Origin: Moringa oleifera
Lineage: Eukaryota; Streptophyta; Magnoliopsida; Brassicales; Moringaceae
Length of the DNA: 64,000 nucleotides
Assembly: GCA_021397835.1 (NCBI GenBank)
Contig: JAJFZO010000902.1
Span: forward strand, 1,150,001-1,214,000
Direction of reading: 5' to 3'
This document shows, in pieces, positions 1 to 64,000 of the stretch (within the stretch, counting starts at the first letter, position 1; each line of letters starts with the position of its first letter). The position numbers and the translations under genes were made by a program. Below the pieces are notes generated by a model. That model searched no databases, was not told the origin of the DNA, and worked only from the letters and a program-made list of their open reading frames with translations.

Positions 1-2387
1 TAAAACTTTAAAATTATTTAAAAATAAAAATTCAATAATTAATAGCATAAGTGAAAATTAAAAAGCTATAAACATATTTAAAAAATTTTGATTTATATTG
101 ATGTTTTTCAAAACAACATAAAAATATAATAACTCAAAAATATAAATAAAAAATTCAAAATACCTAATACAATGGATAAATTTCAAAGAAAAATATTAAA
201 ACACAATAAAAAATTAAATAACAATATAAAAAATAAAATAAAAATTCAAAACTATCTGATCAACAAAAAAAACTAAAAATGTTAAAAAACTGAAAAACCA
301 AAAAAAATTAAAATAAAAAATTCAACAAATTAAAAAAAATCAATGTTAGATTTTATAAAATCTAGAAAATAAAAAAATAGTAAATCATATACTTAGGTAG
401 TAAGAATTTTGCTTTGAGGATTTAAGTAAATGCTTAAATGATTTTAGACCTATTAAGTGATAAACACTCCTCCAAGAATCTCTTAAAAAAGAGAAAGTTA
501 CGAATGTATCTTTAAAAAAAAATTAACCATTATAATTTCATGATTAATGCATTTTAAATAATTCTCTACAAAATTATTTATAAAATTTTTTTTATTACAT
601 AAAAAAATATTCAAAAAGAATAAAGTTACTAAAAATACATATAGTAAAAAAATGTGAAAGAAACTAAAAATACTTGAAAATAAAAATAAATTAAAAAATT
701 CAAAAAATTCAAAATAACTAAAAGAAAATAATAATAAAAGGCAATAGTAAAGCAAAAACATAAATTTTATTTAAAACAAAATTTATCCAAGAAAATCAAG
801 AAAATACATATAATAAAAGGCAATAGTAAAGTAAAACATAAATTTTGTTGGAAACAAGAGGAAAAAATGTAATATAATATAAAAAGGTTAGAAAATTTAA
901 AAAATAAAAAAAATGAGAAAACTATTGTAAAATAATTTAAAACAATTCAAGAATAATAAAATATTCTAAAAAAATTTTGATTTGGATTTGTCTTTTAAAG
1001 AAATATGTAATAAAAATATGATAAATCAAACCATAAAAAAATAAAAATGCAACAAAACATAGAAGTATCTAAAATAATGAATAAAATTCAAAAATCCAAT
1101 AAAAAATAAGTAAAAATTTAAAAATCAAAGAAATTAACAAAATTGCAATTACTCAGCAAGGTCTAGAATTTGTAATTTTGCTAAATTAAAATTAAAATAA
1201 AAATAAAAATATATCAAAAAATCAAATAAAATAAAAAATAAAAAATAAAATGTAATAAAACAAAAAAATCATAAAAATAAAAAATTATAAAAATTTTGAA
1301 AAATTAAAATTTATAAAAATTTTGAAAAATACAAGAAATAAAATAAAAACAAATAAAAGAATTGAAAAACCAAATAAACTATAAAAAAACCAAGAAAAAT
1401 AAAGTAACTGAAAAAAATAAGTGAATAAAACTAAAAACATGCAATAAAATAAAAAATAAATGTAAAAAAATTATTAAGAAATCAAAGTAACTAAAATAAA
1501 ATACAAAAAGAAAATGAAAGAAATCCAAAAAAAAAAAAACAAGAGAATACGTATATATTATCAAAAAAAGATAATAGCAAAGAAATAAACTCTTTGCGAA
1601 GCAACAAAACAGATTTTGATGAAAAAAATATTTTAAAAAGTAATAAAATATTAAATTTAAAAAGAAAATATATCAAGCAAAATCATTAGAAATAAAAAAT
1701 TAATTAAAATAAAAAATGTAATAAAATCAAAAAAATTCAAAGAAAGTAAAAAAAAACTAAAAAAAGAAAAAACACAAAAGATTAGAAAACTTAAAAAATA
1801 AAAATATTGAATAATATAAAATAATTTGTAATATTTAAATAATTCAAGAATCATAAAATATTCTATAGGAAAATAGAAATACTTTTAATTCACATTGATC
1901 TTTTAAAGAAAAATATAATAAAAATACAACAAATCAAACAATAAAAAATATAAACACAACAAAAATATAAAACTTATTTAAAATAATAAATAAAAGTACA
2001 TAAAAAAATAAAATTCAAAATTAGATAAATAAAAAATAAAAATAACAAAATGTAAAAAAATAAACTAATAAAATTAGGACCACTTAGAGAGATCTAATAT
2101 TTGTCATTATATTGTATTAAAATAGTTAAAGATGACAAAAATTCATAAACAAATTTAAATATGAAAAAATCATAAAACAAGTGAAAAATAAAAGCAAATA
2201 AGAAATTAAAAATCAAATAAAATAAAAAATCTAAGAAAATAAAGTTATTGAAAAAATAAGTGCTAGAAAATAAAAATACTCAAAATAAAAAATAATTATG
2301 AGAACTTTTTCTTAAAAAACCAAAAGTAACTAAAAGAAAATAGAAAAAATAGAGTAAATGAAAATTAAACAAAGTCAAGACAATACA

Positions 2388-2450
<63 letters not shown>

Positions 2451-3575
2451 ATATACATAAAGAGGCAATTGTAAAGAAACTAAACTCTTTGCAAAGTAAG
2501 AAAATAATTTTTTATTAAAAATAAAATAGTAAAAATAAAATAAAACAAATATAAAAATATTTCAAAAAATTATTAATAAATCAAATAAAATAAAAATATA
2601 AAAAATATTATAAAATCCAAAAAAATCAAAGAAAACAGTTAAAAATACAAAATATTAACAAACTAAAAAAAGAGAATAAAATAATATAAAACAATTTAAA
2701 ACAATTAAAGAATCATAAAATATTCTATAAAAGAATTTAAAAAAATTGATTTGTATTGATCTTTTAAAGAAAATTATAATAAAAACAAAATAAGTCAACC
2801 AGTAAAAAAAATAAAAATACAACAAAAAGTGAAAAAATATATAAAATATAAAATATAAAATTTTTAATAAAATTCAAAAAACTAAAAAAAGTAAAAAGTC
2901 AACAAAAGTTAAACCAAATAAGCTAACAAAATTGCAACCACTTGATGAGATTAAATATTTATTATTTTGTTGAATTAAAATAAATAAAAATAAAAAGAAT
3001 AAAAAATAAAAAATAAAAAAATTTTAAAAATTTTAAAAATAAAATGAAAGTAAACAAAAAATATTGGAAAACCAAATAAACCAAAAAATAACTAAAATAA
3101 AATTAATAAGCTAAAATAAAATATCAAAAACATTAAAAATATCAAAAAATTAAAATATAATGAAAAAAATTAAAATATAATAAAATCAAAAAAATAAAAA
3201 ATAATTGAAAAACACGAAAGATTTAAAAACTTAAACAATAAGAAATGAGAAAAAACTAATTAAAATAATTCAAAATAATTCAAAAATCATAAAATATTCT
3301 ATAAAAATAATTTAAAATTACATTTGCATTGATCTTTTAATGAAAAATGTGATAAAAATACAATAAATCAAATAGTAAAAAAGGTTCAACAAAAACATAA
3401 AAGTATCTAAAATAAATAAATAAATAATATATAAAAATAAAATAAAATTTATAATTGAAATAAAATATAAATAGTAACAAAAGTTAAAACTCAAATAAAT
3501 TAACAAAATAGCAACCACATGGTTAAGTCTAATATCTGTAATTTTATTAAATTAAAATATAAAAAAAATAAAAGT
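1..3575. repeat. A-rich diverged tandem array, block 1 (copy A)
   Basis: Extremely A-rich on the plus strand, with strong A-over-T asymmetry and no coding signal. It is not random. A landmark of the form TATTCTA, then an A-rich spacer, then ATTGATCTTTTAAAG recurs near 960, 1855, 2718 and 3290. A second landmark (AAATTGCAACCACTTGG-like, then TTTGTTAAATTAAA) recurs near 1135, 2070, 2925 and 3500. A third (ACTCTTTGCAAAG-like) occurs near 1590 and 2485. The spacings imply diverged repeats of about 0.6-0.9 kb. The origin of the unit is unknown. Confidence 0.75.
2383..2459. repeat. Compound ACAT/AT/GTAT microsatellite (copy A)
   Basis: A run of ACAT repeats passes into AT repeats and ends in two GTAT repeats. 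Because ACAT and GTAT are near complements, the tract is partly self-complementary. In copy B the same locus has fewer AT and more GTAT repeats. Confidence 0.9.
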
Positions 3576-3589
3576 TAGCGATAACCCCA

Positions 3590-4060
3590 TCATGGAACTG
3601 AATTTTGTAGTTTCTTGAAAAAAAAACTTTCTTGAAATCTTGATAGATCTTTAATAGGTTACGATACTAGTTGTGCAATATAACTTCTATTGTAATATTC
3701 TGTAAACTCAACCCTCGACTTTTTTTGATTCTTGTAAAGCAAACAATAAGTAATTTTTAGGGAAAAAAAAACTCATATCAATCACTATCTTGAATCCAAC
3801 TTCACATATGCATCAAGAATAAATCCAACACAAGACATTAGTAGCTAAAGATACTTGATCTTCCTATACAATTGATGGAACTCTCTCATAAAGACCCAAA
3901 GAATTTCATCAATTATAGGCCTATAATTCTTCAATTACAATCAAAGGTTAATACTTCCTAAAAGACTCAATCAATGAGGGTACAAAACTTTCAGTAGCAG
4001 CGAAAAGGCTGAAAAATACAAGAGCTTTATATGCTGCCTCTTCTATTAATAAGCTAACAA
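3590..4060 (-). mobile_element. Ty1/copia LTR-like segment (copy A)
   Basis: This lies directly downstream, on the minus strand, of the RNase H remnant. About 290 bp of it (3768-4060) matches 21238-21525. Read on the minus strand, it starts after a purine-rich stretch (CAGGTGGCAAAAT, a possible polypurine tract) with TGTTAGC and carries a TATAAAG box shortly after. All of this fits an LTR of this retrotransposon family. The 3' edge is not fixed; 3590 is where A-rich repeat gives way to unique sequence. LTR identity is inferred from position and motifs, because no intact pair of LTRs flanks one element here. Confidence 0.55.
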
Positions 4061-4228
4061 ATTTTGCCACCTGTGCAGTAAGCTTATGACTTGGATGATA
4101 CTCATTCGTTCAAATCACCTTCCATGTTTTTAATGACTGAGCTATTAGATCCAGAGGCGACACCATGAGAAGTCTTTACTGTCATTTTTTGCTGGATCAT
4201 CTTCTTCTTTAACAGACACCCTCTTAAT

Positions 4229-4732
4229 CTAAAGTGCATGTTCAACCTTTGATTCATTCTGCATCATCCAATACCAATCCCAATAATCTTTTAATACTTT
4301 ATGTAGTTTTTCAGAAGAAACAGGTTTTATGGCCATATCAGAGGGGCTATTGTCAGTGGCAACCTTTTTTAGTATGAGTCCTTGTTCTACTTTCTCTCTT
4401 TTAACATGATACTTCACATTAAAGTGTTTCATGCATTCATGGTAGGTTGGATTCTGGTAGAGATGGATTGCAGATAGGTTATCTGAAAACACAATAACGG
4501 GACCTCTATAGAACTACAATTCCCTGAGTAGCCCCAGCAACCTGGTAGCTTCCTTAAAACCTTCTATAATTGCTATGTACTCTGCCTCAATGTTGGATAA
4601 AGCAATAATAGCTTGAAATTAAGCTTTCTAGCTCACAAAACGTTCTTTAAACATTAAAATATAAGCATAAAGAGATCTTCTTTGCCTTCGTCTGTTGTAA
4701 AATCAGAGTCTACATAACCCTTTCATCCTTTA
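4229..4732 (-). pseudogene. Ty1/copia pol fragment, RNase H end (copy A)
   Basis: Minus-strand translation gives three hallmarks of the plant copia RNase H domain in order: GYVDSDFTTD near 4720, then ALSNIEAEYIA near 4590, then DNLSAIHLYQNPTYHE near 4475. These match the usual GYVDSDYAG, ALSTTEAEYMA and DNQSAIHLAKNPVFHE-type blocks. A frameshift and stops separate the blocks; the last 87 codons are open and end at 4229. Reverse transcriptase, integrase and gag are absent, because the fragment is cut at 4732 where CCCH/ankyrin-related sequence begins. Reading up to that edge, only the C-terminal part of pol survives. Confidence 0.85.
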
Positions 4733-5485
4733 GTGAATTAAATTTTTTATGTTAGCTTTTTGAATTTGAATGAAGATTCAATTAGAGAAAGTTTTAGTAG
4801 CTAAAAAGCCCTCATTTAGCCTTGTTTAACACTATGACTTAAAGCTGGCAGATTCCATGGTTAACTATAATGCCCACTCATATCAAAGGGAAAAAACAAC
4901 AAGTTTCCATGATAGTCACTTATGGGAAATCATATCTTGTTCATCATCTCCATTGTACATTTTCTATGACTCAATTTAGCTAAACTGTTAGAATCTATTA
5001 CCAATCAGCAAGAGTTGTAGGAACAGAACTATTGCATAATAATGGTAGGCCAAAATATCATTATCAACATAACTTTTTCACAGAGCAACTAAGGAATCAT
5101 AAGCAACATCTTATACAATGGTTTAACTAAAGCATTAAACATAAGATTTTAGAAAAGCTTAAACAAGAAGGCGTACACACTAAAGTTGACGTGAATTGCA
5201 CACATGGTATGGATAAAAGCACTACCCTTCATTGTACTACTTATGATGGATTTATTAATGTAGCAAATGTTGTTAAGCTGCTTTTATCTACAGGCACTAA
5301 TCTAAACTGCATTAATGCCAATGGTTATCATCCTTTAATGCTATTTTTGATCATCCAAAGCCCTAAAGCATGAGAATTTCTCTCGAAGTGCTTATGCTTG
5401 GTTTATAAGCGAGCGAAAACTAAGGGCGTGCATTAATAGCTAAAATTCTGGCTTACTTATTCTTTCTTCCTCATCAAAGCAAGGG
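4733..5485 (+). pseudogene. CCCH zinc-finger/ankyrin protein fragment (copy A)
   Basis: Positions 5184-5373 encode an ankyrin-type stretch with GMDKSTTLHC, then VVKLLLSTGTNLNCINANGY. This corresponds to the second ankyrin repeat of plant tandem-CCCH proteins, whose usual form is CGMDKSTALHCAASGGS...VVKLLLSAGADPNCMDANG. Conserved Ala, Asp and Pro positions are substituted, and the sequence after it is out of frame. The leading 450 bases match 47203-47655 but give no continuous frame. The zinc-finger domain is absent; sequence passes into the 165-bp array at about 5485. In the intact family these are nuclear or cytoplasmic RNA-binding stress regulators; this fragment cannot act as one. Confidence 0.75.
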
Positions 5486-8030
5486 ATGTGAGAAAGAGTA
5501 GGAGGGAAGGAAAAATGAGCTAAATACATGAGTGTGATTCTTTAAATAGCTACCTCACGGTTTAATTTTGGAAGCACGCAAAAGGTGTATTTCTATTTAC
5601 CTATTTTTTCTTGAATTCTCATGAAATTGAAAATGATTTTAAGAGAGAGAGGGAGAAGGAAAGTAGCAGAAAAGGGAGAAAGTATAGAATACGTGAGTGT
5701 TATTCTTTAAATAGCTACTTGTTGGTTTAATTTTGAAAGCATGTAGGAGACATATTTCTATTTCCTTGTTTCTTCTTGAATTCTCAAGGAATCAAAGAGG
5801 ATTTTGAGAGAGAGGAGTAGAGGAGGAAAATAGATCAGAATTCATGAATGTTGTTCTTTAAATAGCTGCCCGATGGTCTAATTTTGAAAGCATGCAAGAG
5901 GTATATTTTTGTTTCTTTGTTTCTTTTTGAATTCTCCAAGAACCAAAGAGAATTTCAACAGAGAGATAGGCGGAGAGAGCAACAGAAAAGGAAGAAGGTG
6001 CAACATACCTAAGTGCTATTCTTTGAATAGCTACCTAATGATTTAATTTTGAAAGCATGCAAGAGACATATTATTGTTTCCCTATTTCTTCTAGAATTTT
6101 TGAAGAATTAAAGGTGATTTTTGAGAGAGAAATGGAGGGAGAGAGCAGTAAGGAAAAAAGGTGCAGAATACGTAAAAATTACTTTTTAAAAGCACACAAG
6201 AGACATGTTTTAATGTTAAAAGCACACAAGAGACATGTTTCTTTTCCCCTCTTTCTTCTTGAATTCTCAAAGAATTGACAATGATTTTGAGAGAGAGAAA
6301 GGAGAAGAGAGAGAGCAGCACAAGAGGAAGAAGGTGCAAAATCCGTGAGTGCTATTATTTATATAGCGGCTTGATGGTTTAATTTTGAAAGTAAGCAAGA
6401 GGTGAGTTTTTATTTTCCTATTTCTTGTTGAATTTCTAAGAAATCAAAAAGGATTTTGAGAGAAAGAGTTAGGAGAGAGAGTCACAGATGAGGAAAAAGA
6501 TATAGAATACGTAAGTGTTATTCTTTAAATAGCTACCCAATGGTTTTATTTCGAAAGCATACAAGAGGCATGTTTTTGTTTCCTTATTTCTTCTTAAATT
6601 GAGAAAGGGGGGAGAAAGTAGTAAAGGAATAAGGTGTAGAATATGTGAGTGCTATTCTTCAAATATCTACTAAATGATTTAATGTTGAAAGCATACAAGA
6701 GACATGTTTTTGATTTCTTATTTCTTGTTGAATTCTTAAGGAACTGACATGGGTTTTGAGAGAGAGATACGGGAAGAGAGAGAGCAATAAAAGAGGAAAA
6801 AAGGGCAAAATACGTGAGTACTATTCTTTAAATAGCTACCCAACAGTTTAATTTTGAAAGCATGCAAGAGGTAAGTTTCTGTTTCACTATTTCTTCTTGA
6901 ATTCTCCAGGTATCAAAGAGGATTTCGAGAGAGATGAGGCGTGAGAAAGCATTAGAGGAGGAAGAAGGTGAAGCATACATGAGTGCTATTCTTTAAATAG
7001 CTACCCAATGGTTTAATTTTGAAAGCATGCAAGAGGTAAGTTTCTGTTTCACTATTTCTTCTTGAATTCTCCAGGTATCAAAGAGGATTTCGAGAGAGAT
7101 GAGGCGTGAGAAAGCATTAGAGGAGGAAGAAGGTGAAGCATACATGAGTGCTATTCTTCAAATAGTTGCACAATGGATTAATTTTAAAGGCATGCAAGAG
7201 AGATCTTTTTGTTTCCTTATTTCTTTTTGAATTTTGAAGGAATCAAACATGATTTTAAGAGAAAGAGAGGGAAAGAGAGAGCCGCAATGGAAGAAGGTGC
7301 AAATAAGTGGGTGTTATTCTTTACATTACTGCTGAATGGTTTAATTTTGAAAGCACACAAGAGGCATGTTTTTGTTTACCTATTTCTTCTTGAATTCTCA
7401 TGGAATCAAAGATGATTTTGAGAGAGAGAGAGGGAGAGAGGGAGAGCAGTAAAAGAGGAAGAAGGTGTAGAATACGTAAGTGTTATTCTTTAAATAGCTG
7501 TTTGATGGTTTAATTTTGAAAGTATGCAGGAGATTTATTTCTGTTTTTCTATTTCTTCTTGAATTCTCAAGGAACTATAAAGGAGTTGGGGGGGGGGGAG
7601 GGGAGAAAGAGTAGTAAAGGAGGAAGAAGGTACAGAATATATGAGTTCTATTCTTTAAATCACTGCCCAATGATTTACTTTTGAAAGCATGCAAGAGGTA
7701 TGTTTCTGTTTTCCCATTTCTTCTTCAATTGTCAAAGAATTAAATAGGATTTTGAAAAGAAAGAGAGTTATAGAGAGAGCAGTAGCAGATAAAGAAGAAG
7801 GAGCAGAATACGTGAATGCTATTCTTTAAATAATTGCACAATGATTTTATCTTGAAAGCACGCAAGAAGTGTGTTTCTATTTTTCTATTTTTTTTTCTTG
7901 AATTCTCAAGTAATCAATGAGGATCTTGAGAGAGAGAAAGGGGAGAGAGAGAGAGAGCAATAGAGGACGAAGAAGGTATCGAACACGTGAGTACTATTCT
8001 TTAAGTGACTGCTCAACGGTTTAATTTTCA
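5486..8030. repeat. Tandem array of ~165-bp GA-rich units (copy A)
   Basis: About 16 units, each reading roughly CTTTAAATAGCTACCCAATGG, AAAGCATGCAAGAGG, TTTCTTCTTGAATTCTCAAGG, TTTTGAGAGAGAG, then GAGGAAGAAGGTGCAGAATACG. The CTTTAAATAGCT landmark recurs near 5542, 5705, 5856, 6020, 6355, 6521, 6826, 6990, 7489 and onward. Units 6856-7020 and 7021-7185 are identical over about 130 bp, a very recent duplication absent from copy B. An 11-base G run sits at 7588-7598. Open frames here are low-complexity artefacts. The unit resembles single sequences at 48110-48290 and 49787-49910. Confidence 0.9.
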
Positions 8031-8118
8031 AGTAATTTGATAATCATTCTCATTTGATATCATTATTGTTCATTTCCTTTCATGCGTACTCTTTTTAACT
8101 TGAATGAAATGTGATTTT
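8029..8118 (+). repeat. 90-bp dispersed repeat flanking A-rich block 2 (copy A)
   Basis: Sequence beginning CAAGTAATTTGATAATCATT and ending with a GAATGAAATGTGATTTTA-like stretch is repeated at 10757-10843 in the same orientation with modest divergence. The two copies bracket the second A-rich array and about 700 bp of other DNA, so they could mark an insertion or duplication boundary. Confidence 0.7.
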
Positions 8119-10075
8119 ATTCGAAAAATATTTAAAAATAAAATATTAAATTTAAAAAATATATATATATTAAGTAAAATCATTAAAAAATCAATAAAAA
8201 CAATAAAATGTAATAAAATCTAAAAAATTCAAAAAACTAAAAAAAGAAAAAGAAAAAACAAAAAGATTAGAAACTTAAAAAATGAAAAATTAGAAAAAAA
8301 TATTGTAAAAAAATTATTAATTTAAAATAATTCAAGAATCATAAAATATTTTTTAAAAATCAAAATAATTTTGATTTACATTATTTTTTTTAAAAATGTA
8401 ATAAAAATACAACAAATAAAATAATAAAAAATATAAACCTAATGAAAAAAATGAAATTTATCTAAAGTAATAAATGAAAGTGCGTAAAAAAATAAATTAA
8501 AAATTAAATAATAATAATAATAAAATTATCACCACTTAGTATTAAAGTAGTAAAAGATGATAAAAATTCAAAAAAAAAATAAAAATACAAAAAATATAAA
8601 CAAAGTGAGAAATAAAAGTAAATAAAAAAATAAATAAAATTAAAAATTTAAGAAAAATAAAGTTACTAAAAAATAAATACTAAAAAATAAAAATACTCAA
8701 TAAAATAAAAATAATTATGAAAAAAATTAAAAAAACCAAAAGTAACTAAAATACAATTAAAAATAGTAAAAGAACATCAAACGAAGCCAAATAAATAGTA
8801 AAAATAAAAAGAAACAAACCTCTTTTGTTTGATTAAAAGATAATACGTACAAAAATAAATTTTGTTTGATTAAAAGAAACTAAACTCTTTGCAAAGTAAG
8901 AAAATAAATTTTGTTGGAAAACAAAATAGTAGAAATAAAGTAAAATATAAAAATATATTAAAAAATTATTAAAAATAAACAAAATAAAAATAGAAAAAAT
9001 TACAAAATCCAAAAAATTCAAAGAAAAAGTGAATTATTAAAAAATATAAACTTAAAAACTTAAAAAATATAAAAAATAAAATAATTTAAAATAATTAAAG
9101 AATCATAAAATATTATATAAAAAATTAAAAATTGATTTATATTGATCTTTTAAAGAAAAATATAATATAAATAATATAAATCAAATAGTAAAAAATAAAA
9201 ATACAACCAAAATCAAAAGAATATCCAAATAAATAAAAATATAAATTCTTTAATAAAATTTAAAAAATAAAAAAAATAAAAAGTAAAAAGTAAACAAAAG
9301 CTGAACCATATAAATTAACGAAATTGCAACCACTTGGTGAAGTTTAATATTTTTTATTTTGTTAAATTAAAATAAACAAAAATAAAAAATACAAATTTTT
9401 TTTAAAAAATAAAAGTAAATAAAAAAATTTTAAAAATAAAAAAAAAGTTGCTGAAAGAAAATAATGAAAGAAAGTAAAAAATAAAACTCAATGTAACTTA
9501 AAGAAAATAGAAAAAAGTAAAAAAATCCAACAAAATTAAGAAAATACATATAGAAAAAGATATCAGTAAAAAGACAAAACTCTTTGCAAAGTCAAAAAAA
9601 AAAAAGATTTTATTGAAAAAATAATAAAAGATAAAATAAAATAAATATTAAATATATCATAAAACTTAAAATAAAAAATTAAAATATAATAAAATCTTAA
9701 AAATCAAAGAAAATAAAAAATAATTGGAAAACACAAAAGATTAAAAAATTTAAAATGAGAAATGATAAAAAATTAACTTAAAACAATTTAAGAATCATAA
9801 AATATTCTATAGAAACAATTTAAAATTACATTTTCATTGATCTTTTAAGAAAAAAGTGTGATAAAAATACAATAAATCAAATAGTAAAGAAATCAATAAA
9901 AATATAAAATCATCTAAAATAAATAAATAAAAGAATGTAAAAATAAAATTTAAAATTAAATAAAAATATAAATAGTAACAAAAGCTAAAATCCAAATAAA
10001 TTAACAAAACCACAACTACATAGTGAGGTTTAATATTTGTAATTTTGTTAAATTAAAGTATAATAATATAACAAA
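8119..10075. repeat. A-rich diverged tandem array, block 2 (copy A)
   Basis: Same repeat family as 1-3575. The ATTGATCTTTTAAAG-type landmark recurs near 8342 (degenerate), 9105 and 9793. The CAACCACTTGG/TTAAATTAAA landmark occurs near 8523, 9317 and 10002, and CTCTTTGCAAAG near 8887 and 9570. Repeat spacing is about 0.7-0.8 kb. No coding content. Confidence 0.75.
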
Positions 10076-10756
10076 AGCTATAAAAAATCAAATTTGAATC
10101 GCTTTTTTTATGCAATGATCCGAGATGAAAAAAAATTGATTTTGAAATATTCTGAAATAATTCTCTTTTAGCACCAAAATGATGTTAAATTTGGTGTATA
10201 GAGTTGAGATGGCCTAATTGGACTCCACGGGACAACCATCATGATATGCATGGCCAATCAAATAATTGGACTATGATATGTATTGCTTTTGTAGCATATG
10301 ACTCACCCATGGGTCCTTTCTTAAGGTATTAATAAAATTTACATTATAACCTTTTGCATTGTAGTCAACACTTTCTTTTTTTAAACGATATATCAACATA
10401 TTTTGTTGAATTAATAAAGAAATAGTAATTTAAAATAATTTAATAAAATTATTTATTCATTTTTATATTAATATAATAAATTATAAATAGTAATTTTATA
10501 TTTTATCTTAAAACTTAACATTAAATTTAAATTAGTAAAAAAATCTTTACCTGTTTTTATGACTTATTGTGCAAGTTTAAATGGGTGAGAATAGTTATGA
10601 ATCGATATATTTATGATATTGTAATGATAGTTGAAATAGAGCCCATGGGCCAGCATGCTTAGCGATCCAAACTTAAAGCTCAAACTCTTTACTATTATTA
10701 AATTCTTGATCATGCTCTTCTTGAAAAGATTTAGCTCTTCAATCAATCTAGATCCT

Positions 10757-10843
10757 TCAAGTAATCAGATAATCATTCTCGTTTGATGTCATCATCGTTC
10801 ATTTCCTTCATGCTTACTCTTTTAATCTGAACGAAATGTAATT
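10757..10843 (+). repeat. 90-bp dispersed repeat, second copy (copy A)
   Basis: Matches 8029-8118 in direct orientation (GATAATCATTCTCGTTTGAT core). Confidence 0.7.
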
Positions 10844-11318
10844 TAACAAATTATCCACAACGAGAAGTTCCATTGTACACCCACGTATACCTATTTTAGT
10901 GGTGATCGAGAGTATAGAGCTTTCCTTTGGATCCACGGGTACCCATTCTATATAATTAATGCTGATTTAATAAGCCAATTCAAATGAGAAGTTTACCTCT
11001 GCTTACAATTACTCATTCTCAACATAATGATTTAACAAATATTATTGTCAAAGTATTTCAAAAAACTTTTAAATGAAATATATTAATTAATGGTAATTTT
11101 ATTGTTTTATTTTATTTAATATTGCATATATTATTTATTTTGAGAATATTTCTTATAATCTTAGAACAATCAAAAATAAAAAATCTAAGTAATACAATAA
11201 TTTTTAAAAAATACGATATGTTAAGATTAAATTGTGTTCAACCCCCTTCAAGTAAAAACTTAAAGGTACATATAAAAAAATGCACTCTAAATTGTAAAGG
11301 CTTATTAATTTAAATTTT

Positions 11319-11360
11319 GATATATCAATAGAATTAATTGTATATCTCTATTGATATATC
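11319..11360. repeat. Perfect 14-bp inverted repeat (copy A)
   Basis: Arms GATATATCAATAGA (11319-11332) and TCTATTGATATATC (11347-11360) are exact reverse complements around a 14-base loop. They are preserved in copy B at 60989-61030. It is a short hairpin in AT-rich DNA, and its function is unknown. Confidence 0.8.
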
Positions 11361-14300
11361 TAATCTTTTTGTTTAATTTAAATTAAATTTTAACTCAAAT
11401 GATTATGAAAAACTAACAATATTTTTTTCTTGAATTCTCTTAAATAATTTAAATAAATTCTATACTCCTTTTCAAATTCATTCCTTTAAATTTGAACAAT
11501 TTTTCTTTTACGAAATATTTTTTTGAATGTTTTAAATTTTTTAATTGTGCAAATTTTTTTAAAAAATTTTGATTCTTATAAAACTAAATTTTTATTATAA
11601 TTACCGTTTGAATAGTTTTTTAAATATGTAAAAAAATTTCAAGCCAATAATCTTCAAATTTAATATTTATAATATTTATATTTTTTGATATAATCTAATT
11701 TAAATGAAATTAAAATAATTAATTTATAATTAATTTAATCAATATTAAAAAATCAAAAAATAAAAAAATACATATAAAGTGAGAAGTAATGGACAAAATC
11801 ACATGTTTTAAGAACAATTCTAGAAAACGTATAATAAATCATCAAGGTTTTAAAATATGTAGTAGCTATAACATTATGTTAGTAAAAATTAAAAGGATTT
11901 TCTTTGGAAAGATTTGATATCATTAATTCATAAAAATAAAAATACAAAAATATAACGAAAAAATTGTTGAAATGTTTTGAAGTTCCTAAACCAGTACTCT
12001 TATTTGACAGAAGAAAACAAACGTGAAACTCAAAGCCGTATGATACACTAGCATGGGACACACGTGTAAACCATTTACGCGGGCACGTACCGGCCTTGGG
12101 AGAGTGTGGGCCAAACAGGTGAGGACTGAGGAATATTGAAGTGGCATAGACGGGTAAGTCTATCTGATTCATAACCAATTGAGGCAAGTTGCGATACATA
12201 GTGGCAAAAGATTTTATTATTTTATTTGCTTTTATATTAGTTAATAATATTAGAAAGGAAAGAGTAGCATTACAAAAGCAGCTGCAGAAATTATTTGTCC
12301 TAACTTAGAAGGCCAAAACAAGACCACCTTGATTAAAATATTGGTACAATTTTGTTGAATTAATCGACAATAATAATTTTAAAATATGGGAATATGAATC
12401 CATTATTTGATCCAATTGAATTTTTACGTTGTTCTAGAACTTACCAGAATTTACTTGAGATAAAATTAGAATATTCTAGTTGCATTATTCTAACTTACCA
12501 AAAACTTCTTGTTTTTTTAATAAAAAAATTTATTGATGGTTAATTAAAGGTATGTCTAGTAAAGAACAATATTTTACAAAATAATTCATAAATATTAGAG
12601 CATTTATCAAATCATTGCTAAAATTTTTTTGTGTTTCTTAATGAATTAAGTATTTAGTTTTTTGATAATTTAAGAATTAAAATTGTTGTCCGCTTATAAT
12701 AGTAATTTTGTTTAAAAAAATATTTAGAGAATTTATTTGAATAAAAATTAAATTAAAATTAAATTAATTTGATTATTGATGATCCACGTTACATACTGAT
12801 CAATTTCCAAAACCTTTTTACTAGTTTATCATGCAAATTAATATATGTTTTTAAACTTAATTTAAATTTGTTTAAATATTACATTAAAATTTTATTTATA
12901 ATTTATAAATATACAATATGCTGCATAGCTCTTTTGTTCCAGAATTTTAAAGTTCATGTACCATGACCATGTCATACAATACAAGGGTCTGACTTATTTT
13001 CTAAGATCAATGTCTCAATAGTCACAACAAGATAACATAAAAATTGAATAAATAGTTTCACACTTACTAAGTTTAGTTGAGCTCGTGCAATGTAATTATG
13101 AGTCCTAAGTTTGCTCTCGTGGCTTCATGGGAAGGGAAAGAGCCACATCATAACTACATGTCACGTTCTAGCCAAGCTACGGAGTGTGCGGGTGCGGATA
13201 GGCCATCCCTGTTGATGGCTTCGACTTGTGTGTTGATTTGATGGTTCTAAGAGGCAAAGTTTGGGAAGAAACCCCTTGCCATTAGTGATCCTTAATGGCA
13301 TGCATGTCTTTATGTATTCGATGAATTATAGTCATGGAATGAGAAATTGATCATCAGATAAGATACTTGTAAACTTATAAAAATAATTAATAAATTAATT
13401 ATAGTATTATAAAAAAGAGGTGATTGAATAATTTTTAATGTATAAGTTACGTTCTTAAAATACATATGCTTAAAAATTAAGTAATAAATGTTTTTGAAGC
13501 GCGCTTATTTAATTTGTTATCAATTTATATATATATAAATATTAATATATTCTAAATTTTATTTTAACCAATTGAGTTTATTATAATTTAATTAAAAATA
13601 ATGAAATCTATTAGAATTTGTATTAACTAAAAAGTCTGATGACGCATAAATTTTTTCAGTGAAAAAATAAAATTTATATGGTGAAAAAAAATATTAAATT
13701 GAAAAACATCATTGATTTATACTTACTTTTGCGTTTGTTTTTCTTTTTTCAAAAGAGAATTTTCTACTCTCAATGCTTTAAATTCATAAAGCAAATCACC
13801 TCAATCGAAATTACATAGTTTTTTAAATTAAAATTTGTTGTTAATTCAATTACAAACTTTTTTATAGATTTGATTAATGTTATGTATTTGGTCCTTGGTA
13901 ACATGTGCCCTTTTAATTGGTTGGGGTTATCTTGGTTGGGGTCAGCTTACTCGCTTTCTATTTACTTACATTTGAAAATATTTAAACTTTTTTATTTTTA
14001 AAACATATAGTGATAAATAATTTGATTTATTGAATTTTTTAAATTATATATTATTTACAATTAAATAAAATTTTAAAAGTTAATTATATTAAAAGTACAT
14101 AGATTTTATTAATAATTTTGAATTAAAACTTAAAAAATTATATCTATTTTAATTTTACGTTTTTATTTAATTTTAATGTGAAATTTTTATTTTTATTTTT
14201 TATTATTAACAGTTTTGTGCACATGAATCGCGTGCATGTGAATTTGTTTGCTTCTAAAATTAACCCAACATTTTATTATACACTATCGAAATGAATAAAA

Positions 14301-14499
14301 TATTATTTTTATTTTTAATATTTTATTACTAAGTTTAATGTTAAAAAATATTTTATTTTTTTATAACGTTTAAAAAGATAATTAAAGTAATTACATAAGT
14401 AAAAGTTATATAAATATCATATATGTGTGCTAAATTATTAATATTAACAAAAATTTCAAATTAAAAATTTAATAAAAACTGTAAATTTTAAATAGAGGT

Positions 14500-15776
14500 A
14501 AATTTTTTTCATAAATTTTAATTCGAGATCGTTAGTAAAATATAAATCTTTTCAATGTAATTAACTTAAAATTTAATTAATTTTTTAAGTTTTTTATATT
14601 TTTAAAACATTTAAGTTAGAAAACCATTAATTTCTTGTTTGATGAAGATATAATTCCCTTATCTTATGTTTTATAATTTATGTATTTTTATTAAGAAATT
14701 AAGTGACAGAGTGACCAATGATACTACTGTTTTTATTTTTTTTTTTTGTTTTTATGATGAATTAGAGGTTAAACTTTATATTTTAAATAAGTGGAGTTTT
14801 GTCTTTCACAGCCTACTCATTACTGTATGAACAAGATTGTTAACTTTCTGCAAACTTCTTATAATAGTGAAGCAGTTTGAGGTCTTCAGTTTTTGGGCTA
14901 ATTAATAATATGATGATGGATTCTTCGTTAATCAATTTACAAAATAAGAAAAGTGAACATCGATAATCTATCAGTTTAATCTGATATTTGAGCTAATATG
15001 TGTATTGTTTAAAAAGCAATGTAGTTTGTATAGTCTATGTGTGGGCTTTGATAAGTTTGTTTGGTCGAGGCTTGGCTTGCTAAATGAAGACTTGTTATTA
15101 TCACTTTGGGTTTGGATTTGCATGACTTTCTTTAAAAAATTTAATTTTGAAAATTGTTTTGTAATTTTTTTATAAGTATAAACTTAAATTGCAACAAAAT
15201 CTTTTGTTAAAATTTTTAGATGAAATTCAACAATAATGTCTATTAGAATTTCATGCAAAAAGTATTAGTTGAACTTGATTTATTTTTTATTATAATTTTA
15301 GCAAAAAATTCCAAAAAAATTATTATTGAAATTTCTTTTTATGTTGAAATTTCCAATAAAAATTTCTTAAAATTTTAGGCTTTTATAAATGAAATCGAAT
15401 ATTTTATTTCTTACAATAATTTCAATAAAATCGAGATACATACGTATATTCACAATTTCTATATACATTATATATTCGATTATAAGAGTATATAAGTTAT
15501 AAGCACATATATATATATATATGTATATATATGATATTACTTGTTTGCTTGATTATTTTTAGTACTTAATAATTAATATTTATATATTGTAATACGTATT
15601 AATTTTATGATGATTATAACATATAGTTGTGATTCATATACATTTATAACTTGCATGTATATATATTTAATTATAAGATTATACATATACGCCTAGTTTT
15701 ATGTTATAGATAAAATTGATCAAGTACAACTACAAGTTATATATATGCTTACATATACACAAGTATGCTTGTAACT

Positions 15777-15790
<14 letters not shown>
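14500..15790 (+). repeat. Local duplication, segment X, copy 1
   Basis: Collinear with 22280-23590, for example in the TTTTCAATGTAATTAACTTA and GAAATTAAGTGACAGAGTGA blocks and the AT-rich tail with ATGTATATATATGATATTAC. No recognisable coding content. The match ends near a (TA)n run at 15783-15809. Copy 2 jumps from this point to sequence equivalent to 16950, so about 1.15 kb (15790-16950) is absent there. Confidence 0.85.
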
Positions 15791-15816
<26 letters not shown>

Positions 15817-16945
15817 TAAAAATATGCTTTATATACAATTCATTTATATAGATTATATATATGTATGCTTTATATATAACAATGATAATTTGAAATTGTT
15901 TTCCAGCGCTTCTCAATTATTTGCGAAGCATATAATTAGGTCAGGCTTCAAGTAAGATATACCTCTATAAGTACTCAAATTGGCTAACAAAATCTTCTTT
16001 GCAATAGCTAATATAAAACGAGGCATTTTTTTTTGAAAGAACAACTAATAAATAAAATTTCAAAGGGCATGAAGTCTGTACTCGTTTCCCCTAACAGAAT
16101 TTACGTTAAGCTTGTGCATATCTCTTTTTAACAAGTGAATGCATATAAAGTCACCAATTGTAGATAGACGTTATAACTATGGAGGTTGTTGATATGTTTA
16201 TTCTATCACATAGTTTCAAGAAAGATATCATATTTGATTACATGCGGTTTTTGTGTCAACTTTAATAAGTGTTCTTCAAAAGCCTAATTTCCATTTATAA
16301 ACACACAAAAGTTATGAGATAATTTCTTTAATTAATGATTATAATCTTAATTATTAATAACTTCATAAGCTAAACTCACGAGAGAGAACCTATAGGAAAA
16401 AAAAAAAGAAGGAAAATCAATGTGCCTTGAGTGAGACATTGCACACTTATCTAACACTACACCAAATTAATTATTAAGAAACAAAGATCTAAATGACAAA
16501 AAAAAAAAAACAAAATCTTGAGAATTCATGCACTGATTGTTGGTCTTGTAAAAACATCTAAAAGTGAGTACTTTAATTTTTATCATTTAAAGGTTCATTA
16601 ACTTTAAAATGGATCATTAAAAAAATTAAAATGAGATCAATGTAAAAAAATAGTTGCATCCACTACTATAGGTTCTGTAAACGAAGATTGATGAAGGTTT
16701 GTTTAAATGCTAATAATCGACTACAATTAATTAAAAGAGTAACAAGCTCAATGTTTTGTCTTACCATGAAGACAGGGTTTGGCATTTGTTACTCTTGATG
16801 ATTTTTTGGCAATAATAGACTAGGTGTTTAGGAATTTAATTTTTCTCACCTTAGTGCATTTAATTTCCTCTCAAATCAAATATTAGTATGAAAGATACTT
16901 GATGGTTCTTTTGTTCTGTATTTTTTGGTCAGATTGACTGATGTA
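15790..16945. other. Noncoding DNA unique to copy 1 of the local duplication
   Basis: AT-rich sequence with a (TA)n tract, present between segments X and Y of copy 1 but not between them in copy 2. I see no gene, LTR or terminal inverted repeat that identifies it. It is either an insertion in copy 1 or a deletion from copy 2. Confidence 0.45.
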
Positions 16946-17700
16946 GTGCTTAGCATTGATCACCTTTGTTTTGTTAAAATTACAAGGTGCTATTGCTAGT
17001 ATATAAGATAAGTGCATAGCATAGGAATTGCATTATAAGGATTGCAAAATGTAGCTTTTGAAATGTCATTTATGCTCTTACAAGTACTAATTTCAAGTGT
17101 GAATTTTAAGGGGAAGGGAAATTACTATTGATCATAGCCTCTCCTTCTCCTTCTCATTTCGTTTATAAATGGAATACTTGGCAAACTGAATAGTTTCCAC
17201 TTGAGTGAAGTTTACATCTAGTTAGTAATAGGTATATTAAATAGTCATAAGAGTGATTCTTTGTATTAAGGCTTTGAAGAAGTATGTGACAATTTAATAA
17301 AATAAATAATTATAATTTTTTATTAATTTAATAAATTATAAAAATACTTTTAAGTCTTACAATAAAAGTTTCATGATAGTTTAAATTTTTAAAATTTTAA
17401 GTAAAGAAGCTTACCTTTAGGGTAAAAATGTTAGATTTAGGTCTCTTAGGCATGATCTCCAAGATTCAATACAAACTCACCTCATTAACCCACTAAGTCT
17501 CTAGTGGATGGATGACTATGAGTTTAAGTCCCAATAGGAATTGGCTTATCTTTCTTTGAGTCCACTAATTAATTCAAGTACTAAGAAGTTTTTCAGCTGC
17601 TTCTCAATACTTTAGAAGTATAGAATGAGATTTTCGTGGGAACTAGTATTTTCAAATTATTTAATTTTTTATCGATTTAATAGAATCAACATATTGTCTT
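16945..17700 (+). repeat. Local duplication, segment Y, copy 1
   Basis: Matches 23590-24310 and, less well, 18180-18790. Shared words include GCTTAGCATTGATCACCTTT, TGCAAAATGTAGCTTTTGAA and a TTAGTGGATGGATGACTATG-like block. Three copies of this roughly 700-bp segment exist in the window. No coding signal. Confidence 0.8.
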
Positions 17701-17834
17701 CTAGGTTGTGTTAGAGTGGTAAGTCTTGTTGATGGGAGCGAAAGATAAATTTAGATCATGAAAGTTGTGATTAATATAACACCAGAATCCATACATGTGC
17801 TAATAAAAGCATTCCTCTCACATCCCTACTGTTT

Positions 17835-17947
17835 CTAATGAACGAAGAGGTGATGTGATAGATTCGGTCTTCGAGGTCAATGAATTAGCACTTGGACATG
17901 GGATTTCTGTGCTTCATGCTTTGCAGAAACACGTACTTCAATCGGTA
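17835..17947 (+). pseudogene. Possible lone exon remnant, unrecognised
   Basis: Open plus-strand stretch reading from NERRGDVIDSVFEVNELA through HGISVLHALQKHVLQS, followed by a GTAAAT that could be a splice donor. Its amino-acid composition looks more protein-like than the surrounding AT-rich DNA. It lies between segment Y copies and is not repeated elsewhere in the window. I do not recognise the family and cannot join it to another exon, so it may be chance. Confidence 0.25.
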
Positions 17948-18179
17948 AATCAAAAAAGGATGGAATTGATTTTATATTCTTTCAAGGTTTTGATAATCTT
18001 TACTTTCTCATACTTGATATATGTGTGTTATTGTATGAAAACATGTTGCATATTTGACTTGCGCTAACAATATAATCATATTACTTTCATTCTTATAAGA
18101 AATATTAAAATGAAGCACAGATCAATTGCTTACATAGATGTTTTGTTATTAATATGGCTTTGATTATGGTTGTCAAATG

Positions 18180-18790
18180 GATAAGAGTGGGGTATAGGAA
18201 CTCCATTATGAGGCTTGCAAAATGTAGCTTCTAAAATGTCATTTGTGCTTTTTGCTTTCAAGTATTAATTGCAACTATGAATTTTGAGGGGAAAGGGAAA
18301 TTGCTATTAATCATAACCTCTCTCTCTCATTTCATTTATAAATAGAATACTTAGCAAAGTGAAAAGGCTTGATTTGTATGAAGTTTACATTTAGTGATAG
18401 GTATATTAAATAGTCAGATGATTCTTTATATTAAGGTTTTGAAGAAGTGTGTAATAATTTTAATAAAATAAATAATTATAACTTTTTATTAATATGATAA
18501 ATTATAAAAAATACTTATAAGTCTTAACATAAAATGTTTAAGATAATTTAAATTTTTAAAATTTGAGGTAAAGAAGCTTAACCTTAAGGTAATATGTCGG
18601 GTTTAAGTTTCATAGTCATCATCTTAAAGATTCAATTCGAAGCTCACTTCACTAACCCACTAAGCTTTTAGTGGATAGACAATTGTAACTTTAAATTTTA
18701 ATAGGAACTGGTATATCTTTTTTTAAGAACACTAATCAATTCAAGCAATAAGAAATTTTTTCAAATTATTAAAGTTTTTATTGATTTTTG
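18180..18790 (+). repeat. Local duplication, segment Y, third copy
   Basis: Diverged copy of 16990-17660 and 23640-24300, beginning near GGCTTGCAAAATGTAGCTTC. It lies directly beside copy 1, so segment Y was also tandemly duplicated here. Confidence 0.75.
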
Positions 18791-18839
18791 AAAAAATGTT
18801 AGTGTATAATAACATAATAGAATATATAAACATGATTTC

Positions 18840-19500
18840 TTCAATCAGAGTAAAGATATTAATCTTTTTGAACATCAGCCTTTAGACTTTTAAAGTTTTA
18901 AAATCTTTCCTTTGAGAAAACCTAGTATCTTGGTGCTTTCTTGTGGCCGTAATCACATAATCATTTTCTATTTGATCAAAAAAGGGGATCTTGTTCTGTT
19001 GGCCAAGTTCTCAACTTTAAAGATGAAAATGCAAATCCCCTGCAATAGGATCTCCTTATATATAAAAATAGTCAACTTTGATGAAAACAATCTCTTTTGA
19101 TAAGCAAAAAAATAGTACTAAAATTGAAAAAGGCAATTATTAGATTATTAAATAGAGTCAAAAGTTAACAGCTCTGCACAAAAATAAAACTGCAACTCAT
19201 CTTTCTTTTCTTCATACGGTATCCACCTTTAAGTCTTTTTGATGTTTTCAATTGAATCTCATAAAGTGAACCATAAAGAAAAAGGCTGCTTTTGAATTCG
19301 GTAAGGGCATTTTAGCATTTATCTTTGGCTTTCACAAGCACATAGCAAAACAAAGACAGAGAGAGGGCATCCACCAAGAATCTTCTGACATCCTTTCAAC
19401 TCATTTTGATTTCATAATCAATTCACTATATTATTAGAAATCCTACCACATGCAATGTAGTATCTTTCAAATCATGTAGGAAACATTGTCACAAGACATC
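18840..19500 (+). repeat. Local duplication, segment Z, copy 1
   Basis: Collinear with 24355-25040. Shared blocks include GAGAAAACCTAGT, TTATATATAAAAA and a CTACCACATGCAATG-type stretch near the end. Both copies hold a short plus-strand frame starting MRKPS (18912-19100 and 24445-24699). The two frames diverge by indels and end at different points, which argues against coding. The match ends with GACATCAG, after which copy 2 joins the ACC array. Confidence 0.8.
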
Positions 19501-20465
19501 AGATCTCTAATTTTATATTTTGTTCATCTGTTTGAAAAAATAAAGATATATATATATATATATTTTTTGTTGTAGTTTATTGTATATTAAGGTTAGAATG
19601 AAAAAAAATAAATGAAAGAGATCTTAGAATAAAGATGAAAAAAATTTTAAATTAAATTTATTTTTTAAAACTTTAATATATCGATTGTATATTTAGTTTT
19701 TCAATTTGGTTAGATTAGATATTGAGTCCAAAAGCTATAACTTGGACTTTCATCTAGTTATTGTAAAAGAGCAAAGTAGTTTCATTGTTGAAATGTTTCA
19801 ATAATGATTTAAATAAATTTTATGTACTTTTTCTAAGTTAATGTTTTAATATTAAACAATTTTGACTAACAACTTATTTTTTCACAAAATTTTTAAAAAT
19901 TTAATTGTGTAAAGATTTTAAAATATATTTTTAATATTAAAAAATTAATTTTTTTGAAGGTAATTGGAATTTTTTATTTTTGTAAAAATTTTAAAATTAA
20001 AATTTATTGTAAAATATTTGCAATTTGAATAATCATTTTAAAAAAATTCACAACATGAACTAAATTGAAAATTTTCAAGACAAAATTTATTGTATAAGAT
20101 CTTAATTTCAATAATTCTTTTATTTTTTAAATTCATAACAACATTTAAATTGAACTCAATTAAAAAAAAGTTGTAACTATAATTTAAAATTTAAAGTGTA
20201 TAATTTAAAATTTGTTATATTTATTTTAATTTTTATTATTTATTTTATTAAATTTATCAAGTATAAACATCTTCTTTTATAATTAAATAAACTAAAGAAT
20301 TAGGAGATTCTAAATCCTATTAAAACCTAAAGAACCAATTACACAATAAACAAATCAAGATCAGGATGCCACATGAGATATTAATTTCTTGTGTTAACGT
20401 TATGAGTGAAAAAAGAAAGTGACAGGGGATTATTAAGTAGGTACTATGGTTTTATAATATTCTCT
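19500..20465. other. AT-rich noncoding DNA
   Basis: A short (AT)n run near 19548 and low-complexity AT-rich sequence. Nothing else recognised. Confidence 0.5.
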
Positions 20466-20700
20466 TCAACTAAGAAATATACCTTGCATTTGTAAGTATC
20501 TTTGTTGAACCATCATCAAGCTTGAAAGCAATGGAGCCAATCCCTTTGATATCACAAGAATAATCATCTCCCATTATCACCCTTCCATTATTTACTTCTT
20601 TAAAGTCCCTAAGCCATTTATTTTTGGGATACATATTAAAGCTGCAGGCAAAATCCAGAATCTATGCTTCCTGATTCAGTTATGTCAATACATCTCATTT
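20466..20700 (-). pseudogene. Ty1/copia protease-region fragment
   Basis: Minus-strand translation shows IDSGF near 20670, a frameshift, then NMYPKNKWLRDFKEV, NNGRVIMGDDYSCDIKGIG and KILTNARYIS. This is the order of the copia pol N-terminus, where the retropepsin DSG motif is followed by C-S-x-H-M, W, then GNxxxCKxxGIGT and LTDVRY. The DSG triad survives, but the region is frameshifted and stops before integrase. It continues directly from the gag remnant at 20702-21238, so both belong to one element. Confidence 0.75.
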
Positions 20701-20701
20701 T

Positions 20702-21238
20702 TTATGTAGCAACTGCAGCATCTCCTTTCTCTCTTTGTTGTTCTTGTTGTTTCTTCTTTAATTCCTTGCAAAACCTTTTGATATGATCAACTTTTTTGTA
20801 GTAACAGCATTTTCTTCCAGCCTCCCTTGATTTAGACCTTGTTGGACTCTTGTGTTTAGTTGAATGCCTCCCTTGAGAATTCGGTCTCTTTTCAAGTTTT
20901 CTTTTAACTATTAAGGCTTCACTGTTACTTTCAAGGCTTCTAACCCCTTTGTTCTGCATTAATTCATGCTCCTTTGATCTTATGACTGACTCTAACTCTT
21001 CCATTGACAACATATCCTTGCTATACTTTATGGTCTCTCTTAATTGGTCATATGCAGAAGATAGTAAGTTTAATGAGATCACAGCTTGATCTACATCACT
21101 AATCTTTTCACTGGCACCTTTCGAACTCATCAAGATTCTCATCAAGACTATTATCTTCATTCATCTTGACTTTAAAAAACTTTATTTTGAGATATACTTT
21201 GTTGGTGAGTGATTTCGTCATATACAGGCTTTCAAATG
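20702..21238 (-). pseudogene. Ty1/copia gag fragment with damaged zinc knuckle
   Basis: The minus strand begins with SLYMTKSLTNKVYLK and, after a frameshift near 21120, continues as an open frame of 152 codons with EKISDVDQAV, YDQLRETIKY and MEELESVIRSKEHEL. These are conserved blocks of copia gag (UBN2 type), which packages retrotransposon RNA. A basic Ser/Arg-rich stretch and a CCHC-like knuckle follow. In the knuckle (CCYYKKVDHIKRFC) the second Cys of the C-x2-C-x4-H-x4-C pattern is Tyr, so metal binding should be impaired. The first 90-100 residues of gag are missing. Confidence 0.85.
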
Positions 21239-21700
21239 AAGAACTCAGACCATCACTATCTTGAATCAAACTTTACAAATCCATCAATAATGAATCCAAC
21301 ACAAGACACTAGTAACAAAAGACACTTAATCTTCGTATACAATTGATGAAACTCTCTTATAAAGATAAAAAGTTTGACAATTATAGGGCCATAATTCTTC
21401 AATTACAATCAAAGTTCAATACTTTTTAAAAGACTCAATCATGAGGGGGTATAAAACTTTCTTCAGCAGCACAGAACCAAAAAACACAGAAGCTTTATCT
21501 ATTGCTTCTTTTGCTAACATGGCCAACAGATTTGACCACCTGTGCATTAAGCTTATGACTTGGATGATGCTCATTCTTCCAAGTCTTTATCTTCTTAGTT
21601 ACTAGTCCGGAAATGACACCATTAGAAGTCTTTGCTGTCATTTTTAGCTAGATCAACTTCTTCTTCAACAATATCGCTATATTTTTTCTTAGAATGGGTG
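21238..21700 (-). mobile_element. Copia pol-tail/LTR-like segment next to gag
   Basis: Matches 3768-4230 along its full length: about 290 bp of LTR-like sequence (21238-21525), a purine stretch like the putative polypurine tract (CACAGGTGG), and about 170 bp equivalent to the sequence after RNase H. On the minus strand the order is therefore pol-tail, LTR, gag. That is not the order of a single element, and suggests two elements that shared one LTR before decay. Confidence 0.55.
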
Positions 21701-22280
21701 TTCAAATTTATTTGATTTTCATGAGCTTGAAGCATATATTTAACATCCATTATAATGGTAATCCTACAAATTTACAGATGGCTACTAGAATGACAAGATA
21801 AAAGAATGAAATAGCTTTTGTTGCAGTAATGGTTACATTAGATAGTGTGAAGTTATAAACAACAGCCTGTTTAATTAATTCTTTTTAATGGATAGAAAAT
21901 GTTGAAATATGATGGCTTGGATGAAGATCAATAGAAAAAGAGGCAATTCCATTTTTGATCTAGTTTGGATATTGGAATTTTTTGATTATATTTCACTTTT
22001 TTACAAATTTCATTTTTTTTTTTTTTTGTCCTTTGACGCTCACTTTTTGTCCATTATTACTAAATTCTTCCTTACTGATACTGATGCACATAATTTGTCT
22101 TACATTTCTTTTTTGGGTTTCTCTTTTACTCTACACTGGCTTCCATATGTGTGTTCACTTCGAAATTAGATGAACGATATAGAAAAGAGACGACCATTAG
22201 CATTAAAAAAAGCACTATTGATGCCTTCAAATGCAAAGAGAAGTCTCTCATGTAGAGTGCCAAAATCTTCTGTAATTAAC
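21700..22280. other. Noncoding DNA
   Basis: Overlapping plus-strand frames at 21909-22173 are Phe/Leu/Ile-rich translations of T-rich DNA with no recognisable domain. I see no supported feature. Confidence 0.45.
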
Positions 22281-23245
22281 TTTTCAATGTAATTAACTTA
22301 AAATTTAATATGACGACGAATTCTAGAATACAAATCTTTTCAATGTAATTAACTTAAAATTTAATTATATATTTTTTAACTTTTTTCATATTTGTAAAAC
22401 ATTTAAGTTAGAAAACCATCCATATCTTGTTTGATAAAGACATAATTCCCTTATATTATGTTTTATAATTTATGTATTTTTGTTAAGAAATTAAGTGACA
22501 GAGTGACCAGTGATACTGATGTTTTTAATTTTATTTTAGTTTTTGTGATGAATTAGAGGTTAGACTTTATATTTTAAATAAGTGGAGTTTTGTCTTTGGC
22601 AACCTGCTCATTACTGCATAAACAGGATTGTTAGCTTTCTGCAGACTTTTGATAACAGTGAAGCAGTTTGAGGTCATCGGTTTTTGAGCTAATTAATAAT
22701 ATAATGATGGATTTTTCGTTAATCAATTTACAAGATAAGAAAAGTGAGCATCGATAATTTGTTAGTTTAATCCGATATTTAGGTTAATACGTGCGCTGTT
22801 TTAAAAGCAATGTAATTTGTGTAGTCTACCTGTGGGCTTTAATAAGTTTGTTTGGTCGAGATTTGGCTTGCTTAATGCAAACTTGGTATTATCACTTTGG
22901 GTTTGGATTTGCATGACTTTCGTTAAAAAATTTAATTTTGAAAATAATATTTTAATTTTTTTATAAATATAAACTTAAATTGTAACAAAATTTTTTGTTA
23001 CAATTTTTAGATTAAATTCAACAGTAATTTCTATTAGAATTTCATACAAAAAGTGTTAGTTAAGCTTGATTTATTTTTATTACAATTTTAGGAAAAAATT
23101 CCAAAAAAATTGTTATTGAAATTTCTTTTTATGTTGAAATTTCCAATAAAAATTTCTTAAAATTTTAGGTTTTCATAAACGAAATTGAATGTTTTATTTC
23201 TTTATAATAATTTCAATAAAATTGAGATACATGTGTATATTCACA

Positions 23246-23293
<48 letters not shown>

Positions 23294-23320
23294 GATTATA
23301 AGAATATATAATTTATAAGC

Positions 23321-23352
<32 letters not shown>

Positions 23353-23590
23353 GATATTACTTGTTTCTTGATTCATTTTAGTACTTAATAATTAATATTT
23401 ATATATTGTAATATGTATTAATTTTATGATGATTATAACATATAGTTATGATTCATATACATTTATAACTTGCATGTATATGTATTCAATTATAAGATTA
23501 TATATATATGCCTAATTCTAAGTTATAGATAAAATTGATCAAGTACAACTACAAGTTATATATATGCATACATATACACAAGTATGCTTA
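22280..23590 (+). repeat. Local duplication, segment X, copy 2
   Basis: Copy of 14500-15790 in direct orientation. It contains a long (TA)n tract at 23251-23291 and a second at 23321-23350, expanded relative to copy 1. Noncoding. Confidence 0.85.
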
Positions 23591-24310
23591 GCATTGATCA
23601 CCTTCGTTCTGTTAAAATTACTTGGTGCTATTGCTAGTATATAAGATAGTGCATGACATAGGAACTGCATTATAAGCATTGCAAAATGTAGCTTTCCAAA
23701 TGTCATTTATGCTCTTATAAGCACTAATTTCAATTGTGAATTTTGGGGGGAAAGGAAATTGCTATTAATGATAGCTCCTCTTTCTCCCTCTTATTTCATT
23801 TATAGATGGAATACTTGACAAACTAAATAGATTGAACTTGAGTGAATTTTACATCTAGTTAGTGATAGGTATATTACATATTCATAAGATTGATTCTTTA
23901 TATTAAGGCTTTGAAGAAGTGTGTGACAATATAATAAAATAAATAATTATAATTTTTATTATATAATAAATTATAAAAATACTTTTAAGTCTTACGATAA
24001 AAGGTTCATGATAGTTTAAATTTTCAAAATTTTAGGTAAAAAAGCTTATCCTTAAGGTAACAATGTTAGATTTAGGTCTCTTAGGCATGATCTTAAACAT
24101 TCAATTCAAACTCAACTCATTAACCCATTAAGTCTTTAGTGAATGGATACTATAACTTTGAGTCCCAATAGGAATTGACCTTTTATTTTATTTTTTTTTG
24201 AGTCCACTAATTAATTCAAGTAATAAGAAGTTTTTCAATTGCTCCTCAATACCTTAGAAGAATAGAATGAGATTTTTGTGGAAACTAGTATTATTAAATT
24301 ATTTAATTTT
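23590..24310 (+). repeat. Local duplication, segment Y, copy 2
   Basis: Copy of 16950-17690, joined directly to segment X without the 1.15 kb found between them in copy 1. Noncoding. Confidence 0.8.
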
Positions 24311-24354
24311 TTATTAATTTTTTAAAAAATGTCGACACAATAAAATATTAGAGA

Positions 24355-25040
24355 TGATTTGTTTAATTAGAGTAGGGACATTAATCTCGTTGATCGCCGA
24401 CCTTTAAACTTTCTCTTAGACTTAAAAGTATTAAAATCTTTCATTTGAGAAAACCTAGTGTCCTATTGCTTTCCTGCCTTGGTAACCACATCATCATTTT
24501 TTATTTGATCAAAATAAGAGATTTTGTTCTTTTGAACAAGTTTTTAACTTTTCATTTGAAAATGCAACGCTTGTACAAAAAGACCTCCTTATATATAAAA
24601 AGGGTTAGTATTGATGAAAAAATCTTTTCTCATAAACAGAAAACAGTACCAAAATTGAAAAGGACAATTATTAGATTATTAAGTAAAGTCAAAAGTTAAC
24701 AACTCTGCACAAAAACTCTAATTGTAACTCATATTTCTTTTCTTCATGCAGTACACATCTTTAAGCCTTTTCAATGTTTTCAACTGAATCTCATAAAGTG
24801 AACCATAAAAGGAAAGGTTGATTTTGAATTTGGTAAAGGGAATTTTAGTATTTATCTTTGGCTTCCACAAGTACATAACAAAATAGAGACACAGAGAGAA
24901 GTCACCCACCAAGATTCTTCTTACACCCTTCCAACTCATTTTGATTTCATAATAAATTCAGTATGTTATTAGAAATCCTACCACATGCAATGCAGTGGCT
25001 TCCAAATCATGTGGATAACATTGTCATAGGACATCAGTCC
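24355..25040 (+). repeat. Local duplication, segment Z, copy 2
   Basis: Copy of 18840-19500. The right end, just after GACATCAG, abuts the truncated first unit of the ACC exon array at about 25045, so this is a rearrangement breakpoint. It contains the second version of the short MRKPS frame, which is not conserved enough to call a gene. Confidence 0.8.
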
Positions 25041-25044
25041 ACTA

Positions 25045-26945
25045 ATCTTATAGGACAGGTACCCGTTTAAACTCATTTTATTATCATCAAAACTGCTATT
25101 GCTTGTGTTTTTCTATCTAAACTGGAATTGCTACTCATGAAAGCTGCTACTACTACTGTTATTCATCAAAACTGCTACTACCACCGCTAATCAAGCTAAA
25201 TTTCTACTGTAAGCCATCATAACTGCTACTCTCTCCAAACTGCTATTATTATACTCTTATTGCTTTTCTTTTAAACTGCCGATGTTACAACTACTCCATT
25301 TAGGCTGCTACACCTATACCGAAATTGCTAATTAATTCGTGCTCCTATTACTCTACTGCAACAGCTGCTCGATTTAAATTGCCAGTCTTACTACTACTCA
25401 TCAAAACAGCTACTCGCACTACTAATGCATCTAAACTGCTACTGCTATACTACTACTGCTACTTTCTCTAAATTGCTATTGCACTGCAACCGCTACAATG
25501 CTATACTGTTATCGGTGTTGTTATAGTGCTACTTTTACTATTATCGTGTTCACTATTCTTTTAAATAGATAGCAAGTTATTACCTAAAAAACATTAACGT
25601 ACTCAAATGAGATTAGTAGCTTCTACTTACCAATTTGAGAATCCTGGATTTCATAATTGCCTCCCTCTGGACTGCAAATAAAAAATTCAATCATTTAGTT
25701 AGAAAATGAACCATGTTATCAAAAACATAGTTTTGAAAAAAAGAAAAAAACAAAATAACTTATCTTTACACAGAAGTAAGCACACATATTTAGTTCAGCT
25801 CTCCTAAAAGTCAAAGAATTATGCAGCTCAACTCTAGTTCATAAAAATGTGCAATAAAATGCGTCAACTATGATTGCTCAAGAAAGCTAGTAATTTACCT
25901 GTAGTTTCCCATCAGTGGGTTTCAAATCATTATCCGGGTCTACTCCTGTCTAGTGAATAGCTAAAGAATAGCCTTTGGCCTCGTACTCTTTGCTTTTTTC
26001 AAAATTAAAAGGGGTTAGCGGTCGCTGAGGATTTTTATGCTAGAAAATAGCCTTATTTCTTATTAAATGTCAGCATAGATTATGAGATACAACATTATAT
26101 AACAACGGAGAACAATTTAACAAAATATACAATCGTACCAGTAATTTGCGAGGGAGAAACATCGACCTAAAATGCAACATGCGCAGCAAAAAGTTTTACA
26201 TTAACAATCCATTTTATAATTGAGTGCTCCACTTATATGCAATACTTGCTGACATTCATTAACATTAAACATCTTAACAAGATAACTGGCAAGCCATTTC
26301 AAATTCAAAATGACTTGTGCCAAAACCACAACAAAAACGAGGTCAAAACTTATCATCAACCTGATTGTTCACATCCTAAGTTAGAAATATCATCTACAAA
26401 GATATCGACATGAACGAATACACGCAACCAAAAATTATAAAATATACCTGAGCGAAGAGCCAGCAAAGTATACCTACGATACAAGATTGGGTATCAGAAA
26501 AGAATATTTATTGGTGTCCATGCTTTCAAGATACTCAACAGTTGCAGCTTAAAAATAATTAACCATTTAGCGAACCTTGTAGTTACTTCCTAAAGTTCCT
26601 TGATAGTTTTCAAAGGAGCCAATGTAATTTGACCCTCCTTAATAATCTGTACCATACACATTAAAAAGGAAAGATCTCATAAAAATATTCTCCAAAATGA
26701 TAAATGCTATTCTTCCCATTTTATGGTTGGGAAGGCAGGATATAACTTGAATTCAATAAAAAATAGCAAAATAAGAAAAATATTATACATAGTAACCAAA
26801 TCAAAATTCAGTGACAACAAAATGAATGAACGTTCTAATGCCTCTTCTCGATATTACAGTCCCTGCAATGAAAAGCTGCAACATTTTCATAATGATCACA
26901 AAGTAGTTAAACCACTACATTTCAACTCTAGTTAGAAAATGCGAT
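25045..26945 (-). pseudogene. ACC1 exon-array unit 1 (truncated at its distal end)
   Basis: Exon remnants read on the minus strand: VQLLCD-type and RDC block 26838-26935; IIKEGQITLAP/AATVEYLESMDTNKYSF 26470-26655; VEHP-type exon 26139-26245; KGYSLAIH to DLKPTDGKLQ 25897-26030; WAYFSVK-type 25764-25815; GGIHEF/DSQFG-type 25630-25676. These follow the order of biotin carboxylase in plant homomeric ACC, the cytosolic enzyme making malonyl-CoA from acetyl-CoA. The third-listed motif keeps DPDNDLKPTDGKLQ, close to the family's DPDDGFKPTSGKVQ, but an in-frame stop lies within the exon. The low-complexity block (25045-25565) is cut partway, where it joins segment Z. Confidence 0.85.
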
Positions 26946-29045
26946 ACATATCTAAACTTCTCCTCCATCAAAACTTCTACTGCTAGTCCTACTCAAACCA
27001 AACTTATACTGTTATACTACTGCACGGCTACTGCTACTCTATCCAGGCTACCACTGCTATATGTCAGTGCTACTCCTCTAAACTGCTGCTGTTAGTGCCA
27101 TTCCGTTTAATCTACTGCAGCTATACTGTAATTACTTCTCAATCCGAACTGCTATTGCTATACAGCTACAGCTACCCGTTTAAACCCATTTTATTACTCA
27201 TCAAAACTGCTATTGCTCGTACTTTTCTATCTAAACTAGAATTGCTACTCATGAAAGCTGGTACTACTACTGCTACTCATCAAAGCTGCTACTACCATTG
27301 CTAATCAAGCTAAACTGCTGCTGTAATCCATCATAACTTCTACTCTCTCCAAACTGCTACTGTATACTCTTATTGCTTTTCTTTTAAACTGCTAGTGTTA
27401 CAACTACTCCATTTAACCTGCTACACCTATATCGAAATTGCTAATCAATTCGTGCTCTTACTGCTATACAACAACAACTGCTCGATTTAAATTGCTAGTC
27501 TTACTGCTACTCATCAAAACTGCTACTTGCACTATTAGTGCATCTAAACTGCTACTACTATACTATTACTGTTGCTCTCTCTTAATTGCTATTGCACTGC
27601 AAACGCTACAATGTTATACTGCTATCGGTGTTGTTATAGTGCTACTTTTACTATTATCGTGTTCACTATTCTTTTTAAATAGAGAGAAGGTTATTACCTA
27701 AAAAATATTAACATACCCAAATGAGATTAGTAGCTTCTACTTACCAATTTGAGAATCCCAGATTTCACGATTGCCTCCCCTGGACTACAAGTAAGAAATT
27801 CAATTGTTTAGTTAGAAAATGAACCTTTCAATCAAACACATAGTTTTGAAAAAAAAAAGAAAAAACAAAATAACGTATGTTTACATAGAAGTAAGCACAC
27901 ATTTTTAGTTCAACTCTCCTAAAAGTCAAAGAATTATGCAGCTCAACTCTAGTTCATAAAAATGCGCAATAAAATGCATCAACCATGATTGGTCAAGAAA
28001 GCTAACAATTTACCTGTAGTTTCTCATCAATGAGTTTCAAATCATCATCCAGGTCTTTTCCAGTCTAGTGAACAGCTAAAGAATAACCTTTTTGCCTCGT
28101 GCTCTCTGTATTTTCAAAATTAAAAGGGATTAGCAGTAGCTAAGGATTTTCATCCCAAAAAATAACGTTATTTCTTATTAAATATAAGCATAGATTATGA
28201 GATACTGCATTAAATAACTACGGAGAACAATTTAACGAACTATACTATCGTACCAGTAATTTAAGAGAGAGGAACATCGACCCCGAATGCAGCTTGCACA
28301 GCAGAAAATTTTACATCAACAATCCATTCTGTAATAAGGTGCTATACCTGTATGCAATACTTGCTGATAGTCATTGACACTAAACATCCTAATAAGGTAG
28401 CTGGCAAGCCATTTCAAATACAAAATGACTTGTGCCAAAACCACAACAAAAACGAGGTCAAAACTTATCAACCTAATTGTCAGCATCCCAAGTTAGAAAT
28501 ATCATCTATAAAGATATCGACATGAATGAATAAACACAAATAAAAATTATGAAGTATACCTGAGGGAACAGCCAGCAAAGTATACCTGCGATACAAGATT
28601 AGGTACTAAAAAATACCATTTATCGGTGTTTATACTTTCAAGATACTCAACAGTTACAGCTCAGAAATAATTAACCATTTGGTGAACCTTTTAGTTGCTT
28701 GCTGAAGTTCCTTAATAGTTTTCAAAGGAGCCCATGTAATTTGACCCTCCATAATAATCTGTACTATACACATTAAAAAGTAAAGATCTAAAAAAAACAT
28801 TCTCCAAAAAGATAAATGCTATTCTTCCACTCTTATTGTTGGATATAATTTGAATTCAATAAAAAATAATAAAATAAGAAAAATATTGTACCTAATAACC
28901 AAATCTAAATTTAATGACAACAAAAAGAATGAACCTTCAGGTGCCTCATCTCGATATTACAATCCCTGCAATGAGAACCTTCAACATTTTCATAATGATC
29001 ACAAAGTAACTGAACCAATACATTTCAAGTCTAGTTAGAAAATAC
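26946..29045 (-). pseudogene. ACC1 exon-array unit 2
   Basis: Full-length unit of about 2.1 kb: low-complexity CTGCTACT block 26955-27665, GGIHEF-type exon near 27745, WAYFSVK-type exon near 27885, AESTRPKG-type exon 28013-28150, VEHP-type exon 28252-28350, EGQITLAP exon 28575-28763 and RDCNIERRHQK-type exon 28935-29035. Stops and frameshifts occur in several exons. Plus-strand open frames over the low-complexity block (27095-27304 and 27438-27701) are Leu/Tyr/Thr-rich by-products of the repeats, not genes. Confidence 0.85.
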
Positions 29046-29810
29046 GATACACATCTAAACTTCTCCTCCGTCAAAACTTCCGCTGCTAGTCCTACTGCAA
29101 CCAATACACATCTAAACTTCTCTTCCGTCAAAACTTCTGCTGCTAGTCCTACTCCAACCAAACTTCTACCGCTATACTACAGCACTACTACTACTACTCT
29201 ATCCAAGCTACCACTGCTATATGCCAGTGCTACTCCTCTAAACTGCTGCTGCTAGTGCCACTTCGTTTAAGCCACTATAGCTATACAACAATTACTTCTC
29301 AATCCGAACTGTTATTGTTATATAGCTACAGCTACCCGTTTAAACTCCTTCTATTACTCATCAAAACTGCTACGGCTTATGCTTTTCTACCTAAACTGGA
29401 ATTGCTACTCAAGAAAGCTCAAAAATAATTAACCATTTAGCAAACCTTTAAGTTGCTTGCCGAAGTTCCTTGATAGTTTTCAAAGGAGCCAATGTAATTT
29501 GACCCTCTTTAATAATCTGTACCACACACATTAAAAAGTAAAGATTTCATACAAAAGGATAAATGTTATTCTTCCCCATTTATTGTTAGGAAGGTAGGAT
29601 ATAACTTGAATTCAATAAAAAAATGGCAAAATGAGAAAAATATTATACATAATAACCAAATCTAAATTCAGTGACAACAAAAAGAATGAACCTTTTGGTG
29701 CCTCCTCCCGATATTACAATCTTTGTAATGAAAAGCTGCAACATTTTCATAATGATCACAAAGTAGCTGAACCACTACATTTCAACTTTAGTTAGAAAAT
29801 ATGATACATA
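29046..29810 (-). pseudogene. Partial ACC1 array unit between units 2 and 3
   Basis: An extra partial repeat that lengthens the local interval to 2.85 kb. Part of the low-complexity block (29046-29418) is joined abruptly to the end of the AATVEYL/EGQITLAP exon (29419-29525). The RDC exon follows (29697-29795). The four downstream exons are missing, so the breakpoint removed about 1.3 kb of a unit. A 60-bp direct repeat (29041-29100 against 29101-29160) lies at its left edge. Confidence 0.8.
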
Positions 29811-31900
29811 TTTGAACTTCTCCTCCATCAAAACCTCTGCTGCTAGCCCAACTCCAACCAACTTCTATCGCTATACTACTGCACTACTATTGCTGCACAA
29901 TCCAAGCTACCATGGCTATATGGCAGTGCTATTCCTCTAAACTGCTACTGCTAGTGCCATTTCGTTTAAGCTACTACAACTATACTGTAATTCCTTCTCA
30001 ATCCGAACTGCTATTGTTATACAGCTACAGCAACTCGTTTAAACTCCTTCTATTACTCATCAAAACTGCTACTGCTTGTACTTTTCTATCTAAACTTGAA
30101 TTGCTACTCATGAAAGCTTATACTACTACGGTTGCTCATCAAAACTGTTATTACCGCTGTTAATCAAGTTAAACTGGTACTGCTAATCCATCATAGTTAC
30201 TACTCTCTCCGAATTGCTACTGTTATACTCTTATTACTTTTCTTTGAAACTTCTGGTCTTACAACCACCCCATTTAAGCTGCTACACCAGTACCGAAATT
30301 GCAAATCAATTCGAGCTCCTACTGCTCTATTACAACGACTGCTAGATTTAAATTGCCAGTCTTACTGCTACTCATCAAAACTGCTACTCTCACTACTAAT
30401 GCATCTAAACTGCTACTGCTATACTACTATTGTTTCTCTCTCTGAATTACTATTACACTGTAGCTACTACAATGCTATACTGCTATTGGTATTGTTATAG
30501 TGCTACTTTTATTATTATCGTGTTCACTATTCCTTTTAAATAAACAGTATGTTATTACCTAAAAAATATTAGCGTACTCGAATGAGATTAGTAGCTTCTA
30601 CTTACCAAAATGAGAATCCCAGATTTCATGATTGCCTCCCTTAGACTGCAAGTAAGAAATTCAGTCATTTAGTTAGAAAATGAACCATGCTATCAAACGT
30701 ATAGTTTTGAAAAAAAATAACAAAATAACTTATCTTTACAGAGAAGTAAGCCCACATATTTGGTTCCACTCTTCTAAAAGTCAAAGAAATATGTACCTCA
30801 ACTCTAGTTCATAAAAATGGGCAACAAAATGCATCAACTATGATTGCTCTAAAAAGCTGACAATTTACCTGTAGTTTCCAATCAGTTGGTTTAAAATCAT
30901 CATCTGGGTCTTCTCCTATCTAGTGAAAAGCTAAAGAATAACCTTTTGGCCTCGTACCCTCTACTTTTTCCAAATTATAAGGGGTTAGCGGTAGCTGAGG
31001 ATTTTCATGCCAGAAATAGCCTTATTTCTTATCAAATATAGGCATAGATTTAAGATACTGCGTCAAATAACTACGGAGAACAATTTAATAAAATGTACTA
31101 TCGTAGTAGTAATTTGTGAGAGAGGAACACCGACCTCGAATGTAGCTTGCGCAGCATAAAGTTTTACATTAACAATCCACTTCGTAATTGGGTGCTTCAC
31201 CTGCATGCAATACTTACTGACATTCATTAACACTAACATCTTAATAAGGTAGCTGGCAAGCCATTTCAAATACAAAACGCCTTATGCCAAAAGCACAACA
31301 AAAACGAGGTTAAAACCTATCAACTTGATTATCCGCATCCTAAGTTAGAAATATCATCTACAAAGATATCGACATGAATGAATACATGCAAATAAAAATT
31401 ATGAAGTATACCTAAGGGAACAGCAAGCAAATTATACCTGCGACACAAGATTGGGTATTAAAAAATAGCATTTATTGGTGTCTATGCTTTCAAGATACTC
31501 AATAGTTGCAGCTCAAAAATAATTAACCATTTAGCGAACCTTTTAGTTGCTTGCTGAAGTTCGTTGATAGTTTTCAAAGAAGCCAATATAATTTGACCCT
31601 CCTTAAAAATCTGTACCATACACATTAAAAAGTAAAGATCTCATACAAAAGGATAAATGCTATTCTTCCCCTCTTATGGTTGGGAAGGTAGGATATAACT
31701 TGAATTCAATAAAAAAATAGTAAAATAAGAAAAATATTATACGTAATAACCAAATCTAAATTCAATGGCATCAAGAAAGAATGAACCTTCTGGTGCTTCC
31801 CCTCGATATTACAATCCCTGCAATTAAAAGATGCAACATTTTCATAATGATCACAAAGTAGCCAAACCACTACATTTCAACTCTAGTTTGAAAATTCGAT
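29811..31900 (-). pseudogene. ACC1 exon-array unit 3
   Basis: Complete exon set. The VEHP-type exon (31120-31205) reads AAQATFEVGVPLSQI, close to the family's AAQVAVGMGIPLWQI. The TPF/AESTRPKG exon is at 30868-31010, the EGQ exon at 31440-31620 and the RDC exon at 31785-31890. Splice-like CAG/GTAAAT junctions remain at the exon edges. Disabled by stops and frameshifts. Confidence 0.85.
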
Positions 31901-33745
31901 ACATATCTAAACTTTTCCACTGTCAAAACCTGTGTTACTAGTCCTATTCCAACCAAACTTCTACCGCTATACTACTGCACTGCCATTACTACTCTATCAA
32001 AGCTACCACTGCTATATGCTAGTGCTACTCATCTAAACTGCTGCTGCTAGTGCCTCTTCGTTTAAGCTACTATAGCTATACTACAATTACTTCTCAATCC
32101 AAACTGCTATTATTATATAGCTACAGCTGCCCGTTTAAACTCCTTCTATTACTCATCAAAACTGCTACTGCTTATGCTTTTCTATCTAAACTTGAATTGC
32201 TATTCATGAAAGCTTCTACTACTACTGCTACTCATCCAAACAGCTATTACCGTTGCAAATCAAGTTAAACTGCTACTGCTAATCCATCATAGCTACAATG
32301 CTATACTGCTATTGGTATTGTTATAGTTTTACTTTTACTATTATCGTGTTCACTATTCCTCTTAAATAAACAGTATGTTATTACCTAAAAAATATTAATG
32401 TACTCAAATGAGATTAGTAGCTTATACTTACCAAATTGAGAATTTCAGATTTCATTATTGCTTCCCTTGGACTGCAAGTAAGAAATTCAATCATTTAGTT
32501 TGGAAACGAACCATGCTGTCAAACATATAGTTTTGAAAAAAAACAAAATAAAAAAATAACTTATCTTTACAGAGAAGTAAGCCCACATATTTGGTTCAGC
32601 TCTCCTGAAAGTCAAAAAATTATGCAGCTCAACTCTAATTCATAAAAATGGGCAATAAAATACATCAACTGTGATTGCTCTAGAAAGGTGACAATTTACC
32701 TGTAGTTTCCCATCAGTGGGTTTCAAATCATCATCCGATCTTTTCTTGTCTAGTGAATAGTCAAAGAATAACCTTTTGGCCTCGTACTCTCTGCTTTTTC
32801 TAAATTAAAAGGGGTTAGCAGTTGCTGAGGATTTTTATGCTAGAAAATAGCCTTATTTCTTATTAAATGTAGGCATAGATTTAACATATTGCGTTAAATA
32901 ACTACGGAAAACAATTTCATGAAATATACTATCGTACTAGTAATTTATGAGAAAGGAACATCGGCCCTGAATGCAACATGTGCAGCATAAAGTTTTACAT
33001 CAACAATTCACTCCATAATTGGGTACTTCACCTGTACGCAATATTTGCTGACATTCATTAACACTAAACATCTTAATAAGGTAGCTGGCAAGCCATTTCA
33101 AATACAAAACCCCTTATGCCAAAACCACAACAAAAACGAGGACAAAACTTATCAACTTGATTTTTCGCATCCTAAGTGAGAAATATCATTTATAAAGATA
33201 TTGACAAGAATGAATACATGCAAATAAAATTTATGAAGTATACCTGAGGGAACAGCCAGCGAAGTATACCTACGATAAAAGATTGGGTATTAAAAATGAC
33301 ATTTATTAGTGTCAATGCTTTCAAGATACTCAACAGTTGCAGCTCAAAAGTAATTAACCATTTAGCGAACGTTTTAGTTGCTTGCTGAAGTTCCTTGATA
33401 GTTTTGAAAGGGGCCAATGTAATTTGACCCTCCTTAATAATCTGTACCACACACATTAAAAAGCAAAGATCTAATAAAAACATTCTCTGAAAGGATAAAT
33501 GCTATTCTTCACCTCTTATGGTTGGGAAGTATGATATAACTTGAATTCAATAAAAAAAATAGCAAAACAAGAAAAATATTATACGTAATAACCAAATCTA
33601 AATTCAGTGACAACAAAAAGAATGAACCTTCTGGTGCCTCTTCTCAATATTATCATCCCTGCAATGAAAAGCTGCAACATTTTCATAATGATCACAAAGT
33701 AGCTGAATCATTATATTTCAACTCTAGTTAGAAAATACGATATAT
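31901..33745 (-). pseudogene. ACC1 exon-array unit 4 (deletion in intron-like block)
   Basis: About 280 bp of the low-complexity block is missing at about 32292, shortening the unit to 1.84 kb. The exon at 32697-32840 encodes EKAESTRPKGYSL on the minus strand. Its core KAESTRPKG is the same as in typical plant ACC1, which makes this exon diagnostic. The exon at 33245-33450 contains EGQITLAPFKTIKELQQATK, matching the family's EGPITVAPLETVKKLEQAAR. It then has a TGA where the family has the Gly codon of VNYVGAATVEYL. Confidence 0.88.
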
Positions 33746-35860
33746 ATCTAAACTTCTCCTCCGTTAAAACCTCTGCTGCTAGTCCTATTCCAACCAAACT
33801 TCTACCGCTATACTACTGCACTGCCATTGCTACATTATCCAAGCTACAACTGCTATATGCTAGTGCCACTCCTCTAAACTGCTGCTGCTAGTGCCACTTC
33901 GTTTAAGCTACTACAGCTATACTGCAATTACTTCTCAATCCGAATTGCTATTGTTATACAGTTACAGCTACCTGTTTAAACTCCTTTTATTACTAATCCA
34001 AACTGCTGCTGCTTGTGCTTCTCTATCTAAACTTGAATTGCTACTCATGAAAGCTTAAACTACTACTGCTACTCATCCAAACTGTTATTACCGTTGCTAA
34101 TCAAGTTAACCTGCTACTTCTAATCCATCACAGCTACTACTCTCTCCGAATTGCTACGGTTATGCTTTTATTACTTTTTCTTTTAAACTTCTGGTGTTAC
34201 AACTACTTCATTTAAGCTTTTGCACCTACAGAAATTGCTAATCAATTCGAGATCCTACTGCTCTACTGCAACGGCTGCTCGATTTAAATTGCCAGTCTTA
34301 CTACTACTTATCAAAACTGCTACTCCCACTACTAATGCGTCTAAACTGCTACTGCTATACTACTACTGCTTCTCTCTCTTAACTACTATTACACTGCAAT
34401 TGCTACAATGCTATTATGCTATTGGTATTGTTATAGTGCTACTTTTACTATTATCCTGGTCACTAATTCTTTTAAATAAACAGTATGCTATTACCTAAAA
34501 AATATTAATGTACTCAAATGAGATTAGTAGATTCTACTTACAAAATTGAGAATTCCAGATTTCATGATTGCCTCCCCTAGACTGCAAGTAAGAAATTCAA
34601 TCATTTAGTTAGAAAATGAACCATGCTATCAAACGTATAGTTTTGGAAAAAAAAACAAAATAAAAAAATAACTTATCTTTACACAGAAGTAAGCCCACAT
34701 ATTTGGTTCGGCTCTCTTGAAAGTCAAAGAATTATGCAGCCCAACTCTAGTTCATGAAAATGGGCAGTAAAATACATCAACTATCATTGCTCAAGAAAGG
34801 TGACAATTTACCTGTAGTTTCCCATCAATCGGTTTCAAATCATCATCTGATCTTCTTCTGTCTAGTGAACAGCTAAAGAATAACCTTTTGGCCTCGTACT
34901 CTCTGTTTTTTCCAAATTAAAAGGGGTTAGCGGTAGCTGAGGATTTTCATGCTAGAAAATAGCCTCATTTCTTGTTAAATATAGGCATAGATTTGACATA
35001 CGGCGTTAAATAACTATTGAGACCAATTTAGTAAAATATACTATCGTACCAGTAATTTGCGAGAGAGGAACATCGGCCCCGAATGCAACATGTGCAGCAT
35101 CAAGTTTTACATCAATAATCCACTCCGTAATTGGGTGCTTCACTTGTTTGCAATACTTGCTGACATTCATTAACACTAAACATCTTAATAAGGTAGCTGG
35201 CAAGCCATTTCAAATAAAAAATGCCTTATGCCAAAACCAAAACAAAAACGAGGTCAAAACTTATCAACCTGATTTTTCGCATCCCAAGTCAGAAATATCA
35301 TCTATAAAGATATTGAAATGAATGAATACATGTAAATAAAAATTATGAAGTAAACCTGAGGGAACAGCCAGCAAAGTATGCCTGCGATACAAGATTTGGT
35401 ATTAAAAAATGGCATTTATTAGTCTTCGTGCTTTCAATATACTCAACAGTTGCAGCTCAAAAGTAATTAACCATTTAGCGAACATTTTAGTTGCTTGCTG
35501 AAGTTCCTTGATAGTTTTCAAAGGGACCAATGTAATTTGACCCTCTGTAATAATTTGTTCCACACACATCAAAAAGCAAAGATCTAATAAAAACATTCTC
35601 TGAAAGGATAAATGCTATTCTTCGCCTCTTATGGTTGGGAAGATAGGATATAACTTGAATTCAATAAAAAAAAAGCAAAACAAGAAAAATATTATATGTA
35701 ATAACCAAATCAAAATTCAGTGACAACAAAAGGAATGAACCTTCTGTTGCCTCCTCTCAATACTACAATCCCTGCAATGAAAAGCTGCAACATTTTCATA
35801 ATGATCACAAAATAGCTGAATCACTATATTTCAACTCCAGTTAGAAAATACGATACATAT
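33746..35860 (-). pseudogene. ACC1 exon-array unit 5
   Basis: Standard 2.11-kb unit. The VEHP-type exon (35050-35145) reads VKHPITEWIIDVKLDAAHVA, against VEHPVTEWIAEINLPAAQVA in the family. The AESTRPKG exon is near 34810-34945, and the EGQITLVP exon ends near 35560. The RDC exon is near 35755-35850. Frameshifts and stops are present; the unit keeps splice-like exon borders. Confidence 0.85.
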
Positions 35861-37970
35861 CTAAACTTCTCCTCCATCTAAACCTCTGTTGCTAGTCCTA
35901 CTATAACCAAACTTCTACCGCTATACTACTGCACTGCCATTGCTACTTTATCGAAGCTATTGCTGCTATATGCTAGTGTTACTCCTCTAAACTGTTGCTG
36001 CCAGTGCCACTTCGTTTAAGCTACTACAGCTATACTGCAATTACTTCTCAATCCGAACTACTATTGTTGTACAGCTACTCATTTAAACTCCTTTTATTAC
36101 TAATCAAAACTGCTACTGCTTGTGCCTTTCTATTGAAACTTGAATTGCTACTAATGAAAGCTTTTACTACTACTGCTACTCATCCAAACAACTATTGCCG
36201 TTGCTAATCAAGTTAAACTGCTACTGCTAATCCATCACAGCTACTACTCTCTCCGAATTGCTACTGTTATGCTCTTATTACTTTTTCTTTTAAACTTCTA
36301 GTGTTACAACTACTCCATTTAAGCTTTTTCACCTGCATCGAAATTGCTAATCAATTCGAGCTCTTACTGCTCTACTGCAACGGCTGCTCGATTTAAATTG
36401 CCAGTCTTACTACTACTCATCAAAACTGCTACTCCCACTACTAATGCATCCAAACTGCTATTGCTATACTACTACTGCTCTTTTCTCTGAATTACTATTA
36501 CACTACAACTGCTACAATGCTATACTGTTATTGGTATTGTTATAGTGCTACTTTTACTATTATCATGTTCACTATTTCTTTTAAATAAATAGTATGTTAT
36601 TACCTAAAAAATAGTAATGTACTCAAATGAGATTAGTAGCTTCTACTTACCAAATTGAGAATCCAGAATTTCATGATTGCCTCCCCTGGATTGCAAGTAA
36701 GAAATTCAATCATTTAGTTAGAAAATGAACCATGCTATCAAACGTATAGTTTTGAAAAAAAAAACAAAAAAACAAAATAACTTATCTTTACACAGAAGTA
36801 AGCCCACATATTTGGTTCAGCTCTCCTGAAAGTCAAAGAATTATGCAGCCCAACTCTAGTTCATCAAAATGGGAAAAAAAATGCATCAACTATCATTGCT
36901 CAAGAAAGGTGACAATTTACCTGTAGTTTCCCAACAGTTGGTTTCAAATCATCATCCGGTCTTCTCACATCTAGTGAATAGCTAAAGAATAACCTTTTGG
37001 CCTCGTATTCTCTGCTTTTTTCAGATTAAAAAGGGTTAGCGGTAGCTGAGGATTGTCATGCCAAAAAATAGACTTATTTCTTATTAAATGTAGGCATAGA
37101 TTTGACATATTGCATTAAATAACTACGAAGAACAATTTAATGAAACATATTATCGTACTAGTAATTTGCGAGAGAGGAACATCGGCCCCGAATGCAACAT
37201 GTGCAGCATAAAGTTTTACATCAACAATCCACTCCGTAATTTGGTGCTTCACCTATATGCAATACTTGCTGACATTCATTAACACTAAACATCTTAATAA
37301 GGTAGCTAGCAAGCCATTTCAAATACAAAACGCCTTATACCAAAACCAAACAAAAACGAGGTCAAAACTTATCAACCTGATTTTTCGCATCCCAAGTCAA
37401 AAATATCATCTATAAAGATATTGACATGAATGAATACATGCAAATAAAAATTATGAAGTATACCTGAGGGAACAGCCAGCAAAGTATACCTACGATAAAA
37501 GATTAGGTATTAAAAATGACATTTATTGGTGTCCATGCTTTCAAGATACTCAATAGTTGCAGCTCAAAAGTAATTAACCATTTAGTGAACCTTTTAGTTG
37601 CTTGCTGAAGTTCCTTGATAGTTTTCATAGGGGCCAATGTAATTTGAACCTCCTTAATAATCTGTACCACACACATTAAAAAGTAAAGATCTAATAAAAA
37701 TATTCTCTAAAAGGATAAATGCTATTCTTTGCCTCTTATGGTTGGGAAGGTAGGATATAACTTGAATTCAATGAAAAAAAATAGCAAAACAAGAAACATA
37801 TTATATGTAATAACTAAATCAAAATTCAGTGACAGCAAAAAGAATGAACCTTCTGGTGCCTCGTCTCAATATTACAATCCTAGCAATGAAAAGCTGCGAC
37901 ATTTTCATAATGATCACAAAATAGCTGAATCACTATATTTCAACTCTAGTTAGAAAATACGATACATATC
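35861..37970 (-). pseudogene. ACC1 exon-array unit 6
   Basis: Standard unit, nearly identical to unit 7 over the low-complexity block and the first two downstream exons (36296-36880 against 38409-38990). This points to a recent exchange between neighbours. It carries all six exon remnants: WAYFSVK-type near 36790, AESTRPKG-type near 36920-37060, VEHP-type near 37165-37255, EGQ exon near 37470-37670, RDC exon near 37850-37950. Confidence 0.85.
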
Positions 37971-40075
37971 TAAACTTCTCCTCCGACAAAACCTCTACTG
38001 CTACTCCTACTATAACCAAACTTCTACTGCTATACTACTGCACTGCCATTGCTACTCTATCTAAGCTACTGCTGCTATATGCTAGTGTTACTCCTCTAAA
38101 CTGCTGCTGCTAGTGCCACTTCGTTTAAGCTACTATAACTATACTGCAATTATTTCTCAATACGAACTACTATTGTTGTACGGCTACAGCTACCCATTTA
38201 AACTCCTTTTATTACTAATCAAAACTGCTACTGCTTGTGCCTTTCTATCTAAACTTGAATTGCTACTAATGAAAGCTTTTACTACTACTGCTACTCATCC
38301 AAACAACTATTGCCGTTGCTAATCAAGTTAAACTGCTACTGCTAATCCATCACAGCTACTACTCTCTCCGAATTGCTACTGTTATGCTCTTATTACTTTT
38401 TCTTTTAAACTTCTAGTGTTACAACTACTCCATTTAAGCTTTTTCACCTGCATCGAAATTGCTAATCAATTCGAGCTCTTACTGCTCTACTGCAACGGCT
38501 GCTCGATTTAAATTGCCAGTCTTACTACTACTCATCAAAACTGCTACTCCCACTACTAATGCATCCAAACTGCTATTGCTATACTACTACTGCTCTTTTC
38601 TCTGAATTACTATTACACTACAACTGCTACAATGCTATACTGTTATTGGTATTGTTATAGTGCTACTTTTACTGTTATCATGTTCACTATTTCTTTTAAA
38701 TAAATAGTATGTTATTACCTAAAAAATAGTAATGTACTCAAATGAGATTAGTAGCTTCTACTTACCAAATTGAGAATCCAGAATTTCATGATTGCCTCCC
38801 CTGGATTGCTAGTAAGAAATTCAATCATTTAGTTAGAAAATGAACCATGCTATCAAACGTATAGTTTAAAAAAAAAATAAAAAAACAAAATAACTTATCT
38901 TTACACAGAAGTAAGCCCACATGTTTGGTTCAGCTCTCCTGAAAGTCAAAGAGTTATGCAGCCCAACTCTAGTTCATAAAAATGGGCAATAAAGTGCATC
39001 AACTATCATTGCTCAAGAAAGGTGACAATTTACCTGTAGTTTCCCATCCGTTGGTTTCAAATCATCATCTGGTCTTCTCCTGTCAAGTGAATAGCTAAAG
39101 AATAACCTTTTGCCTCGTACTCTCTGCTTTTTCCAAATTAAAAAGGGTTAGCGGTAGCTGAGGATTTTCATGCCAGAAAATAGCCTTATTTCTTATTAAA
39201 TGTAGGCATAGATTTGACATACTGCGTTAAATAACTACGAAGAATAATTTAATGAAATATAATATCGTACCAGTAATTTGCGAAAGAGGAACATCGGCCC
39301 TGAATGCAACATGTGCAGCATAAAGTTTTACATCAACAATGCACTCCGTAATTGGGTGCTTCACCTGTATGCAATACTTGCTGACATTCATTAACACTAA
39401 ACATCTTAATAAGGTAGCTGACAAGCCATTTTAAACACAAAACGCCTTATACCAAAACCACAACAAAAACGAGGTCAAAACTTATCAACCTGATTTTTCG
39501 CATCCCAAGTTAAAAATATCATCTATGAAGATATTGACATGAATGAATACATGCAAATAAAATTTATGAAGTATACCTGCGGGAACAGCCAGCAAAGTAT
39601 ACCTGCAATACAAGATTGGGTATTAAAAAATGACATTTATTAGTGTCCATGCTTTTAAGATACTCAACAGTTACAGCTCAAAAGTAATTAACCATTTAGC
39701 GAACCTTTTAGTTGCTTGCTAAAGTTCCTTGATAGTTTTCAAAGGGACCAATGTAATTTGACCCTCCTTAACAATCTGTACCACACACATTAAAAAGTAA
39801 AGATCTAATAAAAACATCCTCTGAAAGGAGAAATGCTATTCTTCCCCTCTTATGGTTGAGAAGGTAGGATATCACTTGAATTCAATAAAAAAAATAGCAA
39901 AACAAGAAAAATATTATACGTAATAACCAAATCTAAATTCAGTGACAACAAAAAGAATGAACCTTCTGGTGCCTCCTCTCAATATTACAATCCCTGCAAT
40001 GAAAAGCTACAACATTTTCATAATGATCACAAAGTAGCTAAATCACTGTATTTCAACTCTAGTTAGAAATTACGA
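37971..40075 (-). pseudogene. ACC1 exon-array unit 7
   Basis: Standard unit, most similar to unit 6. A one-base deletion in the AESTRPKG exon near 39110 shifts its frame. The VEHP-type exon (39275-39370), EGQ exon (39590-39785) and RDC exon (39965-40065) are present. Confidence 0.85.
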
Positions 40076-41995
40076 TACATATCTAAACTTCTTCTCCGTC
40101 AAAACCTCTGCTGCTAGTCCTACTCAAACCAAACTTCTACCGCTATACTACTGCACTGCCATTGCTACTCTATCCAAGCTACCACTGCTATATGCTAGTG
40201 CTACTTCTCTAAACTGCTGCTGTTAGTGCCACTTCATTTAAGCTACTACAGCCATACTGCAATTACTTCTCAATCCGAACTGCTATTGTTATACAGTTAC
40301 AGCTACCCGTTTAAACTCCTTTTATTACTCATCAAAACTGCTACTACTTGTGCTTTTCTATCTAAACTTGAATTGCTACTCATGAAAGCTTCTACTACTA
40401 CTGCTACTCATCCAAACTGCTATTATTGTTGCTAATCAAGTTAAACTACTACTGCTAATCCATCACAGCTACTACTCTCTCCGAATTGCTACTATTGTAC
40501 TTTTATTACTTTTCTTTTAAACTTCTGGTGTTATAACTACTCCATTTAAGCTTTTACACCTACACCGAAATTGCTAATCAATTCGAGCTCCTACTACTCT
40601 ACTGCAACGGCTGCTCGATTTAAATTGCCAATCTTACTACTACTCATCAAAACTGCTACTCCCACTACTAATGCATCTAAACTGCGATTGCTATACTACT
40701 ACTGCTCCTCTATCTGAATTACTATTACACTGCAATTGCTACAATGCTATACTGCTATTGGTATTGTTATAGTGCTATTTTTACTATTATCGTGTTCACT
40801 ATTCTTTTTAAATAAACAGTATGTTATTACTTAAAAAATATTAATGTACTCAAATGGGATTAGTAGCTTTTACTTACCAAATTGAGAATCCCAGATTTCA
40901 TGATTTCCTCCCCTCAACTACAAGTAAGAAATTCAATCATTTAGTTAAAAAATGAACCATGCTATCAAACATATAGTTTTGAAAAAAACCAAATAACAAA
41001 ATAACTTATCTTTACACAGAAGTAAGCCCACATATTTGGTTCAGCTCTCCTGAAAGTCAAAGAATTATGCAACCCAACTCTAGTTGATAAAAATGGGCAA
41101 TAAAATACATCAACTATCATTACTCAAGAAAGGTGACAATTTACTTGTAGTTTCCCATCAGTGGGTTTCAAATCATCATTCGGTCTCCTCCTGCCTAGTG
41201 AATAGCTAAAAAATAACCTTTTGGCCTCGTACTATCTGCTTTTTCCAAATTAAAAGGGGTTAGTAGTAGCTGAGGATTTTCATACCAGAAAATAGCCTTA
41301 TTTCTTATTAAATATGGGCATTGAATTGACATACTGCGTTAAATAACTACGAACAACAATTTAATGAAATATACAATCGTACCAGTAATTTGCGAGAGAT
41401 GAACATCGGCCCCGAATGCAACATGTGCAGCATAAAGTTTTACATCAACAATCCACTCTGTAATTGGGTGCTTCACCTGTATGCAATACTTGCTTACATT
41501 CATTAACACTAAACATCTTAATAAGGTAGCTGGCAAGCCATTTCAAATACAAAACGCCTTATTCCAAAACCACAACAAAAAAGGAAGTCAAAACTTATGA
41601 ACCTGATTTTTCGCATCCCAAGTCAGAAATATCATCTATGAAGATATTGACATGAATGAATACATGCAAATAAAAATTATGAAGTATACTTGCAGGAACA
41701 GCCAGCAAAGTATACCTACGATACAAGATTGGGTATTAAAAAATGGTATTTATTAGTGTCCATGCTTTCAAGATACTCAACAGTTGCAGCTCAAAAGTAA
41801 TTAACCATTTAGTGAACCTTTTAGTTGCTTGCTGAAGTTCCTTGATAGTTTTCAAAGAGACCAATGTAATTTGACCCTCCTTAACAATCTGGTGCCTCCT
41901 CTCAATATTACAATCCCTGCAATGAAAAGCTGCAACATTTTCATAATGATCATAAAGTAGCTAAATCACTATATTTCAACTATAGTTAGAAATTA
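40076..41995 (-). pseudogene. ACC1 exon-array unit 8 (deletion between two exons)
   Basis: All six exon remnants are present, but about 190 bp of intron and exon edge are lost at about 41890. There the EGQITLAP exon runs directly into the RDC exon sequence. The AESTRPKG exon near 41226 has Asp for Glu (KADSTRPK). Unit length is about 1.9 kb. Confidence 0.85.
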
Positions 41996-44095
41996 CGATA
42001 CATATCTAAACTTCTCCTCCGTCAAAACCTCTGCTGCTAGTTCTACTCAAACCAAACTTCTACCGCTATACTATTGCACTGCCATTGCTACTCTATCTAA
42101 GCTACCACTGCTATATGCTAGTGCTACTCCTCTAAACTGCTGCTACTAGTGCCACTTCGTTTAAGCTACTACAGCAATACTGCAATTACTTCTCAATCCG
42201 AACTGCTATTGTTATACAGCTACAGCTACCCGTTTAAACTCCTTTTATTACTCATCAAAACTGCTACTGCTTGTGCTTTTCTATCTAAACTTGAATTGCT
42301 ACTCATGAAAGCTTCTACCATTACTGCTACTCATCCAAACTACTATTACTGTTGCTAATCAAGTTAAACTGCTACTGCTAATCCATCACAGCTACTACTC
42401 TCTCCGAATTGCTACTGTTATACTTTTATTACTTTTCTTTTAAACTTCTGGTGTTACAACTACTCCATTTAAGCTTTTACACCTACACCGAAATTGCTAA
42501 TCAATTCGAGCTTAGCTTTACTGCAACGGCTGCTCAATTTTAATTGCCAGTCTTACTGCTACTCATCAAAACTGCTACTCCCACTACTAATGCATCTAAA
42601 CTGCTACAGCTATACTACTACTCCTCCTCACTCTGAATTACTATTACACTGCAACTGCTACAATGCTGTACTACTATTGGTAATATTATAGTGCTACTTT
42701 TACTATTATTGTGTTCATTATTCCTTTTAAATAAACAGTATGTTATTACCTAAAAAATATTAATGTACTCAAATGAGATTAGTAGCTTCTACTTACCAAA
42801 TTGAGAATCCCAGATTTCATGATTGCCTCCCCTCGACTGCAAGTAAGAAATTCAATCATTTAGTTAGAAAATGAACCATGCTATCAAACATATAGTTTTG
42901 AAAAAAAACAAAAAAAAAAAACAAAATTACTTATCTTTACACAAAAGTAAGCCCACATATTTGGTTCAGCTCTCTTGAAAGTCAAAGAATTATGCAGCCC
43001 AACTCTAGTTCATAAAAATGGGCAATAAAGTGCATCAACTATCATTGCTCAAGAAAGGTGACAATTTACCTGTAGTTTCCCATCAGTTGGTTTCAAATCA
43101 TCATCCGGTCTTCTCCTGTCTAGTGAATAGCTAAAGAATAACCTTTTGGCCTCGTACTCTCTACTTTTTCTAAATTAAAAGGGGTTAGCGGTAGCTGAGG
43201 ATTTTCATGCCAGAAAATTGCCTTATTTCTTATTGAATATAGGCATAGAGATACTGTGTTAAATAACTATGGAGAGCAATTTAACGAACTATACTGTCGT
43301 ACAAAGAATTTGCGAGAGAGGAACATCGACCCCGGATGCAACTTACGCAGCAGAACATTTTACGTCAACAATCCATTTCGTAATTGGGTGCTCCACCTGT
43401 ATGCAATACTTGCTGACATTCATTAACATTAAACATCTTCATAAGGTAGTTGGCAAGCCATTTCAAATACAAAACGACTTGTGCCAAAACCACAACAAAA
43501 CGAGGTCAAGACTTGTCAACCTAATTATCCGTATCCTAAGTTAGAAATATGATCTACAAAGATATCGACATGAATGAATACACGCAAATAAAAATTATGA
43601 ACTATTCTTGAGAGAATAGCCAGTAAAGTATACCTGCGATACAAGATTGGATACTGAAAAATAGTATTTATTGGTATCCATGCTTTTAAGATACTCAACA
43701 GTTGCATCTTAACCATTTAGCGAACCTTTCAGTTGTTTGTTGAAGTTCCTTGATAGTTTTCAAAGGAGTCAATGTAATTTGACCCTCTTTAATAATCTGT
43801 ACCATACACATTAAAAAGTAAAGATCTCATAAAAATATTCTCCAAAAGGATAAATGCTATTCTTCCCCTCTTATGGTTGGAAAGATAGGATATAATTTGA
43901 ATTCAATAAAAAAATAGCAAAATAAGAAAAACATTATACATAATAACCAAATCTAAATGTAATGACAATAAAAAGAATGAACCTTATGGTATCTCCTCTG
44001 AATATTACAATCCCTACAACAAAAAGCTGTAACATATTTATGATGATCACAAAGTAACTGAACCACTAAATTTCAATTTCAATTAGAAAATATGA
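41996..44095 (-). pseudogene. ACC1 exon-array unit 9
   Basis: One of the better preserved units. The exon at 43632-43710 reads ATVEYLKSMDTNKYYFSVSN, against ATVEYLYSMDTGEYYFLELN in the family. The VEHP exon (43302-43400) starts VEHPIT. Catalysis in biotin carboxylases needs the Glu-x-Asn-x-Arg stretch (ELNPR); here it reads SVSNLV, so Glu and Arg are lost. Other exons: GGIHEF-type 42797-42840, WAYFSVK-type 42935-42985, AESTRPKG-type 43070-43205, RDC-type 43990-44090. Confidence 0.87.
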
Positions 44096-45260
44096 TATAA
44101 ATCTAAACTTATCCTCCATTAAAATGTCTACTCCTAGTGCCACACCAACCAAACTTCTACTGCTACATTACTGTACTAGTACTGTTACTTTATCCAGACT
44201 ACCACTACTATATACCAGTGCTACTTTTCTAAACTGTTGCTGCTAGTGCCACTACGTTTAAGTTTCTACAGCTATACTGTAACTACTTGTCAATCCCAAC
44301 TACTACTGTTATACTACTACAGCTACCCGTTTAAACTCCTACTACTACTCATCAAAACTGCTACTGCTTGTGCTTTTCTATCTAAACCGCAATTACTACT
44401 CATGAAAGCAGCTACTACTACTGCTACTCATCAAAATTGCTACTACCACTACTAATCAAGCTAAAGTGCTACTGGTAATCCATCTTAACTATTCTTCTAT
44501 CCAAACTGTTAGTGTTATATTGCTACTGCTTCTCCTTTAAACTGCTACTGTTACAACTACTTCATTTAAGCTGCTATAATTATACCAAAATTGATACTCA
44601 AAATTTTAACACACTCAAATAAAATTAATAACTTCTACTTACCAAATTGAGAATCTCAGAATTCATGAATGCCTCCTCTAAACTGCAAGTAAGAAATTTA
44701 ATCACTTAGGTAGAAAATGGACCATGCTATCAATATATAGTTTTGAAAAGAAAAAAAATAAAATAAATTATCTTTACAAAAGGGCAAGCCCACACATTTG
44801 GATTGCTTTTGAAATTCAACTCTTTTAAAAGTCATAGAATTATGCAGCTCAACTCTAGTTCGTAAAAATGAGGAATAAAATGCGTCAACGGTGACTGCTC
44901 AAGAAACCTAACAATTTACCTGTACTTTCCCACTGGTAGGTTTAAAACCATCATGTGGATCTTCATTTGTCACATGAACAACTACACAATGACCTTTCGA
45001 CCTAGAGCTATTTCTCTTGTCAAAATCAAAAGGGGTTAGTAGTAGTTAATGTTATTTCTGATTAAATATAAGCATATACTACATTAAATGACTAAGGAAA
45101 AAAGTTTAATGAACTTCACTATTGTACCCAAAATTTGCCAAAGAGGAACACCCATCCTGATTGCAACTTGAGCGGCTGGAAGGTTTACTTCGGCAATCCA
45201 CTCTGCAACTAGGTGCTCCATCTATATCTAGTACATAATGATATTCATTAACATTAAACG
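44096..45260 (-). pseudogene. ACC1 exon-array unit 10, least decayed in sequence
   Basis: Four exon remnants in order on the minus strand. 45128-45221 reads MEHLVAEWIAEVNLPAAQVA then IRMGVPLWQI. 44920-45048 reads LTPFDFDK, SKGHCVVVHVTNEDPHDGFK, PTSGKVQ. 44773-44826 reads ELNFKSNPNVWACPFVK. 44641-44684 reads RGGIHEF, a stop, DSQFG. These match plant ACC1 (NLPAAQVAVGMGIPLWQ, GHCVAVRVTSEDPDDGFKPTSGKVQ, ELSFKSKPNVWAYFSVK, GGIHEFSDSQFG) better than any other unit. The exon with FYGMEHGGGYDAW is not found. The EGQITLAP and RDC exons are also absent; a 14-3-3 remnant lies beyond. The enzyme cannot be made from this fragment. Confidence 0.9.
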
Positions 45261-45483
45261 TCTCAATAAGATAACAAGCGTACAGTACCTTATATAGCTC
45301 ATCTAGGTGGTCCTGTAGAAAGCATAGCACACATACATCACACCAGACCTAAGTCATTGGATTACCATCAAAAACTAAAATGAAGTTTAGTATAGCCTTC
45401 TTTTACAAGTTCAGCTCTATGTGTGTGAAAGAGAGTGAGGGTGAAAGAGACAGAGAGAGAAAGAGAGATTCTGCACTGACTTG

Positions 45484-45596
45484 TGCATCTGAAGTCCCGA
45501 GAGTGAGGTTATCCCTTAAGAGTTGCATGATAAGAGAGCTATCCTTTTTATTCTTCTCCAAAGCATCAAGCTCAGCAATGGCTTCGTTAAAATGCC
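45484..45596 (-). pseudogene. 14-3-3 protein exon remnant
   Basis: Minus-strand translation reads [20 protein letters not shown] followed by [17 protein letters not shown]. This is the near-C-terminal helix region of plant 14-3-3 proteins ([36 protein letters not shown]). 14-3-3 dimers bind phosphoserine motifs of client proteins. The near-invariant Trp is Gly here, and one base is inserted at the exon start. The sequence ends in AAGTCAGT, which could be a decayed donor. A possible earlier trace (QACLLAR, near 45800) is too short to call. It lies in the same orientation just upstream of ACC unit 10, so two unrelated genes are juxtaposed. Confidence 0.8.
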
Positions 45597-45599
45597 TTA

Positions 45600-47200
45600 A
45601 ATAAAAGTACAATGAGGGTAATTTAGGTAATCTCTAATAGTTAGCAAAGAAACAATCTTCAATTTTTGATTTGACATCAGTAAACAATAAGAGATTAAAA
45701 ATAAGATGATTTACATGGCTGAATCAATATTGCAAAAAATGGAACGACAACATTCAACATAAGATAGTTTCTACGAAGCATATGAACATCCTGGCAAGCA
45801 AACAAGCCTGATAAAATTAGATAAGCACAAACTGTAGTGCTTGCAGTTCCACTACCTTGCTTGAAAGGCTTTGCTCTCTCAAAAGGCTATCTTTTAATAT
45901 GCATTTAAATATTACAAAGACTTCAACTAAAATACGTTGTGGATATGTTCCCTCGCATGAGTATTCCTCAGTGTAAATTCTATTAATGAATCTACATTCA
46001 TGTTTCTCTAGTCTCCACTATTGTTTTGTGACTTAAGTACACGTGCATGCACATGGAGAACTGGCTAAATGGGCTACATGACACTTTGATAAAATTTTTG
46101 ATTTTTGTAACCTCCAAATGGATATGATATTTAGTACTAGCACTAATGCTGTAAAATCCATTACAATACTTAATCATAAAAAGCAAAAAGTAACAAGTAA
46201 AAAAGCATAAAAAGGTCACATGAAAACTAAATTGACCAGAACAAAAAAAAAAAATCCAACAAAATCAAGAAAACACATGCAAGAAAAAAACAATAGGCAA
46301 GAAACTTAAAGAAAATCCAAGACAATCCTATCATCATATATATGACTTTTTTCTCCAACCATCCAAGTTTTCAATTGATTTATTGCCTGGTAAAGATATT
46401 ATCTTTATTCTTGTACAATCTCTTTCTCAACAAGGAACTTGGTGTAAGAGATATAGTTAACATTGAGATTCTAAGCAAAGAGGTGACAACCACATAAAAG
46501 GATTCATAACTAGTTAGTCAATCAAGAAAAATTATTGCACAATTAAGTTTTAGTGCCATAGTTACTAATTCTTTCTTGAAGACACTGGATGTCAAGAGTA
46601 ACTCTGGCCATATGACTTGGGATCCATGATATGAACATACAATGCCATGGAAGAAAACAAGAAACACCATTTTAGAAGTTAAAGAGACTATAGGGACTCC
46701 ACATACCACAGGTCATATTGTAAACTGCATGGTTGATGAGCAGAAATCATAATTTGGTCCAGGTGAAATTTTGAGAAACATAATTCGGAAGAGGAAGAAA
46801 ATGAGGGTGAAGCTCTCTCGAAAAAGCAGGTCACTGCTAGGTGTAGAACGATAAATATTAAAATTCAAAGTCTGGCTAAATAATTGAAACCAATACCTCC
46901 AACTATGAATAACGTTCCTGTGATCCAAAGGTTAGTCGAATATCCATAAAATCAAAATAGTAAAGAGTCTTACAATAAAAAGTACAGGTGTGTAACCCAA
47001 GTACTGGAAAGCAGCACCACCAGCACCCTGCAAAATTGAACCTAGTGTTGGCAACATTTCAAATATGCCATGCGATTAACATAACAAGAAACCCAAAATT
47101 TACAGCACATTTAGCCTTAAGAAGCAGAAAAGAAAATAAAAAAAAAAGAATTCTCACTTGCTGTAGTGTGACAATGATATCGATTTTTTTTCCCTCTAGG
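45600..47200. other. Noncoding DNA with unassigned exon-like pieces
   Basis: Two minus-strand stretches look like membrane-protein exon pieces. 46988-47040 reads GAGGAAFQYLGYTPVLFIV and ends at a GTAAGA. About 46875-46925 reads GTLFIVGGIGFNYLARL after a CACAG. I do not recognise the protein. Near 46240-46310 the wording (ATCCAACAAAATCAAGAAAA) resembles one segment of the A-rich repeat family. Other open frames here have no recognisable domain. Confidence 0.35.
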
Positions 47201-47202
47201 TC

Positions 47203-48102
47203 ATTAAATTGTTTATGTTGGCTCTTCCAATTTGAATGAAGATCTGATTAGAGAAAGTTTTAGTAGCTAAGAAACCCTTATTTAGGCTTGTTTGACACCA
47301 GGAGTTAAAGCTGCTGGACTCCATGGTTAGCTATGATGCCCACTCAGAGTAAAGGAAAAAAACGACAAGCTCCCATCATAGTTACTTATGGCAAATTATG
47401 TCTTGTTCATCATCTCCCTTGTACATTTCCTATGACTCCCTCTAGCTAAACTGTTAAAATCTATTGATAATCAGCAAGAGTTGCTGGAAACAGCACTACC
47501 ACATAACAATGGTAGGTCAAAATATCATCATCAACATAACTTGTTTGCAGAGCAACTAAGGAATCATACATAAGTAGCAACATCTTATAAAAGGGTTTAA
47601 CTAAAGCATTAAACACAAGATTTTAGAAGAGCTTAAACAAGAAGCCGTACCATACTGAGGTTGATGTGGATCGCACATGTGGTATGGATAAAAGCACTGC
47701 CCTTCATTGTGCTGCTTCCAGTGGATCTGTTAATGCAGCAGATTTAATTAAGCTGCTTTTATCTATAGGCACTGATCCAAACTGCATGGATGCCGATGGT
47801 TATCATCCTGTTGATGTTATCTTTGATCATCCAAGGCTCTAAAGCATGAGAATTTCTCTTGAAGTGCTTCTGCTTGCTCTATAAGTAGGAGGAAACTAGG
47901 GTGTGCATTAATAGCTCAAATTCTGGCTCACCTATTCATTCTTCCGCACCAGAGAATGGGCTCTCACATTCTCCTTCTGAATCGGTATCTTCTCTCGTGG
48001 TTTTAAAATCTAATGATGTTCCTGCTGGCAGTAGAGAAGAAAGAGTATCCAACTGATCCATCCCTACCTGAAATAAAGAATAGCATTTATGCCAAAACTT
48101 GA
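47203..48102 (+). pseudogene. CCCH zinc-finger/ankyrin protein fragment, best-preserved copy
   Basis: 47660-47840 encodes VDVDRTCGMDKSTALHCAAS then LIKLLLSIGTDPNCMDADGY and HPVDVIFDHPRL. This is a close match to the second ankyrin repeat and following linker of plant tandem-CCCH proteins. After a stop and frameshift, 47925-48045 encodes NSGSPIHSSAPENGLSHSPS. The frame then shifts to KEYPTDPSLPEIKNSIY, ending near 48102. That last motif normally directly precedes the CCCH fingers, which are absent. A QAPIIVTYG trace near 47375 may be the first ankyrin repeat. These proteins regulate mRNA in stress and hormone responses; this copy is truncated and frame-broken. It shares its 5' 450 bases with 4733-5183. 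Confidence 0.85.
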
Positions 48103-48109
48103 TATCTTC

Positions 48110-48290
48110 CCTTGTTTCCTTGTTTCTTCTTGAAACGTGAATGTTTTCTATCGATCTGCTTTCTCAAGGAATAGAAGGGGATTTTGAGAGAGAGAGAAGG
48201 GCGAGAGAGAGCAGCAGAGGAGGAAGAAGGTGCCGAAGGCCTGAGCATTTAAATAGCTGCCCAATCTTATTTTAAAAACGTGCATGTATG
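48110..48290. repeat. Single unit related to the 165-bp array
   Basis: Contains GTTTCTTCTTGAA, TTCTCAAGGAAT, TTTTGAGAGAGAGA, GCAGCAGAGGAGGAAGAAGG and TTTAAATAGCTGCCCAAT in the same order as array units at 5486-8030 and 55777-58190. It also has extra sequence (ATCGATCTGC region) not found in the array. It stands alone directly after the CCCH/ankyrin fragment, the same neighbour the arrays have. On the minus strand it is pyrimidine-rich, like a plant 5' untranslated leader. Confidence 0.8.
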
Positions 48291-48299
48291 GTTTTTTTC

Positions 48300-48767
48300 T
48301 TGGTTATTCACCTTATCAGAACTTTCAATGGTGTGATTGTTTCCCCACCTATGATCTACTGTTATGTAGTTCAATTTGATGTATAATCCAAAATATACCA
48401 TTCACGGGCTTCTCTGGTTTCCTTCTTTCCTCTGGCCTGTTATGTTCTATCTCTGATGTAGTATCTAACAAACATATTATAAGGTTGCTCCAAAGTTGCT
48501 TCTTTCTCAAGCTACAACATCTCCTAAACCTAAAACTCAGCAGACATATGACAAGAAACGCAATGCCTTCAGTAGCAAAATGACAGACAATGAAGAGTAA
48601 ATCTATGCCATAATATGACAAAGTCAAGCAAGTTTCCAGTGAACCAAGAGCTTCATCAATTCAATTATTTCAATCCATCATGTTTTCGTTTTCTAGCTAA
48701 GATAACATATTTTCAACTTGGTAACTAATTATTACTAATGTTTATAACATTCAGAAACATTTATCTT
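48300..48767. other. Noncoding DNA, nothing recognised
   Basis: A 92-codon minus-strand frame (48349-48627) with a hydrophobic first half is the only coding-like item. It has no family I recognise and no repeat partner in the window. Confidence 0.35.
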
Positions 48768-49280
48768 GCCTTGATTTCAAGGCTGAAGCTGAATAGAGAA
48801 AATCAAAAGTAATATCTCTCCAGACTGCTAACACCATAAAACACATACCCGAAGAATGCCTCAAGATATACAGCAAGTATTTTGCCATGATTCCAAATAA
48901 AGCTCGGTAAAGAAATAAAAACAATTCAACTTTTATTAACTGCAAACGTTATTAAAAAGAAGTGAGCAAGAGAATTTACCTGAGCCACTCATTTGCCATA
49001 GTAAACAAGATTGGGTTGTAAGGGAAATAGGAATCCCAATTCATCCGGTGCCTATTTGAAAAGTGCTGTAAATGTCTGGAGATTTTGGAAGAGAAATAAC
49101 AGGAGGGCGATCAAGAGAAGCCAAAGCCATGAAAGTGCAGCATGAAGGAGGCTTGCTAATCTGAAGTTGCTGAAGTCGGAACTGAAGCTGCTGCCCTATT
49201 CTTGATTTTGAGGGAAGTACAACACAGGGCACAACATCGAACCAGTGGCTTGAGATCTTCCCCTGTTTTCGTGTTTCTTT
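48768..49280 (-). repeat. 510-bp tandem duplication, copy 1, with exon-like sequence
   Basis: Repeated immediately at 49281-49786 with few changes. On the minus strand, 49052-48987 reads MNWDSYFPYNPILFTMANEW, ending in a CTCAG/GTAAATT donor-like junction. About 80 bases on, a continuous stretch (FIWNHGKILAVYLEAFFGYV then FYGVSSLE) follows an AG. Another frame upstream gives MALASLDRPPVISLPKSPDI. It looks like the first exons of a minus-strand gene, but I do not recognise it and stops interrupt the possible joins. Confidence 0.6.
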
Positions 49281-49786
49281 CTTGATTTCAAGGGAAGCTC
49301 AACAAAGAAAATCAAAAGTAATATCTCTCCAGACTGCTAACACCATAAAACACATACCCGAAGAATTCCTCAAGATCTACAGCAAGTATTTTGCCATGAT
49401 TCCAAATAATGCTCAGTAAAGAAATAAAAACAATTCAACTTTTATTAACTGCAAATGTTATTAAAAAGAAGTGAGCAAGAGAATTTACCTGAGCCACTCA
49501 TCTGCCATAGTAAACAAGATTGGGCTGCGAGGGAAAGAGGAATCCCAATTCATCCGGTGCCTATTCGAAAAGTGTTGTAAATGTCTGGAGATTTTGGAAG
49601 AGAAATAACAGGGGGGCGATCAAGAGAAGCCAAAGCCATGAAAGTGCAGCATGAAGGAGGCTTGCTAATCGGACGTTGCTGAAGCCGAAACTGAAACTGC
49701 CTATTCTCGATTTTGAGGGAAGTACAACACAGAGCACAGTATTGAACTGGTGGTTTAAGATCTTCCCCTATTTTCGTGTTTCTTTC
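49281..49786 (-). repeat. 510-bp tandem duplication, copy 2
   Basis: Nearly the same as copy 1, with a few substitutions and a short deletion near 49700. The exon-like stretch here reads MNWDSSFPRSPILFTMADEW before the same CTCAG/GTAAATT junction. The two copies therefore differ at several codons, while the splice-like border is kept. Both ends carry CTTCCCCT, GTGTTTCTTTCTTGA. Confidence 0.8.
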
Positions 49787-50000
49787 TTGATGTGAAATTT
49801 TTCATTCAAGCTGGTTTCTCAAGGATTAACAGAAGATTTTGAGAGAGAAATGGAAAGAGAGAGGCTGAGGAAGAAGGTGCACAACGATCTAATTTTAAAA
49901 ACATGCAAAAGGCATGTTGAGAAGCAAGAGAGGAAGAAGGTGCACAACGGTCTCATTTTAGAAACATGCAGAAGGCGTGTTTTGAGATAAATTAATGTTA
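49787..50000. repeat. Units related to the 165-bp array, with short CATGC repeats
   Basis: Holds TTCTCAAGGATTAACAGAAG, TTTTGAGAGAGAAA and GAGGAAGAAGGTGCAC (twice), plus ACATGCAAAAGGCATG. This is the array-unit vocabulary once in full and once in part. On the minus strand it precedes the exon-like 510-bp repeats, as a pyrimidine-rich 5' leader would. Confidence 0.7.
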
Positions 50001-50207
50001 TTATTTATTTATTTAATTAATTTTAAAAAACATGCAAAAGGATGTTTTGAGAACATGCGCTTGGCATGCTTTGAGAACATGCACTTGGCATGCTTTGAGA
50101 TAAATTAATAATAATAATAATAATATTTATTTATTTTATTATTATTTTTTAAAAGTATGATAAATTTTGACTTTAAAATATTTAATTTAATTGAAAATAT
50201 TTAAAAT
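50001..50207. repeat. Short direct repeats and TAA/TTA tracts
   Basis: GAGAACATGC(G/A)CTTGGCATGCTTT occurs twice in a row, and GAGATAAATTAAT occurs on both sides. ATA/TTA tracts lead into the left edge of duplication copy B. Confidence 0.7.
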
Positions 50208-52717
50208 GTAAAACTTTAAAATTATTTAAAAATAAAAATTCAATAATTAATAGCATAAGTGAAAATTAAAAAGCTATAAACATATTTAAAAAATTTTGAT
50301 TTATATTGATGTTTTTCAAAAAAAACATAAAAATATAATAACTCAAAAATATAAATAAAAAATTCAAAATACCTAATACAATGGATAAATTTCAAAGAAA
50401 AATATTAAAACACAATAAAAAATTAAATAACAATATAAAAAATAAAATAAAAATTCAAAACTATCTGATCAACAAAAAAACTAAAAATTTTAAAAAACTG
50501 AAAAACCAAAAAAAATTAAAATAAAAAATTCAACAAATTAAAAAAAAATCAATGTTAGATTTTATAAAATCTAGAAAATAAAAAAAATAGTAAATCATAC
50601 ACTTAGGTAGTAAGAATTTTGCTTTGAGGATTTAAGTAAATGCTTAAATGATTTTAGACCTATTAAGTGATAAACACTCCTCCAAGAATCTCTTAAAAAA
50701 GAGAAAGTTACGAATGTATCTTTAAAAAAAAAATTAACCGTTATAATTTCATGATTAATGCATGTTAAATAATTCTCTACAAAATTATTTATAAAATTTT
50801 TTTTTATTACATAACAAAATATTCAAAAAGAATAAAGTTACTAAAAATACATATAGTAAAAAAATGTGAAAGAAACTAAAAATACTTGAAAATAAAAACA
50901 AATTAAAAAATTAAAAAAAATCAAAATCACTAAAAGAAAATAATAATAAAAGGCAATAGTAAAGCAAAAACATAAATTTTTATTTAAAACAAAATTTATC
51001 CAAGAAAATCAAGAAAATACATATAATAAAAGGCAATAGTAAAGTAAAACATAAATTTTGTTGAAAACAAGAGGAAAAAATGTAATATAATATAAAAATA
51101 AACAACCATATATCAAATAAAATCATAAAAAAGAAAATTTTCAAATAAAATAAAAAATTAAAATTGAAAGGTAATAAAATCAAAAAAATTCATAGAAACT
51201 AAAACATAAATGAAAAAAAAAAAACAAAAAGGTTAGAAAATTTAAAAAATAAAAAAATGAGAAAACTATTGTAAAATAATTTAAAACAATTCAAGAATAA
51301 TAAAATATTCTAAAAAAATTTTGATTTGGATTTTTCTTTTAAAGAAATATGTCATAAAAATATGATAAATCAAACCATAAAAAAAATAAAAATACAACAA
51401 AACATAGAAGTATCTAAAATAATGAATAAAATTCAAAAATCCAATAAAAATAAATAAAAATTTAAAAATCAAAGAAATTAACAAAATTGCAATTACTCAG
51501 TAAGGTCTAGAATTTGTAATTTTGCTAAATTAAAATAAAAATAAAAATATATCAAAAAATAAAATAAAATAAAAAATAAAATGTAATAAAACAAAAAATT
51601 CATAAAAATAAAAAATTATAAAAATTTTGAAAAATTAAAATTTATAAAAATTTTGAAAAATACAAGAAATAAAATAAAAACAAATAAAAGAACTGAAAAA
51701 CCAAATAAACTATAAAAAAAACCAAGAAAAATAAAGTAACTGAAAAAATAAGTGAATAAAACTAAAAACATGCAATTAAAAAATAAATGTAAAAAAATTA
51801 TTAAGAAATCAAAGTAACTAAAATAAAATACAAAAAGAAAATGAAAGAAATCCAAAAAAAAAAAAAAAAACAAGAGAATACGTATATATTATCAAAAAAA
51901 GATAATAGCAAAGAAACAAACTCTTTGCGAAGCAACAAAACAGATTTTGGTGAAAAAAATATTTAAAAAAGTAATAAAATATTAAATGTAAAAAGAAAAT
52001 ATATCAAGCAAAATCATTAGAATTAAAAAATTCATTAAAATAAAAAATGTAATAAAATCAAAAAAATTCAAAGAAAGTAAAAAAAACTAAAAAAAGAAAA
52101 AACACAAAAGATTAGAAAAATTAAAAAATAAAAATATTGAATAATATAAAATAATTTGTAATATTTAAATAATTCAAGAATCATAAAATATTCTATAGAA
52201 AAATAGAAATAATTTTAATTCGCATTGATCTTTTTTTAAAAAAATATAATAAAAATACAACAAATCAAACAATAAAAAATATAAACACAACAAAAATATA
52301 AAACTTATTTAAAATAATAAATAAAAGTACATAAAAAAATAAAATTCAAAATTAGATAAATAAAAAATAAAAATAACAAAAAGTGAAAAGATAAACTAAT
52401 AAAATTAGGACCACTTAGAGAGATCTAATATTTGTCATTATATTGTATTAAAATAGTTAAAGATGACAAAAATTCATAAACAAATTTAAATATGAAAAAA
52501 TCATAAAACAGGTGAAAAATAAAAGCAAATAAGAAATTAAAAATCAAATAAAATAAAAAATCTAAGAAAATAAAGTTATTGAAAAAATAAGTGCTAGAAA
52601 ATAAAAATACTCAATAAAATAAAAAATAATTATGAGAACTTTTTCTTAAAAAACCAAAAGTAACTAAAAGAAAATAGAAAAAATAGAGTAAATGAAAATT
52701 AAACAAAGTCAAGACAA

Positions 52718-52788
<71 letters not shown>

Positions 52789-53885
52789 GTATATATATAA
52801 AGAGGCAATTGTAAAGAAACTAAACTCTTTGCAAAGTAAGAAAATAATTTTTTATTAAAAATAAAATAATAAAAATAAAATAAAACAAATATAAAAATAT
52901 TTCAAAAAATTATTAATAAATCAAATAAAATAAAAATATAAAAAATATTATAAAATCCAAAAAAATCAAAGAAAACAGTTAAAAATACAAAATATTAACA
53001 AACTAAAAAAAGAGAATAAAATAATATAAAACAATTTAAAACAATTAAAGAATCATAAAATATTCTATAAAAGAATTTAAAAAAATTGATTTGTATTGAT
53101 CTTTTAAAGAAAATTATAATAAAAACAAAATAAGTCAACCAGTAAAAAAAATAAAAATACAACAAAAAGTGAAAAAATATATAAAATATAAAATATAAAA
53201 TTTTTAATAAAATTCAAAAAACTAAAAAAAGTAAAAAGTCAACAAAAGTTAAACCAAATAAGCTAACAAAATTGCAACCACTTGACGAGATTAAATATTT
53301 ATTATTTTGTTGAATTAAAATAAATAAAAATAAAAAAATTATAAAAATTTAAAAATAAAATGAAAGTAAACAAAAAATATTGGAAAACCAAATAAACCAA
53401 AAAATCACTAAAATAAAATTAATAAGCTAAAATAAAATATCAAAAACATTAAAAATATCAAAAAATTAAAATATAATGAAAAAAATTAAAATATAATAAA
53501 ATCAAAAAAATAAAAAATAATTGAAAAACACGAAAGATTTAAAAACTTAAACAATAAGAAATGAGAAAAAACTAATTAAAATAATTCAAAATAATTCAAA
53601 AATCATAAAATATTCTATAAAAATAATTTAAAATTACATTTGCATTGATCTTTTAATGAAAAATGTGATAAAAATACAATAAATCAAATAGTAAAAAAGG
53701 TTCAACAAAAACATAAAAGTATCTAAAATAAATAAATAAATAATATATAAAAATAAAATAAAATTTATAATTGAAATAAAATATAAATAGTAACAAAAGT
53801 TAAAACTCAAATAAATTAACAAAATAGCAACCACATGGTTAAGTCTAATATCTGTAATTTTATTAAATTAAAATATAAAAAAACA
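50208..53885. repeat. A-rich diverged tandem array, block 1 (copy B)
   Basis: Equivalent of 1-3575, with about 140 bp (51096-51235) absent from copy A. The same landmarks recur. Open frames are Phe/Leu-rich minus-strand translations of A-rich DNA and are not genes. Confidence 0.75.
52718..52800. repeat. Compound ACAT/AT/GTAT microsatellite (copy B)
   Basis: The same locus as 2383-2459, but with a shorter AT run and about seven GTAT repeats in place of two, giving a near-symmetric, self-complementary tract. Confidence 0.9.
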
Positions 53886-53899
53886 AAAGTTAGCGATAA

Positions 53900-54375
53900 C
53901 CCCATCATGGAACTGAATTTTGTAGTTTCTTGAAAAAAAAACTTTCTTGAAATCTTGATAGATCTTTAATAGGTTATGATACTAGTTGTGCAATATAACT
54001 TCTATTGTAATATTCTGTAAACTCAATCCTCGACTTTTTTTGATTCTTGTAAAGCAAACAATAAGTAATTTTCAGGGAAAAAAAAACTCATATCAATCAC
54101 TATCTTGAATCCAACTTCACATATGCATCAAGAATAAATCCAACACAAGACATTAGTAGCTAAAGATACTTGATCTTCCTATACAATTGATGGAACTCTC
54201 TCATAAAGACCCAAAGAATTTCATCAATTATAGGCCTATAATTCTTCAGTTACAATCAAAGGTTAATACTTCCTAAAAGACTCAATCAATGAGGGTACAA
54301 AACTTTCAGTAGCAGCGAAAAGGCTGAAAAATACAAGAGCTTTATATGCTGCCTCTTCTATTAATAAGCTAACAA
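53900..54375 (-). mobile_element. Ty1/copia LTR-like segment (copy B)
   Basis: Equivalent of 3590-4060 with the same TGTTAGC start, TATAAAG box and neighbouring purine stretch. Confidence 0.55.
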
Positions 54376-54543
54376 ATTTTGCCACCTGTGCAGTAAGCTT
54401 ATGACTTGGATGATACTCATTCGTTCAAATTACCTTCCATGTTTTTAATGACTGAGCTATTAGATCCAGAGGCGACACCATGAGAAGTCTTTACTGTCAT
54501 TTTTTGCTGGATCATCTTCTTCTTTAACAGACTCCCTCTTAAT

Positions 54544-55047
54544 CTAAAGTGCATGTTCAACCTTTGATTCATTCTGCATCATCCAATACCAATCCCAATA
54601 ATCTTTTAATACTTTATGTAGTTTTTCAGAAGAAACAGGTTTTATGGCCATATCAGAGGGGCTATTATCAGTGGCAACCTTTTCTAGTATGAGTCCTTGT
54701 TCTACTTTCTCTCTTTTAACATGATACTTCACATTAAAGTGTTTCATGCGTTCATGGTAGGTTGGATTCTGGCAGAGATGGATTACAGATAGGTTATCTG
54801 AAAACACAATAACGGGACCTCTATAGAACTACAATTCCCTGAGTAGTCCCAGCAACCAGGTAGCTTCCTTAAAACCTTCTATAATTGCTATGTACTCTGC
54901 CTCAATGTTGGATAAAGCAATAATAGCTTGAAATTAAGCTTTCTAGCTCACACAACGTTCTTTAAACATTAAAATATAAGCATAAAGAGATCTTCTTTGC
55001 CTTCGTCTGTTGTAAAATCAGAGTCTACATAACCCTTTCATCCTTTA
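54544..55047 (-). pseudogene. Ty1/copia pol fragment, RNase H end (copy B)
   Basis: Equivalent of 4229-4732, with GYVDSDFTTD, ALSNIEAEYIA and DNLSVIHLCQNPTYHERMKH blocks separated by the same frameshift and stops. Relative to copy A it has Val for Ala, Cys for Tyr and Arg for Cys, consistent with independent neutral drift after duplication. Confidence 0.85.
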
Positions 55048-55800
55048 GTGAATTAAATTTTTTATGTTAGCTATTTGAATTTGAATGAAGATTCAATTAG
55101 AGAAAGTTTTAGTAGCTAAAAAACTCTCATTTAGCCTTGTTTAACACTAGGACTTAAAGCTGGCAGATTTCGTGGTTAACTATAATGCCCACTCATATCA
55201 AAGGGAAAAAACAACAAGTTTCCATGATAGTCACTTATGGCAAATCATATCTTGTTCATCATCTCCCTTGTACATTTTCTATGACTCAATTTAGCTAAAC
55301 TGTTAGAATCTATTACCAATCAGCAAGAGTTATAGGAACAGAACTATTGCATAATAATGGTAGGCCAAAATATCATTATTAACATAACTTTTTCACATAG
55401 CAACTAAGGAATCATAAGCAACATCTTATACAATGGTTTAACTAAAGCATTAAACATAAGATTTTAGAAAAGCTTAAACAAGAAGGCGTACCACACTAAA
55501 GTTGACGTGAATTGCACACATGGTATGGATAAAAGCACTACCCTTCATTGTACTACTTATGATGGATTTATTAATGTAGCAAATGTTGTTAAGCTGCTTT
55601 TATCTACAAGCACTAATCTAAACTGCATTAATGCCAATGGATATCATCCTTTGATGCTATTTTTGATCATCCAAAGCCCTAAAGCATGAGAATTTCTCTC
55701 GAAGTGCTTATGCTTGGTTTATAAGCGAGCGAAAACTAAGGGCGTGCATTAATAGCTAAAATTCTGGCTTACTTATTCTTTCTTCCTCATCAAAGCAAGG
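55048..55800 (+). pseudogene. CCCH zinc-finger/ankyrin protein fragment (copy B)
   Basis: Equivalent of 4733-5485. The ankyrin stretch at 55500-55689 reads GMDKSTTLHC then VVKLLLSTSTNLNCINANGY. A conserved Gly of the ankyrin turn is Ser here (Gly in copy A). No zinc fingers; it runs into the 165-bp array. Confidence 0.75.
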
Positions 55801-58190
55801 GAAGTGAGAAAGAGTAGGAGGGAAGGAAAAATGAGCTAAATATATGAGTGTGATTCTTTAAATAGCTACCTCACGGTTTAATTTTGGAAGCACGCAAAAG
55901 GTGTGTTTCTATTTACCTATTTTTTTCTTGAATTCTCATGAAATTGAAAATGATTTTAAGAGAGAGATGGAGAAGGAGAGCAGCAGAAAATGGAGAAAGT
56001 GTAGAATACGTGAGTCTTATTCTTTAAATAGTTACTTGTTGGTTTAATTTTGAAAGCATGTAGGAGACATATTTCTATTTCCTTGTTTCTTCTTGAATTC
56101 TCAAGGAATCAAAGAGGATTTTGAGAGAAAGGAGTAGAGGAGGAAAATAGACCAAAATTCATGAATGCTGTTCTTTAAATAGCTGCCTGATGGTCTAATT
56201 TTGAAAGCATGCAAGAGGTATATTTTTGTTTCTTTGTTTCTTTTTGAACTCTCCAAGAACCAAAGAGGATTTCAACAGAGAGATAGGTGGAGAGAGCAAC
56301 AGAAAAGGAAGAAGGTGCAACATACCTAAGTGTTATTCTTTGAATAGCTACCTAATGATTTAATTTTGAAAGCATGCAAGAGACATATTATTGTTTCCCT
56401 ATTTCTTCTAGAATTTTTGAAGAATTAAAGGTGATTTTTGAGAGAGAAATGGAGGGAGAGAGCAGTAAGGAAAAAAGGTGCAGAATACGTAAAAATTACT
56501 TTTTAAAAGCACACAAGAGACATGTTTTAATGTTAAAAGCACACAAGAGACATGTTTGTTTTCCCCTCTTTCTTCTTGAATTCTCAAAGAATTGAAAATG
56601 ATTTTGAGAGAGAGAAAGGAGAAGAGAAAGAGCAGCACAAGAGGAAGAAGGTGCAAAATCCGTGAGTGCTATTATTTATGTAGCGGCTTGATGGTTTAAT
56701 TTTGAAAGTATGCAAGAGGTGAGTTTTTATTTTCCTATTTCTTGTTGAATTTCTAAGAAATCAAAAAGGATTTTGAGAGAAAGAGTTGGGAGAGAGAGTC
56801 ACAGATGAGGAAAAAGATATAGAATATGTAAGTGTTATTTTTTAAATAGCTACCCAATGGTTTTATTTCGAAAGCATACAAGAGGCATGTTTTTGTTTCC
56901 TTATTTCTTCTTAAATTGAGAAAGGGGGGAGAAAGTAGTAAAGGAAGAAGGTGTAGAATATGTGAGTGCTATTCTTCAAATATCTACTAAATGATTTAAT
57001 GTTGAAAGCATACAAGAGACGTGTTTTTGATTTCTTATTTCTTGTTGAATTCTCAAGGAACTGACATGGATTTTGAGAGAGAGATACGGGAAGAGAAAGA
57101 GCAATAAAAGAGGAAAAAAGGGCAAAATACGTGAGTGCTATTCTTTAAATAGCTACCCAATGGTTTAATTTTGAAAGCATGCAAGAGGTAAGTTTCTGTT
57201 TCACTATTTCTTCTTGAATTCTCCAGGTATCAAAGAGGATTTCGAGAGAGATGAGGCGTGAGAAAGCATTAGAGGAGGAAGAAGGTGAAGCATACATGAG
57301 TGTTATTCTTCAAATAGCTACACAATGGATTAATTTTAAAGGCATGCAAGAGAGATCTTTTTGTTTCCCTATTTCTTTTTGAATTTTGAAGGAATCAAAC
57401 ATGATTTTAAGAGAAAGAGAGGGAAAGAGAGAGCTGCAATGGAAGAAGGTGCAAATAAGTGGGTGTTATTCTTTACATTACTGCTGAATGGTTTAATTTT
57501 GAAAGCACACAAGAGGCATGTTTTTGTTTACCTATTTCTTCTTGAATTCTCATGGAATCAAAGATGATTTTGAGAGAGAGAGGGAGAAAGGGAGAGATGG
57601 AGAGCAGTAAAAGAGGAAGAAGGTGTAGAATACGTAAGTGTTATTCTTTAAATAGCTGTTTGATGGTTTAATTTTGAAAGTATGCAGGAGATTTATTTCT
57701 GTTTTTCTATTTCTTCTTGAATTCTCAAGGAACTATAAAGGAGTTGGGGGGGGGGGAGGGGAGAAAGAGTAGTAAAGGAGGAAGAAGGTACAGAATATAT
57801 GAGTTCTATTCTTTAAATCACTGCCCAATGATTTACTTTTGAAAGCATGCAAGAGGTATGTTTCTGTTTTCCCATTTCTTCTTCAATTGTCAAAGAATTA
57901 AATAGGATTTTGAAAAGAAAGAGAGTTATAGAGAGGGCAGTAGCAGATAAAGAAGAAGGAGCAGAATACGTGAGTGCTATTCTTTAAATAATTGCACAAT
58001 GATTTTATTTTGAAAGCACGCAAGAAGTGTGTTTCTATTTTTCTATTTTTTTTCTTGAATTCTCAAGTAATCAATGAGGATCTTGAGAGAGAGAACCGGG
58101 AGAAAGAGAGAGAGCAATAGAGGACGAAGAAGGTATCGAACACGTGAGTGCTATTCTTTAAGTGACTGCTCAACGGTTTAATTTTCAAGT
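55801..58190. repeat. Tandem array of ~165-bp GA-rich units (copy B)
   Basis: Equivalent of 5486-8030 with one fewer unit: the perfect duplicate of copy A at 6856-7185 is a single unit here, near 57170-57330. The 11-base G run is at 57746-57756. Confidence 0.9.
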
Positions 58191-58276
58191 AATTTGATAA
58201 TCATTCTCATTTGATATCATTATTGTTCATTTCCTTTCATGCGTACTCTTTTAACTTGAATGAAATGTGATTTTAT
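58186..58276 (+). repeat. 90-bp dispersed repeat (copy B)
   Basis: Equivalent of 8029-8118; its partner lies near 60428-60515. Confidence 0.65.
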
Positions 58277-59745
58277 TCGAAAAATATTTAAAAATAAAAT
58301 ATTAAATTTAAAAAATATATATTAAGTAAAATCATTAAAAAATCAATAAAAATAAAAAAATAAAATGTAATAAAATCTTAAAAATTCAAAAAACTAAAAA
58401 AAGAAAAAGAAAAAACAAAAAGATTAGAAACTTAAAAAATGAAAAATTAGAAAAAATATTGTAAAAAAATTATTAATTTAAAATAATTCAAGAATCATAA
58501 AATATTTTTTAAAAATCAAAATAATTTTGATTTACATTGATTTTTTTAAAAAAATGTAATAAAAATACAACAAATAAAATAATAAAAAATATAAACCTAG
58601 TGAAAAAAGTGAAATTTATCTAAAGTAATAAATGAAAGTGCGTAAAAAAATAAATTAAAAATTAAATAAATAAAAAATAATAAAATTATCACCACTTAGT
58701 ATTAAAGTAGTGAAAGATGATAAAAATTCAAAAAATAAAAATAAAAATATTATATAAAAAATTAAAAAATTGATTTATATTGATCTTTTAAAGAAAAATA
58801 TAATATAAATAATATAAATCAAATAGTAAAAAATAAAAATACAACCAAAATCAAAAGAATATCCAAATAAATAAAAATATAAATTCTTTAATAAAATTTA
58901 AAAAATAAAAAAAATAAAAAGTAAAAAGTAAACAAAAGCTGAACCATATAAATTAACGAAATTGCAACCACTTGGTGAAGTTTAATATTTTTTATTTTGT
59001 TAAATTAAAATAAACAAAAATAAAAAATACAAATTTTTTAAAAATAAAATAAAAGTAAATAAAAAAATTTTAAAAATCAAAAAAACAAAAAAAACAAAAA
59101 ACAAAGTTACTGAAAGAAAATAATGAAAGAAAGTAAAAAATAAAACTCAATGTAACTTAAAGAAAATAGAAAAAAGTAAAAATATCCAACAAAATTAAGA
59201 AAATACATATAGAAAAAGATATCAGTAAAAAGACAAAACTCTTTGCAAAGTCAAAAAAAAAAAAAGATTTTATTGAAAAAATAATAAAAGATAAAATAAA
59301 ATAAATATTAAATATATCAAAAAAATCATAAAACTTAAAATAAAAAATTAAAATATAATAAAATCTTAAAAATCAAAGAAAATAAAAAATAATTGGAAAA
59401 CACAAAAGATTAAAAAATTTAAAATGAGCAATGATAAAAAATTAACTTAAAACAATTTAAGAATCATAAAATATTCTATAGAAACAATTTAAAATTACAT
59501 TTCCATTGATCTTTTAAGAAAAAAGTGTGATAAAAATACAATAAATCAAATAGTAAAGAAATCAATAAAAATATAAAATCATCTAAAATAAATAAATAAA
59601 AGAATGTAAAAATAAAATTTAAAATTAAATAAAAAAATATAAATAGTAACAAAAGCTAAAATCCAAATAAATTAACAAAACCACAACTACATAGTGAGGT
59701 TTAATATTTGTAATTTTGTTAAATTAAAGTATAATAATATAACAA
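58277..59745. repeat. A-rich diverged tandem array, block 2 (copy B)
   Basis: Equivalent of 8119-10075 but shortened by a deletion of about 530 bp near 58740, so one repeat landmark set (CTCTTTGCAAAG near 8887) is missing. The deletion spans roughly one repeat period, as expected for exchange between neighbouring repeats. Confidence 0.75.
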
Positions 59746-62700
59746 AAGTTATAAAAAATCAAATTTGAATCGCTTTTTTTATGCAATGATCCGAGATGAA
59801 AAAAAATTGATTTTGAAATATTCTGAAATAATTCTCTTTTAGCACCAAAATGATGTTAAATTTGGTGTATAGAGTTGAGATAGCCTAATTGGACTCCACG
59901 GGACAACCATTATGATATGCATGGCCAATCAAATAATTGGACTATGATATGTATTGCTTTTGTAGCATATGACTCACCCATGGGTCCTTTCTTAAGGTAT
60001 TAATAAAATTTACATTATAATCTTTTGCATTGTAGTCAACACTTTCTTTTTTTAAACGATATATCAACATATTTTGTTGAATTAATAAAGAAATAGTAAT
60101 TTAAAATAATTTAATAAAATAATTTATTTATTTTTATATTAATATAATAAATTATAAATAGTAATTTTATATTTTATCTTAAAACTTAACATTAAATTTA
60201 AATTAGTAAAAAAATCTTTACCTGTTTTTATGACTTATTGTGCAAGTTTAAATGGGTGAGAATAGTTATGAATCGATATATTTATGATATTGTAATGATA
60301 GTTGAAATAGAGCCCATGGGCCAGCATGCTTAGCGATCCAAACTTAAAGCTCAAACTCTTTACTATTATTAAATTCTTGATCATGCTCTTCTTGAAAAGA
60401 TTTAGCTCTTCAATCAATCTAGATCCTTCAAGTAATCAGATAATCATTCTCATTTGATGTCATCATCGTTCATTTCCTTCATGCTTACTTTTTTAATCTG
60501 AACGAAATGTAATTTAACAAATTATCCACAACGAGAAGTTCCATTGTACACCCACGTATACCTATTTTAGTGGTGATCGAGAGTATAGAGCTTTCCTTTG
60601 GATCCACGGGTACCCATTCTATATAATTAATGCTGATTTAATAAGCCAATTCAAATGAGAAGTTTACCTCTGCTTACAATTACTCATTCTCAACATAATG
60701 ATTTAACAAATATTATTGTCAAAGTATTTCAAAAAACTTTTAAATGAAATATATTAATTAATGGTAATTTTATTGTTTTATTTTATTTAATATTGCATAT
60801 ATTATTTATTTTGAGAATATTTCTTATAATCTTAGAAAAATCAAAAATAAAAAATCTAAGTAATACAATAATTTTTAAAAAATATGATATGTTAAGATTA
60901 AATTGTGTTCAACCCCTTCAAGTAAAAACTTAAAGGTACATATAAAAAAATGCACTCTAAATTGTAAAGGCTTATTAATTTAAATTTTGATATATCAATA
61001 GAATTAATTGTATATCTCTATTGATATATCTTATCTTTTTGTTTAATTTAAATTAAATTTTAACTCAAATGATTATGAAAAACTAACAATATTTTTTTCT
61101 TGAATTCTCTTAAATAATTTAAATAAATTCTATACTCCTTTTCAAATTCATTCCTTTAAATTTGAACAATTTTTCTTTTATGAAATATTTTTTTGAATGT
61201 TTTAAATTTTTTAATTGTGCAAATTTTTTTAAAAAATTTTGATTCTTATAAAACTAAATTTTTATTATAATTGCTGTTTGAATAGTTTTTTAAATATGTA
61301 AAAAAATTTCAAGCCAATAATCTTCAAATTTAATATTTATAATATTTATATTTTTTGATATAATCTAATTTAAATGAAATTAAAATAATTAATTTATAAA
61401 TAATTAAATCAATATTAAAAAATCAGAAAATAAAAAAATACATATAAAGTGAGAAGTAATGGACAAAATCACATGTTTTAAGAACAATTCTAGAAAACAT
61501 ATAATAAATCATCAAGGTTTTAAAATATGTAGTAGCTATAACATTATGTTAGTAAAAATTAGAAGGATTTTCTTTGGAAAGATTTGATATCATTAATTCA
61601 TAAAAATAAAAAAAAATAAAAATATAATGAAAAAATTGTTGAAATGTTTTGAAGTTCCTAAACCAGTACTCTTATTTGACAGAAGAAAACAAACGTGAAA
61701 CTCAAAGCCGTATGATACACTAGCATGGGACACACGTATAAACCATTTAGGCGGACACGTACCGGCCTTGGGAGAGTGTGGGCCAAACAGGTGAGGACTG
61801 AGGAATATTGAAGTGGCACAGACGGGCAAGTCTGTCTGATTCATGACCAATTGAGGCAAGTTGCGATACATAGTGGCAAAAGATTTTATTATTTTATTTG
61901 CTTTTGTATTAGTTAATAATATTAGAAAGGAAAGAGTAGCATTACAAAAACAGCTGCAGCAAATTATTTGTCCCAACTTAGAAGGCCAAAACAAGGACCA
62001 CCTTGATTAAAATATTGGTACAATTTTGTTGAATTAATCGACAATAATAATTTTAAAATATGGGAATATGAATCCATTATTTGATCCAATTGAATTTCTA
62101 CGTTGTTCTAGAACTTACCAGAATTTACTTGAGATAAAATTAGAATATTCTAGTTGCATTATTCTAACTTACCAGAAACTTCTTGTTTTTTTAATAAAAA
62201 AATTTATTGATGGTTAATTAAAGGTATGTCTAGTAAAGAACAACATTTTACAAAATAATTCATAAATATTAGAGCATTTGTCAAATCATTGCTAAAATTT
62301 TTTTGTGTTTCTTAATGAATTAAGTATTTATTTTTTTGATAATTTAAGAATTAAAATTGTTGTCCGCTTATAATAGTAATTTTGTTTAAAAAAATACTTA
62401 GAGAATTTATTTGAATAAAAATTAAATTAATTTGATTATTGATGATCCACGTTACATACTGATCAATTTCCAAAACCTTTTTACTAGTTTATCATGCAAA
62501 TTAATATATGTTTTTAAACTTAATTTAAATTTGTTTAAATATTACATTAAAATTTTATTTATAATTTATAAATATACAATATGCTGCATAGCTCTTTTGT
62601 TCCAGAATTTTAAAGTTCATGTACCATGACCATGTCATACAATACAAGGGTCTGACTTATTTTCTAAGATCAATGTCTCAATAGTCACAACAAGATAACA

Positions 62701-64000
62701 TAAAAAATGAATAAATAGTTTCACACTTACTAAGTTTAGTTGAGCTCGTACAATGTAATTATGAGTCCTAAGTTTGCTCTCGTGGCTTCATGGAAAGGGA
62801 AAGAGCCACATCATAACTACATGTCACGTTCTAGCCAAGCTACGGAGTGTGCGGGTGCGGATAGGCCATCCCTGTTGACGGCTTCGACTTGTGTGTTGAT
62901 TTGATGGTTCTAGGAGGCAAAGTTTGGGAAGAAACCCCTTGCCATTAGTGATCCTTAATGGCATGCATGTCTTTATGTATTCGATGAATTATAGTGATGG
63001 AATGAGAAATTGATCATCAGATAAGATACTTGTAAACTTATAAAAATAATTAATAAATTAATTATAGTATTATAAAAAAGAGGTGATTGAATAATTTTTA
63101 ATGTATAAGTTACGTTCTTAAAATATATATGCTTAAAAATTAAGTAATAAATGTTTTTGAAGCGCGCTTATTTAATTTGTTATCAATATATATATATAAA
63201 TATTAATATATTCTAAATTTTATTTTAACCAATTGAGTTTATTATAATTTAATTAAAAATAATGAAGTCTATTAGAATTTGTATTAACTAAAAAGTCTAA
63301 TGACGCATAAATTTTTTCAGTGGAAAAATAAAATTTATATGGTGAACAAAACATTGAACTGAAAAACATCATTGATTTATACTTACTCTTGCGTTTGTTT
63401 TTCTTTTTTCAAAAGAGAATTTTCTTCTCTTAATGCTTTAAATTCATAAACCAAATCACCTTAATCGAAATTACATAGTTTTTTAAATTAAAATTTGTTG
63501 TTAATTTAATTACAAACTTTTTTATAGATTTGATTAATGTTATGTATTTGGTCCTTGGTAACATGTGCCCTTTTAATTGGTTGGGGTTATCTTGGTTGGG
63601 GTCAGCTTACTCGCTTTCTATTTACTTACATTTGAAAATATTTAAACTTTTTTATTTTTAAAACATATAGTGATAAATAATTTGATTTATTGAATTTTTT
63701 AAATTATATATTATTTACAATTAAATAAAATTTTAAAAGTTAATTATATTAAAAGTACATGCATTTTATTAATAATTTTGAATTAAAACTTAAAAAATTA
63801 TATCTATTTAAATTTTACGTTTTTATTTAATTTTAATATGAAATTTTTATTTTTATTTTTTATTATTAACAGTTTTGTGCACACGAATCGCGTGCATGTG
63901 AATTTGTTTGCTTCTAAAATTAACCCAATATTTTATTATACACTATTGAAATGAATAAAATATTATTTTTATTTTTAATATTTTATTACTAAGTTTAGTG
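59746..64000. other. Low-copy noncoding DNA (copy B)
   Basis: Equivalent of 10076-14340. A minus-strand frame at 61593-61994 (133 codons) is longer than in copy A, opening with MFWPSKLGQIICCS. It has no family I recognise, and the two versions differ by indels at both ends. The CACGTG motif of copy A is CACGTA here. No other feature is supported apart from the hairpin below. Confidence 0.5.
60989..61030. repeat. Perfect 14-bp inverted repeat (copy B)
   Basis: Same arms as 11319-11360, with both arms unchanged. Confidence 0.8.

What the first reader, a model, noticed from the sequence alone, without database searches (positions are those of the whole stretch)
25045..45260. Ten-fold tandem array of acetyl-CoA carboxylase exon clusters
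Six consecutive ACC1 exons (biotin-carboxylase C-terminal part), with their introns, form a ~2.1-kb unit repeated ten times head to tail. Motifs such as AESTRPKG, AATVEYL, VEHPIT, WAYFSVK and DSQFG recur in gene order in each full unit. Amplified multi-exon slices of an essential, single- or low-copy metabolic gene behaving like a satellite are unusual. I do not know of a described case for ACC1.
Basis: partly seen in the sequence, partly recalled or inferred. Interest (0 to 1): 0.9.

Follow-up and report, generated by a model that had tools for sequence, protein, structure and literature searches.

The report
Gene slice turned into satellite DNA
In this flowering-plant genome a six-exon slice from the middle of an essential fat-synthesis gene (acetyl-CoA carboxylase) was copied once, lost its coding ability, spread to many places, and in one lineage was amplified into a satellite-like block of several hundred copies.

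Summary
Window 25055-45275 holds 9.6 unit-equivalents of a 2.1-kb head-to-tail repeat on the minus strand. Each full unit carries six decayed exons, with introns, of plant homomeric ACC (residues ~269-483) plus a GTAGTAGCAG-type minisatellite. The window's 279.5-Mb assembly holds ~360 such units (two patterns, controls zero). On C125 they form arrays of about 10-18 units separated by a conserved 29-41-kb spacer: a macrosatellite, with its marker copy found at 24 places (haplotypes may be mixed). The intact gene lies on another contig (C3). Its 861 bp just upstream of the slice match the genome once; the slice has 637 first-look candidates. Satellite units and most dispersed fragments examined share one 5' junction with the minisatellite: a single founder. 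Codon positions and introns vary equally in 60 units, so no coding constraint. Likely mechanism: one DNA-level duplication of a minisatellite-flanked gene slice, dispersal by an unidentified vector, then repeated tandem expansion by unequal exchange. My seven literature searches found no ACC-derived satellite. Chromosomal position, transcription, small RNAs and species are unresolved.

The parts
25055..45275 (-). ACC-slice tandem array: 8 near-full and 5 partial pieces of a 2.1-kb unit (9.6 unit-equivalents)
25055..25494 (-). partial unit U01 (array edge)
25495..27607 (-). unit U02
27605..29419 (-). unit U03, cut at the junction near 29416
29416..30466 (-). partial unit U04
30467..32294 (-). 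unit U05
32292..34404 (-). unit U06
34402..36513 (-). unit U07
36511..38628 (-). unit U08
38626..40740 (-). unit U09, reference unit: minisatellite part 40084-40740, ACC-slice part 38730-40083, short tail 38626-38729
40738..41889 (-). partial unit U10
41890..42659 (-). partial unit U11
42657..44601 (-). unit U12, first full unit of the array in gene sense
44602..45275 (-). U13: diverged, truncated ACC copy at the gene-sense start of the array; two of its exons match ACC1 at 76-77%
   Evidence: same copy at the start of 4 of the 4 arrays on C125 whose start is in the fetched stretch
45290..46460 (-). fragment with a C-terminal 14-3-3 exon (ORF 45403-45633) directly upstream of U13
   Evidence: Pfam PF00244 E 1.4e-7, 31.8 bits against a cut-off of 33.2; ORF; genome copies
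47627..47842 (+). ankyrin-repeat gene fragment in the spacer
   Evidence: Pfam PF00023 3.5e-6, above cut-off; ORF
55468..55689 (+). second, more decayed copy of the ankyrin fragment
   Evidence: DNA match 47203-47960 with 55052-55801 at 83.5%; ORF
45276..64000 (.). first part of the spacer that separates this array from the next one (the next array's edge is at window-relative 74709, outside the window)
1..25054 (.). last part of the spacer between the preceding array and this one; its 1-14340 matches 50209-64000 at 93-97% in the long pieces
5500..8067 (+). 165-bp minisatellite inside the spacer (second copy 55816-58224)
   Evidence: listed genome matches lie only on 12 contigs, all of which also carry the 14-3-3/U13 marker

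Best explanation
A non-coding satellite that arose from a protein-coding gene. (1) Shown: an internal stretch of the ACC gene, starting 25 bp before the exon for residue 269, was copied at the DNA level with its introns and joined to a GTAGTAGCAG-type minisatellite. In the satellite lineage the stretch ends 63 bp into the long intron after residue 483 (~1.6 kb, six exons); some dispersed copies run ~375 bp further, so the first slice was probably longer. (2) Shown for the copies examined: dispersed fragments and satellite units share the 5' junction, so they go back to one founder. (3) Shown: the units evolve without coding constraint. (4) Inferred: minisatellite on both sides of the slice gives repeated homology, so unequal exchange or replication slippage builds tandem arrays; shorter versions of the slice did so on another contig too. 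(5) Shown: one lineage, beside a 14-3-3 gene fragment, was amplified together with a 29-41-kb spacer into a macrosatellite, ~360 ACC units (~0.8 Mb) in the assembly. (6) Inferred: core units are homogenised by exchange or conversion while array edges drift. (7) Not determined: what moved the founder between chromosomal places. The arrays most likely have no ACC function and are silent repeats.
For: 5' junction: BLAST homology to the gene starts at base 862 of the gene stretch in 7 of 8 aligned copies (C12, C517, C37, three on C25, U12; exception C563), and the sequence before it is minisatellite; U09 starts at the same base. Control: the gene's 861 bp just upstream have 1 candidate and 1 match, the gene itself, against 637 candidates (40 scored, 64 matches) for the slice. 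3' junction near base 2468 shared by C563 and C25 and, less clearly, U12. Copy number 363 and 357, reversed-pattern controls 0. Marker copies: U13 probe 23 full-length at 91% or more plus 1 partial (40 of 151 candidates scored); 14-3-3 flank 23 full-length at 92% or more, 1 in two pieces, 1 more partial (40 of 99 scored). Long spacer matches on C125 are mostly 94-97% identical. Diversity in 60 units: codon positions 0.121, 0.104, 0.112, introns 0.105; one stop context in 7 units. Tree: units at the same array position in different macro-units pair. The order 14-3-3, truncated ACC, full ACC recurs on C25; 14-3-3 then ACC on C563.
Against: The 3' end is not uniform: 11 dispersed copies carry gene sequence beyond base 2468, all ending at 2829-2844. 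On C563 the slice begins at base 1019, not 862, which needs a secondary deletion. The unit consensus differs from the gene less at second codon positions (0.141) than at first, third or intron positions (0.228, 0.250, 0.221); constraint on the gene side may explain it, but this was not tested. The tree is rooted on the gene itself and no support values were read. The minisatellite-driven step is not demonstrated. Counts are floors and may include both haplotypes.
Confidence: 0.82

Rival explanations
1. A transposon (Helitron or Pack-MULE type) captured pieces of ACC, 14-3-3 and an ankyrin gene and carried the slice round the genome; the satellite is an amplified transposon interior. This competes only with the open dispersal step.
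For: Fragments of unrelated genes lie side by side; the 14-3-3 plus ACC composite recurs at C563 and C25 in the same order; many copies share an end. Helentrons carrying satellite-like central repeats are known in oyster (PMC7492417, abstract and outline seen).
Against: No terminal-inverted-repeat-like pair in 2 of the 3 dispersed loci tested (L042, L043), and in L041 only inside its AT-rich block; stretches were only 4-8 kb. Transposase or RepHel genes, target-site duplications and Helitron ends were not tested.
Confidence: 0.4
2. The block acts as chromatin: the centromere or other specialised heterochromatin of one chromosome.
For: Units run from ~973 kb to the end of C125 (1,229,876 bp), occupy the first ~0.48 Mb of C100, and fill small contigs, as one large poorly assembled block would.
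Against: Chromosomal position is unknown and there are no CENH3 data; dispersed copies also lie inside large contigs.
Confidence: 0.2
3. The arrays make small RNAs that act on the intact ACC gene.
For: Units are 72-77% identical to the gene over the slice; units in both orientations occur on C159 and C205.
Against: No RNA data were available; divergence is high; the window array has no inverted self-match of 400 bp or more.
Confidence: 0.08
4. Assembly artefact: the repeat is falsely expanded or joined.
For: Many copies lie on short contigs, and some contig pairs give the same scores, as haplotype duplicates would.
Against: Window units differ from each other by 5-20% and spacers mostly by 3-6%, with position-specific variants; false copying would give identical copies. 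No reads were available to check.
Confidence: 0.04

Closest known systems
Retrotransposon-derived plant satellites: CRM1TR of maize, Sobo (4.7-kb monomer, ~360 kb) and centromeric repeats of potato (PMC3648361: search listing and find passages seen)
   Same: Kilobase monomers derived from a known longer sequence, local arrays, homogenisation inside arrays
   Different: The parent there is a retrotransposon (or, in other cases cited there, rDNA spacer); here it is a multi-exon slice of a metabolic gene
Helentron elements with satellite-like central repeats in oyster (Cg_HINE; PMC7492417: abstract and outline seen)
   Same: Dispersed elements that hold tandem repeats, some related to a classical satellite
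   Different: No gene slice is mentioned in the part seen; Helentron termini were not tested here
Transposons with captured gene fragments: Pack-MULEs and plant Helitrons (recalled)
   Same: Decayed gene fragments with introns, several genes side by side
   Different: Terminal structures not found or not tested; here the fragment itself became a high-copy tandem repeat
Partial gene duplicates in the Drosophila simulans complex (PMC7919458: search listing only)
   Same: The listing shows the phrase 'partial gene duplicates' and satellites in one paper
   Different: Not read, so no comparison is claimed

Membership tests
Satellite DNA | Head-to-tail tandem repetition of one unit | tested here: met
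   2.1-kb period; four arrays of 9.6-18.3 unit-equivalents plus one cut by the contig end
Satellite DNA | High copy number | tested here: met
   363 and 357 matches, controls 0; modest for a satellite, ~0.3% of the assembly
Satellite DNA | Concerted evolution | tested here: met
   core units U06-U09 91.5-93.7% alike; edge units U02, U03, U12 about 86-88% against them; tree
Satellite DNA | Heterochromatic location | not testable with these tools
   no epigenomic or cytogenetic data
Macrosatellite or higher-order tandem repeat | Long composite unit repeated in tandem | tested here: met
   U13 anchors 68.7, 72.1 and 50.7 kb apart on C125; long spacer matches mostly 94-97% alike
ACC pseudogene | Homology to ACC without an open coding frame | tested here: met
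   stops and frameshifts; flat diversity
Functional ACC gene | Intact exons under constraint | tested here: not met
Processed (retro) pseudogene | Introns missing | tested here: not met
   introns present in the copies examined: window units, C563, C12, C517, C37, C25
Pack-MULE | Long terminal inverted repeats with 9-bp target-site duplications | tested here: inconclusive
   3 dispersed loci searched for inverted pairs: none in L042 and L043, AT-rich block only in L041; short stretches; duplications not tested
Helitron | 5' TC and 3' CTRR ends with hairpin, insertion in AT | not tested
   element ends not delimited
Centromeric satellite | CENH3 association | not testable with these tools
   no ChIP data

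The most novel reading that the evidence does not exclude
A minisatellite-bracketed slice of an essential gene acts as a self-amplifying cassette: where it lands the flanking minisatellite drives new tandem arrays, and in one lineage it has become the main repeat of a chromosome's large heterochromatic or centromeric block.
Probability: 0.2. Interest if true: 0.8.

Novelty: new variant of a known kind. Interest (0 to 1): 0.62.

Why it matters
[quoted passage not shown] Here the parent is a named protein-coding gene still intact in the same genome, with a shared breakpoint, intermediate dispersed copies, at least one other small array and one large macrosatellite preserved. The steps from gene slice to satellite can be read from sequence and compared with a known ancestor.

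Tried and rejected
Rejected: a long-terminal-repeat explanation for the ~50-kb flank repeat; the fetched neighbourhood shows repeated macro-units. Rejected: a larger ACC gene around the array; no other ACC exon in the window apart from one hit at E 4.4. Rejected: the 165-bp repeat as a genome-wide centromeric satellite; listed matches lie on 12 contigs only (40 of 53 candidates scored, further matches unlisted). Rejected: coding function. Led nowhere: protein search with the decayed unit translation, 18 hits, no source named as a plant; species naming, since 474 residues of the intact ACC are 95-97% identical to many eudicots; telomere pattern, whose listing is filled by an array on C14 and one place on C11; literature. 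Rows dropped before counts: BLAST pieces under 300 bp or 200 bits; unit slices under 1200 bp (C125) or 1350 bp (other loci), where L001 and L012 were left out as duplicates of C125.
Full report
Observation. Window 25055-45275 is a head-to-tail array with a ~2.11-kb period. Thirteen pieces can be defined, eight of them near-complete, together 9.6 unit-equivalents. Pairwise identity among units is 80-95%. The gene-like strand is minus. Plant ACC1 (typed from recall, checked at 100% over residues 100-600 against entry P0002) matches residues 252-488 in 46 places of this stretch, all minus, with no match for reversed or shuffled controls. A PDB search of one unit's exons, which included a short recalled lead-in, gives yeast ACC at 6.6e-21. 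The units are broken: stops and frameshifts, some shared, such as one stop context found in seven units.

Anatomy of a unit. In gene sense a unit is a ~0.65-kb GTAGTAGCAG-type minisatellite followed by the six-exon ACC stretch with its introns. The copy at 44602-45275 (U13) differs: it is truncated and 76-78% identical to the others, and two of its exons match ACC1 at 76-77%. It joins a fragment with a 14-3-3 C-terminal exon (PF00244, 1.4e-7, just below cut-off). The spacers also hold ankyrin-gene fragments, a copia gag remnant, A-rich blocks and a 165-bp minisatellite.

Genome scale. The window is C125:1150001-1214000 of a 279.5-Mb assembly in 669 contigs. Two 26-base unit patterns with up to two mismatches occur 363 and 357 times, reversed-pattern controls 0. 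In C125:980001-1229876 (fetched, joined to the window) there are five arrays: four of 9.6 to 18.3 unit-equivalents and one of 2.4 cut by the contig end. The four whose gene-sense start is in view all begin with the U13-type copy. The spacers between arrays measure 29.4, 30.5, 33.5 and 40.6 kb by the array limits, and long spacer matches are mostly 94-97% identical. Genome-wide the U13 probe has 23 full-length matches at 91% or more and one partial (40 of 151 candidates scored); the 14-3-3 flank has 23 full-length at 92% or more, one in two pieces and one more partial (40 of 99 scored). So the array is one member of a macrosatellite. Counts are floors and may mix haplotypes.

Origin. The intact gene lies on C3 near 6.66 Mb; single-exon alignments to ACC1 are 85-100% identical. 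Homology to the gene begins at base 862 of the fetched gene stretch in seven of eight aligned copies (C12, C517, C37, three on C25, U12), each preceded by minisatellite; C563 begins at base 1019. In one search the query starts at base 862, so matches cannot start earlier; the control is, where the preceding 861 bp have one match, the gene. The slice has 637 first-look candidates, 40 scored, 64 matches, of which 44 (the gene included) begin at query bases 1-15 and the rest at inner positions. Near base 2468 C563 and C25 share a 3' junction, U12 less clearly. Eleven dispersed copies carry intron beyond that base, all ending at 2829-2844, so the first slice was probably longer and the satellite lineage a trimmed version. 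A shorter version forms another small array on C25 near 6.525-6.531 Mb, with slice bases 1 to ~618.

Evolution. Among 60 units diversity is 0.121, 0.104 and 0.112 at the three codon positions and 0.105 in introns: no coding constraint among units. Against the gene the unit consensus differs by 0.228, 0.141 and 0.250 at codon positions and 0.221 in introns; the low second-position value is not fully explained. A FastTree tree, rooted on the gene and read without support values, places C517/C37, C12 and C563 outside, then U13, the C25 copies and the satellite units. Units at the same array position of different macro-units often group together, so whole arrays were duplicated, while core units are more alike. 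The arrangement 14-3-3, truncated ACC, full ACC recurs on C25 near 6.83 Mb, and 14-3-3 then ACC on C563.

Mechanism. Shown: one founder for the copies examined, DNA-level copying, decay without coding constraint, tandem expansion at more than one place, macrosatellite. Inferred: minisatellite homology as the driver. Open: the vector of dispersal. A transposon is plausible, but the inverted-repeat search covered three short stretches and Helitron ends were not tested.

Literature. Searches list no paper that I recognised as an ACC-derived satellite; I saw titles and abstract starts only, apart from PMC3648361 (find passages) and PMC7492417 (abstract and outline). The library is open-access only, so absence is weak evidence.

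Verdict. It meets the testable defining features of a satellite; the unusual part is its parentage.

Noticed in passing
5500-8067 and 55816-58224: 165-bp minisatellite, 15-16 matched monomer copies per block at low mutual identity; listed genome matches only on contigs that carry the macrosatellite.
   Followed up: partly
1-3500, 8000-10000, 50000-53500, 58500-59500: Very A-rich blocks of about 11-17% GC inside the spacer; an AT-rich block with similar sequence follows ACC on C563, perhaps only compositional.
   Followed up: partly
14536-25052: Further internal repeats (14536-15770 with 22324-23589 at 89%; 18194-19517 with 23658-25052 at 76%), the last ending next to the array edge.
   Followed up: no
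48770-49791: 517-bp tandem duplication (93%) with gene-like text, family not identified.
   Followed up: no
20702-21160: Copia-type gag remnant on the minus strand, Pfam PF14223 below its cut-off.
   Followed up: no
L046 (C25:6529501-6534000) and C25:6524544-6530573: Separate small tandem array from a shorter version of the same ACC slice.
   Followed up: partly
C159 and C205: ACC units in both orientations on one contig, so the locus holds inversions or a turned join.
   Followed up: no
C14:20820-22056: TTTAGGG array near one end of the contig's coordinates.
   Followed up: no
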